Assembly (NCBI RefSeq): GCF_016806835.2
Contig: NZ_CP086111.1
Location: 4,581,471 to 4,645,470, forward strand
Direction: 5' to 3'
DNA from: Skermanella rosea
Lineage (GTDB): Bacteria > Pseudomonadota > Alphaproteobacteria > Azospirillales > Azospirillaceae
Length of the DNA stretch: 64,000 bases
This document shows, piece after piece, positions 1 to 64,000 of this stretch; positions within the stretch are counted from its first letter, which is position 1, and each line of letters begins with the position of its first letter. Made by a program: the position numbers and the translations under genes. The notes beneath the pieces are model-generated. The model was not told the DNA's origin. It did not search any database and was given only the letters and a program-made list of their open reading frames with translations.

Positions 1-146
1 GCCCGGTCCCGGCGGCGCCCCGCCTGAGCGGCGGCCCGCTTCCCGGCTCTGCCCTCCCCCTGGGGTGAACCGCGTCCGTTCCGGGCGATCGCCGGCCCGT
101 GCGCGCCCGACCCCTCGTCGTGTCGCTCCCTCGGAGACGCGGACCC

Positions 147-527
147 ATGACCATGCCCGATCAACACCCGTTCGACCATCTCCCGCACCTGTCCGATCAC
201 CCGCCGCCCGACTCGCCGGTCCACCGCGGCCGGTACCGGCTGATGCTTCCCAACGGCGAGGAATCGCCGGCCGAAGTCGCCCGCCATCTCCGCGAGCTGG
301 TCGCCTTCCTGTCCATCCCGTTCGAGGGCGACGAGCGACCCAGGATCGAGGGGAACAAGTTGCAGGGGTTTCATATCCTGCTCTGCACGATCCAGGGCTG
401 CCTCGCCGACCTGGAAGGGCAGATCCGGGACCTGATCGCGGCCAACGCCGCCGAATACGCGCGCGGCCGGGCCGATGGACTGCGCGAGGGCCGGGGCGGC
501 GCCTTGGCCGGCGGCGGGCCGGCGTGA
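147..527 (+). CDS. Small hypothetical protein, His-rich N-terminus
   Basis: A 126-residue protein that I do not recognise. The first 25 residues are rich in His, Pro and Asp. The rest looks like a compact, mostly helical domain with an LPNGEE segment, a hydrophobic core around FHILLCTIQG and a long Arg/Gly-rich tail. I chose the ATG because the alternative upstream GTG at 99 only adds an Arg/Pro-rich stretch with no ribosome site, whereas GGAG lies about 12 bases before the ATG. The stop codon overlaps the GTG start of the next small gene, so the two are probably translated together. Cytoplasmic location is likely, because there is no signal peptide or membrane segment. The function is unknown. 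Confidence 0.55.
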   Translation: MTMPDQHPFDHLPHLSDHPPPDSPVHRGRYRLMLPNGEESPAEVARHLRELVAFLSIPFEGDERPRIEGNKLQGFHILLCTIQGCLADLEGQIRDLIAANAAEYARGRADGLREGRGGALAGGGPA

Positions 528-811
528 GCGGGGGCTTGGCCGTGCGCACGCTCGGCAAGCTGCTGGTCATCTGGGGCGTGCTGCTGCCGCTGATCACCCT
601 GCCCTCCACGGCGGCCGGACTGTACGGCATCATCCCGCTGCTGAAGATTTCGCTGTGGCACATGGATGCGCGGATCGGGCCGGTGACGGTCGCCTATGAG
701 ACCATCGTCGTCGGGGCGCTGATCCTGGTCGGCGTCGGGCTGTCGTTCTGCGTTCTGCCCCGGCGGGAGCGCAGTCGGACGCGGCGCCGCGGACCTAATG
801 AAGTTGGATAA
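524..811 (+). CDS. Small two-helix membrane protein
   Basis: A 95-residue protein with two clear hydrophobic segments, one from about residue 11 (LLVIWGVLLPLITL) and one from about residue 62 (TIVVGALILVGVGLSF), followed by an Arg-rich end that should sit in the cytoplasm. The GTG start is taken from the four-base GTGA overlap with the previous gene; a second GTG at 542 would also work. The coupling suggests that the upstream soluble protein and this membrane protein act together. I recognise no family. The pair is followed by a gap and then the flagellin, which has its own promoter, so a link to motility is not shown. Confidence 0.5.
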   Translation: MSGGLAVRTLGKLLVIWGVLLPLITLPSTAAGLYGIIPLLKISLWHMDARIGPVTVAYETIVVGALILVGVGLSFCVLPRRERSRTRRRGPNEVG

Positions 812-943
812 AATGCAGTAAAACGGTATCCGGGTAGGAAAAATATGCCGCGTATCTTGTCCTTCAGGGAATGATTTGCCCACAGATGCCTGTCGATCCG
901 CGCGGAATGACGGGGTTCCACTTGTTTTTGGTTCGAACACTAC

Positions 944-960
944 TTGGCATATGACTTGCA
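944..960 (+). promoter_or_regulatory. Sigma-54 (-24/-12) promoter of the flagellin gene
   Basis: The sequence TTGGCATATGACTTGCA matches the RpoN consensus TGGCAC-N5-TTGCA at nearly every position. The invariant GG is at 946-947 and the GC at 958-959, which gives the required spacing. Transcription would start about 12 bases downstream, leaving a leader of roughly 30 bases before the flagellin ATG. Sigma-54 control of flagellin needs an enhancer-binding activator such as FlbD or FleQ, which is not in this window. Confidence 0.8.
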
Positions 961-1001
961 TCAATCCGCATCATGGAACCGGATGCGCTGGATTGGTCGG
1001 T

Positions 1002-1862
1002 ATGCTGTCTCTGAATACAAACGCCACGGTGACTCTTCTTCTGAACAACCGCAGCCGGCTCGACGCGGATTCCAAGGCCAGCCAGAAGGCGATCGCGACC
1101 GGCCTGGGCGTTACCGACGTCTATGACGACGGGGCGACCAAGGCGGTCGCGATGCGCATCCAATCCCAGATCGGCGCCACCGCCGCCGTGTCGGAGCGGC
1201 TTTCCATGGCGCAGGGCCTCGTCACCGTCGCCCGCGTGGCGAGCGAACGGCTGCTGGACCAGATGGGGCACCTGAAGGAGGTGATTCTCAAGGCGGCCGA
1301 CACGGCGACCAGCGAGACCGAGCGGGCGAGCTATGACCAGGAATACCGGCAGATCCTGGGCGACGCGAAGGCGATCCTGGCCGATGCGTCCTACAGGGAC
1401 GTGAACATCCTGATCGACCTGACGCTCGACAACGGGACGTCGATCCCGTTCAACACGACGCCGGGGGTCGTCAATTCGCAGGACGTGATCGTCTCGACCG
1501 ACGGCGACACCACCCGGATACAGGCGTTCCGGCTGGACATGAACTGGAGCAGGCTGAACCAGGAGGGCATCGGGTCGCCGGAAGCGGCGCAACAGGCCCT
1601 GGGCGTCTGGGAGGAGCAGTGGACGGTGTTCGCATCGGCCGCGAACAAGCTGGGGGCCACCCAGAAATCGCTGGAGAACCGGCAGGCCTCCCTGATGAAC
1701 CAGTCCAACGCCCATGCCGCCGGCCTGGGGGCGATGGTGGATGCCGACCTGGCGAAGGAGAGCGCGCGGCAGCAGGCCACCGACCTGAAGATCCAGCTGT
1801 CCAACCAGGCGCTGTCGATCGCGAATCAGGCTCCCCAGATCCTGCTCCGCCTGTTCCAGTGA
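1002..1862 (+). CDS. Flagellin (short alphaproteobacterial type)
   Basis: This is the structural subunit of the flagellar filament, exported by the flagellar type III system. At 286 residues it is short. The N-terminal D0/D1 region begins SLNTNATVTLLLNN and contains the typical ATGLGV and DDGAT stretches. The C-terminal D0 helix ends with SNQALSIANQAPQILLRLFQ, the normal flagellin end. The middle (about residues 130-215) is a small variable domain. The ATG at 1002 is preferred over open frame reaching back to 876, because the sigma-54 promoter at 944-960 lies inside that extension and the extension has no flagellin similarity. No other flagellar gene lies nearby, so this is a solitary flagellin locus. 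It could belong to a lateral or secondary flagellum, as in Azospirillum, but that is not shown. Confidence 0.9.
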   Translation: MLSLNTNATVTLLLNNRSRLDADSKASQKAIATGLGVTDVYDDGATKAVAMRIQSQIGATAAVSERLSMAQGLVTVARVASERLLDQMGHLKEVILKAADTATSETERASYDQEYRQILGDAKAILADASYRDVNILIDLTLDNGTSIPFNTTPGVVNSQDVIVSTDGDTTRIQAFRLDMNWSRLNQEGIGSPEAAQQALGVWEEQWTVFASAANKLGATQKSLENRQASLMNQSNAHAAGLGAMVDADLAKESARQQATDLKIQLSNQALSIANQAPQILLRLFQ

Positions 1863-1946
1863 CAAGGGCCTTGCGGTGTTCCTGCATACTGGTATGATGA
1901 GTATATAAGAAAGCACGAACACGGACCTGGGGAGGTCGGACGCCTC

Positions 1947-3164
1947 ATGGCAATGCCAGCGCAACGCATCACCGCGACATATCGGATAGAGACGGCCTAC
2001 CCGCTCGAAGAGGCGGTCGAGACCATGGCGGGGGAGCAGTCCACCGGCACCTTCGTTCGGCTTCCGGGCGAGACCGACGAAATGCGGGAGCTGTACGGCG
2101 CCCATGTGGAGCGGCTGACCGAACTGGAGACGGTCGCGGCGCCGTCGCTTCCGGGGGCGGGCGTTCCCAAGGGGCTTGAGGGCAAGCCGGTCTGGCGGCG
2201 GGCGGAGGTGGTGCTGTCCTGGTCGCCGGACAATTTCGGCGTCTCGCTGCCCAACCTGGTCGCGACGGTGGCGGGCAACCTGTTCGAGCTGCGGCCCTTC
2301 AGCGGGCTGCGGCTGCTCGACATCGGGCTGCCGGAGGCGTTCGCGGAGAAGTATCCGGGGCCGAGGTTCGGGGTGGCGGGGACCCGGCGGCTGGCCGGGG
2401 TGGAGCGGCGCCCGCTGATCGGGACGATCGTCAAGCCGAGCGTCGGCATGGGGCCGGAGGCGACGGCCGACCTGGTCCGCGTGCTGTGCGACGCCGGGAT
2501 CGACTTCATCAAGGACGACGAGCTCCAGGCCGACGGGCCGCACTGCCCGTTCGAGGCGCGGGCGCGCGCGGTGATGCGGGTGATCGACGCCTGCGCGGAG
2601 CGGACCGGCCGGAAGGTGATGTTCGCCTTCAACATCACCGGCGACCTGGACGAGATGCGGCGGCGGCACGACCTGGTGATGAATCTCGGCGGCACCTGCG
2701 TGATGGCGAGCCTCAATTCGGTCGGGGTGGTCGGCATGGTGGAGCTGGGACGGTTCAGCCAGCTTCCGATCCACGCCCACCGCAACGGCTGGGGCTACCT
2801 GTCGCGGGCGCCGGAGCTGGGCTGGTCCTATGTCGCCTGGCAGAAGATCTGGCGGCTGGCCGGCGCCGACCACATGCATGTGAACGGGCTCCAGAACAAG
2901 TTCTGCGAACCCGACGAGAGCGTGATCGCCTCGGCCCGGGCGTGCCTGACGCCGATGTTCGAGGGCAAGCCCTGCACGGTGATGCCGGTGTTCTCGTCCG
3001 GGCAGTCGGCCAGACAGGCGGCGGGGACCTATGCGGCGCTGGGGTCGGCCGACCTGATCTTCGCGGCGGGCGGCGGCATCATGGGGCATCCGAACGGGCC
3101 GGCGGCCGGCGTCGGCGCCCTGCGCGACGCCTGGGAAGCGGCGCTGGCGGCCCCGGCGTCATGA
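1947..3164 (+). CDS. RuBisCO-like protein, probable 3-oxo-isoapionate-4-phosphate decarboxylase or hydrolase (OiaX/OiaT type)
   Basis: A 405-residue RuBisCO superfamily protein (form IV). It keeps the metal-site lysine and acids (K189, D191, E192 in DFIKDDE, matching K201, D203 and E204 of spinach RuBisCO), H278-R279, H311 and K318 of loop 6. The residue matching K177 is Ser165 in VKPSVG, so it is unlikely to be a CO2-fixing RuBisCO. RuBisCO-like proteins beside a DUF1537 kinase and ApnO were assigned to D-apionate breakdown. OiaX decarboxylates 3-oxo-isoapionate 4-phosphate to L-erythrulose 1-phosphate, and OiaT splits it to 3-phosphoglycerate and glycolate. No erythrulose-phosphate isomerase is encoded nearby, which slightly favours the OiaT route, but sequence alone does not decide. 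GGGGAGG precedes the ATG. It is the first gene of the cluster. Confidence 0.8.
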   Translation: MAMPAQRITATYRIETAYPLEEAVETMAGEQSTGTFVRLPGETDEMRELYGAHVERLTELETVAAPSLPGAGVPKGLEGKPVWRRAEVVLSWSPDNFGVSLPNLVATVAGNLFELRPFSGLRLLDIGLPEAFAEKYPGPRFGVAGTRRLAGVERRPLIGTIVKPSVGMGPEATADLVRVLCDAGIDFIKDDELQADGPHCPFEARARAVMRVIDACAERTGRKVMFAFNITGDLDEMRRRHDLVMNLGGTCVMASLNSVGVVGMVELGRFSQLPIHAHRNGWGYLSRAPELGWSYVAWQKIWRLAGADHMHVNGLQNKFCEPDESVIASARACLTPMFEGKPCTVMPVFSSGQSARQAAGTYAALGSADLIFAAGGGIMGHPNGPAAGVGALRDAWEAALAAPAS

Positions 3165-3241
3165 GCGGTTCCGACCGGAGGCTGCATGGCATGGCGGCAC
3201 GATGGTCGCTCGTGGCGAGAATGTAATGGTTACGGATAGAT

Positions 3242-3560
3242 ACACTCCCTTTTCGTCATGGCCGGAGTTGATCCGGCCATCTTCTCCCAGGTCTCACCGG
3301 GGCTCCGTGGCCGGAGATGCCCGGATCAAGTCCGGGCATGACGAAAAATGAAGATGAAGTCGCTCGGAGAGCCCCTTTTGGTTGATCAGAAATCATTGTG
3401 CCGGTCAGCCGTGGACGTGATCCGGATATCTCCCGGCACGGCGACGTCGATGACGCCCGCAGGAGATGACCGGATCAAGTCCGGTCATGACGGTGAAAAT
3501 GGGCGAGTTCTGCCGGGAAAGCCTCTGCCGGTTGACGGGGCAACAACCTTGCCGGATCGC
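3242..3560. repeat. Mosaic intergenic repeat, copy 1
   Basis: This gap between the RuBisCO-like gene and the kinase is made of several short palindromes of the pattern CCGGACTTGATCCGG or GACCGGATCAAGTCCGGTC in a fixed order with similar spacer DNA. The same order and much of the spacer recur at 15370-15690: TTTTCGTCATGGCCGGA, then CAGCCGTGGAC, then ATGACCGG(A/G)TCAAG, then GGCAACAACC. It is therefore a long composite repeat rather than isolated palindromes. Its right end runs into the open frame of the downstream kinase and blurs that gene's start. Confidence 0.8.
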
Positions 3561-4946
3561 CGGCGTTCCGCCCGGGGCCTGCCCGAGGGGCTGCTGCTGA
3601 GTTTCTACGGCGACGACTATACCGGGTCGTCGGCGGTGATGGAGGTGATGAGCTTCGCCGGGCTGCCGACGGTGCTGTTCCTGGGCGTGCCGACGCCGGA
3701 GCGGCTGGCGCGGTTCGAGGGGTACCGGGGGATCGGCTTCGCCGGGGTGGCGCGGTCGCAGGGCTTGGACTGGATGGACCGGCACCTGCCGGCGGTGTTC
3801 CGGACGCTGGCCGGGCTCGGGGCGCCGGTGGCGCATTACAAGGTGTGCTCGACCTTCGATTCCGCGCCGCATGTCGGCTCGATCGGGCGCGCGGCGGAGC
3901 TGGCGGTGCCGCTGCTGGGAGGCAAGTGGCACCCGCTGGTGGTCGGAGCGCCGGAGATCGCGCGGTACCAGGCGTTCGGCAACCTGTTCGCGGCGGGGGC
4001 GGACGGCGGGCGCTACCGGCTCGACCGGCATCCCGGCATGGCGCGGCACCCGGTGACGCCGATGGACGAGGCGGACGTGCGGGTCCATCTGGGCCGGCAG
4101 ACGAGCCTGCCGGTCGGGCTGGTGGACTGCGTTTCCATGAAGCGGGGCGAGGCCGACGCCGCCCTGGAGAGGGAGATCGCGCGGGGAGCCGCGATCGTGG
4201 CGCTGGACGTGATCGACGCCGAGACCCTGGCGGAGGCCGGGCGGCTGGTCTGGGAGCACGGCGGGGAACGGGTTTTCGCGATCGGCTCCCAGGGGCTGGA
4301 ATACGCGCTGGTGGCGTGGTGGCGGAAGGCCGGGCTGATCCCGGAAGCGGGCGAGGTTTCGTTGGCGCGGGCCGGGGCGGCGGAGCGGATCGCCTGCGTC
4401 TCCGGTTCCTGCTCGGCGGTGACGGCGGGGCAGATCGCGGCGGCGCTGGAGGCCGGGTTCGAGGGCATACGGGTCGATGCGGCGCTGGCGGTGGACGGCG
4501 CCGCGTGGGAGCGCGAACTGGGCCGGGCGGCGGAGGCGGCGCTGGCGGCGCTGGGCGCCGGGCGGGATCCGCTGGTGTTCTCGGCGCTGGGGCCGGACGA
4601 CCCGGCCGTCGCTTCGATGCGGATGGCGGTGGAGGCCAGCGGTGTTCCCATGGAAGCCGTGAACGACAGGATCGGCGCGGGGCTGGGGCGGCTGCTGGAC
4701 CGGGTGGTCCGGACGGCCGGGCTGAAGCGCGGGGTGATCGCCGGGGGCGATACCTCCGGCCATGCGGCCATGACGCTGGGGGTCTATGCGCTGACGGCGC
4801 TGGCCCCGGTGGCGCCGGGGGCTCCGCTGTGCCGCGCCCATTCCGACGACCCGGCCCATGCCGGGCTGGAGATCGCCCTGAAGGGCGGGCAGATGGGCAA
4901 GCCGGACTATTTCCGGGCCGCGAAGCGCGGTTCGGCCCAGGGATAA
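3549..4946 (+). CDS. oiaK: DUF1537-family acid-sugar kinase, probable 3-oxo-isoapionate kinase
   Basis: ATP-dependent kinase of the four-carbon acid sugar kinase family (DUF1537), predicted to phosphorylate 3-oxo-isoapionate at O4. The N-terminal substrate domain starts with the family motif FYGDDYTGS. The C-terminal nucleotide domain carries ACVSGSCS and the AGGDTSG loop and ends with GLEIALKGGQMG, all family hallmarks. The start is uncertain: no ATG or GTG lies close before GLPEGLLLSFYGDD, so I take TTG 3549, giving 465 residues. The open frame continues up to an ATG at 3348, but that part is translated intergenic repeat (DDRIKSGHDG). The repeat may have pushed the original start away, and a CTG start behind GAGGGG near 3597 is also conceivable. 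The RuBisCO-like gene and the oxidoisomerase gene on either side support the role. Confidence 0.8.
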   Translation: MPDRRRSARGLPEGLLLSFYGDDYTGSSAVMEVMSFAGLPTVLFLGVPTPERLARFEGYRGIGFAGVARSQGLDWMDRHLPAVFRTLAGLGAPVAHYKVCSTFDSAPHVGSIGRAAELAVPLLGGKWHPLVVGAPEIARYQAFGNLFAAGADGGRYRLDRHPGMARHPVTPMDEADVRVHLGRQTSLPVGLVDCVSMKRGEADAALEREIARGAAIVALDVIDAETLAEAGRLVWEHGGERVFAIGSQGLEYALVAWWRKAGLIPEAGEVSLARAGAAERIACVSGSCSAVTAGQIAAALEAGFEGIRVDAALAVDGAAWERELGRAAEAALAALGAGRDPLVFSALGPDDPAVASMRMAVEASGVPMEAVNDRIGAGLGRLLDRVVRTAGLKRGVIAGGDTSGHAAMTLGVYALTALAPVAPGAPLCRAHSDDPAHAGLEIALKGGQMGKPDYFRAAKRGSAQG

Positions 4947-4983
4947 GGACGATGGGACAAAGGCGATGGGAGGGAGTGAAGGC

Positions 4984-5820
4984 ATGACGAAGATCGCGCT
5001 GCTGGGGGCCGGGGGCAAGATGGGGGTCCGGCTGGCCACGAACCTGCACGGTTCGGAGTTCCAGGTGGACCATGTGGAGATTTCCGACGAGGGGCGGCAG
5101 CGGCTGAAGGACGCGATTGGCGCCGCCTGCGTGGACCAGGACCGGGCGCTGGCGGAAGCCGACGTGGTGCTGATGGCGGTGCCCGACCGGCTGATCGGCA
5201 AGATCGCCCACGGCTTCATCTCGAAGGTGAAGCCGGGGACCGCGATCATCATGCTGGACGCGGCGGCTCCCCATGCCGGCGAGCTGCCGGTGCGGGAGGA
5301 CGTGACCTATTTCGTGACGCATCCGTGCCACCCGCCGATCTTCAACGACGAGGTCGAGCCGGCGGCGAAGAACGACTTCTTCGGCGGCATCGCGGCCAAG
5401 CAGCACATCGTCTGCGCCCTGATGCAGGGGCCGGAGGAGCATTACGCCCTGTGCGAGCGGATCGCCCGGGTGATCTACAAGCCGGTGATGCGGTCGCACC
5501 GGGTCACGGTGGAACAGCTGGCGATCTTGGAGCCCGCCCTGTCCGAGACGGTCGGCGCCACCCTGTCGCTCGCCATGCGCGACGCGGTAGACGAGGCGGA
5601 GCGCCGGGGCGTCCCGCGCGAGGCCGCGGTGGACTTCATGCTGGGCCACCTGAACATCGAGCTGGCGATCGCCTTCGGCGTGTTCCCGCAGGGGCGTTTC
5701 TCCGACGGGGCGCTGCACGCGATCGAGCAGGCCAAGCCGGTGATCTTCAAGGAGGGCTGGCTGGACCGGGTGTTCGACCGGGACGCGGTGCTGCGGTCGG
5801 TCCGGGACATCTGCAAGTAA
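4984..5820 (+). CDS. apnO: NAD-dependent D-apionate oxidoisomerase-like dehydrogenase
   Basis: A 278-residue member of the 6-phosphogluconate/ketol-acid reductoisomerase superfamily. The N-terminal Rossmann fold has GAGGKMG at residues 8-14, and the second half is a helical C-terminal domain with the conserved YFVTHPCHPPIFNDE segment and the run LLGH-type FMLGHLNIE. In the apionate pathway ApnO oxidises and rearranges D-apionate to 3-oxo-isoapionate, the substrate of the kinase encoded just upstream. The ATG at 4984 is chosen because GGGAGGGAG sits directly upstream; an ATG at 4966 lacks such a site. The gene lies 37 bases after the kinase and 36 bases before the TRAP binding protein, so it sits in the middle of the operon. 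A related hydroxyacid dehydrogenase activity cannot be excluded. Confidence 0.75.
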   Translation: MTKIALLGAGGKMGVRLATNLHGSEFQVDHVEISDEGRQRLKDAIGAACVDQDRALAEADVVLMAVPDRLIGKIAHGFISKVKPGTAIIMLDAAAPHAGELPVREDVTYFVTHPCHPPIFNDEVEPAAKNDFFGGIAAKQHIVCALMQGPEEHYALCERIARVIYKPVMRSHRVTVEQLAILEPALSETVGATLSLAMRDAVDEAERRGVPREAAVDFMLGHLNIELAIAFGVFPQGRFSDGALHAIEQAKPVIFKEGWLDRVFDRDAVLRSVRDICK

Positions 5821-5856
5821 AACCAACAAGAACGCGATAAAGGGAGGAACGGGATC

Positions 5857-6828
5857 ATGAAAGGCGCGATATCGATGCTCTCCGGCCTGGCGCTGCTGGC
5901 GGCGCTGGGCGGCCAGGCCCTGGCGGCCGACTACGTCATCAAGGCGGGGCACGGCACGCAGACCACCCATCCGACGCACCTGGCGCTGGTCAAGTTCGCC
6001 GAGCTGGCGGACCGGAAGACCGGCGGGGCGGTCAAGGTGGAGATCTACCCGGACCGCCAGCTCGGCGAGGAGCGGGAGATGGTCGAGGGGCTTCAGCTCG
6101 GCTCGGTCGACATGGCGGTGGTCTCCACCGGGCCGCTGCTGGCCTTCGTGCCGCAGATCGGCGTGATCGACCTGCCCTTCGTCTTCAAGGATTCGGCGCA
6201 CGCCTACAAGGTGCTGGACGGCGAGGTCGGCCAGTCCCTGCTGAAGAAGATGGAGGCCAAGGGCATCGTCGGGCTCGCCTGGTGGGAGAACGGCTGGCGC
6301 CACCTGACCACCAAGAAGCCGGTCGCCCAGCCCGCCGACATGAAGGGCATGAAGCTGCGCACCATGCAGAACCCGGTGCATATCGCGGCCTTCAAGGAGA
6401 TCGGCGCGTCGCCCATCCCGATGGCCTGGGGAGAGGTCTTCACCAGCCTGGGCCAGGGCGTGATCGACGCCCAGGAGAACCCGATCACGATCATCTATTC
6501 CAACTCGCTGTGGGAGGTTCAGAAATACGTGACCCTGACCGGCCACGTGTACGGGCCGCACGCCGTCATGGTCAGCGAGGCCAAGTGGAGCACCCTGCCC
6601 GACGACGTCCAGGCCATGCTGCGCGAGGCGGTGACCGAGGCGACCGCGTACCAGCGCGAGCAGTCCCACCGGCTGGAGGCCGAGCAGCTGGTCAAGCTGC
6701 GGGAGAAGGGCATGGTGATCGAGACGGTGGACACGGCGCCGTTCCGCACCGCCACGGCCGGGATCGCCGAGAGCTCGAAGAACATCGATCCCGCGATGCT
6801 GGCGGCGATCCGCTCGGCCGGGGAGTGA
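5857..6828 (+). CDS. TRAP transporter substrate-binding protein (DctP family)
   Basis: Periplasmic binding protein of 323 residues for a sodium-driven TRAP importer. The signal peptide is residues 1-23 (LSGLALLAALGGQALA then ADYVIK). The mature part has the DctP pattern: HPTHLALVKFAELADRKTGG, a KVEIYPDRQLG segment, and the conserved Arg region KLRTMQNPVH that binds the carboxylate of the ligand, followed by PIPMAWGEVFTSLGQGVIDAQENP. The operon context predicts a sugar acid such as apionate as the ligand. AGGGAGG precedes the ATG. The two membrane subunits follow at once in the usual P-Q-M order. Confidence 0.9.
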   Translation: MKGAISMLSGLALLAALGGQALAADYVIKAGHGTQTTHPTHLALVKFAELADRKTGGAVKVEIYPDRQLGEEREMVEGLQLGSVDMAVVSTGPLLAFVPQIGVIDLPFVFKDSAHAYKVLDGEVGQSLLKKMEAKGIVGLAWWENGWRHLTTKKPVAQPADMKGMKLRTMQNPVHIAAFKEIGASPIPMAWGEVFTSLGQGVIDAQENPITIIYSNSLWEVQKYVTLTGHVYGPHAVMVSEAKWSTLPDDVQAMLREAVTEATAYQREQSHRLEAEQLVKLREKGMVIETVDTAPFRTATAGIAESSKNIDPAMLAAIRSAGE

Positions 6829-6864
6829 CCGGCTTTCCGGTGCCGTGAAGGAAGGGGGGCGCGG

Positions 6865-7371
6865 ATGCTCGTCATGAAGCTGTGGTACGGGATCGAGCAG
6901 GCGGTGAAGGCCCTGCTGATCGGGCTGGTCACCGTGATGGTCGCGACCAGCCTGGCCCAGGTGTTCTGGCGCTATGTCTTCAACGACCCGCTGACCTGGT
7001 CGGAGGAGCTGGCCCGCTACCTGTTCGTCTGGATCGCGTACCTGTCGGCCTGGCTGACCTGGCGGCACCGCGCCCACATCGCGCTGGACGCCGTCACCTA
7101 CCTGCGCTCGCCGGTGCTGGAGCGGTGGTCGGCCCGGCTGGTGGAGGTGCTGGTGCTGGGCTTCTGCGCCTATACCTTCTACGCCAATTTCCGGCTGCTG
7201 GGGCTGACGGTGGACCAGCCGTCGGCCGTGCTGGAGATCCCGATGGTGTGGGTCTACTCCGCCTACAACGTCATGACCTTCATGATCTGCGGCGACATCC
7301 TGGTGAACTGGCTGATGGGCGCCCTGGCCGTCCGGTCCGGCCGCGTCCAGGCCCTGAGCCGGCCGGCCTGA
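6865..7371 (+). CDS. TRAP transporter small membrane subunit (DctQ family)
   Basis: A 168-residue inner-membrane protein with four hydrophobic segments, as expected for DctQ. It contains the family signature around residues 32-60: FWRYVFNDPLTWSEELARYLFVW in shortened form (YVFNDPLTWSEELARY). The subunit bridges the DctP binding protein and the DctM channel. The ATG follows GGAAGGGGGGCGCGG; the second Met at residue 3 is an alternative. The gene lies 36 bases after dctP and 26 bases before dctM, all on one strand, so the three subunits are co-transcribed with the apionate enzymes. Confidence 0.88.
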   Translation: MLVMKLWYGIEQAVKALLIGLVTVMVATSLAQVFWRYVFNDPLTWSEELARYLFVWIAYLSAWLTWRHRAHIALDAVTYLRSPVLERWSARLVEVLVLGFCAYTFYANFRLLGLTVDQPSAVLEIPMVWVYSAYNVMTFMICGDILVNWLMGALAVRSGRVQALSRPA

Positions 7372-7397
7372 GGAGGCCCTGAGGAGGTATTGCATCC

Positions 7398-8672
7398 ATG
7401 GCGACCATCCTGCTGGTCAGCTTCTTCGTGCTGCTGCTGGCCAATGTGCCGGTCTCGTTCAGCCTCGCCATCGCGTCCACCGCGGCGATCCTGTTCGGCG
7501 GGATGCCGCCGGGCGTGATCGTTCAGAAGATGACGGCGGCGATAGACAGCTTCGTGCTGCTGGCGGTGCCGTTCTTCCTGCTGTCGGGCCACCTGATGGC
7601 GCGCAGCGGCATCGCCCGCGACATCGTCGAGTTCGCGGACTCCGTCGTGGGATGGCTGCGCGGCGGGCTGGCCCAGGCCAACATCGCCGCCGGAACGCTG
7701 ATGGGCGGCATGACAGGGTCGGCGGTGGCGGAAGCCGCCTCGACCGGCGGCGCGCTGATCCCGCCGATGCTGGACCGGGGCTACGACCGGCCCTTCACCG
7801 CGGCGGTGACGGCCAGCGCCTCCACCCTGTCGGTGGTGATCCCGCCGTCGATCCCCATGATCATCTTCGGCGTGGTGACCGGCGTGTCGGTGTCGGACCT
7901 GTTCATCGGCGGGATCGTGCCGGGAATCCTGATGGCGCTGGCCCTGATGGTGACGTCGTGGGTGCTGGCGGTCCGGCGCGGCTACCAGAAGGGGCCGGTG
8001 CCGTCGCTGGGCAGCATCGCGAAGGCGACGCGGGCGAGCGTGTGGGGGTTGCTGATGCCGCTGGTGATCATCGGCAGCATCCGCTACGGCATCGCGACGC
8101 CGACCGAGGCCTCGGTGGTGGCGGTGATCTACGGCCTCGTCGTGGGCATGCTGGTGTACCGCACGATCGGGGTCAGGGACCTGCCGAAGATCGTGCTGGA
8201 GTCGATGGTGACGACCGGCATGGTGATGCTGATGATCGCCACCGCCTCGCTCTACGGCCTGATCGTGACGCGGGAGCAATTGCCGCAGGCGGCGGCCCAG
8301 CTGATCCTGGGGCTGACGACCGATCCCTACTTGGTGCTGATCCTGTTCCTGGCGGTCTATCTGCTGGCCGGCATGCTGCTGGACCTGGGCGCCAACATCA
8401 TCATCCTGGTGCCGGTGCTGTGGCCGGTGACCCAGAAGCTGGGGATCGACCCGGTCCAGTTCGGCATCGTGACGGTGATCGGCCTGGCGATCGGGCTGGT
8501 GACCCCGCCGGTGGGCGCGAGCCTGTTCGTCACCTGTGGCATCGCGAAGGCCAACCTGATCGAGGGCAGCCGGGCGGCCGCACCCTTCATCCTGGCGCTG
8601 ATCGCGGTGGTGGTGCTGATCATCTTCGTGCCGGGGATCGCGACCTGGCTGCCCTACAGCGCGAAGGGCTGA
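7398..8672 (+). CDS. TRAP transporter large permease (DctM family)
   Basis: The 424-residue transport subunit, with about 12 hydrophobic helices along the whole length. DctM landmarks include the early VPVSFSLAIAS, the helical hairpin GTLMGGMTGSAVAEAASTGG (about residues 96-115), VVIPPSIPMI, and the C-terminal half repeat LDLGANIIILVPVLWP followed by GLVTPPVGASLFVTC. It couples sodium entry to uptake of the DctP-bound acid. AGGAGG lies 11 bases before the ATG. It is the last gene of the operon; a palindromic repeat begins 20 bases after its stop. Confidence 0.92.
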   Translation: MATILLVSFFVLLLANVPVSFSLAIASTAAILFGGMPPGVIVQKMTAAIDSFVLLAVPFFLLSGHLMARSGIARDIVEFADSVVGWLRGGLAQANIAAGTLMGGMTGSAVAEAASTGGALIPPMLDRGYDRPFTAAVTASASTLSVVIPPSIPMIIFGVVTGVSVSDLFIGGIVPGILMALALMVTSWVLAVRRGYQKGPVPSLGSIAKATRASVWGLLMPLVIIGSIRYGIATPTEASVVAVIYGLVVGMLVYRTIGVRDLPKIVLESMVTTGMVMLMIATASLYGLIVTREQLPQAAAQLILGLTTDPYLVLILFLAVYLLAGMLLDLGANIIILVPVLWPVTQKLGIDPVQFGIVTVIGLAIGLVTPPVGASLFVTCGIAKANLIEGSRAAAPFILALIAVVVLIIFVPGIATWLPYSAKG

Positions 8673-8691
8673 GGGGGTTTTTCGGGTTCTG

Positions 8692-8765
8692 CCACAGATG
8701 GACGCAGATGGGCTCGGATGGGTTGATTATCCGGACCCATCTGTGGCCATCGCCGTCATCTGTGG
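8692..8765. repeat. Imperfect palindrome of CCACAGATG units
   Basis: CCACAGATG at the left end pairs with CATCTGTGG at the right end, and the inner GCAGATGGG pairs with CCCATCTG, giving a long hairpin with a loop in the middle. It has the look of an interspersed intergenic palindrome. It follows the end of the TRAP operon and could protect or end that transcript, but it has no run of T after the stem. Confidence 0.6.
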
Positions 8766-8865
8766 CCCTGCCTCCCCGCTCCGCCGGCCGGCGCGTCCCA
8801 GGCGGCGAGCTACCCGCGGTGGACGGCGGCACCAACGCGTGACGGCGACGCGTCAGGAAAACATC

Positions 8866-9655
8866 ATGGAACATACCGCGGAAGGGACGGTCGGCCGGCT
8901 GTCGGGCGACATGTTCGGCCTGCTGGTCCCGGTCCGGGGCGACGCCGACGAGGCGGCGGCGGCCCTGGCCGCGATCAACGACGGCTTCGAGGTCGCCCTG
9001 GAACTGGGCGGCTCCCTCCTGATGGCGAAGGTCTCGGGAGGCTACACGGTCGCCGGACGGGAGGACGCCGACGTTCCCCGGCTGATGCGCCACGCCGGCA
9101 TGGCGCTGAAGCGCGCCAAGAAGGCCGGGCGGGTCCTGGATCCGACCCGACGCCCTCATTTCCGCGGCGGAGGATGCCGGCCAGATCGTGCCGCTGGGCG
9201 AATGGGTGCTGCGCCAGGCCTGCCTGCGGCAGGTGGCGTGGCGCGCCGAGGGGCGGGCCCGGCTGCGCATGGCGGTGAACGTGTCGGTGCGCCAGAGCCG
9301 CGACGGCGACTTCACCGCGGTCGCCGAGCGGGTGCTGCGCGAGAGCGGCGCCGCCGCGCCCGACATCGAGCTGGAGATCACCGAGAGCCACGCGATGGAG
9401 GACGCCCGGGTGCTCCACACCGCCGAGGCCCTGCGCGGCATGGACCGCAGGCCGGACAGCCGGTCGATCGCGTCCATGATCGTCAAGATGGGCCACGAGT
9501 TGGGGCTGGACGTGCTGGCCGAGGGGGTCGCGGACCGGTCGGAGGAAGCGGCGCTGCGCGAGCTGGGCTGCGACGAGGTGCAGGGTTTCCTCTACGCCAA
9601 GTCCCTGCCCGCCGCGGAGCTGGAATCCTGGCTGGAGAACCGGCCGGGGCCGTGA
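8866..9655 (+). pseudogene. Decayed GGDEF-EAL signalling protein
   Basis: Two fragments of one cyclic-di-GMP protein lie in different frames. The first frame (from the ATG) holds the back half of a GGDEF domain. It has GRLSGDMFGLLVP where RxGGDEF would be, so the active site is lost, and it ends with the usual ALKRAKKAGR. At about 9170 the reading moves to another frame, which gives the EAL landmarks PLGEWVLRQAC, AVNVSVRQS, ELEITES and LAEGVAD...LGCDEVQGF. The EAL start and the central DDFGTGYSSL and KIDRSF blocks are missing, an internal deletion. The sensor part in front of GGDEF is also absent. No cyclase or phosphodiesterase activity is expected. Confidence 0.8.
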
Positions 9656-9666
9656 CGGGGCGGCGA

Positions 9667-10383
9667 TCAGGCGGTGAAGGTCTCCACCGCGGCGCCGGCG
9701 GCGAAGGCCAGGGCCGCCGCGGCCATGCCGATCGCCAGGGTCTCCAGCCCGGACCGCCACCACGCCGTCAGCGACCACAGGCTCTTGACCGACCCGATGG
9801 CGAAAAAGACGGCGGCGGTCGAGCCGGTGGCCAGCGCGACCGGCACCGGCAGGCCGAAGACGAAAGGCAGCAGCGGGATCAACCCGCAGATCAGGAAGGC
9901 CAGGAAGGTGCTGGCCGCCGCCTTGACCGGCGAGCGCAGGGTCGCGGGCAACCCGTATTCCTCCGCCAGCATGGTATCGACCCAGCGGCCGCGGTCGGAG
10001 GTGATGACCTGGACCGCGGTCTCCAGGCCGCGGCCCTGGAAGCCCTTGGCCCGGAAAATCTCCCTGATCTCTTCCAGCTCGCCTTCCGGGGCCAGGTCGA
10101 TGTGCCGCTCCTCCACCGCGCGGAGCCGGTCCTTGTCGTCCCGCTCCGTCTTGGTGCCGCTGTAGTTGCTGGCGGCCATGGAGAAGCCGTCCGCCAGCAG
10201 GTTCGCGGCACCAAGGATCAGGACGGTCCGGGCCGACAGGCCGGCGCCGACCACGCCCGCCACCACGGCGAAGGTCGTCACGGCTCCGTCGATGCCGCCA
10301 TAGACCCAGTCGCGCAGATAATTCTGCTCGGGGCGGACGGACAGGCGCCGCCGGATCGCCTCGGGGTCGTGGTCGTGCTCCAT
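9667..10383 (-). CDS. VIT1/CCC1-family metal transporter
   Basis: A 238-residue inner-membrane protein of the vacuolar iron transporter family, which moves Fe(II) or Mn(II) out of the cytoplasm. The first helix carries the family motif [20 protein letters not shown] (residues 22-41). The second contains [16 protein letters not shown] with acidic and Met residues used in metal passage. A charged, Glu-rich cytoplasmic helix pair follows at about residues 80-130 ([20 protein letters not shown]). Three more hydrophobic helices complete the protein. The gene reads leftward, ending just after the broken GGDEF-EAL gene, and is divergent from the DUF2279 gene. It is a stand-alone gene, with no iron regulator site that I can see. 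Confidence 0.88.
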
Positions 10384-10618
10384 CGGATCCTGTTCCTCGC
10401 ATTTTCGGTGGCCCCGGGTTTTCCCGGCTCCGGTTACCGGAAGTCATGCATCGAATCGGGCAGCATGCGCCTTGATGAAGATCACGGCGAATCAGCGATT
10501 CATACCCACAAGGAATAATCCGTAAGGCGCGGAACGGAATCTCTTTACCGGCAGGTGGATTGTCTGATTTATTTGGGCTTCAAAGCAAGAATACTGCCTT
10601 CCAGACCGGAAGATGCGG

Positions 10619-11473
10619 ATGAAACGTTACTTGTGCCCGGTCCTGTGCGCCGGGCTGCTGAGCTTGGCGAGCAGCGGGGGATCTGCGCAGACGGGCGACG
10701 GCGCGGGCCTGTTCGCCGGATGGCAGAAGGAGGACAAGGCGCTGGCCCTCAACCTGGGCATCGGCGCCGCGGTCCTCGGGTGGGGCTTCGCCAACTGGGA
10801 CTACGGCACCGGCGGCCCGCGGTTCCAGGACGAGGGCTGGTTCGGCCGGGAAACCGACGAGGGCGGGGCCGACAAGCTGGGCCATCTCTACACGACCTAT
10901 CTGTTCACCCACCTGTTCGCCGGCCAGTACGAGCGCTGGGACTTCGAAAAAGACGAGGCGATCCGGTGGGGCACCCTGTCCGGCCTGGGGGTGAGCACCC
11001 TGATCGAGGTGGGGGACGCCTTCAGCGACCGCTACGGGTTCTCCTACCAGGACATGGTGTTCAACACGCTGGGGGCGGCCGCGGGCTATCTGCTCTGGTC
11101 CTATCCGGAACTGTCGCGGAAGATCGACCTGCGGGTGGAGTACAACCCGTTCCTGGACGGCGACTACCAATTCGACGTGACCACGGACTACGACCGCCTG
11201 GGCTACGTGATGGCGATCAAGGCCGACGGGTTCGACTTCATCGAGAACGAGTACCTTAAATACCTGGAACTGCATGTCGGGTTCCGGGCCCGGAACTACG
11301 ACGACTACAGCGACCGGCCCGACATCGACCTGCGCAAGCAGTTCGCCTATGTCGGCATCGGCCTGAACCTGTCGAAGCTGCTGGAGCCCCACCTGGACGT
11401 CCCGGTCTTCAACTATCTCCAGGTGCCCTACACCTATGTTCCCGCGACCGTCCGGGTTTCCGGTCCGCCCTGA
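10619..11473 (+). CDS. Exported DUF2279 (YfiM-like) protein
   Basis: A 284-residue envelope protein. It has a signal peptide of about 22 residues ([16 protein letters not shown] then GGSAQ). The central domain has the DUF2279 pattern [18 protein letters not shown], with a His-containing helix, and later [20 protein letters not shown]. The C-terminal third alternates polar and aromatic residues ([36 protein letters not shown]), as in a beta-barrel wall, so an outer-membrane location is possible. The second ATG is chosen because GGAAG lies 6 bases ahead of it; the ATG at 10613 is an alternative. Its end overlaps the oppositely oriented remnant of a chemoreceptor by about 40 bases. The role of the family is not known. 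Confidence 0.65.
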
Positions 11474-12790
11474 AGCGGGGCGGTCCGGTCGAGGACCAGG
11501 GTGAAGCGGGTGCCCCGGCCGGGCTCGCTGTCCACGGCGATCCGGCCGCCCAGCACGCGGGTGACCAGGGCATAGGTGATGTGCAGGCCGAGGCCGCTGC
11601 CGCCGAAGCCCAGCCGGGTGGTGAAGAAGGGGTCGAAGATCCGCGGCAGGTCGGCGGCCGGGATGCCGCGCCCGTCGTCGATGACCTCCAGTTCCTGGGT
11701 GCCCTGGGCGGCGCTGGTGACGGCCCGGCTGATCTCCGACGTGGCGGCGTTCTGTTCCTCGACCGCCGCGGCGATCACCGAGCTGATGCGGGAGACGTTG
11801 TCGACGATGTTGGCGACCTCCGTGATGTCGGCGGCGGTGCCGTCGGTCGAGGCCTGGATCGCCCCGATATGCTGGGTCATGTCGACGGTGGCGCGGGCGG
11901 TCTGGGCCGCGAGTTGCTTGACTTCGTTGGCGACCACGACGAAGCCCTTGCCGGCCTCTCCGGCGCGCCGCCGCCTCGATCGTGGCGTTCAGCGCCAGAA
12001 GGTTGGTCTGGGCCGCGATGGAGTTGATCAGGCTGACCACGTCGCCGATCCTGCCGGCGGCGCCCACCAGGTTCCTGACCTTCTCCACCGCCTCCTGGGC
12101 GCGCCGCGAGGCTTCCATCGAGACGGTGTGCGAGTTCAGCGAGCGGGCGGCGATCTCCCGGATCGAGGCGGCGAGCTGTTCCACCGCCGCGGCGACGGTC
12201 TGGACGTTGGCGCTGACCCGGTCGGCCGCGACCGACGCGGCTCCCGACATGTGGCTGTTGCTGTCGGCGGTCCCGTGGACCACCGTCGCCGAGGAGGCCA
12301 TGGCGGACGAGGTGGTCTCCAGCAGGGACAGATCGCGTTGTCGCGGAAGGTGACGACGGCGGAAGCCATCCGCCCGATCTCGTCGCGCCGGTGGGTCGCG
12401 GGGATCGGCGCGTGGACGTCGCCGCCGGCCAGGGCGGTCATGATCTCGATCGGGCGGGTGATCCGGCGCAGGATCAGGGTCAGGGCCAGCAGCAGGCAGA
12501 CCAGCGCGATCGCGCCGACCAGGACGATGCGCCGGGTCGTCTCCTCGATCTTGGCGTAGACTCCCTTCAGGCTCACCGCCAGTTCAAGGGTGCCGACGGG
12601 CTTGCTCTTGCCGCCGGCGCCGTAGACCACGGGGCCCGCTCCACGATCAGGTCGGCGGTCGCCGCCTTGACGTCGCCATGCTCGGAGAACACTTCCCCGG
12701 TCGTGGCGGTCAGCCGGCTGTAGACATAGTCGTGATCGGAGGCTTCGGCGGAAGATGGTGAGCATGGCGGATTCCGTTCTGGACCAAATG
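11434..12790 (-). pseudogene. Decayed methyl-accepting chemotaxis protein running into a histidine kinase ATPase end
   Basis: Read leftward, the pieces of a chemoreceptor come in order but in several frames. First a periplasmic sensor fragment (HDYVYSRLTATTGEVFSEHG). After a shift near 12630 come VGTLELAVSLKGVYAKIEE, a membrane helix (VLVGAIALVCLLLALTLIL) and a HAMP domain (RRITRPIEIMTALAGGD). After a shift near 12335 comes the start of the signalling domain ([24 protein letters not shown]). After a shift near 11975 comes [13 protein letters not shown] up to [15 protein letters not shown]. There it joins directly, in the same frame, to a GHKL ATPase end ([25 protein letters not shown]). Three frame changes mean it makes no intact receptor. 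Confidence 0.82.
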
Positions 12791-12988
12791 CAGCCATGCC
12801 CCGAAGCGGAGCCGAAGCGACTCTTTTCTGTCAATTTCTTGAAATGTGCATTCACCACCGGACACCGGTCGGCGGCCCGGCATGATCCGGGCATGCTCGA
12901 CGGGGAGCGCGGGTGCGCGGTTCCCTCGCGCAACGCCTCGGGGTTAAGATCCGGCAAGGAATATGAAAAGGACGAAGGGAGGAAAGCC

Positions 12989-14146
12989 ATGCCGGCGACA
13001 CCGGAACCATACCGGCTCCATGTGCCCGACGATGCGATCGAGGACCTGCGCGAGCGGCTCGGCCGGACCCGCTTTCCCGACCAGGCGCCCGGCGAACCCT
13101 GGGCCTTCGGCACCGACGTGGACTGGATGCGGAGCTTCACGGCCTATTGGCGGGACCGATTCGACTGGCGGGCGCAGGAGGCGCTGCTCAACGGGTTTCC
13201 CCAGTACAGGGTGCCGCTCCACGGGATCGACCTGCATTTCCTCCACGTCCCGGGAAAATCCGCCGACGCGATGCCGCTGCTGCTGTCGCACGGCTGGCCC
13301 GGATCGGTGTTCGAGTTCCTCGACCTGATCCCGCGCCTGACCGACCCCGCGGCCTTCGGCGGCGATCCGGCCGACGCCTTCACCGTGGTGGCGCCGTCCC
13401 TGCCCGGCTTCGGGCTGTCGTTCGCGCCCGGGCAGAAGCGTTTCGGCGCCGAGGAGATCGCCGACTGCTTCGCCGCGCTGATGACCGGGGTGCTGGGATA
13501 CGACCGGTACGGCGCCCAGGGCGGCGACTGGGGATCCTTCATATCGTCCCGGATCGGCCATGCCCACCGGGACCATGTGGCGGGCATCCACCTGAACCTG
13601 ATGCCGCTGCGGCGCGACCCGGCGATGGTCGGGTCCCCCACCCCGGAGGAGCGGCGCTACCTGGAGGAGCTGAAGGTCTTCCTGAAGGAGGAGACGGGCT
13701 ACCAGTGGATCCAGGGGACCCGGCCGCAGACCCTGGCCTTCGGGCTGACCGACAGCCCGGCCGGGCTGGCCGCCTGGATCGCCGAGAAGTTCCGGGCCTG
13801 GTCGGACTGCGGGGGCGACGTGCTGTCGGTGATCGACCGGGACCGCCTGCTCGCCAATATCGGCCTGTACTGGTTCACCGGGGCGATCGGATCCTCCTTC
13901 TGGCCCTATTACGCCCGCCTGCACGGCCCCTGGCCGATCCCGGAAGGCGGCACGGTCGACGTCCCGACCGGCTATTGCCAGTTCCCGACCGAGATCCTGC
14001 GCCCGCCGCGGTCGATGGCGGAACGTACCTTCACCGATATCCGGCGCTGGAGCGTGATGGAGCGCGGCGGCCACTTCGCCGCGATGGAGCAGCCCGACGC
14101 CCTGGCCGCCGAGATCCGCGCCTTCTTCCGGCCGCTGCGCGGCTGA
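12989..14146 (+). CDS. Epoxide hydrolase family protein (cytoplasmic)
   Basis: A 385-residue alpha/beta-fold hydrolase with an N-terminal epoxide hydrolase (EHN) lid domain, about residues 4-110, starting YRLHVPDDAIEDLRERL. The catalytic core shows the oxyanion motif SHGWPGS, the nucleophile Asp in AQGGDWGS, and the general-base His in ERGGHFAAMEQP near the end. Members open epoxides to diols through a covalent ester. The ATG follows GGGAGG by 8 bases; a further upstream ATG at 12755 only adds unrelated sequence. No signal peptide is present, unlike the related gene at 34173. The gene stands alone after the broken chemoreceptor and is convergent with the 2H phosphoesterase gene. The natural substrate is unknown. 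Confidence 0.88.
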   Translation: MPATPEPYRLHVPDDAIEDLRERLGRTRFPDQAPGEPWAFGTDVDWMRSFTAYWRDRFDWRAQEALLNGFPQYRVPLHGIDLHFLHVPGKSADAMPLLLSHGWPGSVFEFLDLIPRLTDPAAFGGDPADAFTVVAPSLPGFGLSFAPGQKRFGAEEIADCFAALMTGVLGYDRYGAQGGDWGSFISSRIGHAHRDHVAGIHLNLMPLRRDPAMVGSPTPEERRYLEELKVFLKEETGYQWIQGTRPQTLAFGLTDSPAGLAAWIAEKFRAWSDCGGDVLSVIDRDRLLANIGLYWFTGAIGSSFWPYYARLHGPWPIPEGGTVDVPTGYCQFPTEILRPPRSMAERTFTDIRRWSVMERGGHFAAMEQPDALAAEIRAFFRPLRG

Positions 14147-14161
14147 CCGGGGAAGCGGCGG

Positions 14162-14683
14162 TCACTCTGCGAAGGGGAACTCCCCCAGCGGCTGCCACGG
14201 CCCGCCGAGATAGCGCCACAGCAGCAGGCTTTCGCCGACCACCCCGAACGGCTCGAAGCCGGCTGCGAGCCGTTCCAGCAGGGCGCGCGCCTCGGCCGGG
14301 GCCGCCTTGTTCTGGACGGTGACGTGGGGCCGGAACGGCTGCCGGTCCTGCGGGGTCAGATGGGCTGCCCAGCGGGCCGCCAGCGCCGCCCGGACCTCCG
14401 CCAGGGCGGGAGCGTCGAAGCCATAGGCGACGCCCTTCCCCAGGAAGCGCAGCCCCGTCGCCCGGAGGAGCGGCCGGGAGCGGCCGGCCAGCGCCTCCCG
14501 GAGTCCGGCGGCGATGCCGGCCGGGTCGTCGCCGGGAAGGTGGTGGAACAGGGTGAGATGCGCCGGCAGGAAGTTCCTCTCCGGCGGGAAATGCGCCCGT
14601 CGCAAGGCGTCCAGCCGGGCGAAGGAGTCGCCGTCCATCCCGAGCGTCAGGATCAGGGGCGCCGGTCCGCCCGGCGCCGTCAT
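14162..14683 (-). CDS. 2H phosphoesterase / 2'-5' RNA ligase-like protein
   Basis: A 173-residue protein of the 2H superfamily, recognised by its two His-x-Thr motifs: HLTLF (about residue 42) and HVTVQN (about residue 125). Each would supply one catalytic His. Relatives (LigT/ThpR) open or close 2',5' and cyclic phosphodiester bonds in RNA or small nucleotides. The length fits the small bacterial members. There is no signal peptide. It is convergent with the epoxide hydrolase gene and has no obvious partner. Confidence 0.82.
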   Translation of the reverse strand: MTAPGGPAPLILTLGMDGDSFARLDALRRAHFPPERNFLPAHLTLFHHLPGDDPAGIAAGLREALAGRSRPLLRATGLRFLGKGVAYGFDAPALAEVRAALAARWAAHLTPQDRQPFRPHVTVQNKAAPAEARALLERLAAGFEPFGVVGESLLLWRYLGGPWQPLGEFPFAE

Positions 14684-14922
14684 GGCATCCTCCCCGGCGA
14701 AACGGCCGCGGTGACTCGTCCCATGAATTCGCCCAAGGCAATACCATGGCGGGCAATGCCTATTCCTTCGGCAAGATAACAGTATATATCAATTTGTTGG
14801 GATATGACCCGGTTATGCTCTGGCATGTCGGTGCGATTCTTTCGAAAACTTGAAGTCATTAACTGCTCGTCAATCCATTCCTTATAAATTGAAGCTATCG
14901 CAAGACAAAGAGCCCGAAAGCC

Positions 14923-15180
14923 ATGCCCTCCCCAGCCTCACAATCATCCTCAGCCACTCCCTACCCCGCCGCCTCGCCGGTCGATAAGCTCCACGCCGAG
15001 TATGCGGCTGCCCGCGACCAGATCCTGCGGCAGACCAACTCGACCCATGTGAGCGAGTGCCTGGACGCCATCCGCCCGCTGTGGGCCGCGTACCAGGCGA
15101 AGCTCGCGGCGCTGGCCTCCGCCGGGCAGGCCTTCGAGCCGGCCGCTGAGGAACCCGTCCTGGTCCGGCTGTCCGCCTGA
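14923..15180 (+). CDS. Small helical hypothetical protein
   Basis: An 85-residue soluble protein that I do not recognise. The first 20 residues are Ser/Pro/Ala-rich and probably disordered. Residues 21-68 (DKLHAEYAAARDQIL, then CLDAIRPLWAAYQAKLAAL) should form two amphipathic helices. A single Cys lies near the middle. Codon use fits the neighbours, which supports it being real. An AT-rich upstream stretch of about 180 bases could hold its promoter, but no site is clear. It is followed by the long mosaic repeat. Confidence 0.5.
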   Translation: MPSPASQSSSATPYPAASPVDKLHAEYAAARDQILRQTNSTHVSECLDAIRPLWAAYQAKLAALASAGQAFEPAAEEPVLVRLSA

Positions 15181-15289
15181 CAGGCGATATGGGCCGTTTC
15201 CTGCCGAAGGCCAGGAAACGGCAGGCGCCGGTCGGCAGAACGAACTTTCCCCGGACAAAGGACGCTTTTCCGGCAGAGCGTTCACCCTT

Positions 15290-15735
15290 CTGTCGTCATG
15301 GCCGGGCTTGACCCGCAGCTGTCCGGCACGATGATTGCTCATTCTGCGGAAGGGTTGATAGCGGGCAGAAACACTCCTTTTTCGTCATGGCCGGACTTGA
15401 TCCGGCCATCTTTCGCGGGAAGCATCGAAGCCTCCGTGCCTTGAGATCCGCGGGTCAAGCCCGCGGATGATGAACCGAAGGAGAAAACAGTCGCTAGAAG
15501 TGTTCTCAATGGTTGATAGGCAAGTACCGTGCCGGACAGCCGTGGACTTGATCCGGGTATCCCCCTGCACGGCGGCGCTGATGGAGTCTGCAAGCGATGA
15601 CCGGGTCAAGCCCGGTCATGACGATGAACAAAGGAACGCTCCACCAGAAAAACGCTCTCTGATTGAATCGGCAACAACCGTGTCGGACAGCCGCGGATCA
15701 AGTCCGCTCATGGCGGATGGGGTTCTTCTGCGTGC
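15290..15735. repeat. Mosaic intergenic repeat, copy 2
   Basis: This 400-base stretch has no convincing gene. It holds at least five palindromes of the GGCCGGACTTGATCCGGCC type (for instance at 15388, 15450, 15545, 15600 and 15690). From about 15370 to 15690 the order of palindromes and parts of the spacers match the copy at 3242-3560. The left end has an extra unit (GTCATGGCCGGGCTTGACCC) and the right end another partial unit. Short open frames inside give only the repeat-derived peptide type DDRVKPGHDD. Confidence 0.8.
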
Positions 15736-15956
15736 CTGATACACTGTCGGGCAACAGGCAGAATTCTTGCCGGATCACTTCGACTACGCAGCATGAACCG
15801 TGCAGAACGCCCCCAGAGGCTTGCCGCTCCGCTGCCCCCTCCCCCGCACGCCGCTCATTTTGCATGCGTATGAAACTTTTAAACATATAGGGGTATACAG
15901 TATAACGGCATCGACGTCCCGCCGAAGATAGTATTTCTGCTCCCCAAGGTGTCTTC

Positions 15957-16739
15957 TTGCTCTCGCCTCTTTGTCCCTGCTGCCGGAACTCCGGATATCC
16001 GATTGGTCAAATCGATCTCGGGGAAAGTTGCAACGATGCTTTCGAAGGGCGTCGGATGTTCCCCGACACAGGCAAGATGATCCGATACTCGGCCTGCCTG
16101 GCCTGCGACCACATTTGGACTACCTGCCTCGACCATTGGACTTCGGCTGACTTTCAACGGCACATCTACAATGACGATTATGTGCTCGCCGATCCCCCCT
16201 TCACGTACGACCGTCCCGCGCGCAACGCGGCACTGATCGACCGGATGGTCGGTCCCATGAAGGAAACGGTCGATATCCTGGACTGGGGCGGCGGCAACGG
16301 CCTCATGGTGCGCCTGCTCGCCGAGCGCGGCTTCCGTCATGCGGTCTCCTGCGACCCCTTCTACGGCGACGGCAAGCCGGCCCCGGGGCGGCGCTTCGAC
16401 CTGGTGACCTGCTTCGAGGTGGTCGAGCACGTCCCGGACCAGCAATCGCTGTTCGCCGAACTGGCCCGCCTGGTCGCCCCGCGGGGAGCCCTGCTGCTGA
16501 GCACCCTTGTGCAGCCGGACGACATCCACCGGATGGGACTCGGCTGGTGGTACGCACGCCCCCGCAACGGACATGTCCGCCTGCACAGCACGGTCAGCCT
16601 GGAACACTGCCTGGCGGTCGTGGGACTGGAACTGGTGTCGCTGTCGGCCGAGTTGCACGTCGCATTCCGGACGGCGGACTCACCGGTGGTCCAGGCGCTG
16701 CTCGCGGCGGAGGTCCATGAGCCGTCGCTGCCCGGCTGA
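15957..16739 (+). CDS. SAM-dependent methyltransferase with N-terminal Cys-rich (zinc) motif
   Basis: A 260-residue class I methyltransferase. The N-terminus has a Cys cluster (CPCC at residues 7-10 and CLACDH at about residue 48) expected to bind zinc, as in sugar C-methyltransferases. The SAM-binding loop is ILDWGGGNGLMV (about residue 108), followed by VSCDPFYG, DLVTCFEVVEHV and GALLLST. These features point to methylation of a nucleotide sugar or other small molecule, perhaps for surface polysaccharide. The TTG start is the only one that keeps the first Cys pair; AAGG lies just upstream. Local DNA upstream is AT-rich (TATAGGGGTATACAGTATAA), a likely promoter. It is isolated between the mosaic repeat and a convergent kinase gene, so no pathway can be assigned. 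Confidence 0.72.
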   Translation: MLSPLCPCCRNSGYPIGQIDLGESCNDAFEGRRMFPDTGKMIRYSACLACDHIWTTCLDHWTSADFQRHIYNDDYVLADPPFTYDRPARNAALIDRMVGPMKETVDILDWGGGNGLMVRLLAERGFRHAVSCDPFYGDGKPAPGRRFDLVTCFEVVEHVPDQQSLFAELARLVAPRGALLLSTLVQPDDIHRMGLGWWYARPRNGHVRLHSTVSLEHCLAVVGLELVSLSAELHVAFRTADSPVVQALLAAEVHEPSLPG

Positions 16740-16744
16740 ACCGC

Positions 16745-18193
16745 TCAGGGAAGCGACCGGGATACCGGGACGGCCGCGCCGAGGAGCGCCCGCTCGGGCG
16801 GCAGCTCGACCAGCACCTCGGTGCCGCTGCCGGGCTCGCTCGACATCCGGACCGTGCCGCCGTGGCGCTCCACGAGTTGGCGCACCAGCGGAAGGCCCAG
16901 CCCGGTGCCCTGGGCCTGGCGGGCATGCCGGCTGTCGGACTGCTCGAACGGCTGGAAGACGCGCGCGAGGTCGTCGGGCGGGATCCCGATGCCGGTATCC
17001 GTCACGACGATGACCGTGCGGCCGTCGGCGGGCCGCTCCAGCGAGACTCCGATCAGCCCGTCGGCGGGCGTGAACTTGATGGCGTTGGACAGCAGGTTGT
17101 CCAGCACCTGCCGCAGCCTCAGGCGGTCGCCGAAAACGCCGATATGGCCCAAGGCCGGCTCCAGTTCCACCCTGACGCCCGCGGCGCGGGCGGCTTCCCG
17201 CAGGTCGCGGATCGCTTCCGCGGCGACGGCGACCAGGTCGACGGCCTCCTCCCGAAGCTCCAGCTTGCCGGCCTCCAGCTTGGCGAGGTCCAGGATGTCG
17301 TTGATCAGCGACAGCAGCCTCTGGCCGGCATGGTGGATGTCGCCGATATACTCGGCCTGACGCTCGCCCAGCCGGCCGAAGATGCCGGTCATGAGGGCTT
17401 CGGAGAACCCCAGGATCGCGTTCAGCGGCGTGCGCAGCTCGTGGCTGACATTGGCCAGGAAGTTGGACTTGGCCTCGCTGGAGCGCACGGCGGCGTCGCG
17501 CGCGGCCACCAGGTTGCCGGTCAGGTCCAGGAGCTGGCGGTTGGTGGCGCGCAGCGTCGTCTCCGAACGCATGTGGCGGCGCATCAGCCATCCGAGGGCC
17601 AGCAGCAGGAGGACGAAACCCACGCCGTAGCCCAGCAGCTTGACCTGGAAGGCGCTCACCTGGGACTGCATCCGCCCGATCAGCGCGTTCTGCCGTTCGA
17701 CCACGGCGAGCGACATCCGCCGGTGGACGATGATGGCCTGCTGGACCCCTTCGTCGGCGACCCGGCGGAACGCGGCCGGGTCCGACGCCAGCAGCGGCAG
17801 TACCCGGTCGATCAGGTCGACGGCGCGGCGGACGTCGGCGACGCCTTCCTCGGACCTGATGCCCCGGGTGTGCCATTCGGAGCTGCCGGTCTCCGGCAGC
17901 GAGTTGATCCGGTTGAAGACGTTGTCCAGCCGGAGATTGATCTCGTCGACCTGCGCGGGGTCGGCCGATTCCGGCGTCACGTCGGGATGCAGCCCGCGGA
18001 TGGCGACCTGGAGGCGCAGAAGATCGCCGGCAAGCTGCCCGTCGTACCAGATGTCGGCGCCGCTGGCGATCTCCACCGACCGCTGGATGGCGATCAGATC
18101 GAAGACGAGCATCGGCGAACTGCACAGCAACAGTACGAAGGATACCGTCCAGACGATCTTGCCCAGGTCCATGAAACGCTCCCTGGCAGCCAT
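16745..18193 (-). CDS. Membrane sensor histidine kinase
   Basis: A 482-residue two-component sensor. Helix 1 (about residues 13-33, VSFVLLLCSSPMLVFDLIAI) and helix 2 (about 185-207) flank a periplasmic or outer domain of about 150 residues that is mostly helical. The HisKA box is NVSHELRTPLNAILGF, with the phospho-His near residue 250. The ATPase domain has NLLSNAIKFT, DTGIGIP, FQPFEQSD and GTGLGLPLV. There is no receiver domain in the protein and no response regulator gene next to it. It lies 61 bases downstream of a gene for an exported oxidoreductase-fold protein on the same strand, which may feed it a signal. A shorter start at MDLGK (seven residues in) is possible. Confidence 0.88.
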   Translation of the reverse strand: MAARERFMDLGKIVWTVSFVLLLCSSPMLVFDLIAIQRSVEIASGADIWYDGQLAGDLLRLQVAIRGLHPDVTPESADPAQVDEINLRLDNVFNRINSLPETGSSEWHTRGIRSEEGVADVRRAVDLIDRVLPLLASDPAAFRRVADEGVQQAIIVHRRMSLAVVERQNALIGRMQSQVSAFQVKLLGYGVGFVLLLLALGWLMRRHMRSETTLRATNRQLLDLTGNLVAARDAAVRSSEAKSNFLANVSHELRTPLNAILGFSEALMTGIFGRLGERQAEYIGDIHHAGQRLLSLINDILDLAKLEAGKLELREEAVDLVAVAAEAIRDLREAARAAGVRVELEPALGHIGVFGDRLRLRQVLDNLLSNAIKFTPADGLIGVSLERPADGRTVIVVTDTGIGIPPDDLARVFQPFEQSDSRHARQAQGTGLGLPLVRQLVERHGGTVRMSSEPGSGTEVLVELPPERALLGAAVPVSRSLP

Positions 18194-18254
18194 CAGCGGG
18201 TACGAGGTCGCGGTAGCTTGGGGACGGGACCGCGACGCAGTTTCACGCGGTCCG

Positions 18255-18944
18255 TCATTCCACCATGATCGATTTCAGTTGCCAGACCCAGCGCGACAGG
18301 TAATCGCGCTGGCCCAGTTCCGGAAAGGCGTGTTGCGGATAGATCACCCAGATCGGGCCGCGGTCGCGCCGCGACATGTATTCGCCATCCCGCTTGAGGG
18401 CCAGCATGACGGGCCAGGTGCGGGCGTCGGCGGCCGGGGTCGTGCTCTCGAACTCGTTGAGCGCGATCAGTCTCAGCGTGGTGGCGGCCGGGTCGGCGCC
18501 GACCGCTTCGAGCAGGGCCGAGAGCAGGACCCCTTCGAACACGGAGGGTTCGACGGTCCAGCTCGTCAGGGTGGTGAAGCGGACCAGCCCCAGGGATTCC
18601 AGGGTCGGCAGGTCGAAGCGGATCGGGCCGTCGGCGGCGATCTTGCCACCGATCGTCAGGATGACCGGGCCCTTCGGCTCCGGGAAGTCCATGCCCGCTT
18701 TCAGCGTCGGCTCGGTGACCCGCTCGTAGACGGGCGAGGAGGCCTGCGCCGCCGCCTGCCGGGGAGCCGCCGCAAGGCCGACGGCCACGAGGCAGGCGAA
18801 CATCCCGGCAAGCACGAGCTTGAGGACACGGGGATTCGGCAATGATGATGATAAAGCGAAATGCTGCGCCACGGCGAGACTGCCCATGTCCGGGGGGACG
18901 AGTTGAAATACTATATGCACCGGTAGCGGTGCATCTGTTATCAA
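18255..18944 (-). CDS. Exported oxidoreductase-like protein (molybdopterin-binding fold, COG3915 type)
   Basis: A protein of up to 229 residues. A hydrophobic export signal lies at about residues 40-68 (LVLAGMFACLVAVGLAAA then AAAQA), so the true start may be the ATG at 18887 or a TTG near 18840 rather than the first ATG. The mature part resembles the sulfite-oxidase-type molybdopterin-binding fold in outline (ILTIGGKI, FDLPTLESLG, SWTVEPSVFEGVLLSALLEAVGA, YPQHAFPEL). The cofactor Cys of true enzymes is missing: the mature part has no Cys. I therefore take it as a binding or sensing protein. It is the first gene of a pair with the sensor kinase, which suggests that it presents a periplasmic signal. 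Confidence 0.6.
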   Translation of the reverse strand: MITDAPLPVHIVFQLVPPDMGSLAVAQHFALSSSLPNPRVLKLVLAGMFACLVAVGLAAAPRQAAAQASSPVYERVTEPTLKAGMDFPEPKGPVILTIGGKIAADGPIRFDLPTLESLGLVRFTTLTSWTVEPSVFEGVLLSALLEAVGADPAATTLRLIALNEFESTTPAADARTWPVMLALKRDGEYMSRRDRGPIWVIYPQHAFPELGQRDYLSRWVWQLKSIMVE

Positions 18945-19148
18945 ATTTGGTCATTCATTACTTAAGATCCGATGAAAAATCCCCGCGGCATGGTTTCAGA
19001 TATCCCCCGCGGACCTTTGTGATAGGGCATCGGCACCTTCTGTTTCCAAGTTCATATGACGGACGGCCGAAGAGTCGGCTTCGCCCGGACAGGGGCTTCT
19101 CCTTCGCTTCGGGCCCGACGCAGGGAACCGGATGCCTCGGCCGGCCCC

Positions 19149-20819
19149 CTAGAGCAGAATCGTCTCGCCCTTTCGGCGGACCCGGAACCAGCGGCAGCCG
19201 TAGCGGCCGAGGTCTATACTGACCTCGCCGTCCTTTCCCAGGGTGAAGTCGCCATGGCCGAACAGATCGACCAGGCTGTCCCATCCCAACGCATTCTCCA
19301 CCTTGAAGCTGGCGCCGCATTCCTTGCCTCCCAGGTTGTGGATGGTCAGGACGGTCCGGCCTTCCCAATCGTAGCGCAAGGCGAAGACCGCGGGATCGGT
19401 CACCGGGACGACGCTCCAGGTGCCGTAGGCGATCTCGGGCGTCTCGTTGCGGCGGCGGATCAGGCGCTCCATCCAGTTCAGCAGGGAGGCGTCGTCGCGC
19501 CGCTGGGCCGCGACGTTCACGCCGGCCGGCCCCCAGCGCTTGCCCGAGACGACCGGGCGGCGGAGGTCTCCGGGCTTCGCGGTCGAGAAGCCGCCGTTGA
19601 TCTCGTCCGACCACTGCATGGGCGACCGCACGCTCAGCCGGCCCGGGATGTCGAGGTTCTCGGACATGCCGATCTCCTCGCCGTAGAACAGGACCGGGGC
19701 GCCCGGGAGCGCGAACATCAGGCTGTAGGCCATGTGGATCCGGGCCTGGTCGCCGTCCAGCATGGTCGGCAGCCGGCGTCGCAGGCCCCGCCCGAACAGC
19801 TGCATCTCCGGCTTGGGGCCGAACGCCCGGAAGACCTCCTGCCGCTCCGCCTCGGTCAGCTTGTCGAGCGACCATTCGTCATGGTTCCGGATGAAGTTGC
19901 CCCACTGGGCATCCGCCGGCAGCGACGGCAGGGCCTTGAGCCCGTGGATCAATCCGCTGGCGTCGCCCCGCGCCAGCGCCATCGCGAATGTCTGGTTGAG
20001 GTTGAAGTTGATGCACATGTGGAGTTCGTCGCCGTCGTCGCCGAAGAAACGGCGGACGTCTTCCGGCTCCAGGTTGACCTCTCCCATCAGGATCGCGTCG
20101 CCCCGGCGCCGGCCCAGGAAGGCGCGCAGTTCGCGCAGCCAGTCGTGGGGCGCTATGTCCATCTGCCCCTTGATGCCGATCGTCTCCAGCAGGAACGGCA
20201 CCGCGTCGACCCGGAAGCCGGCGAGGCCGAGTTGGAGCCAGAAGCCGATGATCTTGCGGATCTCGTCGCGCACGGCCGGGTTGGCGATGTTGAGGTCGGG
20301 CTGGTGCTTGTAGAAGCGGTGCAGGAAATACTGGCCGGCCTGCTCGTCCCACTCCCAGTTGCTGTCCTCCTTGTCGGGGAAGACCAGGCCGCCCTGGTCG
20401 CCGGCGGGAATCTTGTCGCTCCAGACATACCAGTCCCGGTAGGGCGACTTGGGGTCGGACCGGGCCGACTGGAACCAGGGATGCTCCTTCGAGGTGTGGT
20501 TGACCACCAGGTCCGCGATGACCCGGATGCCGCGGTCTCGCGCGGTCCGGATGAACTCGACGAAGTCGCCGAGCGAGCCCAGGCGAGGATCGACGCCGTA
20601 ATAATCGGTGATGTCGTAACCGTCGTCGCTGTTGGGCGTCGGGTAGAACGGCATCAGCCACAGGCACGTGACCCCGATCCCGGCCAAGTAATCGATCCGC
20701 TGGATCAGCCCGGCGAAGTCTCCGATCCCGTCGCCGTCGCTGTCCTGGAAGGTTTCCACGTCGAGGCAGTAGAAGACGGAGTTCTTCCACCAGGTGTCGC
20801 TGGTCCGGGTGATCGCCAT
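19149..20819 (-). CDS. GH13 alpha-glucosidase / trehalose synthase-like enzyme
   Basis: A 556-residue glycoside hydrolase of family 13. Conserved regions run in order: DLVVNHTS (region I), GFRVDAVPF with the nucleophile Asp (region II), GEVN with the acid Glu (region III) and RNHDEW with the stabilising Asp (region IV). The start WWKNSVFYCLDVETFQDSDGDGIGDF closely fits trehalose synthases and amylosucrase-like enzymes (first part WWKNSVFYCLDVETF). Trehalose synthase converts maltose to trehalose, and other members hydrolyse short alpha-glucans. The ATG at 20819 is chosen because the family begins there; a longer frame adds 16 unrelated residues. No glycogen or maltokinase genes are adjacent, so the exact activity is open. 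There is no signal peptide. Confidence 0.85.
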   Translation of the reverse strand: MAITRTSDTWWKNSVFYCLDVETFQDSDGDGIGDFAGLIQRIDYLAGIGVTCLWLMPFYPTPNSDDGYDITDYYGVDPRLGSLGDFVEFIRTARDRGIRVIADLVVNHTSKEHPWFQSARSDPKSPYRDWYVWSDKIPAGDQGGLVFPDKEDSNWEWDEQAGQYFLHRFYKHQPDLNIANPAVRDEIRKIIGFWLQLGLAGFRVDAVPFLLETIGIKGQMDIAPHDWLRELRAFLGRRRGDAILMGEVNLEPEDVRRFFGDDGDELHMCINFNLNQTFAMALARGDASGLIHGLKALPSLPADAQWGNFIRNHDEWSLDKLTEAERQEVFRAFGPKPEMQLFGRGLRRRLPTMLDGDQARIHMAYSLMFALPGAPVLFYGEEIGMSENLDIPGRLSVRSPMQWSDEINGGFSTAKPGDLRRPVVSGKRWGPAGVNVAAQRRDDASLLNWMERLIRRRNETPEIAYGTWSVVPVTDPAVFALRYDWEGRTVLTIHNLGGKECGASFKVENALGWDSLVDLFGHGDFTLGKDGEVSIDLGRYGCRWFRVRRKGETILL

Positions 20820-20916
20820 GATGGTCCTCTTATCCTTGGTGGACGCCCAGGGCGCGGACGTCCCCATGGAAAGGCCGGCGGCGCCGATAGGTTCCAGCCG
20901 CCCGCGCGGGGTCAGG

Positions 20917-22422
20917 TCAGGCCCGGCCCGCCTCCCCGGCCCTCCTCCGACGCCGGCGCAGCAGGAACGGCACCAGGACGAGCAGCAGCGCCGTCACCAG
21001 GAGCCCCAGCGAGATCGGCTGGGTGAAGAACACCGACACGTCGCCCTGGCTGATCGCCAGCGCCCGGCGGAACTGCTGCTCGACCAGCGGCCCCAGGATC
21101 AGGCCCACGACGCAGGGCGCCACCGGCACGTCGAGCACGCGCATGCCGAAGCCGATCAGCCCGATCACCCACAGGATGACGAGGTCGACCACGTTGTTGT
21201 TGAGCGTGTAGGCGCCCAGGGTGGCGAACACCAGGATGCCGCCGTAGAGCCACGGGCGCGGGATGGTCAGCAGCTTGACCCAGATCCCGACCATGGGCAG
21301 GTTCAGCATCAGCAGCAGCACGTTGCCGATATAGAGGCTGGCGATCATGCCCCAGACCAGCTCGGGATTGGTGTCGAACAGCAGCGGCCCCGGCTGGAGC
21401 CCGTACTGCTGGAAGGCGGCCAGCATGATGGCGGCGGTGGCCGAGGTCGGCAGGCCCAGCGCCAGCAGCGGGGCGAGCGTCCCGGCCGCCGAGGCGTTGT
21501 TGGCGGCCTCCGGGCCGGCGACCGCCTCGATGGCGCCCTTGCCGAACTCCTCCGGGTGCTTGGACAGGCGCTTTTCCACAAGGTACGACAGGAAGGTCGG
21601 GATCTCGCTGCCGCCGGCCGGCAGCGCGCCGATCGGGAACCCCAGGAAAGTGCCGCGAAGCCACGGCTTCCACGACCGCTTCACGTCCTCGCGGCTCAAC
21701 CACTTCGAGCCCTTGAGGGCGTAGATCTCCTCCGTCTCGAAGCGGTAGCGGGACGCGACGTAGAGCGTTTCCCCGACCGCGAACAGCCCGACCGCGACCA
21801 CGACGGTGTCGATCCCGTCGAGCAGCTCGGGAATGCCCAGGGTGAAGCGCGCCTGGCCGGTCTGGAGGTCGATGCCGACCAGCCCGAGGGACAGGCCGAA
21901 GAACAGGCTGGCGAGGCCGCGCGGCAGGCTGTCGCCCAGCACGGCGGTGACTGTGACCAGCGCCAGCACCATCAGCGCGAAATACTCCGCCGGCCCGAAC
22001 AGCAACGCCATCTGCACCATCAGCGGCGCCACGAAGGTCAGCGCGATCGTGGCGATGGTCCCGGCGACGAACGAGCCGATCGCCGCGGTGGCGAGTGCCG
22101 TGGCGCCGCGCCCCTGGCGCGCCATCTCGTGTCCGTCGATCGCGGTCACGATGCTGCCGGACTCGCCCGGGGTGTTCAGCAGGATCGCGGTGGTCGAGCC
22201 GCCATACATGGCGCCGTAATAGATACCGGCGAACATGATGAAGGCGGATGTCGGTTCCAGGTTGTAGGTGATCGGCAGCAGCAGGGCCACGGTCAGCGCC
22301 GGACCGATGCCGGGCAGCACGCCGATCGCCGTGCCGACCGTCACGCCCAGGACCGACCAGAGCAGATTGTAGGGTGTCAGCGCCACGGCGAAGCCGTGGC
22401 CGAGGGCCGCGAGGGTTTCCAT
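20917..22422 (-). CDS. tctA: Tripartite tricarboxylate transporter large permease TctA
   Basis: A 501-residue inner-membrane permease with about 11 helices. It shows the TctA signatures [17 protein letters not shown] (about residue 33) and [20 protein letters not shown] (about residue 67), and a repeat of the PG motif type later ([14 protein letters not shown]). It moves carboxylates with the help of TctB and a periplasmic TctC. The start [10 protein letters not shown] is 10 bases after the tctB stop. The Arg-rich end ([13 protein letters not shown]) marks a cytoplasmic C-terminus. No tctC gene lies on either side. Confidence 0.93.
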
Positions 22423-22432
22423 CGGTGTCCGC

Positions 22433-22942
22433 CTATTCCGCCGCCGGCTCGGCCGGGGCAAGGAAGTCCTCGACCATCTCGCCGGGGATGCCGCCGGGCA
22501 GGCCGAGGTCGAGGCCGTAGTTGAAGACGACGAAGGCCAGGACCGCCAGCCCCAGGCCGAGCCCCGCGTCCACGAGGATCCGGCGGCTGAGGAAGGCCCG
22601 GGCCACCAGGACGAACAGCAGCGTCGCGGCGACGATCCAGCCCGCATATTCGATCAGCAGCATCTCGACGATCAGGCCGGCCGAGACCAGCGCCACGGCG
22701 CGCCAGTCCAGCTCGATCCCGCGCTCGTGGGCGATGCGGCCGGCCAAGGCCTCGCGCAGCAGGGTGGCGCCGATGGCCAGCAGCCCCACCGCGATCAGGA
22801 AGGGGAACAGCCGGGGGCCGACCGGCGCGTTGCCGCCGGCACCGCCGAGCATCCAGGTCTCGATCCCGATGAACAGGCCGAGCGCCACCACCGCCCCGCC
22901 CAGTACCGCCTCGCCCAGGCGCAGGCCGCGTCCCGTCGTCAT
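22433..22942 (-). CDS. tctB: Tripartite tricarboxylate transporter small subunit TctB
   Basis: A 169-residue membrane protein with four hydrophobic helices: residues about 10-30, 45-64, 83-120 (two close helices) and 125-148. The [15 protein letters not shown] segment after helix 1 is typical of the TctB family. It is encoded just before tctA in the usual B-A order. The usual first gene, tctC, is absent: upstream there is a 280-base gap and then a divergent haloperoxidase gene. The ATG is the first in frame; GGGGGAAGAC lies upstream. Confidence 0.87.
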
Positions 22943-23115
22943 GTCTTCCCCCCAGGTCTTCCGCCGTTGTGGTCCGGCTTTGCGTGCATCGTCCGGCCAG
23001 CTTACCGCCGATCGGGGCTGCGGTCACCATGCCGCGGCCGTCAGGCCCGAACGGGATGGCAGGTGCATCCTCGTGAAGATGCCCATCCAAGTAACATATG
23101 TAATCGTTCTGGAGT

Positions 23116-23133
23116 TCTATAATGAATTATAGA
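23116..23133. promoter_or_regulatory. Perfect palindrome upstream of the haloperoxidase gene, possible operator
   Basis: TCTATAATGAATTATAGA is an inverted repeat with 8-base arms around a two-base centre. It lies 91 bases before the haloperoxidase ATG in an AT-rich patch of an otherwise GC-rich region, and contains a TATAAT-like hexamer. It could bind a dimeric regulator or be part of a promoter. The rest of the gap between tctB and this gene shows no other clear site. Confidence 0.45.
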
Positions 23134-23224
23134 CCACGGAGAGAGATATTTTTCACCCGGCTCAAAGTAACTTCAGCACGGCGCAGACTTAATCTCGCTT
23201 TCCAACTAGGGTCAGGAGAAACCG

Positions 23225-24844
23225 ATGATCGCAGATCCGATTCTGTTCTGGAACGATGTCTCTCTTGAGGTACATCGGCGTGATTTCAGCTTCGAGGAAG
23301 CGCCGTCGAAAGGCCATGGATCCAAGGCCTACATGGATCAGCAGGTATCGGTTCCCGAGCAAGGCGGGCCCACGAGAACGTCCCGCGCGCTGGCGATCGT
23401 CCATCTCGCGATGCACGACGCCTGGATCGCCTACCGCGACCAGGGCACCCGCTATCACGTCGATCCCGTCCTGCCCCTGTCGGAGGTGGATACCGACGGC
23501 GGCTATGCCGCCGTGGGCGAGGCCGCGGCCATGACGCTCACCGCGCTCTATCCCAGGCAGGCCGCCTTCATCCGGAGCAAGTGCCAGGAATGGACGGCGC
23601 TGATCGCGGACATCGACCCGGCCCAGTCCGACAGGGGCGCCATCTTCGGCGCGGCGGTGGGCAAGCTCCACCTGGAGGACCGTAGGAACGACGGCTCGGA
23701 GAAGGCTGGCGACTACATGGTCGCGGGAACTCCCGGTGCCCACCAGCCCGACCCTTACGCTCCCGACCAGGGTTTCCTGACCCCGGCATGGGGCGAGGTC
23801 AGGCCGTTCATCGGCGGCGGGCCCGTCCCCGGTATCGGGCCGTTCGGCCTGACGGAACTGTCCGACGTGCTGAAGCACGCGGACTGGCACCGGGAGGTCG
23901 AGGAGACCCGGACCAAGGGCGGCGCCCCGGGCACGCCCGGCCTGACCCGGACCGCCGAGGAAACCATCGTCGGGATTTTCTGGGGGTACGACGGCGTCCG
24001 CCATCTCGGGACGCCGCCCCGGCTATACAACCAGTGCGTCCGGACCATCTCGAAGCAGGCCGGCCTTTCCCCGACCGAGAACGCCAGGCTGTTCGCGCTG
24101 GTCAACATGACCATGGCGGACGCCGGCATCGCCGCCTGGAAACTGAAATACGAGATCAACCTGTGCCGCCCCGTCATCGGGGTGCGCGAAGCCGCACGGG
24201 GATACGGCAAATACGGCAACTCGTCCCCGGCCACCTTCGCCGGCGGCAGCCTCGCCATGCCGGTTCCGGACACGGCTGACGCCATCAAGGCATGGCTGGC
24301 GGTCGAGCCCGTCGGCATCTCGACCCGCTACCACACCCGGGCGGCCGATCCCGCGGCGATGACGCCGGAGATGCATTTCGACGGCGACCCGACGTGGCGT
24401 CCCCTGGGCGCTCCCCAGACCAACGATCCGGGCAAATTCCACCGCACGCCGAACTTCCCGGCCTATCCTTCCGGACACGCGACGTTCGGCGCCGCCTGCT
24501 TCATGACGGTCTACCACTTCCTCAAGGCCCGCATGGACTGCGGCGGCGGGACCGATCCGGACACCCTCGCCTTCGCCTTCACGTCGGACGAGTTCAACGG
24601 CGTCAACGGGGACCCGGACGGTTCGGTCCGGCCGAGGCACATGCGGAAGATGACGCTGGCGCAGGCGATCCATGAGAACGCCGTCAGCCGGGTCTATCTG
24701 GGCGTCCACTGGCGGATCGACGCGATCGAGGGCGTCCGGCTCGGACAGGAGATCGCCCGGCAGGCCGCGACGATGATCCCGGGGCCGGGCGGCGCCACGG
24801 CGACCATCGCGGAATTGAAGAAGTCCCTGGTCGCGGGCGACTGA
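23225..24844 (+). CDS. Vanadium-dependent haloperoxidase family protein
   Basis: A 539-residue protein of the PAP2/vanadium haloperoxidase superfamily. All vanadate-binding residues are visible with the right spacing: K308 and R315-P316 in K-x6-RP, S416-G417-H418 in YPSGHATFG, R489, and H495 in SRVYLGVHW, the His that bonds vanadium. H418 would be the acid-base His. True members oxidise chloride or bromide with peroxide; some bacterial relatives are phosphatases. The ATG follows CAGGAGAAACC. No signal peptide is visible, which is unusual for an enzyme making hypohalous acid, though some bacterial members lack one. It is a single gene whose 3' end lies 14 bases from the converging phosphatase gene. 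Confidence 0.87.
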   Translation: MIADPILFWNDVSLEVHRRDFSFEEAPSKGHGSKAYMDQQVSVPEQGGPTRTSRALAIVHLAMHDAWIAYRDQGTRYHVDPVLPLSEVDTDGGYAAVGEAAAMTLTALYPRQAAFIRSKCQEWTALIADIDPAQSDRGAIFGAAVGKLHLEDRRNDGSEKAGDYMVAGTPGAHQPDPYAPDQGFLTPAWGEVRPFIGGGPVPGIGPFGLTELSDVLKHADWHREVEETRTKGGAPGTPGLTRTAEETIVGIFWGYDGVRHLGTPPRLYNQCVRTISKQAGLSPTENARLFALVNMTMADAGIAAWKLKYEINLCRPVIGVREAARGYGKYGNSSPATFAGGSLAMPVPDTADAIKAWLAVEPVGISTRYHTRAADPAAMTPEMHFDGDPTWRPLGAPQTNDPGKFHRTPNFPAYPSGHATFGAACFMTVYHFLKARMDCGGGTDPDTLAFAFTSDEFNGVNGDPDGSVRPRHMRKMTLAQAIHENAVSRVYLGVHWRIDAIEGVRLGQEIARQAATMIPGPGGATATIAELKKSLVAGD

Positions 24845-24858
24845 CGACCCGGCACGGC

Positions 24859-25746
24859 TCAGGTCGGGCGGACCCGCGCCATCCGCTCGACCGCGCCGGG
24901 CTCGCCCAGGATCAGGGGCCGGCGCCAATTGCGCAGGTCGGGGGCGCCGCCCGAAGCCCCCGCGACGGGCTCCAGCCGCTCCAGCGGGACCCACCCCCGC
25001 TCGTCCCGGTACCGGACCTCGCCGCCGGCGGCCAGGACCAGCGGGATACCGCCGGCGACGTCCCAGACGTTGGGGCGCTCGAACCGGGCCACCCGCAGCA
25101 GCCCTGCCGCCACGAAGGCGCATTCGACCGCGGCGGAGCCGGTCTTGCGGATGTCCCATTCCAGCGCCGCGTCCGGCGTCGCCTCGGGCTCGCCGGCGAG
25201 GCGGCGGCGGACGGCGGGATTGGGCCTCGGGTCGAGCGCCTCCTCGTCGAAGCAGAGGGGGCCGCCCGCCCTGGCATGGTAGACGCCGGGACGGAGCGCA
25301 TGGCTGGTGCTGCACCAGACCGCGCCCACCACGGGCCTCCCCCGGTGAAGCACGCCGACCGACCCGGCGAACAGCGGGAACCCGTTGACGAAATTGGTCG
25401 TGCCGTCGATCGGATCGACCGCCCAGACGAAGTCGTGGTCGCGGCCCGGCCGCTCGTCCATCTCCTCGCCCAGGATGTCGTGCTCCGGGAACCGGTCGCC
25501 GAGCCGGGCGCGGATCAGCACCTCGACCTGGGAATCGACCTCGGAGACGGGGTCCTTGAGGGACTCCCCGGCCGCCGGGGCACCCTCGGCATTACCCTTG
25601 TAGCGGACTTCGAGGGTGCGGCCGAGGGCGGCGACGATCTCGGTGCCGGCCAGCCTGGCCAGTTCCACCGCCACGCGCTCGATGTCGCGCAGCAACTCCT
25701 GCGGAGGGACCCCGTCGGGGCCGCCCCTGGCCGGTTCGCCACTCAT
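24859..25746 (-). CDS. Inositol monophosphatase family protein
   Basis: A 295-residue Mg-dependent, Li-sensitive-type phosphatase. Metal-site motifs are GEEMDE (about residue 92), WAVDPIDGTTNF (about residue 108) and the C-terminal WDVAGGIPLV (about residue 225). Relatives act on inositol phosphates, 3'-phosphoadenosine 5'-phosphate or fructose bisphosphate, and the sequence alone does not decide. The ATG overlaps the stop of the upstream lipid-kinase-like gene by four bases, so the two are coupled. A link to phospholipid head-group or phosphoinositol turnover is therefore plausible. The segment around residues 50-60 (KGNAEGAPAAGES) looks like a loop insertion. Confidence 0.85.
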   Translation of the reverse strand: MSGEPARGGPDGVPPQELLRDIERVAVELARLAGTEIVAALGRTLEVRYKGNAEGAPAAGESLKDPVSEVDSQVEVLIRARLGDRFPEHDILGEEMDERPGRDHDFVWAVDPIDGTTNFVNGFPLFAGSVGVLHRGRPVVGAVWCSTSHALRPGVYHARAGGPLCFDEEALDPRPNPAVRRRLAGEPEATPDAALEWDIRKTGSAAVECAFVAAGLLRVARFERPNVWDVAGGIPLVLAAGGEVRYRDERGWVPLERLEPVAGASGGAPDLRNWRRPLILGEPGAVERMARVRPT

Positions 25747-26657
25747 GGCGTCCTCCCTGGCTTGTCCGCGGCGGCACCCCGCGCGGCGGACGCCGGCACC
25801 AGGATGCGGACCTGTTCGGGTTCGAGACCGATGGAGACCCGGCCGACCACGCCCGGCGCCGGGGAAAAGTTGTCGCCGAGGCGGAGCGACTTGCCCGCCC
25901 AGACGATCTCGACCTCACGGCCCCGGATGACGTCGAGCGGGGGCATGGCGACGTCGGGGCCGCCGTCCAGCCATTCCAGCATCTCGGCCCGGCGATCGGC
26001 CGGCATATGCACGACGTCGAGGAGGCCGTCGCCGGGATCGGCGTCGGGCGCCAGCGTCAGGTCGGGGCCGGTCTGGCCGATATTCATGACCTCGAAGACC
26101 AGGAAGTCGCCTTCCAGCGTGCGGCCGTCGACGATGGCCTTGAGATGTTCGGACGCGCCTTCGGCCACCTTTTGCCGGAACGTCTCCCGGCTGGTCCGGA
26201 TCTGCTCCTCGCCCGCAACGCCCGCCTCGTCCACCTCGGCCATGGCGCGGGCCAGCAGCCCCATCCCGACGGCCTCGATGAAGCGATGGTGGCCCCACGG
26301 CCCCTTCGCGAACCCGATGTCGAAGGGCCGCGGCACCATGTTGCCCAGGGCGGCGGCGATCTCCGCCGGATCGCCGGCGATCCCGAGCGCGTCGGCGATG
26401 TTGTTGGCGGTTCCCTGCGGGACGATCGCGACCGGTATGCTCCGGTCCGGCAGGTGCGTCAGCACCCGGGTGACCGTGCCGTCGCCGCCCACCGCCACGA
26501 CCAGGTCGGCGGGGCGGCACAGCACGTCCGAGAAATCGGTTCCGTTCACCGCGCAGGAGAAGGGCTCGCACCCCGCCTGGCGGAAGATTTCCAGAAGGTC
26601 GTCCTGCGATGGTCCGTCATCGCCGGCCGACGGGCTATGTAGAAGAAGCGTGCGCAT
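25743..26657 (-). CDS. Diacylglycerol kinase catalytic-domain protein (DagK/YegS-like)
   Basis: A 304-residue lipid kinase-like protein. The nucleotide-binding motif VVAVGGDGTVTRVL is at about residues 51-64, and the family's second motif VPQGTANNIADALGI at about 79-93. The C-terminal part carries the beta-sandwich of this family (DGLLDVVHM). It would phosphorylate a lipid hydroxyl using ATP. The start MRTLLLHSPSAGDDG is the natural family start; a longer frame adds 28 Arg/Cys-rich residues with no support. It is the first gene of a two-gene unit with the inositol phosphatase family gene. No signal peptide is present; membrane association would be peripheral. Confidence 0.85.
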   Translation of the reverse strand: MRTLLLHSPSAGDDGPSQDDLLEIFRQAGCEPFSCAVNGTDFSDVLCRPADLVVAVGGDGTVTRVLTHLPDRSIPVAIVPQGTANNIADALGIAGDPAEIAAALGNMVPRPFDIGFAKGPWGHHRFIEAVGMGLLARAMAEVDEAGVAGEEQIRTSRETFRQKVAEGASEHLKAIVDGRTLEGDFLVFEVMNIGQTGPDLTLAPDADPGDGLLDVVHMPADRRAEMLEWLDGGPDVAMPPLDVIRGREVEIVWAGKSLRLGDNFSPAPGVVGRVSIGLEPEQVRILVPASAARGAAADKPGRTP

Positions 26658-26819
26658 GACCCCGCCAACATGCCGCCCGCACGGCGAGTTCCGGCGGAAA
26701 ATGCACAAAACCGTGTCCCTGAGTGTTGAACAAGGAAGCAATTTTCCGCTGAACGGAACCCGCTGCCGAGAAAACGTTTAATTTGCACGTATCCAGGAAC
26801 TATATGTCAGTGTACCTTG

Positions 26820-26900
26820 TCGCAAATATCTCACAGGGAGAGTCGCCGCCGGTAAGAATCCGGTACATCACCTGCCAGCATAATGCCGTCTTCCTAGGGC
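26820..26900 (+). other. GC-structured leader before the Nudix gene, nature unclear
   Basis: Between two AT-rich stretches lies CACAGGGAGAGTCGCCGCC, followed by GGTAAGAATCCGGTAC and CACCTGCC. The CCGG...CCGG part can fold, and CACAGG can pair with CACCTG only poorly. The wording recalls the core of cobalamin riboswitches (GGGA...CCGGTG-AATCCGG), but the hallmark CCCGCAACTG block is missing. I list it as an unexplained structured patch and not as a riboswitch. Confidence 0.25.
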
Positions 26901-26921
26901 GCTTCTTTGGAACTAAATAAA

Positions 26922-27410
26922 ATGCCACGATCTCAACTTGCCGTCATTCCGTTCGAAGTCCGCCAGGATCAGTTGATGGTGCTGATGGTGACCTCGCGCG
27001 AGACGCGGCGCTGGGTCGTTCCCAAGGGATGGCAGGAAAAGAAGGTTCCGGACCCCGAGCAGGCGGCGCGCGAGGCCTACGAGGAAGCGGGCGCCATCGG
27101 CCAGGTAGGCGCCAAGCCGATCGGCTCCTACCGTTACGAGAAACGCCTGAAGAACGGCCGGTCGAAGACCCTGGACGTCGCGGTCTACCCGTTCGAGGTC
27201 GAGGATCTGCTGGATGAGTGGCCGGAAATGGAGGAGCGCGAGCGCCGCTGGATGACCCCGGCCCAGGCCGCCCTGGCGGTCGACGAGGGATCGCTCGCGG
27301 CACTGCTGCTCGGGCTGGAGGCGAACCCGCCTCGGCTCGGCGGGTCCGGGCCGTCCCGGAAATCCTCCGCCGGCCGCCGGAACGGCCGCGCCTCGGCGCA
27401 CCCTTTCTGA
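26922..27410 (+). CDS. Nudix hydrolase (DIPP-like)
   Basis: A 162-residue Nudix protein. The substrate strand PKGWQEKK is followed by the helix AAREAYEEAGAIG, which matches the REUXEEXGU part of the Nudix box and carries the Mg-binding glutamates. The spacing between Gly and the first Glu departs from the classic GX5EX7 form, as in the diphosphoinositol/diadenosine polyphosphate branch. It continues with RYEKRLKNGRSKTLDVAVYPF and ERERRWMTPAQAAL, also typical of that branch. The last 35 residues are Arg/Ser/Gly-rich and probably disordered. ATG 26922 is preferred over TTG 26907 on start-codon grounds. It reads toward the threonine dehydratase gene but is separated by 127 bases. Confidence 0.85.
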   Translation: MPRSQLAVIPFEVRQDQLMVLMVTSRETRRWVVPKGWQEKKVPDPEQAAREAYEEAGAIGQVGAKPIGSYRYEKRLKNGRSKTLDVAVYPFEVEDLLDEWPEMEERERRWMTPAQAALAVDEGSLAALLLGLEANPPRLGGSGPSRKSSAGRRNGRASAHPF

Positions 27411-27537
27411 CGGGTTCCGCCGGAGCCGGCCCGCGCTGCCCAGACGGCGCTTGAAACGGGCCGGGGGATGTATAGCATCCCGCGGCACGCAGCAGCTGCG
27501 CCCCGACATTCCGCCGGGGCTCCGGGAGTCCGCCCTC

Positions 27538-29094
27538 GTGCATGATTACGCCAAGAAGATCCTCACCGCCCGCGTCTACGACGTCGCCGTCGAGAGCCCG
27601 CTGGACGCGATGCCCCGCCTGTCGCAGCGGATCGGCAACCGGGTCTTCCTGAAGCGCGAGGATCTCCAGCCGGTCTTCTCCTTCAAGATCCGCGGCGCCT
27701 ACAACAAGATGAGCGGCATGGCGCGGGCCGACCTGGAGCGCGGCGTGATCTGCGCCTCGGCCGGCAATCACGCCCAGGGCGTCGCCATGGCGGCGGCGCG
27801 CCTGGACGTCCGGGCCATGATCGTGATGCCCTGCACGACGCCGGCCATCAAGGTCCAGGCGGTCGAGCGGCGGGGCGGCCAGGTGGTGCTGCACGGCGAC
27901 GGCTTCGACGAGGCCTACGCCCATGCCCGCCTGCTGGAGGCGGAGCACGGGCTGACCTTCATCCACCCCTACGACGACCCCGACGTCATCGCCGGCCAGG
28001 GAACGGTGGGGATGGAGATCCTGCGCCAGCACCCCGACCCGATCGAGGCGATCTTCGTGCCGATCGGCGGCGGCGGGCTGGCCGCCGGGGTCGCGGCCTT
28101 CGTCAAGTTCCTGCGGCCCGACGTCAAGGTGATCGGGGTGGAGCCGGACGACGCCGCCAGCATGAAGGCGGCGCTGGATGCCGGCGAGCGGGTGGTGCTG
28201 GACCAGGTCGGGCTGTTCGCCGACGGCGTCGCGGTCCGCCAGGCCGGGGCCGAGACGTTCCGGCTGTGCCGCGAGCTGCTGGACGGCATCGTCACCGTGG
28301 ACGCGGATTCCATCTGCGCCGCGGTCAAGGACATCTTCGACGACACGCGGGCGATCGCCGAGCCGTCGGGCGCCGTGGCGCTGGCCGGGCTGAAGCTCTA
28401 CGCGGAGCGGGAGGGCATCTCCGGCCGGGCGCTGGTCACCGTCAACAGCGGTGCCAACCTGAACTTCGACCGGCTTCGCCACATCGCCGAGCGCGCCGAG
28501 ATCGGCGAGCACCGGGAGGCGCTGCTGGCCGTCACCATCCCGGAGCGGCCGGGCAGCTACCGCCGCTTCATCCAGATCCTGGGCCGCCGGTCGATCACCG
28601 AGTTCAACTACCGCTATGTGGACGATCCCGAGGCGCACATCTTCGTCGGCGTCCAGCTGACCGGGGGCGAGCGCGAGAAGCGGGAGATCATCGACCTGCT
28701 GCGTGCCGAGGGCTTGCCGGTCCAGGACATGAGCGACAACGAGATGGCGAAGCTCCATGTCCGCCACATGGTCGGCGGACGCGTGCCCGGCCTGCGCGAC
28801 GAGCTGATCTATCGCTTCCAGTTCCCGGAGCGGCCGGGCGCGCTGCTGAAGTTCCTGGACGGGCTGGCGACGGACTGGAACATCTCGCTGTTCCATTACC
28901 GCAACCACGGCGCCGACTACGGCCGCGTGCTGGCCGGCATCCAGGTCCCGGAGGCCGACCGGCCGATCTTCCGGCAGCGGCTGGCCGAGCTGGGGTACCC
29001 GTGCTGGGACGAGACCGACAACCCGGCCTACCGATCCTTCCTGGACGGCGGCGGCCGCACTATCCGTGCCGGGAAAGATCATTATCCGATCTAA
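27538..29094 (+). CDS. ilvA: Threonine ammonia-lyase, biosynthetic (two ACT-like domains)
   Basis: PLP enzyme of 518 residues that deaminates L-threonine to 2-oxobutanoate, the first step to isoleucine. The PLP lysine is K50 in FSFKIRGAYNK. SAGNHAQGVA binds the cofactor phosphate region, and GGGGLAAGVA (about residue 180) holds the phosphate loop. After residue 330 come two ACT-like regulatory domains (RPGSYRRFIQILG and ERPGALLKFLDGL), the long form that is usually inhibited by isoleucine. I choose GTG 27538 because it gives the normal N-terminus (HDYAKKILTARVYDVA) and has GGGAG upstream; a longer ATG frame from 27451 adds sequence not seen in the family. It is not in an ilv operon here. Confidence 0.93.
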   Translation: MHDYAKKILTARVYDVAVESPLDAMPRLSQRIGNRVFLKREDLQPVFSFKIRGAYNKMSGMARADLERGVICASAGNHAQGVAMAAARLDVRAMIVMPCTTPAIKVQAVERRGGQVVLHGDGFDEAYAHARLLEAEHGLTFIHPYDDPDVIAGQGTVGMEILRQHPDPIEAIFVPIGGGGLAAGVAAFVKFLRPDVKVIGVEPDDAASMKAALDAGERVVLDQVGLFADGVAVRQAGAETFRLCRELLDGIVTVDADSICAAVKDIFDDTRAIAEPSGAVALAGLKLYAEREGISGRALVTVNSGANLNFDRLRHIAERAEIGEHREALLAVTIPERPGSYRRFIQILGRRSITEFNYRYVDDPEAHIFVGVQLTGGEREKREIIDLLRAEGLPVQDMSDNEMAKLHVRHMVGGRVPGLRDELIYRFQFPERPGALLKFLDGLATDWNISLFHYRNHGADYGRVLAGIQVPEADRPIFRQRLAELGYPCWDETDNPAYRSFLDGGGRTIRAGKDHYPI

Positions 29095-29208
29095 AGTTTT
29101 TCTTGTGGCGCGCCTGGGAAATAGATATGCCGATGCGGACAATTTTCGGGATGTGCGCGGGACGGCGTATATCCGACAGGACGACGTGACGGAGGGGAGG
29201 TGGCGCGG

Positions 29209-30090
29209 ATGGCGCGAGCAGCCGCAGTTTCCGGGGAGTCGGTATCCGGGGAGCCGGTATCCGGGCAGAATGGCCGTGAACCGGCCGGCCGGGCCGCCGC
29301 GGTGGCGCTGGACGGGGTCGGGATCAGCTTCGACCTGCCGGACGGCGGGACCTACCAGGCGGTCGCACCGACCCGCCTGGCGGTGGCGGAGAGCGAGTTC
29401 GTCGCGATCGTCGGGCCGACCGGCTGCGGCAAGTCCACGCTGCTGAACGCCGCCGCCGGACTGCTGAAGCCGGCCTCCGGCACGGTCAGCATCCTCGGCG
29501 AGCCGCTGACGGGCCTGAACCGCCATGCCGGCTACCTGTTCCAGCAGGACAGCCTGATGCCGTGGAAGACCGCGGCCGAGAACGTCGCGATCGGGCTGGA
29601 GGTCGCCGGCATTCCCCGGACCGAGGCGAGCGACCGCGCCCGCGACTGGCTGGGCCGGGTCGGGCTGAAGGCGTTCGGCGACCGCTATCCCCACATGCTG
29701 TCGGGCGGCCAGCGCAAGCGCGTCGGCCTGGCCCAGGTTCTGATCCGCGATCCCAGGATCATCCTGATGGACGAGCCGTTCGGCCCGCTGGACGCGCAGA
29801 CCCGGCTGATCATGGGCGACCTGCTGCTGGAGCTGTGGTCGGCCGACCGCAAGGCCGTGATGTTCGTGACCCACGACCTGGAGGAGGCGATCGCCCTGGC
29901 CGACCGGGTCGTGATCATGTCGGCGGGACCGGCCGCGCGGATCATCGGCGACTATCCGATCCCGCTCGACCGGCCGCGCGACATCGGCGAGATCAAGCTG
30001 GACCCGCGCTTCCTGGAGACCCACCGGGAGATCTGGCACGCGCTGAAGGAGGAAGTCCTGAAAGGCTATCGCCAGAGCGAGGGGGCATGA
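29209..30090 (+). CDS. ABC transporter ATPase (nitrate/sulfonate/taurine type)
   Basis: A 293-residue ATP-binding subunit. Walker A is GPTGCGKST, the Q-loop region FQQDSLMPW, the signature LSGGQRKR, Walker B IILMDEP and the switch His VTHD. The group is the NrtD/SsuB/TauB one, which matches the permease and the binding protein that follow. The first 30 residues before the fold are low-complexity, built from a direct DNA repeat (GGGGAG(T/C)CGGTATCC), and probably flexible. ATG 29209 has GGAGGGGAGG eight bases upstream; a GTG at 29200 lies inside that ribosome site and is less likely. The stop overlaps the permease start by ATGA. Confidence 0.92.
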   Translation: MARAAAVSGESVSGEPVSGQNGREPAGRAAAVALDGVGISFDLPDGGTYQAVAPTRLAVAESEFVAIVGPTGCGKSTLLNAAAGLLKPASGTVSILGEPLTGLNRHAGYLFQQDSLMPWKTAAENVAIGLEVAGIPRTEASDRARDWLGRVGLKAFGDRYPHMLSGGQRKRVGLAQVLIRDPRIILMDEPFGPLDAQTRLIMGDLLLELWSADRKAVMFVTHDLEEAIALADRVVIMSAGPAARIIGDYPIPLDRPRDIGEIKLDPRFLETHREIWHALKEEVLKGYRQSEGA

Positions 30091-30875
30091 CCATGAGCCG
30101 CGCGAAACTGCTGCCGCTCCAGATCCTGGTGGCGGCCGCCGCGATCCTGCTGTGGTACCTGGTGTCGGAGACGGCGCTGTTCGGCGACCCGAAGACCATG
30201 CGGTTCTTCTTCTCGACCCCGCTGGACGTGGCCGAGCGGATCGGCGAGTGGATGATCGGCGGGACGATCTGGTACCACCTGGGCATCACGCTGCTGGAGG
30301 CGGCGCTGGCCTTCGTGATCGGGTCCGTCAGCGGCGTGCTGATCGGGTTCTGGTTCGCCCGGAAGCCGCTGGTGGCCGGCGTGTTCGACCCCTACGTCAA
30401 GGCCGCGAACGCGCTGCCGCGCGTCGTGCTGGCGCCGATCTTCGCGCTGTGGCTGGGGCTGGGCATCTGGTCCAAGGTGGCGCTGGGCGTCACGCTGGTC
30501 TTCTTCATCGTCTTCTTCAACGTCTACCAGGGCGTCAAGGAGGTCAGCCCGACCGTGCTGGCCAACGCGCGCATGCTGGGCATGAACGAGCGGCAGTTGC
30601 TGCGCCACGTCTACCTGCCGTCGGCGCTGAGCTGGATGTTCTCGTCGCTCCACACGTCGGTCGGGTTCGCCATGGTCGGCGCCGTCGTCGGCGAGTATCT
30701 CGGATCGTCGGCCGGGCTCGGCTACCTGATCCAGCAGGCCGAGGGCGTGTTCGACGTGACGGGGGTGTTCGCCGGCATGTTCGTGCTGATGGCCTTCGTG
30801 ATCCTGATCGACTGGCTGGTGACCAAGGTGGAGAACCGCCTGCTGGTCTGGCGCCCGCAGCCGGCGGCGGCCTGA
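30087..30875 (+). CDS. ABC transporter permease (nitrate/sulfonate/taurine type)
   Basis: A 262-residue inner-membrane subunit with six hydrophobic segments. The cytoplasmic coupling loop with the EAA-like motif is at about residues 160-180 (ARMLGMNERQLLRHVYLPSA). The N-terminal LQILVAAAAILLWYL and the later ALPRVVLAPIFALWLGLG are typical of SsuC/TauC-like permeases. Translation is coupled to the ATPase gene by the ATGA overlap. With a single permease gene the transporter would use a homodimer. Confidence 0.92.
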   Translation: MTMSRAKLLPLQILVAAAAILLWYLVSETALFGDPKTMRFFFSTPLDVAERIGEWMIGGTIWYHLGITLLEAALAFVIGSVSGVLIGFWFARKPLVAGVFDPYVKAANALPRVVLAPIFALWLGLGIWSKVALGVTLVFFIVFFNVYQGVKEVSPTVLANARMLGMNERQLLRHVYLPSALSWMFSSLHTSVGFAMVGAVVGEYLGSSAGLGYLIQQAEGVFDVTGVFAGMFVLMAFVILIDWLVTKVENRLLVWRPQPAAA

Positions 30876-30935
30876 GGCCGCCAATCATCGATAATCAGAA
30901 TGCAAGATGGGCACAATGCAAGAGGGGAAGCATCC

Positions 30936-31964
30936 ATGAAGATCCTGATGAAGGGCCTGTCCGGCGCGCTCGCGGTCGCCGGCCTGGCGCTGGCCCTGGC
31001 GGGCGCCGCCGCCGCGGCCGAGCCGGAAAAGAAGGACGTGTCGCTGGCGGTCGGCGGCAAGCCGCTGCTGTACTATCTCCCGCTGACCGTCGCCGAGCGG
31101 AAGGGCTTCTTCAAGGAAGAGGGCCTGAACGTGGAGATCAACGACCTGGGCGGCGGCGCCAAGTCGCTCCAGGCGCTGATGGGCGGGTCGGTCGACGTGG
31201 TGACCGGCGCCTACGAGCACACGATCCGCATGCAGCAGAAGGGCCAGGACATCCGGGCCGTGGTCGAACTGGGGCGCTTCCCCGGCATCGTGCTGGCGGT
31301 GCGCAAGGACTTGGCGGGCGAGATCAAGTCGCCGGCCGACTTCAAGGGCCGCAAGATCGGCGTCACGGCGCCCGGGTCGTCCACCGCGCTGACCGTGCAG
31401 TACGCCATGGTCAAGAACGGCCTCGCCGCGACCGACGGCAGCCTGATCGGCGTCGGCGGCGGAGCCAGCGCGGTGGCCGCGATGAAGCAGGGCCAGATCG
31501 ACGTGATCTCTCACCTGGACCCGGTCATCGCCAAGCTGGAATCCGACGGCGACATCGCGACGCTGATCGACACCCGCACCGAGGACGGCGCGCGGGCGCT
31601 GTTCGGCGGATCGAACCCGGCCGCCGTGCTCTACGCCAAGGCCGACTTCATCGAGAGCAATCCCGAGACCATGCAGCGCCTGACCAACGCCTTCGTGAAG
31701 TCGCTGAACTGGATCGGCAAGGCGACGGCCGAGGAGATCGCCGCGGTGGTCCCGCCGGAATACCACCTGGGCGACAAGGGCCTCTACATGAAGGCGGTCG
31801 AAAGCTCCAAGGAGAGCTATTCGCTCGACGGCATCATCAAGAAGCAGGGCATGGAGAGCATGCTGGCGATGCTGAAGACCCTGGAGCCCGACTTCGCCAA
31901 CGCTGACATCGACCTGGACAAGACCTTCGACCCGACCTTCGTGCAGAAGGCCCAGGCGAAGTAA
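30936..31964 (+). CDS. ABC transporter substrate-binding protein (NMT1/SsuA-like)
   Basis: A 342-residue periplasmic protein with a signal peptide (GLSGALAVAGLALALAGAAAAA, about residues 7-28). The mature protein follows the SsuA/ThiY pattern: PLTVAERKGFFKEEGLNVEI, GGGAKSLQALMGGSVDVV and IGVTAPGSSTALTVQYA, the last lining the ligand pocket. No lipobox Cys is seen. The ligand cannot be named: this class takes sulfonates, nitrate, thiamine precursors or aromatic acids. GAGGGGAAG precedes the ATG, and the gene lies 60 bases after the permease gene, so the operon order is ATPase, permease, binding protein. Confidence 0.9.
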   Translation: MKILMKGLSGALAVAGLALALAGAAAAAEPEKKDVSLAVGGKPLLYYLPLTVAERKGFFKEEGLNVEINDLGGGAKSLQALMGGSVDVVTGAYEHTIRMQQKGQDIRAVVELGRFPGIVLAVRKDLAGEIKSPADFKGRKIGVTAPGSSTALTVQYAMVKNGLAATDGSLIGVGGGASAVAAMKQGQIDVISHLDPVIAKLESDGDIATLIDTRTEDGARALFGGSNPAAVLYAKADFIESNPETMQRLTNAFVKSLNWIGKATAEEIAAVVPPEYHLGDKGLYMKAVESSKESYSLDGIIKKQGMESMLAMLKTLEPDFANADIDLDKTFDPTFVQKAQAK

Positions 31965-32227
31965 GGGGACGCTCTTCCTGGAATCGAGGGTGGTAGCGGT
32001 TCACATGAAGCTCGCTTGATGCCGTCGCCATCCCCGTTCCGGGCGTATTCGTTACGGCCATGGCACACAGTCCCGTGCTCATGGCGGCCGGCCGTCAGGC
32101 GGACGTGGACCGAATAAACAGCCTCTCGGCGCTGAAATCGATGACTTCGTTGAAGGTCCGATGGAAGGTGTGAGCCTTGCCTTCGGAGCGGAGCAAGGAA
32201 GTCGCGCCCCCCGGGATCTCCGCGTCA

Positions 32228-33172
32228 TTACGCCATTTGGCTTAACCTATCGTTTCGCCGGATCGTCTGCGGCGGCTGCCCGAAGGCTCGCACGAACGCT
32301 CGACGCATTCGGTCTCGGTCGGCAAAGCCCGTCTCCCGCGCGACCTCGTCCATCGAATGCCGACCTTGTTCCATCATCAGCCGTGCTGCCTCGACCCGCA
32401 GCTGCTCCACGGCCTTGGCGGGAGAACGACCCGTTTCCGCCAGGAACGTGCGGCTGAACTGCCGCGGACTCAGGTGAGCGGCGTCGGCAAGCTGTTCCAC
32501 GGAGATTGTATCGGCCAGATGCTCCTTGGCGTAGGCAAGCGCATTCTGAACGCGATCGGACTTCGGTGACATGTCGAGAAGCGCGGAGTGCTGCGACTGC
32601 CCGCCCGCGCGCCGGTGATAAACGACAAGGGACTTGGCGGCATGCCGCGCCACATCCGAACCGAAGTCCTTCTCGACCATGGCCAGTGCCAGATCGATGC
32701 CGGCGGTTGCTCCGGCTGATGTCCAGATCGCGCCGTCAATGATGAATATGCGGTCTTCCTCGACTTTGATCGCGGGGAAGCGCGCCTGAAGCTCAATCGC
32801 ATTGCGCCAGTGTGTCGTCGCCCTCCGTCCGTCGAGCAAACCGGCCTCAGCCAGGATGAAGGTGCCGTTGCAGATCGCCGCGATGCGGCGCGTGCCATCC
32901 TGCGCTGAACGGAGAAGGTCGAGCAGGCCTGCCGTCGGCCGTGGTGGGCCGAGCCCGGCCCCGACGATCAGCGTGTCGATCTCGCCGGGCTCGAAGGGTA
33001 CTGTCTCGACGATCATGCCGAGCGAGGAGGCGACCGGACCACCGGTCTCGGAGAGGACGCTGATCTCATAGAGCGTCTCGCCGGCGAGCATGTTCGCGAA
33101 CTCGAACACCGAGGCCGCCGCCAGCGTCATCATCTGGAACCGCGGGATGAGGATAAACCCGACGCGCTGCAT
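32228..33172 (-). CDS. GlxA-type transcriptional regulator (DJ-1/PfpI + AraC domains)
   Basis: A 314-residue regulator. Residues 1-190 form a DJ-1/PfpI-like domain with the nucleophile-elbow form AAICNGTFILAEAGLLDGR, likely a ligand sensor rather than a protease. Residues 210-305 form an AraC helix-turn-helix pair (ISVEQLADAAHLSPRQFSRTF, then MDEVARETGFADRDRMRRAF). It is divergent from the SDR gene with a 121-base shared promoter region and probably controls the rightward hydrolase/Ohr block. Its DNA and that of the next four genes show more CTC, GCT and mixed third bases than the surrounding GGC/CTG-rich genes, which suggests transfer as a block. Confidence 0.9.
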   Translation of the reverse strand: MQRVGFILIPRFQMMTLAAASVFEFANMLAGETLYEISVLSETGGPVASSLGMIVETVPFEPGEIDTLIVGAGLGPPRPTAGLLDLLRSAQDGTRRIAAICNGTFILAEAGLLDGRRATTHWRNAIELQARFPAIKVEEDRIFIIDGAIWTSAGATAGIDLALAMVEKDFGSDVARHAAKSLVVYHRRAGGQSQHSALLDMSPKSDRVQNALAYAKEHLADTISVEQLADAAHLSPRQFSRTFLAETGRSPAKAVEQLRVEAARLMMEQGRHSMDEVARETGFADRDRMRRAFVRAFGQPPQTIRRNDRLSQMA

Positions 33173-33293
33173 GAGGCGACTCCGGTCACATGTCCGAAAA
33201 GGCAGTGTAAACGACTTAGGGGCCGAGCGCCAGCGAGCCTAAAGTGTGCCCAGCAGCCAGCAGGGTGCTGACTGACAAACAAAAGGCAACATC

Positions 33294-34106
33294 ATGCTTG
33301 GCCACAATAAAGGCACTGCTCTCGTCACGGGCGCATCTGCGGGCATCGGAGCAATCTACGCCGATCGCCTCGCCGCACGAGGCTATAATCTAATCCTTGT
33401 TGCCCGGAGCCGGGTTCGACTGGACATGTTGGCGGCAGGAATTACTGACCGCACCGGACGCTCCGTCGAGGTGATCGCGGCCGATCTCGCGTTGAAGGCG
33501 GACCTCGCGCGGGTTGAAACCATCCTCAAGTCGGACGCCAGCATCACGCTCCTCGTCAACAACGCCGGAATCGGTGCGCCAGTGCCGACTTGGCAGGCCG
33601 ACGTCGATCTGATGGAGCAGATGGTCGACGTCAACGTCACCGCTCTCATGCGGCTCACCTACGCCGCGGTGCCCGGCTTCGTCGCTCGCGGCAAGGGCAC
33701 GGTCATCAACATCGCTTCCACCGTGGCACTGGCGCCCGAGTTCCTGCTCAACGGCGTCTACGGCGGCACCAAGGCCTTCGTGGTGGCCCTCTCGGCCTCG
33801 CTGCACAACGAGCTCGCCGACAAGGGCGTCCGGGTCCAGGTCGTGCTTCCCGGCGCTACCGCGACCGACTTCTGGGACATCTCGGGCGTGCCGCTCGCCG
33901 GCGTACCGACTGAGATCGTGATGCCGGCCCCGGCCATGGTCGACGCGGCGCTCGCCGGCCTCGACCTTGGCGAGATCGTCACCATCCCGGCGCTGCCCGA
34001 TACCGCGACTTGGGACGCTTTCGAAGGCGCGCGCGCCGCGATGGTGCCCAACCTCTCGCGGGCGGCGCCGGCCGAGCGCTATCGCCCGACCCCCGCGGCT
34101 GCCTGA
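33294..34106 (+). CDS. Short-chain dehydrogenase/reductase
   Basis: A 270-residue SDR. The NAD(P) site is TGASAGIGAIYADRLA (residues 12-27), followed by NNAGIG, the Ser in NIASTVAL and the catalytic Tyr/Lys in YGGTKAF, so the enzyme should be active. It resembles the DltE/YqjQ-like SDR group of broad substrate range. It is the first gene of a rightward block with an exported epoxide hydrolase, an Ohr protein and another hydrolase, next to the divergent GlxA-type regulator. Such regulator, SDR and hydrolase sets often answer reactive or xenobiotic compounds; that is inference. The ATG is preceded by AAAAGGCAAC. Confidence 0.9.
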   Translation: MLGHNKGTALVTGASAGIGAIYADRLAARGYNLILVARSRVRLDMLAAGITDRTGRSVEVIAADLALKADLARVETILKSDASITLLVNNAGIGAPVPTWQADVDLMEQMVDVNVTALMRLTYAAVPGFVARGKGTVINIASTVALAPEFLLNGVYGGTKAFVVALSASLHNELADKGVRVQVVLPGATATDFWDISGVPLAGVPTEIVMPAPAMVDAALAGLDLGEIVTIPALPDTATWDAFEGARAAMVPNLSRAAPAERYRPTPAAA

Positions 34107-34172
34107 GATCGGCGCCGGTCACAGCGCAAATCTGCAGCGCCACCGTATCCCGCTTCATCGAGGAGAACGATC

Positions 34173-35540
34173 ATGCCTGCCCTCTCGCTCGTCTCTCGCC
34201 GCCAACTGCTGCTGACGACCACGGTCTCCGTCGCGGCATTCGGCCTCGCCCTGCAGACCGGCGCCGGCTTTGCTCAAACTGTCGCCGCTCCCGCCTCGGT
34301 CAGCGTCGCCGCGCAAGACGCAACCATCCGCCCATTTCGTGTGAACGTGCCGGAAGCGGCACTCGTCGATCTTCGCCGCCGCATCGCCGCGACCCGTTGG
34401 CCGGACCGGGAAACCGTCCCGGATCAGTCGCAAGGTGTCCAGTTGGCGAAGCTGCAAGACCTCGTCCGCACCTGGGGCACGGACTACGACTGGCGCAAGG
34501 CCGAGGCGAAGCTGAACGCCTTGCCGCAGTTCATCACCACGATCGACGGCGTCGACGTCCAGTTCACCCACGTCCGCTCGAAGCACCCTGACGCCATGCC
34601 GCTGGTCATGACCCACGGCTGGCCGGGGTCCGCGCTCGAGCTGCTGAAGGTCGTGGGCCCGCTGACCGATCCCACCGCTCACGGCGGACAGGCGGAAGAC
34701 GCCTTCCACCTCGTCCTGCCGACTTATCCGGGATACGGCTTCTCCGGAAAACCGACCGAGGCGTGGGGCCCCGACCGGGTCGGCCGCGCCTGGGATGTTC
34801 TCATGAAGCGCGTGGGCTACGAGCGCTACGTGTCGCAGGGCGGCGACTGGGGGGCGATCATCTCGCAGGTGATGGCGGTGCAGGGGCCGCCGGGGCTGCT
34901 TGGAATCCATACCAACATGCCCGGCACCACACCTCCAGCCGTGCTGAGGCTGATCCGCAACCGCGAGTCCGCGCCGGCCGGGTTTACGGACGCCGAAAAG
35001 GTGGCGTTCGCCGGGCTCGAGACCTTTTACAGGAAGGGGTTCGGTTATGCCGAGATGATGAACACCCGGCCGCAGACGCTCGGCTACGGTCTCGCGGATT
35101 CGCCGGTCGCGCTTGCCGCCTTCCTGTACGAGAAGATCGCGATCTGGACGCACAGCGGCGGTGATCCGGAACGTGTGCTGACGCGAGACGAGATCCTCGA
35201 CAACATCACGCTCTACTGGCTCACGAACACAGGCACCTCGTCATCCCGGTCCTACTGGGATGCGGCACAGGGTGAAGGCGGGCCGTTCAACGCCATCGAG
35301 ATCACCAAGGTGCCGGTCGCAGTCACGGTCTTCCCGGGCGAGATCTACCGGGCGCCGCGGAGCTGGGGCGAGCAGAGCTTCAAGAAGCTCATCTACTGGA
35401 ACGAGGTCGACAAGGGCGGGCACTTCGCCGCCTGGGAGCAGCCGGAGCTCTTCGCCGGTGAGATCAGGGCGGCCTTCAGACCCCTTCGCTCATCGCAGCC
35501 GTCCGACCAAGCCGATACGTTCAAGGCGGTCGAGCGATGA
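34173..35540 (+). CDS. Tat-exported epoxide hydrolase
   Basis: A 455-residue epoxide hydrolase with an export signal: SRRQLLLTTTVSVAAFGLAL (residues 8-27) has the twin-arginine pattern and is followed by AGFAQ, a likely cleavage site. The mature part has the EHN domain (IRPFRVNVPEAALVDLRRRIAATRWPD region), the oxyanion motif THGWPGS, the nucleophile Asp in QGGDWGA and the base His in DKGGHFAAWEQP. It resembles the cytoplasmic enzyme encoded at 12989 in domain order, but this one would act outside the inner membrane. GAGGAGAACG lies before the ATG. The end (SSQPSDQADTFKAVER) is an added tail. Confidence 0.9.
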   Translation: MPALSLVSRRQLLLTTTVSVAAFGLALQTGAGFAQTVAAPASVSVAAQDATIRPFRVNVPEAALVDLRRRIAATRWPDRETVPDQSQGVQLAKLQDLVRTWGTDYDWRKAEAKLNALPQFITTIDGVDVQFTHVRSKHPDAMPLVMTHGWPGSALELLKVVGPLTDPTAHGGQAEDAFHLVLPTYPGYGFSGKPTEAWGPDRVGRAWDVLMKRVGYERYVSQGGDWGAIISQVMAVQGPPGLLGIHTNMPGTTPPAVLRLIRNRESAPAGFTDAEKVAFAGLETFYRKGFGYAEMMNTRPQTLGYGLADSPVALAAFLYEKIAIWTHSGGDPERVLTRDEILDNITLYWLTNTGTSSSRSYWDAAQGEGGPFNAIEITKVPVAVTVFPGEIYRAPRSWGEQSFKKLIYWNEVDKGGHFAAWEQPELFAGEIRAAFRPLRSSQPSDQADTFKAVER

Positions 35541-35612
35541 CCGCCGGCATCACCCATCCGCTCCTCGCCAAGGCCCTTGTGGCCGACAGCGGAATCGAAC
35601 TCCGGCGTGATC

Positions 35613-35885
35613 TCAGGGGGGATTGTCTTCCCCCGTCGTGACGGGTAGCCGCCTCCGGGATCCGAAGGGCAGCGACATGCCGCCGGCGCCTCCCCCCAAC
35701 GGGTCCACTCCCAGGAGCAGGAGCAGCAATATCTCGCGCGTAACGCTGTCGCGGAACCGGTGGCCATCATGGTCGGTGTCACCGCTCGCCCTCTCGATGA
35801 CTCCCGGCGCAGCCGCCCACACTCCCGTAACGAACATAGTCAGGCCCGACACCGCGCCGATCAACAGGAGAAGGACCACGATCAT
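35613..35885 (-). CDS. Possible small membrane protein on the opposite strand
   Basis: Between the epoxide hydrolase and Ohr genes lies a 343-base gap. The plus strand there has only a 34-codon frame (from 35537) coupled to the hydrolase stop, and no ribosome site until the Ohr gene. The minus strand has an open frame of 90 codons that starts with a strong hydrophobic helix (MIVVLLLLIGAVSGLTMFV) and has another Leu-rich stretch (EILLLLLLGVDPLGG). Its third codon positions are GC-rich, as in real genes here. I recognise no family, and it has no partner on that strand. It may equally be a chance frame in a decayed spacer. Confidence 0.25.
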   Translation of the reverse strand: MIVVLLLLIGAVSGLTMFVTGVWAAAPGVIERASGDTDHDGHRFRDSVTREILLLLLLGVDPLGGGAGGMSLPFGSRRRLPVTTGEDNPP

Positions 35886-36300
35886 GAGCAAGCTTGAAAA
35901 GGTCGTCTACACTGCCAAGACCCACACGACTGGCGGACGGGACGGCACCTCGCGCAGTTCGGACGGGCGGCTTGAGGTCAAGCTCTCTACGCCCGGCATC
36001 GCCGGTGTGGGTACGAACCCCGAGCAGCTGTTCGCGGCTGGATGGTCTGCCTGTTTCGAGGGCGCGATGGGGCTCGCGGCGCGTAGCATGAGAATCGCGC
36101 TGCCAACAGACGCCGCGATCGATGCGGAGGTGGATCTCGGCATGACGGGGGATGCTTACCTCCTGCAAGCGCGCCTCAACGTCAGCCTGCCGGGGCTTGA
36201 GCGGGAGGTGGCTCAGGCGATTGTCGACCGGGCACACCAAACCTGTCCCTACTCCAAGGCCACGCGGGGCAACATCGACGTGACCATCGATCTGGCCTGA
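35884..36300 (+). CDS. ohr: Ohr/OsmC-family organic hydroperoxide resistance protein
   Basis: A 138-residue peroxidase of the Ohr subfamily. It reduces organic hydroperoxides using two cysteines: Cys in WSACFEGAMG (about residue 59) and Cys in HQTCPYSKATRGN (about residue 124). The start with VVYTAKTHTTGGRDGTSRSSDG is typical Ohr. The ATG has AGGAGAAGGA nine bases upstream. Ohr is normally paired with the MarR-type sensor OhrR, but no ohrR is seen here. It sits in the same rightward block as the exported hydrolases, which suggests a stress- or lipid-oxide-related set. Confidence 0.92.
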   Translation: MSKLEKVVYTAKTHTTGGRDGTSRSSDGRLEVKLSTPGIAGVGTNPEQLFAAGWSACFEGAMGLAARSMRIALPTDAAIDAEVDLGMTGDAYLLQARLNVSLPGLEREVAQAIVDRAHQTCPYSKATRGNIDVTIDLA

Positions 36301-36372
36301 TAGACCCCGCTGCGACTGGCCGGCCGCACGGCCGGCGAGCCGGTTTTCCCGAACCCTGCCGGAGATGGACCG

Positions 36373-37413
36373 ATGACCACGCCGCTGAATCACGACCGAC
36401 GACGCTTGCTCGGTGCCGCAATGGGCATTGCCGCTGTCGGCTTTGCAAATGTGCCCGTTCCGGCGGGGGCTCAGGATGCGCCGCAGAACGACCTCAGTCG
36501 CATGCCGCCGCCCGGCTTTGGCGCGCTCAAGCAGATCCGGGCGGGCGTTCTCGACATCGGCTATGCCGAGGCCGGCCCGTCGAGCGGCCCGCCGGTCATC
36601 CTGCTGCACGGCTGGCCCTACGACATCCACACCTACGTGGAGGTCGCTCCTCTACTTACCGCTGCCGGCCACCGTGTCATCGTTCCCTACCTGCGCGGCT
36701 ATGGCACGACCCGCTTCGTCTCGAATGACACGCCCCGCAACGGTCAGCAATCCGTCTTCGGCGCCGACACGATCGCCTTGATGGATGCGCTTGGCATACG
36801 AGAGGCGGTGATCGCCGGTTGTGACTGGGGCGCTCGGACAGCGTGCGTCATCGCGGCGCTCTGGCCGGAGCGCTGCAAGGCTCTCGTCTCGGTGAGCGGC
36901 TATCTGATCGGCAGTCAGCACGCCAACAGCATGCCCTTGCCGCCCAGGGCGGAACTCGCCTGGTGGTATCAGTTCTACTTCGCGACAGAACGTGGCCGGC
37001 TCGGTTACGAGGCGAACCGGAACGCGTTCGCGAAGCTCATCTGGCAGACCGCCTCGCCGACTTGGGCTTTTGACGACGCCACGTTCAACCGCTCCGCCGA
37101 AGCCCTCACCAACTCTGACCATGTAGCGATCGTCATCAACAATTACCGCTGGAGGCTCGGCCTCGCTGCGGGCGAGCCGATGCTCGAAGCGATCGAGCAG
37201 CGGCTTGCGGCGGCTCCGATCATCACGGTCCCGACCATCACCCTGGAGGGCGATGCCAACGGTGCGCCGCATCCCGAGCCGTCAGCATACGCGGGCAAAT
37301 TCTCCGGTCGCTATTCGCACCGGACGGTCGAGGGCGGCATCGGCCACAATCTGCCTCAAGAAGCACCCAGGGAGTTTGCAGACGCAGTAGGCGAGGTCGC
37401 TCGCTGGGCATAG
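36373..37413 (+). CDS. Tat-exported alpha/beta hydrolase
   Basis: A 346-residue hydrolase with a twin-arginine signal (DRRRLLGAAMGIAAVGFA, residues 8-25, ending PAGAQ). The core shows the oxyanion motif LLHGWPYD, the nucleophile Asp in AGCDWGA, and the catalytic His in EGGIGHNLPQEAP. This is the pattern of epoxide hydrolases or haloalkane dehalogenases rather than serine esterases, because the nucleophile is Asp. It is the last gene of the block, 72 bases after ohr and convergent with soxA. GGAGATGGACCG precedes the ATG. Confidence 0.88.
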   Translation: MTTPLNHDRRRLLGAAMGIAAVGFANVPVPAGAQDAPQNDLSRMPPPGFGALKQIRAGVLDIGYAEAGPSSGPPVILLHGWPYDIHTYVEVAPLLTAAGHRVIVPYLRGYGTTRFVSNDTPRNGQQSVFGADTIALMDALGIREAVIAGCDWGARTACVIAALWPERCKALVSVSGYLIGSQHANSMPLPPRAELAWWYQFYFATERGRLGYEANRNAFAKLIWQTASPTWAFDDATFNRSAEALTNSDHVAIVINNYRWRLGLAAGEPMLEAIEQRLAAAPIITVPTITLEGDANGAPHPEPSAYAGKFSGRYSHRTVEGGIGHNLPQEAPREFADAVGEVARWA

Positions 37414-37455
37414 CGCAGAAGGCTCTTCCTGAATTCCGACCGGGAAACACCCGCC

Positions 37456-38223
37456 TCATGGCCGCACGCCGGGCGTCTCCATCGGCAGCCCGCGCGCCCG
37501 TGCCATCAGGAACAGTTCCAGCTCCGCGTGCTCCGGGGAGCCGTAGGCGTAGGGTTCGGCGCGGACGCCGGTCATGCAGTTGCGCAGGCGACGCTGGAGG
37601 GAGCCCATGGACTGCCATTCCAGGCGATAGATCGGGTAGCCGGTCGGGTGCGCCTGGGGGATCACGGCGCCGCCGAGGTGCCGGCCCCAGTTGTCGTCGT
37701 GGCAGTCGGCGCAGGAGAAATCGAGCTGTCCCTTGGGGCCGGTGAACAGCGCGCGCCCGCTCTCGACGAAGGGGGCGAGCCGGGGATCGGCGCCGGTCTC
37801 GACCGGCAGGCCCCGGGACTGGTGGGCGACATAGGCCGAGAGGGCCAGGAGGTCGGGGCTTTCCCACTCCAGCGGTTCCGCCTGCTGGCGGGTTTCTCGG
37901 CATTGGAGGATGCGGCCGTCCAGCGTGACCGGGCGCCCGCTCCCCTCGTCGTAGGCCGGATACCGCGCCGCGACGCCGCGCATGGACGCGGCGGCGTCGC
38001 CGTGGCAATCGGCGCAGGAGCGGCCGGACGCGCCGGCGGCGCGGTTCCACAGGGCCTCGCCGTCCAGGACGGCGAGCATTCCGGGATTGGACATGTCGTC
38101 CTGCTGCATCGCCCGGGTCTGCGGCCCCAGGAAGTCGAAGCCGGAAAGCCGGCCGTCGGCGCCAAGGGCCGCACCGCCCAGCAGGGCCAGGGCCAGGGCG
38201 GCCGCGAGGTGCCGCCCGGTCAT
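37456..38223 (-). CDS. soxA: Sulfur-oxidation diheme cytochrome c SoxA
   Basis: A 255-residue periplasmic protein with a signal peptide (residues 1-22). Two CxxCH haem sites are present, CADCH near residue 70 and CADCH near residue 170, so this is the diheme form. The catalytic Cys that becomes a persulfide ligand is in RLRNCMTGVRAEPY near residue 215. With SoxX it links thiosulfate or sulfide sulfur to SoxYZ. Its ATG overlaps the soxZ stop by four bases. It is the last gene of the leftward operon. No soxB or soxCD follows: the next gene is a hydrolase on the other strand. Confidence 0.93.
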   Translation of the reverse strand: MTGRHLAAALALALLGGAALGADGRLSGFDFLGPQTRAMQQDDMSNPGMLAVLDGEALWNRAAGASGRSCADCHGDAAASMRGVAARYPAYDEGSGRPVTLDGRILQCRETRQQAEPLEWESPDLLALSAYVAHQSRGLPVETGADPRLAPFVESGRALFTGPKGQLDFSCADCHDDNWGRHLGGAVIPQAHPTGYPIYRLEWQSMGSLQRRLRNCMTGVRAEPYAYGSPEHAELELFLMARARGLPMETPGVRP

Positions 38224-38540
38224 TCCACCGTGATCTTGACGGTTTCCGTCTGGGTCTTGCCCTGGTCGTCGGTCCAGCTCAGCGCGATCTCGCCGCTCTC
38301 ATCGGCCACCGTCGTGAAGGTGAGGAAGGGGTTGGCGGTGATCGCGGGGAACAGGTCGGCGCTGAACACCTCCTCCCCGTTATAGGTGCAGGCGAAGCGG
38401 TGGATGATGTCGCGCGGGATCAGGGCGCCGTCGGAGCCGGGGCGGAAGCCGGTCTCCATGGGATGCGAGATCAGGGCCTTGATCTCGATGACCTCGCCGC
38501 GCTTGGCGGTGGGCGGGACGTTGATCAGGGTGCGGGCCAT
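38220..38540 (-). CDS. soxZ: Sulfur carrier complex subunit SoxZ
   Basis: A 106-residue beta-sandwich protein that pairs with SoxY in the periplasm. The typical SoxZ features are the start VPPTAKRGEVIEIKALISHPMETGFR, shortened here to IEIKALISHPMETGFR, IIHRFACTYNGEEVF and FTTVADESGEIALSWTDDQG. It has no signal peptide and travels with SoxY by the Tat route. It starts 3 bases after soxY and its stop overlaps soxA. Confidence 0.94.
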   Translation of the reverse strand: MARTLINVPPTAKRGEVIEIKALISHPMETGFRPGSDGALIPRDIIHRFACTYNGEEVFSADLFPAITANPFLTFTTVADESGEIALSWTDDQGKTQTETVKITVE

Positions 38541-38543
38541 GGC

Positions 38544-39008
38544 TCAGCTCTCCGCGCAGGCGGGAAGGGTCACGATCACCTCGGCCTCGTCGGACCAGAA
38601 AGTGCCGTCGCTGAGCTGGGCGATGGCGACGATCTTCTGGGAATCGCCGAGGCGGATGCGGGTGGAAACGCTCGCCCGGCCGGACCGCGGGGTCAGGTGG
38701 AAGGTCGCGACGTTGGGCTGGGGGTTCTTCTCGTTGAACACGGCGATGGTCCGGACGAAGTCGCCGGGCTGCATCCAGTGGGCGACGTTGACGCTGAGGG
38801 GGACGGAGTTGCCGTTCTCGACCAGCGCCGGCAGGACAAGATCGACCTTTCCCGGGTTGACCGGCGCGCCCTTCGTGAAGTCCTTTATCGCGTCCGCCAT
38901 GGCGGCCGGCGTGGCCCCGGCCGGCCGCACCAGCAGGAGCACGCCGAGCGCGGCGCCGGCGCGCAGGACGTCCCGCCGCGTGGTTCCCATCGGATCGCCA
39001 TTCGCCAT
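38544..39008 (-). CDS. soxY: Sulfur carrier protein SoxY with atypical C-terminus
   Basis: A 154-residue Tat-exported protein (TTRRDVLRAGAALGVLLLV at residues 9-27). It is the sulfur-bound carrier of the Sox cycle. The mature domain is normal (DLVLPALVENGNSVPLSV, MQPGDFVRTIAVFNEKNPQP, LSDGTFWSDEAEVIVTL). Classical SoxY ends GGCGG, with the carrier Cys third from the end. Here the end is LPACAES, with the only Cys fourth from the end. The flexible Gly arm is therefore missing, although a Cys remains. The true start could be the Met at residue 7. Confidence 0.9.
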   Translation of the reverse strand: MANGDPMGTTRRDVLRAGAALGVLLLVRPAGATPAAMADAIKDFTKGAPVNPGKVDLVLPALVENGNSVPLSVNVAHWMQPGDFVRTIAVFNEKNPQPNVATFHLTPRSGRASVSTRIRLGDSQKIVAIAQLSDGTFWSDEAEVIVTLPACAES

Positions 39009-39021
39009 GGGCAGGGTCTCC

Positions 39022-39444
39022 TCAATCCTTCAGTGTCGCCAGGAACGCCACGACGTCCTCGATCTGCCCGGCGGACAGGATCGGCTTGCCGCGCCATGCC
39101 GCCGCCACGCGGTCGAGCCCGTCGGTCCTGTAATAGGAGGGCATGATGGTGTCCGGATCAAGGCTGCCCGGGTCCACGATCCGCAGCCGGATCCGGCCCT
39201 CGGACAGGCGGGCGCCCACGCCGGCCAGCGACGGCGCCAAGTCGCCCTGGAAGCGCTCCTCCGGGAACGGGCCGGAATGGCACAGCAGGCACAGGCCGGT
39301 CTGGCGGCTGGTCACGATCTCGCGCCCGCGGGCCGGGTCGCCGACGGCCCCGGCCAGGGGCTCCGGGATGGAATCGCCGACGACCGTGTAGGCCGGGACC
39401 GGGGCGGGTGCCAGCGCCAGCGCGAGGGCGACCGCCCACATCAT
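39022..39444 (-). CDS. soxX: Sulfur-oxidation monoheme cytochrome c SoxX
   Basis: A 140-residue exported cytochrome with a signal peptide (residues 1-18, VALALALAPAPVPA). The haem site is CLLCH (about residue 52) and the likely distal Met is in DTIMPSYYRTDG (about residue 101), both as in SoxX. It forms the SoxAX complex with SoxA, encoded two genes further on. The ATG overlaps the stop of the flavocytochrome c flavoprotein gene by four bases. GDPARGREIVTSR is the usual pre-haem segment. Confidence 0.9.
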   Translation of the reverse strand: MMWAVALALALAPAPVPAYTVVGDSIPEPLAGAVGDPARGREIVTSRQTGLCLLCHSGPFPEERFQGDLAPSLAGVGARLSEGRIRLRIVDPGSLDPDTIMPSYYRTDGLDRVAAAWRGKPILSAGQIEDVVAFLATLKD

Positions 39445-40709
39445 CCGAACACCTCCGCCGTGACGATGTCGAACCAGGAATGGGCATAGGCCGCCTCCCT
39501 GGCCCGGAACGAGGGATCGGCATCGAGCGGACTGGTGCCGCCGGCGCCCTCCACGTCGGCCAGCGTGCCGGAGGACGGCGCATAGACGCCGGCGACGGAG
39601 ATGCCGTAGTCGGGCGCCACCAGGCTGTAGCAGGTGTTGATCAGCTTGGGCGGGACGGGCCGGTCGCCGCGCAGCAGGGCGGCGACGGCTTCGGCGCAGG
39701 CCTTGGCCTGGGCGTTGGCGGAGAAGGCCGACTTCGGCATGGCGCCCGCGATGGCGGCGTCGCCGATCACGTGGATGCCGGGCTGGAGCCGGGATTCGAA
39801 ACTGACGGGGTCGATCGGGCACCAGCCGGAACGGTCCGCCACCCCGGCGGCGTCCGCGATCGCGGCCGCCTTCTGCGGCGGGATGACGTTGGCGACGTCG
39901 GCCTTCACCCGGTCGAAGTCGGTGACGAAGGTCAGGCCGTCGGGCTCCACCGCGGTGACCTGCCCGCCGCCGGACAGCGGCACGAGTTCCAGCAGGCCGG
40001 GATAGAGCTCGGCCCAGGCCGCCTGGAACAGCCGCTGCTTGGAGAAGCCGTCCTTGGCGTCGAGCACGATCAGCTTTGAGCGCGGCTTGCGGGTCTTGAG
40101 GTAGTGCGCGATCAGGCTGGCGCGCTCGTACGGCCCCGGCGGGCAGCGGTAGGGATTGGCCGGGACCGACATGACGACCACGCCGCCATCCTCCAGGGCT
40201 TCCAGACGGCGCGCCAGCAGGACCGTCTGCTCGCCCGCCTTCCAGGCATGCGGCATCACCTGGGCGGCCTTCTCGTCGTATCCGGGCAGGGCGCCGTACC
40301 GGATGTCGATGCCGGGAGACATGACGAGGCGGTCGTAGTCGAGGGTGGCGCCGTCGCCGAGCGTGACGCGGCGGGCCTGGGGATCGACGCCGACGGCCCG
40401 CTGGTGGACCACGGCGACGCCGGCGCGCCGGATGCCGTCATAGCCGAACCGCTGCCGCTCCATGGGCCGCAGTCCCACGACCACCGGGTTGCTGAGCGGG
40501 CACGCGGTGAAGGTCGGTCCGGGTTCGACCAGGGTCACGTCGAGACCATGGCGCTTGAGGAAGCGGGCGCAGGTGCCGCCGCCGAAACCGCCCCCGATCA
40601 CGACGACGCGCGGCGGCGCCTGGGCGCGCACCGGACGCGCCAGGGCCACCGACGCCCCGGCGGCCAGCGCCTTCAGGACCGCGCGGCGGCTGGCATGATG
40701 CCGATCCAT
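39441..40709 (-). CDS. soxF: Flavocytochrome c sulfide dehydrogenase flavoprotein (FccB/SoxF)
   Basis: A 422-residue FAD enzyme that oxidises sulfide to sulfur in the periplasm. The Tat signal is SRRAVLKALAAGASVAL (residues 8-24). The FAD site is VVVIGGGFGGGTCA (residues 35-48), with ACPLSN a little later. The two Cys of the redox disulfide beside the flavin are in NPYRCPPGPYERAS (about residue 195) and INTCYSLVAP (about residue 361), as in Allochromatium FccB. It is encoded directly after the small cytochrome subunit, with 10 bases between them, and its stop overlaps soxX. Confidence 0.92.
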   Translation of the reverse strand: MDRHHASRRAVLKALAAGASVALARPVRAQAPPRVVVIGGGFGGGTCARFLKRHGLDVTLVEPGPTFTACPLSNPVVVGLRPMERQRFGYDGIRRAGVAVVHQRAVGVDPQARRVTLGDGATLDYDRLVMSPGIDIRYGALPGYDEKAAQVMPHAWKAGEQTVLLARRLEALEDGGVVVMSVPANPYRCPPGPYERASLIAHYLKTRKPRSKLIVLDAKDGFSKQRLFQAAWAELYPGLLELVPLSGGGQVTAVEPDGLTFVTDFDRVKADVANVIPPQKAAAIADAAGVADRSGWCPIDPVSFESRLQPGIHVIGDAAIAGAMPKSAFSANAQAKACAEAVAALLRGDRPVPPKLINTCYSLVAPDYGISVAGVYAPSSGTLADVEGAGGTSPLDADPSFRAREAAYAHSWFDIVTAEVFG

Positions 40710-40719
40710 GGCGTCTCCG

Positions 40720-41004
40720 TCAGCGGCGGGAGGCGATCCAGGCGGCTATCGCCCGGATCTCCTCCTCGGTGAAGCCCTTGGATATCCGGTCCATCACCGT
40801 CGGACCGCCCTCCCCCGCCCGGTATGCCAGCATCGCCGCCGCGATCTCGTCGGCCGACTTCGACAGGATCGGCGGGATGCCCGGCGCCGCCTCGCCGCGC
40901 AGGGCGTGGCAGCCGGAGCAGGAGGAGGCTCCGGGCGGTTCCGCCGCCGCCGGGCTCGCGGCGGCGAGGCAGAGCACGCCGGACAGGACGGCGGCGCGGA
41001 TCAT
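40720..41004 (-). CDS. soxE: Small cytochrome c subunit of the sulfide dehydrogenase (FccA/SoxE)
   Basis: A 94-residue exported monoheme cytochrome c. The signal peptide is residues 1-21 (AAVLSGVLCLAAASPAAA) and the haem site is CSGCH (residues 29-33). The later DEIAAAMLAYRAGEGGPTVMDR gives the distal Met. It takes electrons from the flavoprotein encoded next. Its ATG overlaps by four bases the stop of the molybdenum hydroxylase large-subunit gene, so the same cytochrome might also serve that enzyme. Single-haem SoxE is common; the Allochromatium FccA is diheme and larger. Confidence 0.85.
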   Translation of the reverse strand: MIRAAVLSGVLCLAAASPAAAEPPGASSCSGCHALRGEAAPGIPPILSKSADEIAAAMLAYRAGEGGPTVMDRISKGFTEEEIRAIAAWIASRR

Positions 41005-43196
41005 GCCTTCCGCAGGTCCGCGTTCGCCAGGGGCACCGAGCGGATGCGCTTGCCGGTCGCCGCGAAGATCGCGTTGAGCACGGCGGGCGCGGCCACGAAG
41101 ATCGTCGGCTCGCCGACGCCGCCCCAGAAGCCGCCCGACGGCATGACGATGGTCTCGACCTTGGGCATCTCCTCCATGCGCATCATCGGGTAGGTGTCGA
41201 AATTCTCCTGCTGGACCCGGCCGTCCTTCAGCGTGATCTCGCCGTAGAGCAGGGCCGAGAGGCCGTAGACGAACGATCCCTCGACCTGGGCCTCGATCTG
41301 CTGCGGGTTGACCGCGTGTCCGCTGTCGGTGGCCGCGACGATCCGGTGGATCTTCAAGGCCCCGTCGTCGCTGACCGACACCTCGGCGCAGGCCGCCACG
41401 TAGCTGCCGTAGCCCATGTGCTGGGACAGCCCGCGATACACGCCCTCCGGTGCCGGCGTGCCCCAGCCCGCCTTCTCCGCGACCGCGTTCAGCACGGCCA
41501 GGTGCTTGGGATGATTGACCAGAAGCTTGCGGCGGAACTCCAGCGGATCGGCGCCGGCGGCATGGGCCAGCTCGTCCATGAAGCATTCCAGGTAGATCGC
41601 GTTCTGGTTGTTGTTCACGCCGCGCCAGAACCCCGGCGGCACCGGCGGGTTGCGCATGGCGTGGTCGACCAGCAGGTTCGGGACGGTGTATCCCAGCACC
41701 CCTTCCGTGCCGCCCGGGTTCAGCCCCTGGAACGTCGCCGGGTCGCGACCGCCCTGGAGCGCCTGCGGGTTGATCGCCGCCAGGATCGACTGGCCGGAGA
41801 TCCGCATGTGCAGGCCGTCCAGGTTGCCGTCCGCGTCCAGCGCGCCGGTCAGCTTGCACTGGGTGACCGGATGGTAGCGGCCATGGAGCATGTCCTCCTC
41901 GCGCGACCAGATCAGCTTGACCGGCGTCCCGGGCATCTGCTTCGCGATCAGCACCGCCTGCCGGACATAGTCGTGGCTGGACGAGCGCCGGCCGAAGCCG
42001 CCGCCGAGATGGAGCCGGTAGACCTCGCATTGCGGGATCGGCAGCCCGGCGGCGGTGGACGCGGTGGCCAGCGCCGCCTCCGCGTTCTGGGTCGCGGTCC
42101 AGACTTCGCACTTGTCGGCCGTGAACAGCGCGGTTGCGTTCATCGGCTCCATGGTGACGTGGTGCTGGTAGGGATAGCTGTAGACCGCCTCGACCAGCTT
42201 GTTGCCGGGCTTGGCGAGCGACGCCTTGATGTCGCCGGCCTGGTTGCCGACGAAGGCTTCCGGCGCGTCGAGCCCTTCGCGCAAGGTTTCGGCGATCGCC
42301 TCGCTGGACAGGGCGGCGTTCGGTCCCTCGTCCCACTCGACCGGCAGGGCCTCCAAGGCCGTCTTGGCGCGCCACCAGGTATCGGCGACGACCGCCACGC
42401 CGGTGTCGCCCACGGCGACCACCCGCTTGACGCCGGGCATCCCTTCGACCGCGGCGGCGTCGAAGCTTCTCACCTTGCCGCCGAACACGGGACACTCGCG
42501 GATCGCGGCGTTCAGCATGCCGGGCAGCTTGACGTCGATCGAGTAGACCTGGGCGCCGTTCAGCTTCTCGGCCGTGTCGAGGCGCTTGACCGGCTTGCCC
42601 GCGATCTTCCAGTCCTTGGGGTCCTTGAGCGGAACGTCGGCGGGCGGATCGAGCCGGGCGGCGGATGCTGCCACCTTGCCGTAGGTCGTGGTCCTGCCGG
42701 ACGCGGCGTGGGTGATGACGCCCTTGTCCACCGTGCAGTCGGCCGCCGGGACCTTCCATTCGTTCGCGGCGGCCTGGACCAGCATCATGCGGGCGGCGGC
42801 ACCACCCTTCCGGACATAGTCGTGGGAATCGCGGATGCCGCGGCTGCCCGCCGTCTGGAAATTGCCCCAGACGCGGTTGCGCGCGACGTTCTGGCCGGGC
42901 GTCGGATATTCGGTGGTGACCCGGGACCAGTCGCAGTCCAGCTCCTCGGCGACGAGCTGGGCCAGGCCGGTCAGCGTACCCTGCCCCATCTCGACGCGGG
43001 CGATCCGGACCACCACGGTCTCGTCCGGCCGCACCACCACCCAGGCGTTGAGTTCGGGCGTCCCGGCCGCGGCATCGGCGGCGGGTGTCGCCGCCTCCGC
43101 CCCGAACGGGATGTGGAAGCCCAGCATGAATCCGCCGGCCGTGGCGGCGGAGCCGACCAGGAAGCCGCGGCGCGATGTCTTGAGCGCGATCGTCAT
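41001..43196 (-). CDS. Molybdenum hydroxylase large subunit, IorB-like (isoquinoline 1-oxidoreductase/aldehyde dehydrogenase type)
   Basis: A 731-residue molybdopterin protein with a Tat signal (KTSRRGFLVGSAATAGGFML, residues 6-25). It belongs to the xanthine oxidase family branch in which the large subunit is exported. Visible landmarks are VEMGQGTLTGLAQLVAEEL (about residue 69), LHLGGGFGRR, FWRGVNNNQN and the C-terminal GGVGEPTIF, whose Glu is the active-site base. The substrate is uncertain: aldehydes or N-heterocycles. No FAD subunit is encoded, so electrons pass from the 2Fe-2S subunit to a cytochrome, and a cytochrome gene overlaps the end of this gene. The start is the ATG whose product begins with the Tat motif. 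Confidence 0.9.
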   Translation of the reverse strand: MTIALKTSRRGFLVGSAATAGGFMLGFHIPFGAEAATPAADAAAGTPELNAWVVVRPDETVVVRIARVEMGQGTLTGLAQLVAEELDCDWSRVTTEYPTPGQNVARNRVWGNFQTAGSRGIRDSHDYVRKGGAAARMMLVQAAANEWKVPAADCTVDKGVITHAASGRTTTYGKVAASAARLDPPADVPLKDPKDWKIAGKPVKRLDTAEKLNGAQVYSIDVKLPGMLNAAIRECPVFGGKVRSFDAAAVEGMPGVKRVVAVGDTGVAVVADTWWRAKTALEALPVEWDEGPNAALSSEAIAETLREGLDAPEAFVGNQAGDIKASLAKPGNKLVEAVYSYPYQHHVTMEPMNATALFTADKCEVWTATQNAEAALATASTAAGLPIPQCEVYRLHLGGGFGRRSSSHDYVRQAVLIAKQMPGTPVKLIWSREEDMLHGRYHPVTQCKLTGALDADGNLDGLHMRISGQSILAAINPQALQGGRDPATFQGLNPGGTEGVLGYTVPNLLVDHAMRNPPVPPGFWRGVNNNQNAIYLECFMDELAHAAGADPLEFRRKLLVNHPKHLAVLNAVAEKAGWGTPAPEGVYRGLSQHMGYGSYVAACAEVSVSDDGALKIHRIVAATDSGHAVNPQQIEAQVEGSFVYGLSALLYGEITLKDGRVQQENFDTYPMMRMEEMPKVETIVMPSGGFWGGVGEPTIFVAAPAVLNAIFAATGKRIRSVPLANADLRKA

Positions 43197-43231
43197 CTTT
43201 CTCTCCCCGAAGAATGGCCCGACAGGCGGCT

Positions 43232-43699
43232 TCAACCGCGCCCGACGTCGCCGCTGCCGGCGGCGAGCCTGATGGCCGCGCGGATGCGGTTGTAGGTCCC
43301 GCAGCGGCAGATGTTCGTCATCTCGGCGTTGATGTCGTCGTCGCTCGGGTTCGGGTTGGATTGCAGCAGGGCCGCGGCGGCCATGATCTGGCCGGACTGG
43401 CAGTAGCCGCATTGCGGCACGTCCAGCTCCGCCCAGGCCCTCTGGAGCGGATGGTCGTTGTCGGGCGACAGCCCTTCGATGGTGACGATCTGCTGGTCGG
43501 CACCGACGGCGCTGACCGGCGTCACGCAGGAGCGGACGGCGACGCCGTCCAGAAGGACCGTGCAGGCGCCGCACTGCGCGATGCCGCAGCCGAACTTGGT
43601 GCCCGTCAGGCCGACCTGCTCCCGGATCGCCCAGAGAAGCGGCGTATCGGGTTCGACCTCGATATCGTGCGCCGTGCCGTTGATGGTAAGCTGGACCAC
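43232..43699 (-). CDS. Molybdenum hydroxylase 2Fe-2S subunit, IorA-like
   Basis: A 155-residue iron-sulfur subunit. The plant-ferredoxin-type cluster ligands are in [16 protein letters not shown] (about residues 38-53), with a fourth Cys at about residue 58. The second, alpha-helical cluster uses QCGYCQSGQ and ICRCGTY. I choose the GTG start at 43699 because AGGAGGAAGCAC lies directly upstream and the product then begins VQLTINGT as usual; the frame is open further but adds nonsense. It is the first gene of the leftward operon. It has no signal and would be carried out with the Tat-exported large subunit. Confidence 0.92.
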
Positions 43700-43839
43700 G
43701 TGCTTCCTCCTGTGCCGGCCGCCCCGGGTAAGTTTCGGAGGCGGAACCCCAATTCCATGTAATAATTTGTTCTTTTTGTTGGTTGGTCCAATCAAGATGG
43801 ACATTTTGGCAAGATAGACCGGACGGAAGAAACGCGCAA

Positions 43840-44769
43840 TCACCGCTGGTATCGCGCCACGACGGCGCGGAGATGGCCGACCAGCCAGTCGTGCAGCGGG
43901 TTCCTCGCGTCGCGGCGATGGCGGACGGCCGATATGGCGAACCCGGGCACGGAAACCGGCGGTTCGGCGGTGACGAGGCCGAAGGTGGGGGCGTAGCGGG
44001 CGGCCAGCAGACGGGGCACGGTCGCCAGGCAGCCCGTCTCGGCCACGGCGGCGAAGACCGGGAAGAACAGCGGCAGGGCCGCGACGACCGTCCTTCTTGC
44101 GCCCAGCGCGGCCAGGGCCGTGTCCACCGCCCCGGACAGGTCGCCGACCGGCGACATGATGACGTGGCGGGCGGCTGCATAGCTCTCCAGCGTCAGGCCG
44201 CGGAGCATCGCCGGATCGTCCCCGCGCCCGACGACCAGGAAAGTCTCCTCATACAGCGTCTCGGCGAAATCGTCCGGCCCGAGGTGCCGGAAGTATCCCA
44301 GCGCAAGCTCCAGGTCGCCGCCCGCCAGGGCATCGAGCGCCGCCTTGCGGACGACCGACCGGGCGCTGATCCGCATGCCCGGCGCCTCGGCGCCGGCGAG
44401 GCTTATCAAGGGCGGCAGCAGGGTCGTCAATTCGTTGTCGAACGCGCCGATCCGGACCATGCCGTCGAAGCTGGCCGGCACGAAGGACGGCGGTCCGGCC
44501 AGCGCATCGGACAGGTCCTCGACCACGCGCCTCACGGTCGGTTCCAGCGCCAGGGCCACGGCGGTCGGCTCGAACCCATGCGGGCGGCGCAGGAACAGCT
44601 CGTCGCCGAAGACGTCGCGCAGCCGGCGCAGCGCGTGGCTGATCGAGGATTGCGTCAACCCCATCTCGGCGGCCACCGCGGTGGCCTTGCGATGGCGGAG
44701 CAGCCCGAGGAAGACCAGCAGCACGGTGAAGTCCAGGCGCCTGAGTTTGATCCTGTCTATATCGATCAT
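43840..44769 (-). CDS. LysR-family transcriptional regulator
   Basis: A 309-residue regulator. The N-terminal winged helix-turn-helix (residues 8-67) has [30 protein letters not shown], in short form [15 protein letters not shown], and [11 protein letters not shown]. Residues 95-300 form the effector-binding domain. It is divergent from the F420-reductase-like gene with 78 bases between them, so it most likely controls that gene and the SDR gene behind it. It could also act on the molybdenum hydroxylase/Sox operon, which begins 140 bases beyond its 3' end on the same strand. No clear T-N11-A site could be fixed by eye. Confidence 0.9.
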
Positions 44770-44847
44770 GAAGCGATTTCAGTTCAATCGATGACGGTCC
44801 GGCGATATCACGGATGCACCGAAATCACCAGCCCCGGGGACAGTGTC

Positions 44848-45480
44848 ATGCGTATCGCGATCATCGGCGCCGGAAACGTCGGAGCCGCACTTGGGACAGG
44901 CTGGACCCGGGCCGGGCACAGCGTCGCCTTCGGCGCCCGCGACCCATCCGCCGTGAAGCTGAAGCCCCTGCTGGACGCCACCGGCGCCGTCGCCCTCGCT
45001 TCCGCCGAAGCGGTGCCGGGCGCCGACATCGTCGTGCTCGCCCTCCCCTGGGCGACGGCGGAAGAGGCGGTCAAGGGTCTGGGCGACCTGTCGGGCAAGA
45101 TCGTCATCGACTGCATGAACCCGCTGACCATGAAGGACGGGAGGCTGGATCTGGACCGGGGATACACGGGTTCGGGCGCCGAAACGCTGGCCGGGTGGCT
45201 GCCGGGCGCCCGGGTGGTGAAGGCCATGAACCAAGTCGGGGCCGAAGCGATGGCGGATGCGTCCGGTTTCCCGTCCCGTCCGGTGATGTTCGTCGCCGGC
45301 GACGACGGGGAAGCCAAGGCCGCGGTGCGATCCCTGGTGGAGCAACTGGGATTCGAAGCCCTGGACGCCGGCCCGCTCCGGCAAGCTCGGCTTCTGGAGC
45401 CGTTCGCCATGGTCTGGATCGATCAGGCGATCCACCGCGGCCTGGGCCGCGACTGGGCCTTCGGCATCCTTCGCCGCTGA
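44848..45480 (+). CDS. NADPH-dependent F420 reductase-like / DfrA-like oxidoreductase
   Basis: A 210-residue Rossmann protein. The nucleotide site MRIAIIGAGNVGAALG (residues 1-16) and GARDPSA suit NADP. ADIVVLALPWATAEEAV and VIDCMNPLT follow as in the F420 oxidoreductase family, which in Proteobacteria usually acts on other acceptors because F420 is absent. The ATG begins the family sequence exactly. It is followed 23 bases later by an SDR gene and is divergent from the LysR gene, making a typical regulator-reductase pair. Its physiological substrate is unknown. Confidence 0.85.
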   Translation: MRIAIIGAGNVGAALGTGWTRAGHSVAFGARDPSAVKLKPLLDATGAVALASAEAVPGADIVVLALPWATAEEAVKGLGDLSGKIVIDCMNPLTMKDGRLDLDRGYTGSGAETLAGWLPGARVVKAMNQVGAEAMADASGFPSRPVMFVAGDDGEAKAAVRSLVEQLGFEALDAGPLRQARLLEPFAMVWIDQAIHRGLGRDWAFGILRR

Positions 45481-45503
45481 CCGGCCCCCTTCGGAGAATC
45501 GAC

Positions 45504-46229
45504 ATGTCCCTTGCGACCGATCGCATCCTGATCATCGGCGGCAGTTCCGGAATGGGGCTCGCCACCGCCCGGCGCCTCGGCGCCGCCGGCGCCCGGCCCA
45601 TCATCGCGGGCCGCAACGCCGCGAGGCTCGGCGACGCGCTCGCCACCCTGCCGGCCGGCGCCTCGGCGGAAACGGTGGATTTCGCCGACGAGGCCAGCAT
45701 CGCCGCCCTGTTCGAACGGGTCGGCGCGATCGACCACCTGATGCTCTGCGCCTCCAGCGGAGCCGCCTGGGGTCCCTTCGCGACGCTGGAGACCGCCGCG
45801 GTGCGCACCGCCTTCGACAACAAGTTTTGGGGATACTGGATGGCGACCCGCCTGGCGCTGCCCCATCTGGCGGAGCGGGGCTCGATCCTGATGGTGACCG
45901 GCGCCGCCGGGCGGGCCGCCATGCCGGGAACCAGCGGCTTGGCCGCCGTCAACGCCGCCATCGCCGGTTTCGCCAGGACGCTGGCGGTCGAGCTGGCGCC
46001 CCGCCGCGTCAATGTCCTGTCCCCGGGGCTGGTGGATACCGATGCCTATGGGTGGATGCCGACGGACGCCCGGTCGGCCTTCTTCGCCGACACGGCGGCG
46101 AAGCTGCCGGCCGGGCGGATCGGTGCCGCCGACGATATCGCCGCGATGGCCGAGACCATGCTCGCGAACCCGTTCCTGACCGGCGCCGTCATCGACCTGG
46201 ACGGCGGCGCCAGCCTGCATCGCGGCTGA
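45504..46229 (+). CDS. SDR-fold protein lacking the catalytic Tyr-Lys pair
   Basis: A 241-residue SDR. The cofactor site IIGGSSGMGLATARRL (residues 10-25) is intact and GRNAARLGDAL follows. The active-site YxxxK is replaced: the equivalent segment reads SGLAAVNAAIAGFARTL, with Leu in place of Tyr and Asn in place of Lys. The end LVDTDAY...DLDGG is normal. A subgroup of SDRs with the same SGLAAVNAA segment exists, so this is a subgroup trait and not local damage. It may bind NADP and a partner or use another mechanism. It is likely co-transcribed with the preceding reductase gene; CGGAG lies before the ATG. Confidence 0.85.
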   Translation: MSLATDRILIIGGSSGMGLATARRLGAAGARPIIAGRNAARLGDALATLPAGASAETVDFADEASIAALFERVGAIDHLMLCASSGAAWGPFATLETAAVRTAFDNKFWGYWMATRLALPHLAERGSILMVTGAAGRAAMPGTSGLAAVNAAIAGFARTLAVELAPRRVNVLSPGLVDTDAYGWMPTDARSAFFADTAAKLPAGRIGAADDIAAMAETMLANPFLTGAVIDLDGGASLHRG

Positions 46230-46251
46230 TCCGAGGGCCGTCCGGGCCGGA

Positions 46252-48165
46252 TCAGATCTCCACCTGCCCGCCCAGTTCCACGACGCGGTTGACGGGCAGG
46301 CAGAAGAACTCCATCGGCGTCGCCGAGCTGCGCACCATCCAGGCGAACAGCCGCTCCCGCCACTGGGACATCCCCGGCCTCGAGCTGGGGATCACGGTCT
46401 TGCGGCTCAGGAAATAGGAGAGCCTCATCGGCTCGTAGAAGAACCCGAGCTGGTCGTAGCGGGCGTTGGCCAGCGTCTTGGGAATATTGGTGGACTGCAT
46501 GTAGCCGTAATGCAGGATCACGCGGAAGCAGTTGTCGCCGATCCGGCGGGACTCGACGCACCGCTCCGGCGGCACGAAGGGCACCTCCTCGATGATCACG
46601 CTCAGCAGCACGACGCGCTCGTGCAGGACCTGGTTGTGCTTGAGGTTGTGCAGGAGGGACGACGGCACGCCTCCCGTCACGCCGGCCAGGAACACCGCCG
46701 TTCCCGGAACCCGCACGATCCTGTCGGAGATCCTGGCGAAGAAGTCCTCCGCCGGGGGAGCGTCGCTCTCCAGCCGGGCCCTCAGCAGCGCCCGGCCATG
46801 GTTCCAGGTGGTCAGCAGCACGAAGATCGCGATGCCGACGGCAAGCGGGAACCAGCCGCCGTGAAGGATCTTGGTCGAGTTGGCCAGGAAGAACGCGAGG
46901 TCGACGAACAGGAAGAAGGCGATCAGGACGAGCGCCGGCTTGGCGGGCCATTTCCACAGCAGGAACATCACCAGCGCGATCAGCACGGTGTCGATGATCA
47001 TGGTGCCGGTCACGGCGATGCCGTAGGCGGACGCCAGGTTGCTGGAGGTCTGGAAGCCCAGGACCAGCGCCATGACGAACAGCCCCAGGGTCCAGTTCAG
47101 CACCGGGATGTAGATCTGCCCGATCTCCCGCTCCGACGTGTGGACGATGTTCATGCGCGGCAGGTATCCCAGCTGGATCGCCTGCCGCGTCACGGAGAAG
47201 GCGCCGGAGATGACGGCCTGCGAGGCGATCACCGAGGCGACCGTGGCGAGGATCACCAGCGGCACCCCCGCCCAGTCGGGTCCGAGATGGAAGAACGGGT
47301 TTCCGACCGCCTCGGGATGGGCGAGCAGAAGCGCGCCCTGGCCGAAATAATTGAGCATCAGCGCCGGCAGCACCAGCAGGTACCAGGCCAGCCGGATCGG
47401 CAGCCGGCCGAAATGGCCCATGTCGGTATAGAGCGCCTCGGCCCCGGTGACCGCCAGCACCACCGACCCCAGCGCCAGGAAGGCGGCGACGCCGTCCTCC
47501 AGGATGAAGGCGACGGCATAGTGCGGGCTGAGCGCCCAGAGGACGCCGGGGGCTTGGCCCAGGTTCTGGATGCCGAGCACAGCCAGCGTGGTGAACCACA
47601 GGGTCATCACGGGACCGAACAGCACGCCGATGCTGGCCGAGCCGTGGCGCTGGACCATGAACAGCCCGACCAGGATCGCGATCGTCAGGGGCACGACCGC
47701 GTAATGGAGCTGGGGTGCCGCGACCTCCAGCCCTTCGACCGCCGAGAGCACCGAGATCGCGGGCGTGATCATGCTGTCGCCGTAGAACAGCGCCGCCGCG
47801 AAGACTCCGAGCACGCTGACCAGCTTCACGACGCCGGTGCGTCCCTCGGCCGCCCGGCGCAGCAGGGCCAGGAGGGCGAGGCTGCCACCCTCCCCCCTGT
47901 TGTCGGCCCGCATGATGATGATCACGTACTTGAGCGACACGATGCACATGACCGCCCAGAAGATCAGCGACAGGACGCCCAGGACATGCAACTCGTCGAG
48001 GGCCAGGGGGTGCGGGCCGGCGAAGGTCTCCTTCATGGTGTAGAGCGGGCTCGTGCCTATGTCGCCGAACACGACGCCGATCGCGCCGAAAAAGAGGGCG
48101 GCGACGGACGATCTCCCCCCGTGCGCGCCCATCGCGCCCTCGGCCGTCTCGCTTCTGCTCTGCAT
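46252..48165 (-). CDS. kup: Kup-type potassium uptake protein
   Basis: A 637-residue K+/H+ symporter. The family signature GAIGVVFGDIGTSPLYT is at about residues 25-41, followed by SLIFWAVMCIVSLKYV and the conserved YGDSMITPAISVLSAVEG. Around twelve helices run to about residue 450. A cytoplasmic C-terminal domain (FLAGVTGGVPSSLLHNLKHNQ...VPFVPPERC) completes it, all as in Kup/TrkD. The start MQSRSETAEG is chosen because a longer frame adds 18 residues with no support. It is monocistronic, ending 22 bases from the converging SDR gene. Confidence 0.94.
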   Translation of the reverse strand: MQSRSETAEGAMGAHGGRSSVAALFFGAIGVVFGDIGTSPLYTMKETFAGPHPLALDELHVLGVLSLIFWAVMCIVSLKYVIIIMRADNRGEGGSLALLALLRRAAEGRTGVVKLVSVLGVFAAALFYGDSMITPAISVLSAVEGLEVAAPQLHYAVVPLTIAILVGLFMVQRHGSASIGVLFGPVMTLWFTTLAVLGIQNLGQAPGVLWALSPHYAVAFILEDGVAAFLALGSVVLAVTGAEALYTDMGHFGRLPIRLAWYLLVLPALMLNYFGQGALLLAHPEAVGNPFFHLGPDWAGVPLVILATVASVIASQAVISGAFSVTRQAIQLGYLPRMNIVHTSEREIGQIYIPVLNWTLGLFVMALVLGFQTSSNLASAYGIAVTGTMIIDTVLIALVMFLLWKWPAKPALVLIAFFLFVDLAFFLANSTKILHGGWFPLAVGIAIFVLLTTWNHGRALLRARLESDAPPAEDFFARISDRIVRVPGTAVFLAGVTGGVPSSLLHNLKHNQVLHERVVLLSVIIEEVPFVPPERCVESRRIGDNCFRVILHYGYMQSTNIPKTLANARYDQLGFFYEPMRLSYFLSRKTVIPSSRPGMSQWRERLFAWMVRSSATPMEFFCLPVNRVVELGGQVEI

Positions 48166-48426
48166 GCACACTGTCCTCAGATCACGATGGTTCGACCCAG
48201 GGGTGATAACCGGCTGCACGCCCCCTGCGCCTTGCCATCAGTAGGTTTGCCCCGAAAATGCGGTGCGGTGCGTGGATGCATACTAAAGAAAGCGCCGGGT
48301 CCCGGGTGCTTCGACTCCTCGCCGCCCAGACCGGAACGTCTTGCCGGAACGTCCCGCCGGGCCGTCCTGTTGAGGCCGCCGTCTATAGCATGCGATCATC
48401 GCCAACATCCGCGAGGGGACAGAACC

Positions 48427-48633
48427 ATGGCTGCCGACGATAAGGAAAAGACGGTCGTTCCGGAAAAGACCGACCGCACCCAGGTCCAGGCATCGCAGGG
48501 GTCCGGCACGGGAAGCGGAAGCTCCAAGCCGGTCCTGCGGGAGCCCGGCCAGAACGTCAAGGAAAGCGAGATCAAGGCCACTGCCGCCGCGAAGGAAAGG
48601 ATGAAATCCGACCAGGCGGGCGGCAAGGACTGA
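48427..48633 (+). CDS. Small hydrophilic hypothetical protein
   Basis: A 68-residue, strongly charged and probably disordered protein: Lys/Glu-rich start (DDKEKTVVPEKTD), a Gly/Ser stretch (GSGTGSGSSK) and a Lys/Ala-rich end. It has GAGGGGACAG nine bases before the ATG, and its codons fit the local pattern, so it is probably expressed. I recognise no family. Hydrophilic small proteins of this kind are often stress-related, but that is only a guess. Confidence 0.55.
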   Translation: MAADDKEKTVVPEKTDRTQVQASQGSGTGSGSSKPVLREPGQNVKESEIKATAAAKERMKSDQAGGKD

Positions 48634-48728
48634 CCGGCCCTTCCCGGGGATGGGCGCGGGTGGGTCCGGAGCGCCGGCGCCCATCCGCGCTCCCGAGTCG
48701 TTTTTCGGCCCGGACGACAGATTTTCGT

Positions 48729-48743
48729 GAACAAAACGCGAAC
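48729..48743 (+). promoter_or_regulatory. SOS-type LexA box (GAAC-N7-GAAC)
   Basis: GAACAAAACGCGAAC is a perfect match to the direct repeat GAAC-N7-GAAC, the LexA operator form known in Alphaproteobacteria. It lies 89 bases before the RecA-like ATPase gene and just upstream of a TATGGT hexamer that could be a -10 site. It would place that gene under DNA-damage control. Confidence 0.6.
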
Positions 48744-48832
48744 TGCGTGCTATGGTCCGATCATGCACGCCTCGCTTTCCTGGCGTACGGCCACGAAGCA
48801 AGGCTACCGGGACAAGTTTCAGAGACTTTGCC

Positions 48833-49837
48833 ATGGCTTTCAAGCGAGTTGACAAGGATACGCTCCCGCCGCGGCGCTGGGCGCTCAAAGGCTATTACGG
48901 TGACGGCAAGTCGACCTTCATCCTGGCCATGCACCAGCCGACGCTCATGATCGACGCCGACGGCCGCCGGCATGAGCTGAAGGGGAGCGAGCTTTACGAA
49001 TTGAGCGAGGAGCCTTCGGACCACCGCTCGGTCGAGCGCATCCAGGACATCCTCGACAAGAACATGCCGGGGTCCGGCATCCGGACCATCGCGATCGACA
49101 GCGTCACCTCGCTGATCGGCACCTCCATCGCGCGCGCGATGCTGGACAACGCGGCCGACCGCAACAAGAACAAGAACCAGGCCTGGGTCGACAAGGCGGA
49201 GCGGATGCGCCTGCTCCAGGACGCCGTCACCGCCCACGGCTCCCACGTCCTGTGGATCTGGCACCTGGAGGATGCCCAGCTGAACGGCGTCGCCCAGATC
49301 CGCGAGACCCTGCCGGAGACCGAGCGCGAGCGGCTGTTCCGCTCGCTGAACGCGTCGCTCCGCATCGTCCGGGAGAAGGACCGGCGCGGCGTCCTGGTGG
49401 AGTGGTCGCGCGAAGGCCCGGCGGGCATGGTGATCTGGGACGAGGAAGGCCTGTGGAAAGGCGTGCCGGAGCGCATCGAGGCCGCGATCTACGGACGCGG
49501 CGGCGGCACCAAGCCCACGCCCCCCAAGCCCGCGGCTTCGCAGGGCGCCGGTTCCGGCCCGATCCTGGAGGAGGCACCCAGGGCCGCCGCCAAGGCGGCC
49601 GCGCATCCGGCGGCCCCGGCGGCGACCGGCCAGGCGGCCGACAACGTGCTGACCTTCTACAGCCCGACCGAAGCCGTCTCCTGGGGGGTCGACCAGGGAG
49701 CCTTCCCGGACGCCGCCGCCGCCCAGGCCGCCTATGACCAGCTCAAGGGCGAGGTCGGGCCGCGCAACGCCAAGGAGATGTACGCCGCCTGGATCGACTT
49801 CGTGTCGAACCGCAAGCCGCGCCGCCGGCGGGCGTAG
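48833..49837 (+). CDS. Phage-type RecA-like ATPase (AAA_24 / Sak4-like)
   Basis: A 334-residue P-loop protein. Walker A is GYYGDGKST (residues 20-28, Lys26) and Walker B is TIAIDSVTSL (Asp89); HGSHVLWIWHLED follows as the sensor-like strand. This is the small RecA-core type found in phage nucleotide-binding proteins and Sak4 single-strand-annealing recombinases. After residue 230 comes an Ala/Pro-rich linker and then a short C-terminal domain (LTFYSPTEAVSWGVDQGAF...WIDFVSNRKPRRRR) that ends in a basic tail, possibly for DNA contact. No phage structural gene is nearby. The SOS-type box upstream suggests induction by DNA damage. Codon use matches the host, so it is probably resident and not newly arrived. 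Confidence 0.7.
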   Translation: MAFKRVDKDTLPPRRWALKGYYGDGKSTFILAMHQPTLMIDADGRRHELKGSELYELSEEPSDHRSVERIQDILDKNMPGSGIRTIAIDSVTSLIGTSIARAMLDNAADRNKNKNQAWVDKAERMRLLQDAVTAHGSHVLWIWHLEDAQLNGVAQIRETLPETERERLFRSLNASLRIVREKDRRGVLVEWSREGPAGMVIWDEEGLWKGVPERIEAAIYGRGGGTKPTPPKPAASQGAGSGPILEEAPRAAAKAAAHPAAPAATGQAADNVLTFYSPTEAVSWGVDQGAFPDAAAAQAAYDQLKGEVGPRNAKEMYAAWIDFVSNRKPRRRRA

Positions 49838-49849
49838 CCGGGGTTTACG

Positions 49850-49986
49850 GTATGCCGTCGGCGTCGGCCCTGCGGGCCGAGGCCGACCTACGCCGCACCG
49901 ATGCCAGCCGCCGGGCCTCAACTCGCGTCTTCCAGTTAGGTTGTGCCCGTAGGTCGGCCTTCGCCCAAAGGGCGAACGCCGACATC
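49850..49986. repeat. Intergenic GTAGGTCGG/CCGACCTAC palindromic repeat
   Basis: The stretch contains TCGGCCCTGCGGGCCGA, then GCCGACCTACG, and after a short spacer CGTAGGTCGGC and TTCGCCCAAAGGGCGAA ending in GCCGAC. It is a nested set of inverted repeats that could fold as one large hairpin. Similar GTAGGTCGG palindromes are scattered between genes in many Proteobacteria. Placed between two converging genes, it could help end both transcripts. Confidence 0.7.
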
Positions 49987-50013
49987 AGCCGCATCGACTC
50001 CGGCCGCCCCGTG

Positions 50014-53000
50014 TCAGCCCGCGCCCTCCAGCATGGCGCGGATCCTCGCCAGCAGGACGCGGGCATTGAAGGGCTTGCCCAGAACCTGGGTGCGCGGGCC
50101 GAGGATGCTCTCGTCCAGATCGGCGTCGTGGGCGTAGCCGGTCAGGAACAGGACCGGCAGGTCCGGCCGGCGCCGGCGGGCGATCTCGGCCACCTGGCGG
50201 CCGTTCATGCCGGGAAGCCCCACGTCGGTCGCCAGCAGGTCGATCTTCCCGTCCGCCTCCAGGACGGCCAGGGCCGCCGGGGGCTCGTGCGCCTCGATCA
50301 CGCGGTAGCCCTGCCGTTCCAGCGACTGGACCAGCAGCATGCGCACGAGGCCCTCGTCCTCCAGGACGAGGATCGTCTCGCCGTCCCTGGCGCGCTTGGG
50401 CTCCGGCAGGACCGGGGCCGCAGGCGCCACGGACTGGGCCTCGGACTGGGCGCCGCCGCGGTGGCGCGGCAGGTAGAGCTTGACCGTGGTGCCCCCGCCC
50501 TCCTCGGAATAGATCGCGGCGTGGCCGCCGGACTGGCGGGCGAAGCCGTAGAGCTGGCTCAGCCCCAGCCCGGTGCCCTGCCCGAACGCCTTTGTGGTGA
50601 AGAACGGCTCGAACGCCCGGGCGACCACGTCGCGCGGCATGCCGGTGCCGGTGTCGGTCACCGACAGGCAGACATACTCCCCGGGCTCCAACCCGAACTC
50701 GGTCGCGATATAGCTCCCGTCCAGGTTCGCGTTCGCCGTCTCGATGACCAGCCGGCCGCCGTCCGGCATGGCGTCCCGGGCGTTGATCACCAGGTTCAGC
50801 AGGGCGTTCTCCACCTGGTTGGCGTCGGCCCAGGTCCGCCACAGCCCGCCGGCAGCCACCGTCTCGACCCGGATCGTTTCGCCGACCGAGCGCCGGATCA
50901 GCTCCTGCATGTCGCCGACCAGCGCGTTGAGGTCCAGGCTGACGGGAGCGAGGGGCTGGCGCCGGGCGAAGGCCAGCAGCCGCTGGGTCAGCGTCGCCGC
51001 CTTGTCGCCGGCCTGCATCGCGAAGCGGACGGGGCGCAGCAGGTCCTCGCGGTCCGAAAGCCTGTCCTGCAGCATGTCCAGGTTGCCGAGGATCACCTGG
51101 AGCAGATTGTTGAAGTCGTGGGCGACGCCGCCGGTAAGCTGGCCCACGGCCTCCATCTTCTGGGACTGGCGGAGCGCCTCCTCGGTGGAGCGGAGCGCGT
51201 CCAGGGCGTCGCGCTCGGCCGTCATGTCGCGGCCGACCGCGTGGATACGGGCCTCGTCCGGCACCGCCGTCCACGAGATCAGGCGGTAGGAGCCGTCCTT
51301 GTGGCGGTAGCGGTTCTCGAACCGCAGCGTCACCAGCCCCTTGGCGAGGCGTGCGGCCTCCCCCTCGGTCGCGGCGCGGTCGTCGGGATGGATCAGGTCG
51401 AGGAACGACAGGCTCAGCAGTTCGGCTTCGGACCAGCCCAGCAGGGTCGACCAGGCCGGGTTGACCGCGACGATCCGCCCGTCGAAGCCGGCGACCAGCA
51501 TGATGTCGGTCGAGAGGCGCCACATGCGGTCGCGGTCGCGGGTCCGCTCGGCGACCTGCTGTTCGAGCGTGCGGTTCAGCAGGCGCAGCGAGGCTTCCGA
51601 CCGGGCGCGCTCGGCCGCGGACCAGGTCCGGTCGGCGACGTCGCGGATCAGGGCCAGCTCCTCGCCCGTCCAGGCGCGCGGCGCCCGGTCGTGGATGTAA
51701 AGCACCGCCGAAAAGCGCCCCTCCTCCATCACCGGCACGTTGACCATCGCCGCCACGTCGATCGCGCGCAACGCGTCGGCGTGGCCGCTGGTCCGGGGAT
51801 CGGCCGCGATGTCCGGCATGACCAGCAGTTCGCCCCGGTGCAGGGTGTCGATGAAACTGCCGTAGTGGCGGAACTCGTGCGTGCCGGCGATGCTCGCGAC
51901 GCGCCCGTCGGTCCAGTCCCGCTCGACCGAGACCTTCAGGCCCCCGGCATCGACCCTGCCGTACCCCGCCCGGGAGACCCCGAGGGCCTTGCCCAGGACT
52001 TCCGCCGCCGCCTGGGCGATGGCGCCGGTATCGTTGAGGTCGCGCAGGCGGTCGCCCAGCTCGACCAGGCACGCGGCGCGCTCGCGCGCGCGGACAAGGT
52101 CGGTGACGTCGTTGCCGTCGACGAAGATGCCCGAGACCGTGCCGTCGGCCCGGGTGATCGGCTGCAGGACGAAATCGACGAAGCGCTCCTCCCCGCGGGC
52201 GTTCGTCGTCGGGTCACCGGGATTCCGCAGGAGCAGCAGACGGACCGCCCGCCCGACATGGGGCACCCCGCTGGCATAGACTTGGTCGAGCAGCCGCACG
52301 ATGCCCTGCTCCTCCAGTTCCGGGATGGCCTGGCGGACCGGCTTGCCGATGATCTCGCGGTCGCCGACCAGGCGCCGGTAGCTGGCGTTGGCCAGCTCGT
52401 AGACGTGGCCCGGCTCGCGCAGCACGGCCATGAAGCTGGGCGCCTGCTCGAAAAGGCGGCGCAGGCGGTCCCCTTCCTCCGCCCTTTGGCGGTTCAGCGC
52501 GCCGACCGCCCGCGCCCGCTCGATCGCCTCCCAGGTCCGCTCGACCACGCCGGCCGCCAGCTCCGCGTCGGCTTCGGTCCAGGCGCGGGGAACGGGTTCG
52601 TGAAGATAGAGGATGGCTGCGAGACGGCCGCCCTTGAGCAGCGGGACGGCCAGCAGCGCCCGCGCGCCGATCCCGGCGGAGACCGCCCCGGCCGTCCGCG
52701 GATCGGCGGCCAGATCGTCGATCCGGAGCGTCAGCCCGGTCCGGAGATGGCCGACCACCCCGCCGCCGAGCAGGTCGAGCGGGAAAGAGCGGCCGGCCAG
52801 GCTCGGCATCCGGCCGTCGGTCCAGTCGTTCTCCACCGTGAAGCCGAGCCCGTCCCGGTCGATCTCGGCATAGCCCGCGCGCGACGCCTTGAAATGCCGG
52901 CCGAGCATCTCCGCCGCTACGGTCGCGATGTCCCCGGAGGTGTCAAGGGTGCGCAGCCGCTCGGCCAGGTCGAGCTGGAGGGTCAGGCGCCGCCTCGTCA

Positions 53001-53484
53001 TGACCTCGCCCGTCGTCTCCATGCAGGCGCACAGGAAGCCGGCGACGTCCCCCGCCTCGTCGCGCAGCGGCGAGAACGAGAAGGTGAACCAGGTGTCCTC
53101 CAGGACGCCGTTGCGTGTCATGGAGAGGTGGAAATCCTCGAACCAGATCGCCTCGCCCGCCAGCGCGCGTTCGGTGAGCTGGCGCAGGTCGTCCCAGATC
53201 TCCGCCCACAGGCGGGAGAAGGGCTGCCCCGGCTCGGCCGGGTGCTTGGCGCCGAGCAGCGGGATGTAGCTGTCGTTATGGAAGAAGAGGAGGTCCGCCC
53301 CCCACGCCACATACATGGGATGGCGCGAGTTGAGCATGATGCCGACCGCCGTGCGCAGAGCCGCCGGCCAGCCCGCCGGCGCCCCGAGGGGCGAGGACGT
53401 CCAGTCGTGGGCACGCAACCGCGCGCCCATCTCTCCGCCGCCCGACAGGAAGGGCGGGCGATCCTCCCCGGAGGAGTCCCTCAT
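50014..53484 (-). CDS. Multi-sensor hybrid histidine kinase (PAS-GAF-PAS-GAF-PAS-HisKA-HATPase-REC)
   Basis: A 1156-residue soluble sensor kinase with no membrane helix. A PAS-like domain opens (PMYVAWGADLLFFHNDSYIPLLG), then a GAF domain, a second PAS (APSFMAVLREPGHVYELANASYRRLVG), a second GAF very like the first (both carry DWTDGR and DIAADPRT or DLAADPRT), and a third PAS (LIHPDDRAATEGEA). The phospho-His lies in GGVAHDFNNLLQVIL near residue 789. The ATPase has NLVINARDAMP, DTGTGMP and GTGLGLSQLYGF. The receiver domain has the acceptor Asp in ATDVGLPGMNG near residue 1087. GAFs of this kind in Azospirillum-like species often sense redox or light, but no chromophore Cys is obvious. The start MRDSSGEDRP has GGAGG-rich DNA nearby; an upstream frame extends 43 residues. 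Confidence 0.9.
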   Translation of the reverse strand: MRDSSGEDRPPFLSGGGEMGARLRAHDWTSSPLGAPAGWPAALRTAVGIMLNSRHPMYVAWGADLLFFHNDSYIPLLGAKHPAEPGQPFSRLWAEIWDDLRQLTERALAGEAIWFEDFHLSMTRNGVLEDTWFTFSFSPLRDEAGDVAGFLCACMETTGEVMTRRRLTLQLDLAERLRTLDTSGDIATVAAEMLGRHFKASRAGYAEIDRDGLGFTVENDWTDGRMPSLAGRSFPLDLLGGGVVGHLRTGLTLRIDDLAADPRTAGAVSAGIGARALLAVPLLKGGRLAAILYLHEPVPRAWTEADAELAAGVVERTWEAIERARAVGALNRQRAEEGDRLRRLFEQAPSFMAVLREPGHVYELANASYRRLVGDREIIGKPVRQAIPELEEQGIVRLLDQVYASGVPHVGRAVRLLLLRNPGDPTTNARGEERFVDFVLQPITRADGTVSGIFVDGNDVTDLVRARERAACLVELGDRLRDLNDTGAIAQAAAEVLGKALGVSRAGYGRVDAGGLKVSVERDWTDGRVASIAGTHEFRHYGSFIDTLHRGELLVMPDIAADPRTSGHADALRAIDVAAMVNVPVMEEGRFSAVLYIHDRAPRAWTGEELALIRDVADRTWSAAERARSEASLRLLNRTLEQQVAERTRDRDRMWRLSTDIMLVAGFDGRIVAVNPAWSTLLGWSEAELLSLSFLDLIHPDDRAATEGEAARLAKGLVTLRFENRYRHKDGSYRLISWTAVPDEARIHAVGRDMTAERDALDALRSTEEALRQSQKMEAVGQLTGGVAHDFNNLLQVILGNLDMLQDRLSDREDLLRPVRFAMQAGDKAATLTQRLLAFARRQPLAPVSLDLNALVGDMQELIRRSVGETIRVETVAAGGLWRTWADANQVENALLNLVINARDAMPDGGRLVIETANANLDGSYIATEFGLEPGEYVCLSVTDTGTGMPRDVVARAFEPFFTTKAFGQGTGLGLSQLYGFARQSGGHAAIYSEEGGGTTVKLYLPRHRGGAQSEAQSVAPAAPVLPEPKRARDGETILVLEDEGLVRMLLVQSLERQGYRVIEAHEPPAALAVLEADGKIDLLATDVGLPGMNGRQVAEIARRRRPDLPVLFLTGYAHDADLDESILGPRTQVLGKPFNARVLLARIRAMLEGAG

Positions 53485-53638
53485 CCGGCGTCCCGACCGG
53501 ACGCGGCCATGGGGCTCCGGATGGGGTCGGGTCGGATCGGGGTCGGGAGGGTCATGGCCGCACGCATGGTCTGGGTGAAGGCGACCATAGGCCCAAGCCC
53601 CCCTCCCGCACAACCGATCAAGAGGCGAAAAGCCGCCG

Positions 53639-54631
53639 TCAGGACTGGCGCGCCGCTTCCGCCCGATCCTGGTACTCCCCGACCTGGTTCTCGACGTTGG
53701 CGAGTTCCGCCGGCACCGGTTCGTTCCGGGTCTTGATCAGGGACAGCACGACGGAGCCGCCGATCAGGGTCGCGGTGACGCCGAGCGCCAGGGCGGTCGG
53801 GACCTTCCAGATGTCGATCAGAATCATCTTCGTGCCGATGAACACCAGCACCAGCGACAGCCCGTATTTCAGGTAACTGAACCGGTGGATGATGCCGGCC
53901 AGCGCGAAATACAGCGACCGCAGGCCAAGGATCGCGAAGACGTTGGAGGTGTAGACGATGAACGGGTCGTCGGTCACCGCGAAGATCGCCGGCACGCTGT
54001 CGAGCGCAAACATCAGGTCGGTCGCCTCGATCATCACCAGCACGAGCAGCATCGGGGTCGCCAGCAGCAGCCCGTTGCGCCGCACGAAGAAGGCGGTGCC
54101 CTCGTAGTTGTCGGTCATGCGGACGCGGGCGCGGACGAAGCGGAGGATGCGGTTGTCCTCGAGGTTCTTTTCCTCGTCCGACGAGAACAGCATCTTGAAG
54201 CCGGTGAACAGCAGGAACGCGCCGAACAGGTAGATCGTCCAGTGGAACTGGTGGATCAGCGCGGTGCCGGCGAAGATCAGGGCCGCGCGCATGACCAGCG
54301 CGCCCAGGATGCCCCAGAACAGGACGCGGTGCTGGTATTGGGGCGGCACGGCGAAATGGCCGAAGATCATCGCCATGACGAAGATGTTGTCGACCGACAG
54401 GCTCCACTCGATCAGGTAGCCGGTCGTGAATTCCAGCCCCTTCTCCATCCCCATGAACCAGTAGATGCCGCCGTTGAAGGCGAAGGCGAGGGAGATGTAG
54501 CAGGAGCTGGCGATCAGCGCCTCGCGGACGGTGATCTGATGGGGGCGGCGGTTGAAGACGCCGAGGTCGAGTGCAAGCAGTACGAGGATGAAGGCATTGA
54601 AGCCTATCCAAATCAAGGGTGATGTTTCCAT
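53639..54631 (-). CDS. TerC/Alx-family membrane protein
   Basis: A 330-residue inner-membrane protein with about nine helices. Family hallmarks are EWSLSVDNIFVMAMIF (about residue 74), with acidic residues in the membrane, FHWTIYLFGAFLLFTG, and the second half MIEATDLMFALDSVPAIFAVT (about residue 200). Members such as Alx and MeeF export Mn(II), and TerC itself is linked to tellurite resistance and metal loading of exported proteins. The ATG is the annotated family start, with GGAGGGG seven bases before it. It is transcribed from a leader of more than 100 bases that may be regulatory. Confidence 0.9.
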   Translation of the reverse strand: METSPLIWIGFNAFILVLLALDLGVFNRRPHQITVREALIASSCYISLAFAFNGGIYWFMGMEKGLEFTTGYLIEWSLSVDNIFVMAMIFGHFAVPPQYQHRVLFWGILGALVMRAALIFAGTALIHQFHWTIYLFGAFLLFTGFKMLFSSDEEKNLEDNRILRFVRARVRMTDNYEGTAFFVRRNGLLLATPMLLVLVMIEATDLMFALDSVPAIFAVTDDPFIVYTSNVFAILGLRSLYFALAGIIHRFSYLKYGLSLVLVFIGTKMILIDIWKVPTALALGVTATLIGGSVVLSLIKTRNEPVPAELANVENQVGEYQDRAEAARQS

Positions 54632-54745
54632 CGGCCCCTCCAGATGCGGTCACGCCCGTCGGCGCAAGAGCAGAGGAAGGGATCCGACATCATAGGTGGC
54701 GACCCACCTACCAGAGGGGCCCGGATCCGGTTTCGGCGACTCCCT
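54632..54745 (-). promoter_or_regulatory. Structured 5' leader of the TerC-family gene, candidate Mn-sensing (yybP-ykoY-like) element
   Basis: Read on the minus strand, the leader holds AGGGAGTCGCCGAAACCGG, a near-palindrome CCGGATCCGG, a strong hairpin TAGGTGGGTCGCCACCTA and a CCCTTCCTCTGCTC stretch before the GGAGGGG ribosome site. The gene class (TerC/Alx) is often controlled by the yybP-ykoY Mn riboswitch, whose conserved GGGGAGUAGC block resembles AGGGAGTCGCC here. The match is partial, so the class remains a hypothesis. A TTGACA at about 54769-54764 could be its -35. Confidence 0.35.
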
Positions 54746-54842
54746 AGCTCCGGCTGCCGCTGCTGTCAAGGTTGCCATCCCTCCCGTGGCATGCTTGATG
54801 AAGGGGCATCATGAAGCCCGAAGCATGAGGGGGGAAAAGAAC

Positions 54843-55601
54843 ATGGCTTCCACGGAGAAGGTCGCGCTGATCACCGGCGCCGGGACGGGAGTCGGCAGGG
54901 CCGTGGCCCTTGCGTTGCTGGAGGCGGGGTACTCCGTCGTCCTGGCCGGCCGCCGCCGGGAACCGCTGGAGGAGACCGCGGCGCAAGGCGCCCGGTTCGG
55001 CGGGCGCACGCTGGTGGTGCCGACCGACATCGGCGACCCGGCCTCGGTCGAGGCGCTTTTCGCGAAGACGAAGGAGGAGTTCGGCCGACTCGACCTGCTT
55101 TTCAACAATGCCGGCAGCGGCGCCCCGGCGATCCCGCTGGAGGAACTGACCTTCGACCAGTGGAAGAAGGTGGTGGACGCCAACCTGACCGGCGCGTTCC
55201 TGTGCACCCAGGGCGCCTTCCGGCTGATGAAGGACCAGCAGCCCCGCGGCGGCAGGATCATCAACAACGGCTCGATCTCGGCCACGACGCCCCGGCCCAA
55301 CTCGGCGCCCTATACCGCGACCAAGCACGCGATCACCGGCCTGACCAAGTCCACCTCGCTGGACGGCCGGAAATACGACATCGCCTGCGGCCAGATCGAC
55401 ATCGGCAATGCCGCGACCGACATGACCGAGCGGATGAAGGAAGGCGTGCAGCAGGCCGACGGCTCGTTCGCGCCCGAGCCGCGGATGGACCCGCGGCACG
55501 TCGCGAACGCCGTGGTCCACATGGCCAGCCTGCCGCTGGAGGCCAACGTGCTGTTCATGACCGTGATGGCGACCAAGATGCCGTTCGTCGGCCGGGGCTG
55601 A
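54843..55601 (+). CDS. Short-chain dehydrogenase/reductase
   Basis: A 252-residue SDR with all active features: [13 protein letters not shown] (residues 11-23) for the cofactor, NNAGSGAP, the Ser in [10 protein letters not shown] and [11 protein letters not shown] with Tyr and Lys. The segment [16 protein letters not shown] is typical of a bacterial group of 3-oxoacyl-reductase-like SDRs. The ATG is preceded by GGGGGGAAAAGAAC. It is a single gene, divergent from the TerC-family gene and convergent with the peptidoglycan-binding protein gene. The substrate is unknown. Confidence 0.9.
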
Positions 55602-55646
55602 GGCTCAGGCCGAGGCCGAGGCCGGAACCGGGCATCCGGGCGGGGG

Positions 55647-56240
55647 TCAGTCGACCCCGGCCAGCACGACCTGGGAGTCCAGGCCCATGGTCGTCAGCGT
55701 GTTGGGCGTGACCGTGCCCGTCACCTGCAGCCCGCGGTCGCGCTGGAACCGCTCCAGCGCGGCCTGCGTGCTCTCGCCCCAGATGCCGTCGGTCTCCCCG
55801 GCATAGAGGCCGAGCTGCTTCAGCCGGCCCTGGATGGTGCGGACCGCGTCGGTGGAGAGCGCCTTGCCCTGGACCTCCGCCGGGAGCGCCGCCGTGCCGG
55901 CATCGGCGTCGAGCCCCAGCAGGTCGGTCGGCCGTATGCCCATGGTCGCGAGCGTCGCCTGGTTGAGGCCGTCGGTCACCTGGAGCCCGCGGCTGCGCTG
56001 GAAGTCCTCCAGGGCCTCCTGGCTGTCGCGGCCCCAGATGCCGTCCACCGCGCCCGTATAGGCGCCCAGCTCCTTCAGGCGGCGCTGGATCTCCTTTTGC
56101 CCCTGGGGCGACAGCGGCTGGGTGTAGCTGAGCGACCGCGAGCCGTCGGAGGAAGTCTGGGCGAAGCTGGCTGGCGCGAAAGCGGCGGATGACAAGAGCA
56201 CACCCGTGAACAGCAATCCGATCCTTGCGTAGTGCTTCAT
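55647..56240 (-). CDS. Exported protein with two peptidoglycan-binding domains
   Basis: A 197-residue periplasmic protein. The signal peptide (IGLLFTGVLLSSAAFAPASFA) ends near residue 27. Two PG_binding_1 modules follow, about residues 45-95 and 125-180. Each has the pattern IQxRLKxLG-Y-G-xDGIWGxxSQxALExFQRxRGLQVT, as in DGIWGRDSQEALEDFQ and DGIWGESTQAALERFQ. There is no catalytic domain, so it probably anchors to or senses the cell wall. It ends with a short LDSQVVLAGVD tail. It is preceded by a 369-base gap before the divergent carbonic anhydrase gene, in which I see no clear site or gene. Confidence 0.85.
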   Translation of the reverse strand: MKHYARIGLLFTGVLLSSAAFAPASFAQTSSDGSRSLSYTQPLSPQGQKEIQRRLKELGAYTGAVDGIWGRDSQEALEDFQRSRGLQVTDGLNQATLATMGIRPTDLLGLDADAGTAALPAEVQGKALSTDAVRTIQGRLKQLGLYAGETDGIWGESTQAALERFQRDRGLQVTGTVTPNTLTTMGLDSQVVLAGVD

Positions 56241-56609
56241 CCCCAGCGCTCCCTGTCTTCGGGTTGTTTGCACCGCGGCATCGATCCGCCGCGAGGTTTC
56301 ACCCTCTACAACAGCGTTCGGCGGAATTACTCCCGCTCCGGCGCGATGGGCGTGCGGAACTGCATACAGGCGAACGGCACGCGGAGCCGGGGGAGCTTGC
56401 CGCGGCGCCGGTGCGGCGGAATGCGCGCGTTTGCGACAACGGGGCGCGGATCGGCGCGGAAATTCAGCTTGCCAGATACATAGGAGACGAGGCATTTCCT
56501 GCTCGCCGGAACCGGCGCGCGGCTTGCTTCGGGTCAGACCCTGCCGGGCCGCGGGTTTCCGGCAGCGCGCGTCGGGACCACTGCTTGAACTTTCGTGGAG
56601 AGAGCCACC

Positions 56610-57242
56610 ATGTCTTCCATCGATCGGCTTATCGCCGGGTTCAGGGCGTTCCGTGTCTCGAATTTCGAGCACCGCCCCGAACTGTTCGAGCAGCTTGTCA
56701 GCCGCGGCCAAGCGCCCGAGGTGCTGATGATCGCCTGCTCGGACTCGCGGGTCGATCCGGCCCTGCTGCTCAACGCCCAGCCGGGCGAGCTGTTCGTGGT
56801 GCGCAACGTCGCCAACCTGGTCCCGCCCTACGAGCCCGACGGCCGGCACCACGGCACCAGCGCGGCGCTGGAGTTCGCCGTCCGCGACCTGAAGGTCTCG
56901 CATATCGTGGTGCTGGGCCATTCCCGCTGCGGCGGCATGGCGGCGCTCCGCAACTCGGCGCTTGGCGAACGGTCCGACCGCGAGTTCATAGCGCCCTGGG
57001 TCTCCATCGCGGAGGAGGCCTGCCACTGCGCCGATGCCGAGACCCTGGCCGGCCCGGACGGGGCACGGCTGGTGGAACAGGCTGCCCTCAAGGTCTCGCT
57101 GGCCAACCTGATGACTTTTCCCTGGGTGCGCGACCGCGTCGAGTCCGGCGAGCTTCAGCTCCACGCCTGGTGGTTCAACCTGGAGAAGGGCGAACTCTGG
57201 GCCGTCACCGACGACGCGGAGCCGCCGGCCCCCATCGCGTGA
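56610..57242 (+). CDS. Beta-class carbonic anhydrase
   Basis: A 210-residue zinc enzyme that interconverts CO2 and bicarbonate. The zinc ligands are Cys43 (ACSDSRVDP, with Asp45 and Arg47 as the catalytic pair), His104 and Cys107 (LGHSRCGG). FVVRNVANLVPP and HHGTSAALEFAV complete the family pattern. There is no signal peptide, so it is cytoplasmic. The ATG follows GTGGAGAGAGCC. It stands alone, with a convergent HAD phosphatase gene beyond it. Confidence 0.93.
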   Translation: MSSIDRLIAGFRAFRVSNFEHRPELFEQLVSRGQAPEVLMIACSDSRVDPALLLNAQPGELFVVRNVANLVPPYEPDGRHHGTSAALEFAVRDLKVSHIVVLGHSRCGGMAALRNSALGERSDREFIAPWVSIAEEACHCADAETLAGPDGARLVEQAALKVSLANLMTFPWVRDRVESGELQLHAWWFNLEKGELWAVTDDAEPPAPIA

Positions 57243-57269
57243 GGTCAGCCGGCCGTCCGGGAACCGGTT

Positions 57270-57722
57270 TCAGAAACCCAGCCGCTTCAGGTCGGCGATC
57301 GAGCTGGCGGCGCCGGTGTGAAGGATGAAGACGCCGCCGGCCGCTTCCCACGGGGCACGGGTGCCGGCGCGGTCGTCCACCAGCACATGCCCCGGACCGG
57401 CATGGCGCGCCTTGTCGCGCGTCATGCAGGTGATGACCGGAACGTCGGCGCCCAGCATGGCCGCGACCCAGCGGCGTTTCTGCTCCGGTGCCCAGTCGCC
57501 CAGGGGCAGGCCGGTCAGGATGGTCGGCCCGTGGGGCTTGCAGAACTCCCACAGGACCTGGGCGTCGTGCATCATCTCCAGCGTGCCGTAGAAGTCCGGC
57601 GCCTTGGCGAGCGCCTGCCACATGCGCTTCAGCGGCAGCTGGTCGGGCCGCCGGCCGGTCACGGCCTCGACCCCGCGGTCGAAATCGGCCAGCACGCCGT
57701 CGAGGTCCAGGAAAAGCTTCAT
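57270..57722 (-). CDS. HAD-family phosphatase (5'-nucleotidase-like)
   Basis: A 150-residue HAD hydrolase. The nucleophile motif LFLDLDGVLADFDRG is at residues 3-17, with the two Asp needed for phosphoryl transfer. Motif II is in TILTGLPLGDW, and motifs III/IV are in the Lys region CMTRDKARH and the acidic LVDDRAG. The small size and the missing large cap suit the 5'(3')-deoxyribonucleotidase-like group. The substrate is not fixed. It is cytoplasmic, and converges with the carbonic anhydrase gene. Confidence 0.85.
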   Translation of the reverse strand: MKLFLDLDGVLADFDRGVEAVTGRRPDQLPLKRMWQALAKAPDFYGTLEMMHDAQVLWEFCKPHGPTILTGLPLGDWAPEQKRRWVAAMLGADVPVITCMTRDKARHAGPGHVLVDDRAGTRAPWEAAGGVFILHTGAASSIADLKRLGF

Positions 57723-57843
57723 GTCGGTCGTACCCAGGCTTGCGAATGTTCCGTGGCGCCGGGAGAGCCTCCCGCACGATCAGGAACATAGGCGGCCGGA
57801 CGGCGTCACGCTATTGTGGGACGGAAACTCCCGGGAGGACGTC

Positions 57844-58452
57844 ATGCCGATCCGCACCGCCGCCAGAACCGCCGCGATGGTCGTTGCTTCCATCCTCGCC
57901 ACCGGCGGAGCGTCGGCCCAGACCGCGCCGCCGACCGCGCCCCCGATGGGCCATGGCAGCCATCACCAAGGCCACCATGGCTCCCCGGCCGCGCCGCCGG
58001 CGGGCACGGCTCCGGCAATGCCGGGGCAGGACGCCTTCGGCGCGATCCAGGAGATCGTCCAAATCCTCAACGCCGATCCGGCCACCGACTGGTCCAAGGT
58101 GGACATCGAGGCCTTGCGCCGGCACCTGATCGACATGAACGAGGTCACGCTCAACGCGACTGCCGTGGCGACGCCGGTGGAGGGCGGAGCGCGCTTCGAG
58201 GTTTCCGGCGAGGGCCGCACCCTGGAAGCGATCCGCCGCATGGTCCCCGCCCACGCCCGCGAGATCGACGGCATGGACGGCTGGACGGTACGGGCGGACC
58301 CGACGCCGACCGGCGTCGCGCTGACGGCGACCGCCGCCGCCCCCGGTCAGGCCGCGAAAATCCGCGCACTCGGCTTCATCGGCATCATGGCCCGGGGCAG
58401 CCACCACCAAGCGCACCACCTCGCGATGGCGCGGGGGGAGTTCGGGCATTGA
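57844..58452 (+). CDS. Exported His-rich hypothetical protein
   Basis: A 202-residue protein with a signal peptide (AAMVVASILATGGASA, ending near residue 25). A His cluster follows at once (GHGSHHQGHHG), which could bind metal. The globular part holds DWSKVDIEALRRHLIDMNEVTL and RFEVSGEGRTLEAIRRMVPAHA. The C-terminus has a second His group (GSHHQAHHLAMARGE). The two His-x-x-His groups around a folded core suggest copper or zinc binding in the periplasm. GGGAGGACGTC precedes the ATG. It is the last intact gene before a decayed region. Confidence 0.7.
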   Translation: MPIRTAARTAAMVVASILATGGASAQTAPPTAPPMGHGSHHQGHHGSPAAPPAGTAPAMPGQDAFGAIQEIVQILNADPATDWSKVDIEALRRHLIDMNEVTLNATAVATPVEGGARFEVSGEGRTLEAIRRMVPAHAREIDGMDGWTVRADPTPTGVALTATAAAPGQAAKIRALGFIGIMARGSHHQAHHLAMARGEFGH

Positions 58453-58485
58453 GGGGTTTTACCGCGCTTCTACGTTATCCAGTGC

Positions 58486-58983
58486 ATGTCAAGCCGCACG
58501 GTTCCGCAATTGAACAGGGTCTCGCCCCGGGGACCGGCGCGCTCGGCGCCGTCGCGATGCCGAACATCGAACTCGGTAACATCGCGGGCACGCTGGCGGC
58601 TGGCTCGGCCGGGAAGTGCCTCACCAAGAAATACCTGTTGGCCGGGATCTAAACGGGCCGCACCCTGGCCTCGGCTTGGTTCATCTTGACGCCGAAGGAC
58701 GCCCACCACGCTGCTCGTGTTCTCGGCCGTGATGGGCAGCCCGTGGCTAGCCACCGTGCCGCTCACCTCGGGCTTGGTCGTCCATTTCTACGGGTTGCGC
58801 TAAAGGGGCACGCTCTACGGCATCGTAGCTGCCATGGGCGTCTGGCTCGGCGGCCGGCTCTACGACTCCTATGGCAGCTACGATGGCTTGTGGTGGATCG
58901 GCATCGGCATCGGCGCCTTCAGCGCGCTTGTCCATCTGCCGATCCGCAGGTCCGCGTGGCCCCTTGCGGCGGTCCCAGCATAG
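58486..58983 (+). pseudogene. Decayed MFS transporter, C-terminal half
   Basis: The translation gives recognisable MFS segments in order: IEQGLAPGTGALG, IAGTLAAGSAGK, KKYLLAGI, an in-frame stop at 58650, then TGRTLASAWFILTP. After a one-frame shift near 58700 comes TLLVFSAVMGSPWLATVPLTSGLV, a second stop after FYGLR, and RGTLYGIVAAMGVWLGGRLYDSYGSYDGLWWIGIGIGAF in pieces to the final TAG. A block of about 15 residues is missing before GVWLGG, and the N-terminal half is gone. Two stops, a frameshift and a deletion mean it is dead. It lies at the edge of the region with foreign-looking codon use. Confidence 0.82.
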
Positions 58984-59439
58984 GGAAGCACCTGAGTGCC
59001 TGACGGGGCAGTTGGTGCGCGCTAAGCGTGCAACGGTCAACGGGTTTTTAGGTACGAAGGATTGCGCGATCCGGAATCCCGCTCCCGGACGCCAGGCGGA
59101 GTCCGTCAATTCCGCCACTCTGAAGTGAGTGGACGGGCTCATCGACCCTCGCCTGCACGAACGAATCGGGGGGGGCTTCCGCCGATCGAAGCTGGAGCGC
59201 GTCACGCGCCCAAATCGATGACATCACTGCAGCGGCTCGGCCCAATGCAAGGGGCCTCCGATAAACCCGGCGCGGTTCAATTCAGTGTAGCATTGACAAG
59301 GGCGTCGTCCTTGAGATGAGCACAGTAGCAAACTGCTATCCACTTCGGCCGAGCGAAGACGCATGTGCCCGCGCGACAGATCGTATGATGCTCGTGTACC
59401 CTCAGCCTCAACGTGCAGGCTTCGTTTTGGCGAGTAGAT
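58984..59439. other. Gene-free stretch before the GTPase pair
   Basis: About 450 bases without a convincing gene on either strand. It is less GC-rich than the host average and has no visible tRNA, terminal inverted repeat or integrase. A TTGACA at about 59289 is followed after 17 bases by ATGAGC, a poor -10 match. It may hold the promoter of the GTPase genes and junction debris between host DNA and an acquired segment. Confidence 0.5.
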
Positions 59440-62400
59440 ATGGTGGTCCATGTAACTCAGGAGATTATCCAAAATTATCCTGACTTGAGCCAACTTCAGG
59501 CGCAGTCGGCGACCGGACCCCAAACGTATACAACCTGCATCGCAACCGATGAGCTAGCTCTGGCAACCAGCGAAGCCGTGGCTCGGAGCCAGGCAGAAAT
59601 TGAGCGGCTGGCCGGCCGCCTGGACGTATTCTTGGCCGGGATGCGGGCCGTCGCCGATAAAACGCTGATGAACCAGATCGGTGGAAAAGAAAGCGATTCG
59701 GCACGGCAGCTCACAGAGTTCCTGGATCAGTTGCGACACAATAGCGAAGATCTGCTACAGCGGCAGCGCTCAGCGCTGAAGACGTTCAACACTGTTCTAT
59801 TTGGCCGCACGGGTGCAGGGAAGAGCTCCATGATCACGGCCATGGCGCGCACCGATGGCAAGGCGGTATCGCATGGGGAGAGTGACTGGACGACCGACGT
59901 CAAGCCGCTCCCATGGAATTCATGTCTGATCTATGACACCCCCGGCATCAACGGGTGGGGACGAGGGCAAAGTCGCGATAAGCTGGAGGCACGTGCGCGC
60001 GAAGCGGTCGAGGTAGCAGACGTCGTATTGGTCTGCTTCGATACCCAGAGCCAACAGATTGAGGAGTTCGCCAAGCTTGCAGCCTGGGTAATTCATTACC
60101 GTAAACCCCTCATCGCTGTGCTCAACCAACGCAATCCCGTGTGGCGGGTGCCTGACCGGGTGCCGAGCGGTACAGCCCGCGCAAACCTATCGCGGGCGAT
60201 TGCAGAGCATGCGGGCAACATCCGAGACGAACTGGGCCGCCTGGGATTGGGAAACGTGCCACTCATCGCGGTCAACTCCAAGCGTGCGGTCGCTGCCCGT
60301 GCCGCCTCGCCGTTCGAGGGACCGGACCTGGAGGGCTTGACGAAACAGAGGGACGTCTACGGTTGCGAAACCCTTGAGGCTTGGTCCAACTATCGCCGCC
60401 TGGAGCAATTGCTGGTGCAGGCCGTCGGCGAGCACGCCGTCGCCTTTCGGCTTGGCGCGCTGAATGACCAGCTTCGTAGTGTGTTCCAAGACCTGCACTG
60501 CCAGTTCGACAAGCTCGGCAGCAACTCCCGGCTCGGTGCGGAGACCCTTGAAAAAGAGATGCTTGCGCCGCTGCTGCGGCTGGTCGGCTATCCGCGCAAG
60601 GACGATGCGGAGTGCCGTGCCGCCCTTGTCGTCGATGGACACGATTTGCTTGACGAGCTTGAGCAGCACCGCCGTGGTGCGTTCCAGGCACCGGCCGAGG
60701 GCGAGTACACACGGCTGACACGGAGCCTGATCGAGGCTGGGATCACTCCGTTGCGACTGACGTCCCTGAGAAACGCGGAAATGTGTATTTTCGATGCGTT
60801 CGAGTGCGGCAAAGAGATTGACGGCGAGAGTGTTCGGCTCGCCTGCTTCGATGAGCTGACCATGCGACGGATTGCTGAGACTGCCCTTGCGGAAGGTTTT
60901 GCCTATCTCCGCGACAGGGCCGCCCTCGCTGAGACGGACACCCGCTTTGCGCTAAACCTCCAGATCCGTGCCAACGCCATCGCCGGGGCCAGTGGGGATG
61001 GATGGAAACACAGCGCCTGGGCTCTAAAGACCGGCGGCATTCTAGCCGGCGCTTTCGGCGCCTTAGGTGGATTCGCGATCGCCAATTTCTGGAATCCGCT
61101 GGGCTGGGCAGCTGGCCCCGCTGCCCTTGTTGCACTTCTCGGCAGTGCAGGCGCGACCCTATTCGGCCTGTTAGGAGACTCCGCTCGCAAGGAGGCGGAG
61201 TCGAACCGCCTTGCGGCACGCCGTACTGCTATGGCCAGTATCCGGAAGACAGTTCACGCGACCTACGACAGGGTCACTGAAGATCTGATGGCACAGGTGC
61301 GGCAAACGGCAGTATCGGCCAGCGCCAAACTGCTGCTTGGGCCGGTTCGGCAGGCGTTAGAACTGCGGCGCATTGCGGAAATTTGCGGTGAGTTGACAAC
61401 TCGCCTAGCCCAGCAGATCGACGAACTTCCGATTAGGGTTTACCCTCAGGCGTTGCTTTGGGAAGTTGCGCGTCGTCAAGAGCAAGCGGCGTTTCCGGGC
61501 ATGGCCAACGCTTCGGCGCTGTATTGGCTGGGCGAGGACTGGATCGAGGATCCGCGTGGGCTCAGCCAACAGAAGGCCTCCATAGGGTCGGGGCGGACAG
61601 ATTGCTACAATTCCAAGCTCTTCGACAGCCTGTTTGCCAGAATGGGTCGCATCTTCGAGCGCGCTGATTGCGGCATCAATGGCCAGGATGCCGACACTTG
61701 GCTGCATGAGATGGCTGAGCGGTGTAGGGATGACCCGTTGGCGCAGAATACACTGTCCGAGTTGAAGACCATCGGCGAAGACGGGCGGCCGCGGATCCAT
61801 CTTGTGGGCGACTATAACTCAGGCAAATCCAGCTTCATTAAGCGCCTTCTCATCGAAGCCGGGCTGCCAGCGCCAGCGTCACTGGAAGTCGCGGCCAGAC
61901 CAACGACCGCTGCGTTGCTCGAATACGACTGCAATGGTCTGGTGCTGGTTGACGCCCCAGGCTTCCAAAGCGGTGACGCGGCGCATGCGGAGATAGCCTC
62001 GAACGCCTTTCCGGACGCATCCGCCGTGATTTTCCTTTTCCAGCCCAATCTGGTCCTGGGCGACGATCAAGCGCTACGAGCGGTGCTGCTGGGGGATGCT
62101 GAGCGTGGTCTGCTGGCCAAACGCGATCGAGTGTGCTTCATCGTAAACCGAGCCGATGAGCTAGGCGTCGATCCTGAATGGTCGCCAACGGTGTACGCGC
62201 AACTGACGGAGCGCAAGCGGCTGGAGTTGGTGCAGGCTCTGAAGTCTCGTGGGATTGAGGCCGACGAAGATCGCATCGTCTTTATGGCCAGTGATCCCTA
62301 TGGTCTTGTCGGCAACAATGTCGACGTGGACGCGTCGGCCTTCGATGCCCATCGCGCTTGGGATGGGTTCGACCACTTCAACGCGGCCCTGAACCGGGCT

Positions 62401-63384
62401 CGTCCTTCGCTCTTGGCGTCTGGTGTGGCGCGGTCAGTACTGGAAGGCGGCGTCGCGCGGCTGACGAGGCTGAAGGGCGACCGGCTGATCAGGGTCGTGA
62501 TGGGAACGCAAGCGCTTCGGGAGATCAAACGCGTCATCGAGGCCGTACGTGAAACGATCGGGAACGGACAACAACTCGGCGAACGGTTCTTCCATGACCT
62601 GCAATGCCTCGTCGAAGACTATGTATCTGCTCGAAAGGATGAGGTCCTCGGCGAACGCGACCCTGTGCGCCTGCGGATCAAGGCCGAGGCGCTTTCGCAG
62701 TGGTGGACCGACCCAGCGTTGCAGGTCGAGATGACACAATGGCAAATGCGGTGCGCCGAAGCGTTGGAATCGTGGTACGTACAAAGCATCGAGGCGCTCT
62801 CGCGACGTATGGAATCGGTCGAATTCCGGCAATCACTTCGAATGCCTGTAGAGCGCTATGACAGGATTCTTGATGATGCGCAAGGTAAGGGACCGGCACT
62901 TGAAGTAATTGATAAGATCGGACGGTCCTTAGGCGGTGCGACCCGGGATGTTGTTTACAGCATCGGCAAGGCGCTGGGCGTGAAGTTCAAGCCCTGGGGA
63001 GCAGTCAAATTGGCTCGGAGCCTCGCCAAGGCCGGTGCGGTGATCGCCGTTATCGGAGTCGTGGTTGACATTGCATTCGTGTTCGTGGACGAAAAGCGGC
63101 AGGCGGAACGCGAACGGCACCGGCACGAGTTAACTGACTTCTTGCGAGCATCATCGCACAGGGTCGTACACACCGCAGCCTTTGGAGACGAGGATCAGCC
63201 AGGCCTGCTGCCCCAGCTTGGGGACGCGTTGGCAATATTTGAGCGGCATGCGCGCGAACTGACCGAAGCCTACGACGCGCTGGCTGACGAGATCTCCTGC
63301 GAGGAAGAGTGGATCGAAACCTATAGGGCACTGACAGCACAAGCACTCGAGCGGCTTCAAAAGCGGGGACGGTCACATGTCTGA
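59440..63384 (+). CDS. Large dynamin-like protein with two GTPase domains
   Basis: A 1314-residue protein. The first GTPase has G1 GRTGAGKSS (residues 122-130), G3 DTPGI (166) and G4 NQRNP (229). A long helical region follows, with a Gly/Ala-rich membrane hairpin at about 532-580 (GGILAGAFGALGGFAIANFW). The second GTPase has G1 GDYNSGKSS (790-798), G3 DAPGF (838) and G4 NRADE (903), then another helical stalk and a hydrophobic segment at about 1194-1215. This is the bacterial dynamin-like plan, doubled in one chain. The next gene overlaps by 8 bases and encodes a third such GTPase. Codons are mixed at the third position, unlike the host genes to the left, which suggests transfer. ATG 59440 is taken; a GTG at 59413 is in frame. 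Eleos-type defence is the nearest known parallel. Confidence 0.8.
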   Translation: MVVHVTQEIIQNYPDLSQLQAQSATGPQTYTTCIATDELALATSEAVARSQAEIERLAGRLDVFLAGMRAVADKTLMNQIGGKESDSARQLTEFLDQLRHNSEDLLQRQRSALKTFNTVLFGRTGAGKSSMITAMARTDGKAVSHGESDWTTDVKPLPWNSCLIYDTPGINGWGRGQSRDKLEARAREAVEVADVVLVCFDTQSQQIEEFAKLAAWVIHYRKPLIAVLNQRNPVWRVPDRVPSGTARANLSRAIAEHAGNIRDELGRLGLGNVPLIAVNSKRAVAARAASPFEGPDLEGLTKQRDVYGCETLEAWSNYRRLEQLLVQAVGEHAVAFRLGALNDQLRSVFQDLHCQFDKLGSNSRLGAETLEKEMLAPLLRLVGYPRKDDAECRAALVVDGHDLLDELEQHRRGAFQAPAEGEYTRLTRSLIEAGITPLRLTSLRNAEMCIFDAFECGKEIDGESVRLACFDELTMRRIAETALAEGFAYLRDRAALAETDTRFALNLQIRANAIAGASGDGWKHSAWALKTGGILAGAFGALGGFAIANFWNPLGWAAGPAALVALLGSAGATLFGLLGDSARKEAESNRLAARRTAMASIRKTVHATYDRVTEDLMAQVRQTAVSASAKLLLGPVRQALELRRIAEICGELTTRLAQQIDELPIRVYPQALLWEVARRQEQAAFPGMANASALYWLGEDWIEDPRGLSQQKASIGSGRTDCYNSKLFDSLFARMGRIFERADCGINGQDADTWLHEMAERCRDDPLAQNTLSELKTIGEDGRPRIHLVGDYNSGKSSFIKRLLIEAGLPAPASLEVAARPTTAALLEYDCNGLVLVDAPGFQSGDAAHAEIASNAFPDASAVIFLFQPNLVLGDDQALRAVLLGDAERGLLAKRDRVCFIVNRADELGVDPEWSPTVYAQLTERKRLELVQALKSRGIEADEDRIVFMASDPYGLVGNNVDVDASAFDAHRAWDGFDHFNAALNRARPSLLASGVARSVLEGGVARLTRLKGDRLIRVVMGTQALREIKRVIEAVRETIGNGQQLGERFFHDLQCLVEDYVSARKDEVLGERDPVRLRIKAEALSQWWTDPALQVEMTQWQMRCAEALESWYVQSIEALSRRMESVEFRQSLRMPVERYDRILDDAQGKGPALEVIDKIGRSLGGATRDVVYSIGKALGVKFKPWGAVKLARSLAKAGAVIAVIGVVVDIAFVFVDEKRQAERERHRHELTDFLRASSHRVVHTAAFGDEDQPGLLPQLGDALAIFERHARELTEAYDALADEISCEEEWIETYRALTAQALERLQKRGRSHV

Positions 63385-64000
63385 AACTTCGCACATCACA
63401 GAATCGCTCTGGGCTCACTTGGCGACATTCCCGGCCACAAGGGAAGCGGTGTTAGAGCATCTAAACCGATGGAACGCATTCGCTGCCACTGACGTACTGC
63501 GGGTCATCATTTTTGGCGTTTACGACGCTGGCAAGAGCAGCCTGCTCAAGCGTCTGCTGGTGGAAGCAGGTGTCCCAGTGCCGTCCTGGCTCACGGTCAG
63601 CGCGCGCCGCGAAACCTTCGAGGCGTTGGAGATCGAGGCAGGCAACCTGATCTTCGTCGACTCGCCGGGCCTGAAAGGGGGCAACGATAGGCATGACGAC
63701 ATCAGCCGCAAGGCCCTGCAGCTTGCGGACGCATACTTATGGGTAATGCCGCCTCAACTGGTGACATCCGGACAGGCGGAAATCCTGGGCTTCCTCAAAG
63801 GAGACTTCTTCCATTGTAAACTTCCCCACGAGGCGGTCGTCGGCGCGACCATCGCGGTCATCGGCCGGATGGACGAGGCCGGTGTGGACCCGCCCGATAG
63901 TCCTGAAGGATACCGCAGCATCGTCGCAACCAAGACGGCCGAGTTCGAAGCGATGCTGCGCAAGGCGGGTATCGAGGGCGGTCTCGTCGGCCCTCTCTGC
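63377..64000 (+). CDS. Dynamin-like GTPase, N-terminal part (cut by window end)
   Basis: The first 208 codons of a gene that continues beyond the window. It has G1 GVYDAGKSS (residues 47-55), the type GxYxxGKSS shared with the second GTPase of the upstream protein. G3 is DSPGLKGG (from residue 95) and G4 lies in GRMDEAG (about 165). The region before G1 is a helical neck (SLWAHLATFPATREAVLEHLNRW in outline). The ATG lies inside the end of the upstream gene (8-base overlap), so the two are coupled and probably act as one complex on membranes. What the C-terminal part carries cannot be seen. Confidence 0.78.
   Translation, partial: MSETSHITESLWAHLATFPATREAVLEHLNRWNAFAATDVLRVIIFGVYDAGKSSLLKRLLVEAGVPVPSWLTVSARRETFEALEIEAGNLIFVDSPGLKGGNDRHDDISRKALQLADAYLWVMPPQLVTSGQAEILGFLKGDFFHCKLPHEAVVGATIAVIGRMDEAGVDPPDSPEGYRSIVATKTAEFEAMLRKAGIEGGLVGPLC

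Follow-up and report, generated by a model that had tools for sequence, protein, structure and literature searches.

A LeoBC-LeoA fusion encoded with a second LeoA in Skermanella rosea: a variant of the Eleos-type dynamin-like systems

Described LeoBC/LeoA and other dynamin-like systems

Canonical Eleos consists of one LeoBC and one LeoA made as separate chains; the system was reportedly named by Millman et al. in 2022, and it was reported to be extremely enriched in Rhodococcus (PMC10482375). All four unfused pairs that we compared (G306, Klebsiella, Pseudanabaena and Rhodovastum) have this composition, with one LeoBC of 698–842 aa and one LeoA of 567–580 aa in each. In enterotoxigenic Escherichia coli (ETEC), which has LeoA, LeoB and LeoC, the LeoBC partner is split into two genes and lies upstream of a single LeoA, and LeoA was proposed to need LeoBC (PMC4159319). 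Ever since the LeoA structure became available, it has been an open question if LeoA acts as a partner of LeoBC; Michie et al. obtained insufficient yields of LeoB and LeoC, whether made separately, jointly or as a chimera, and noted a possible need for related systems (PMC4159319).

Bacillus subtilis DynA carries two complete dynamin-like protein (DLP) units in one chain (PMC6104087); it is anti-phage with a proposed membrane-guarding action (PMC6104087, PMC8844932) and delays phage lysis (PMC8844932). Campylobacter Cj-DLP1 and Cj-DLP2 (5owv, 5oxf) form a heterotypic pair of separate chains via an assembly domain; their assembly triggers GTPase activity and the tetramers tether membranes (PMC6104087). 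For genomes with many dynamins, Liu et al. only suggested multicomponent complexes (PMC6104087).

Here we describe a gene pair at the right end of the window (the whole analysed stretch of 64,000 nucleotides), in which gene 1 is a LeoBC-LeoA fusion and gene 2 is an additional, paralogous LeoA. What is new is that LeoBC and LeoA, often separate partners, are already joined in one chain and accompanied by a second LeoA. The pair is an Eleos-type (LeoBC/LeoA) variant, which we did not file as canonical Eleos: it shares with Eleos both protein families, adjacent and co-directional with the LeoBC-type gene first, the LeoBC hairpin, and a patchy distribution that sometimes includes plasmids, whereas the fusion and the second LeoA set it apart. 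It has the LeoA fold and family in common with ETEC (LeoA structure 4aur); however, LeoBC is whole here and continuous with LeoA, so that the genes are rearranged in the opposite direction to the E. coli LeoBC split. It resembles DynA in having two complete units in one chain, though DynA is of another family, and differs from the Campylobacter pair in having two partners linked covalently, plus an additional third. We know of no second gene that supplies DynA with a third head. No description of a LeoBC-LeoA fusion was found in the literature searched (titles and beginnings of abstracts, a scope that leaves the Eleos-naming paper outside).

Gene pair and its three dynamin-like units

Gene 1 (BC-A1) comprises 1314 codons from its ATG, or 1323 from an alternative GTG start at 59413. 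Gene 2 (A2) begins with an ATG in an 8-base overlap with gene 1, and its stop lies at L003:8611 in the genome, 1140 bases beyond the window end (table). The initial annotation had described an overlapping gene pair with three GTPase domains, and the frames, P-loops and Pfam matches agree with this: MMR_HSR1 and Dynamin_N exceed their cut-offs in both proteins, MMR_HSR1 matches protein 1 at two separate stretches and protein 2 at one, and DLP_helical exceeds its cut-off in protein 1. Two complete dynamin-like units are present in the gene 1 protein and one in the gene 2 protein. Since all three GTPase units recur in each of the eight other complete loci, a chance origin is excluded.

Coordinates of the inserted segment, the two genes and their sequence features
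Feature	Position in window	Strand	Remark
Inserted segment	59280..64000 (L003:2751-9041, ~6.3 kb overall)		right edge outside window
Gene 1 (BC-A1)	59440..63384	+	1314-aa fusion of LeoBC-type and LeoA-type dynamin-like units
G1/P-loop, LeoBC head, GRTGAGKSS (residues 122-130)	59803..59829	+	GRTG[AT]GKS in 9/9 complete members
Hydrophobic hairpin, LeoBC unit (residues 532-580)	61033..61179	+	around NFWNPLGW turn; presumed membrane paddle
WLGEDWI motif, LeoBC-LeoA linker (residues 696-702)	61525..61545	+	W696, L697, G698, W701 and I702 invariant in 9/9
G1/P-loop, fused LeoA head (A1), GDYNSGKSS (residues 790-798)	61807..61833	+	
Hydrophobic segment, A1 (residues 1198-1216)	63031..63087	+	presumed second membrane-contact tip; mean hydropathy 2.71 over 19 residues
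Gene 2 (A2)	63377..64000, past window end	+	LeoA-type dynamin-like GTPase, 587 aa
G1/P-loop of A2, GVYDAGKSS (residues 47-55)	63515..63541	+	

The two PADLOC models for Eleos (PDLC03841 and PDLC03839) were searched against both proteins. The LeoBC model matched protein 1 at residues 45–667 (376.9 bits, 6.5e-113, model positions 9–564 of 601), and the LeoA model matched the same protein with its best stretch at residues 767–1293, the A1 unit (254.3 bits, 8.1e-76; 198.4 bits for A1 alone), as well as A2 (228.6 bits, 4.8e-68). From these placements we assigned gene 1 as a LeoBC-LeoA fusion followed by a second LeoA. Unfused LeoBC proteins cross-match the LeoA model at 88–128 bits, which is below the score of A1 alone. 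A profile of A1 aligned to residues 22–556 of the 577-residue LeoA 4aur (E 8.4e-18); that of A2 retrieved no LeoA among the PDB sequences at E 0.01. At E up to 1e-10, both models matched all nine fused proteins, and the LeoA model matched all nine A2 proteins. That the large protein is a complete LeoBC plus LeoA, and the second gene an extra LeoA paralogue, had been missed in the initial annotation.

In the LeoBC unit, a hydrophobic hairpin, already claimed for the 1314-residue protein, was found at residues 532–579 (entered as 532–580 in the table), with hydropathy peaks at residues 532 and 561; its contact with a membrane is presumed. The turn residues W551, N552, P553, G555 and W556 are unchanged in all nine members. 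The guanine-recognition motif of the LeoBC head, NxRN in 9/9, ends in Asn where Asp is usual. An AIG1/IRG-like reading of this head found no support, as the Pfam search (E up to 1) returned neither family; the head matches MMR_HSR1, and GIMAP7, Irga6 and Irgb10 ranked below LeoA in fold searches. The linker that joins the LeoBC and A1 units spans about 80–100 residues, and its WLGEDWI motif falls in a low-confidence stretch of the structure model (model 630–664).

LeoA 4aur was the best PDB match in Foldseek for the models of both proteins (E 1.8e-10 and 5.4e-8), followed by matches that include IniA, BDLP, the Campylobacter pair and mitofusin; TM-scores of the models to bacterial dynamins were at most 0.38. 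Both models have a G domain, helices of 75–95 residues, a low-confidence tip and a return helix, and so both proteins fit, at the level of predicted models, the dynamin-like plan of G domain, long helical stalk and presumed membrane tip. The protein 1 model had a pTM of 0.42, at which the arrangement of its heads is not usable.

The NCBIfam models gave lower scores. For LeoA (NF041922, cut-off 325 bits), protein 1 reached 59.8 bits and protein 2 had no listed match, and for DynA (NF052648, cut-off 1600 bits) the similarity of protein 1 was negligible at 14.1 bits. The Eleos-type reading put forward from the DNA letters is supported by the PADLOC matches (E 1e-113 to 1e-68), by LeoA as the best fold match and by the defence neighbours of related loci described below; its qualification as divergent is likewise borne out by the NCBIfam LeoA score and by the separate clades of the three units in the tree.

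Insertion site, relatives and defence neighbours

The pair lies in an inserted segment whose left edge was set at the point where the sequence ceases to resemble the empty site in a relative, G080 (the only relative used for a detailed comparison of this site), and whose right edge adjoins the 3′ end of tRNA-Ser(CGA). Its G+C content is 59.2%, against 69.6% in the 20 kb to the left and 69.5% to the right. For the two genes, the dinucleotide distance is 102, above all 49 comparison windows (maximum 76); both values bear out the earlier impression of foreign-looking DNA. Apart from the pair itself, the only gene-sized frames in the insert are ones that overlap these genes or the tRNA. A search for direct repeats gave no shared word of 11–30 bases between L003:2601-3000 and L003:8601-9160 on either strand. 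The dead transporter noted beside the genes is a real remnant; however, G080 has it at the same site. It is thus part of the older chromosome rather than of the insert, and we rejected it as a component of the system. An intact paralogue, which by its sequence character we take to be of the major-facilitator type, exists elsewhere in the genome.

In all eight other complete loci, which come from two Pseudomonas, two cyanobacteria and four actinobacteria (L040-L042, L044), A2 comes after the fused gene and shares its strand; going by record titles, the fused architecture is present in at least three phyla. Two loci cut by contig ends, L039 (which reaches into A1) and L043 (LeoBC part only), are consistent with the fused type so far, and were excluded from the tree and from the count of complete loci. 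In the tree, BC, A1 and A2 each formed one clade of nine, separate from the unfused LeoBC and LeoA sequences included, and the window's unit stood next to the Pseudomonas pair in each. A1 and A2 were sister clades, and therefore the LeoA duplication is older than the spread across these lineages. The LeoA-like row of G133, included without the LeoBC-like gene of that genome, grouped on the LeoBC side (99/94), away from LeoA.

The fused pair was found in one of 82 genomes of the family (E 1e-20; five of the genomes belong to the genus) and in one of 385 of the class, in both cases the window's own; a locus conserved in synteny across relatives, which would have spoken against a defence system, was accordingly not what we observed. 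The LeoA model at the same threshold matched 3 of 398 genomes, namely the window's, G306 and G133. With the LeoBC model at a permissive threshold (E up to 1e-10), 125/398 matched, mostly over part of the model, with strong and nearly full-length matches only in the window's genome and G306 and a weaker one in G133. One Nostoc locus lies on a mobilizable 35.9-kb plasmid, and LeoBC-like genes matched five plasmids (two typed as conjugative and one as mobilizable); at the search sensitivity used, no relatives were found in phages or viral contigs.

Members of named defence systems were present among the tested neighbours in five of the eight other complete loci, or in seven when weaker candidates are counted. 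These were GajA of Gabija in L036 (756 bits), DrmA and DrmB of DISARM directly upstream in L044 (814 and 250 bits), PglX and PglW of BREX/Pgl in L042 (1515 and 1009 bits), a type I restriction enzyme with its specificity subunit in L041 (type I RM; 574 and 202 bits), and DpdE of Dpd (283 bits) plus McrBC in L040. No defence gene was found in the four neighbours tested at the Synechococcus locus L038, nor any other in the five flanking proteins tested in the window, one of which is a fragment.

Proposed working and alternative explanations

We consider it probable that the pair is a distinct, mobile, three-head Eleos-type dynamin system that counters phage infection at the membrane. What the sequences show are the three DLP units with their conserved P-loops, the assignment to the Leo family, the joint inheritance of all three units, the insertion in one genome and the defence genes near relatives; the role in phage defence is inferred from these, and so are membrane insertion, pairing of the heads, GTP use and the role of A2. 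The LeoBC unit would sit on the inner membrane via its hairpin, and its head would pair with the A1 head of the same or a neighbouring chain, as in fused DynA or in Cj-DLP1/DLP2. A2 would be a second, specialised LeoA, made in matched amount through overlapping translation; its head, the third in the set, would complete the oligomer or gate it. The complex would cluster wherever the membrane is disturbed by phage entry or replication, or by holin/endolysin action. There it would use GTP either to tether, fuse or seal the bilayer or to reshape it in a way that stalls infection, and fewer phages would be released.

Two other functions appear unlikely. One is a helper role in membrane-vesicle release or secretion of the kind proposed for LeoABC; any effect on phages would then be secondary. 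The protein families are the same as in ETEC LeoABC, where deletion of leoA or leoB was reported to roughly halve vesicle markers in one host (PMC4159319). However, the pair is also present in actinobacteria, whose envelope differs, its relatives stand beside Gabija, BREX/Pgl, DISARM and restriction genes, and its distribution in the class is patchy. Just as improbable, to our judgement, is a general repair of membrane stress that is not specific to phages, comparable to DynA under pore-forming antibiotics or to IniA. DynA likewise has two DLPs per chain and was reported to act in membrane surveillance against both antibiotics and phage (PMC8844932). Repair would lead one to expect stable retention in a lineage, yet the insert occurs in a single genome of the family and the Nostoc locus lies on a plasmid; moreover, the similarity to the DynA model is negligible.

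Far less credible is a function for a mobile element, for instance one by which the carrier element keeps out competing plasmids or phages. The mobilizable Nostoc plasmid and the five plasmids with LeoBC-like genes would fit it, whereas the window's insert shows no gene-sized frame beyond the pair. A housekeeping GTPase pair for ribosome assembly or division, which the Der/EngA-type similarity of the G domains might suggest, is refuted by its lack in 81 of 82 family genomes at E 1e-20. Scores under every listed NCBIfam cut-off, which place neither protein in a housekeeping GTPase family, and the foreign composition of the genes also speak against it.

Returning to the three-head system, a bolder and more tentative reading is a class of anti-phage machine with three non-interchangeable dynamin units, LeoBC-LeoA plus a dedicated LeoA, in which the LeoBC head would serve as scaffold and A1 and A2 as the GTP-driven pair. 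Because its NxRN motif ends in Asn instead of Asp, the LeoBC head may be a non-GTP or nucleotide-independent scaffold. Since evolution has joined LeoBC to LeoA, these two partners can be produced and studied together in one polypeptide, and the added LeoA provides a concrete case of a three-dynamin set.

Fused forms may already stand unremarked among Eleos calls, as the PADLOC LeoBC model fits fused members best: its best match was 3e-152 among the nine fused proteins and 1.7e-109 among the four unfused pairs. Given this better match, the makers of the model may have included fused-type proteins, and the LeoA part is absent from it because the model is only 601 positions long.

A LeoBC-LeoA fusion followed by a second LeoA

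The initial annotation had called for the sequence to the right of the pair, and its retrieval completed gene 2, which ends 1140 bases beyond the window (G000:C1:4581471-4645470 of the S. rosea genome), the first 208 of the 587 residues lying inside. In PADLOC profile searches, residues 45–667 of protein 1 matched LeoBC (6.5e-113) and the part after it LeoA (best stretch 767–1293, 8.1e-76), and residues 27–533 of protein 2 also matched LeoA (4.8e-68), bearing out the suggested Eleos-type assignment (Eleos is the dynamin-like anti-phage system of LeoBC and LeoA). Two GTPase domains in the large protein and one in the next were likewise found as described, except that the large protein is itself LeoBC plus LeoA; we refer to its units as BC and A1, and to protein 2 as A2. 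The two PADLOC models cross-match, but the A1 stretch by itself scored 198 bits on the LeoA model, versus 88–128 bits for unfused LeoBC proteins.

Only general GTPase and dynamin models of Pfam exceeded the cut-off in both proteins, and no AIG1 or IRG model matched either at E up to 1, leaving the AIG1/IRG-like label once given to the first G1 motif unsupported. The NCBIfam scores were 59.8 bits for the LeoA subfamily (cut-off 325) and 14.1 bits for DynA (cut-off 1600), placing the proteins outside the curated core of both families. The second half of a profile of nine fused proteins aligned to residues 22–556 of 577 in the LeoA chain 4aur (8.4e-18), and a profile of A2 proteins matched, by sequence, Der-type G domains only. 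The predicted structure of A2 (mean pLDDT 74.5, pTM 0.63) had LeoA 4aur as its top PDB fold match (1.8e-10), followed by IniA, a chain of the Campylobacter pair and BDLP; that of protein 1, spanning residues 60–1259 (pLDDT 66.9, pTM 0.42), also matched 4aur best (5.4e-8) and is built, by its secondary structure, of two units in series, each with a G domain, a long helix, a low-confidence tip and a return helix. Since TM-scores against bacterial dynamins were 0.38 or less, these matches are family-level, not conformational.

Features of the dynamin pair and its left flank (L003, stretch around the right end of the window)
Feature	Location	Strand	Remarks
Gene 1	window 59440-63384	+	1314-residue product
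Gene 2	window 63377 to L003:8611	+	587 residues; start inside last codons of gene 1
BC fourth motif, NxRN	protein 1 residues 229-232, window 60124-60135	+	9/9 fused members
Transporter gene remnant	window 58532-59021 (L003:2003-2492)		84% identity over matched part to G000:C1:3738013-3738480

Conservation and descent of the three-unit module

Among 72,556 plasmid records, only Nostoc pn6 matched at E 1e-15 (fused protein 1314 aa, second 619 aa). Scanning genome contigs with an alignment of the window and Nostoc sequences gave nine loci, from Pseudomonas (2), Synechococcus, Geodermatophilaceae, Tsukamurella (2), Rhodococcus, and Acidobacteria and Cyanobacteria MAGs (both cut); searches of phage records and viral contigs gave no relatives. 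The fused BC-A1 gene is followed by A2 in 7/7 uncut loci and on the Nostoc plasmid. With the window pair included, PADLOC matched LeoBC and LeoA in 9/9 fused proteins and LeoA in 9/9 A2 proteins, and for each A2 the scores with fellow A2s exceeded those with any A1. The units thus belong to the Leo family and are inherited together, and the fused arrangement of three units constitutes a distinct, conserved subtype, whereas LeoBC and LeoA are separate in the four unfused pairs compared (711 + 568 aa in genome G306, and 698 + 569, 842 + 580 and 754 + 567 on Klebsiella, Pseudanabaena and Rhodovastum plasmids, respectively; 8/8 proteins confirmed by PADLOC). The same LeoBC match occurs in three Klebsiella plasmids (CP067932.1, NZ_CP054968.1 and NZ_CP116215.1); in the one inspected, the conjugative IncHI1B plasmid CP067932.1, the unfused LeoBC/LeoA pair is annotated merely as 50S ribosome-binding GTPases. 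On Nostoc pn6, recorded as circular, a protelomerase-annotated gene (L005:13809-15161) lies on the strand opposite to the A2 gene and overlaps its end.

The P-loop is intact in 27/27 units, and each type of unit keeps an invariant switch-2 DxPG (D166/P168/G169 in BC, D838/P840/G841 in A1, D95/P97/G98 in A2). The BC-A1 linker has an invariant W-L-G-x-x-W-I motif. The fourth GTPase motif is constant within a unit and specific to it: NxRN in BC, NRxDE in A1 and [SG]RxDE in A2 (9/9 each). The Asp of this motif usually selects guanine; the BC head lacks it, and its nucleotide specificity may be unusual. The search pattern for this motif matched 1/4 unfused LeoBC proteins, as NxKN. The BC hairpin appears as two hydropathy peaks in 8/9 members and one in Rhodococcus, and A1 has a C-terminal hydrophobic segment in 8/9.

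A maximum-likelihood tree was built from 36 G domains (231 columns). In it, the nine BC (100/99), nine A1 (98/90) and nine A2 (98/91) units each formed one clade, and in all three the window unit joined the two Pseudomonas units. A fully supported branch (100/99) set A1 and A2 together apart from unfused LeoA, and BC grouped with unfused LeoBC (92/85, not starred). A LeoA-like row from genome G133 was placed with the LeoBC side (99/94); the five rows labelled canonical LeoA therefore do not form a single group, and the position of the unfused rows is uncertain owing to long branches (rvast, g133). The simplest reading is one LeoA duplication and one fusion, then co-transfer of the whole module.

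The component families are already known, and Eleos is the label that PADLOC would probably give the pair. A fused member is the best fit to the PADLOC LeoBC model (3e-152, versus 1.7e-109 for the best unfused protein), which means that recorded Eleos calls may already include fused forms. Our literature search, which did not cover the paper naming Eleos, found no published description of the three-unit fused architecture.

Possible mode of action and defence neighbours

In earlier work, LeoA shows no activity by itself, and pairing with LeoBC has been proposed for it (PMC4159319); Cj-DLP1/DLP2 together become active and tether membranes, the fused DynA being viewed as a covalent form of such a pair (PMC6104087), and DynA slows phage lysis at the membrane (PMC8844932). 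The LeoBC-LeoA fusion fits the pairing model, and A2 as second LeoA would have a third, specialised role, completing or gating the oligomer; head pairing, membrane action and phage defence are inferences.

PADLOC was run on 30 neighbour proteins, mostly longer ones by choice, of seven related loci (123 open frames called in these and G306 together, Leo genes included), and only scores well above the control level were counted as strong. Strong matches were GajA (L036, Pseudomonas) and, in actinobacteria, DpdE and a DrmMI-like methylase (L040), type I restriction (L041), PglX/PglW (L042) and, immediately upstream of gene 1, DrmA/DrmB (L044). Weaker or candidate matches were PDC-M26A (L036), PDC-M65 (L037) and, as the single neighbour scanned in Nostoc, a MkoC-like protein; 0/4 tested neighbours matched in Synechococcus (L038). 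Pfam on 10 neighbours added NACHT (L037), a DUF2357/PD-(D/E)XK protein (L036) and McrBC (L040), the other seven having no family (three) or unrelated ones (pentapeptide, VWA, AMP-binding, dioxygenase). Among 10 control proteins, five around the window pair (one a fragment) and five around G306, one had matches above 30 bits (a UvrD-type helicase, GajB 117 bits) and one a weak match (28 bits). Named defence systems thus accompany 5/8 other complete loci, or 7/8 with candidates, the control being too small for statistics; the window's own insert is bare.

Insertion site and distribution

Similarity to the empty site of a relative, G080, stops at L003:2750 (window 59279) and restarts at L003:9042, adjoining tRNA-Ser(CGA) at 9050-9139, which gives an insert of 6291 bases, versus 159 unaligned bases in G080. 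The tRNA-Ser gene and what follows on its right (by eye, ribosomal proteins L21/L27 and Obg) are retained in 4/4 other genomes of the genus. The DNA is foreign-looking, as had been noticed (G+C 59.2% in the insert, 69.6% and 69.5% on its sides), and synteny conservation across relatives, which would have spoken against the defence reading, was not found, the pair being present in 1/82 family, 1/385 class and 1/398 phylum-drawn genomes, always the window's own alone. The insert showed no recognisable integrase, and a search of its edges found no flanking repeat. The dead transporter reported beside the pair is a real remnant, whose genomic copy sits in a 415-aa frame, but it does not belong to the foreign set: G080 has the same remnant at the same site, which makes it either older than the insert or independent of it.

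Inside the insert, just right of the window, L003:8659-8739 (+) is tRNA-like (Leu-like by eye; 19.1 bits versus the Rfam tRNA cut-off of 29, uncalled by ARAGORN) and is perhaps a relic carried by or left from mobile DNA. Farther right, minus-strand frames that look terminase-like, major-capsid-like and lysis-like by eye (L004 about 10185-19805, G000:C1 about 4668184-4677804) may be a prophage; the run lies some 22 kb downstream of the two dynamin genes.
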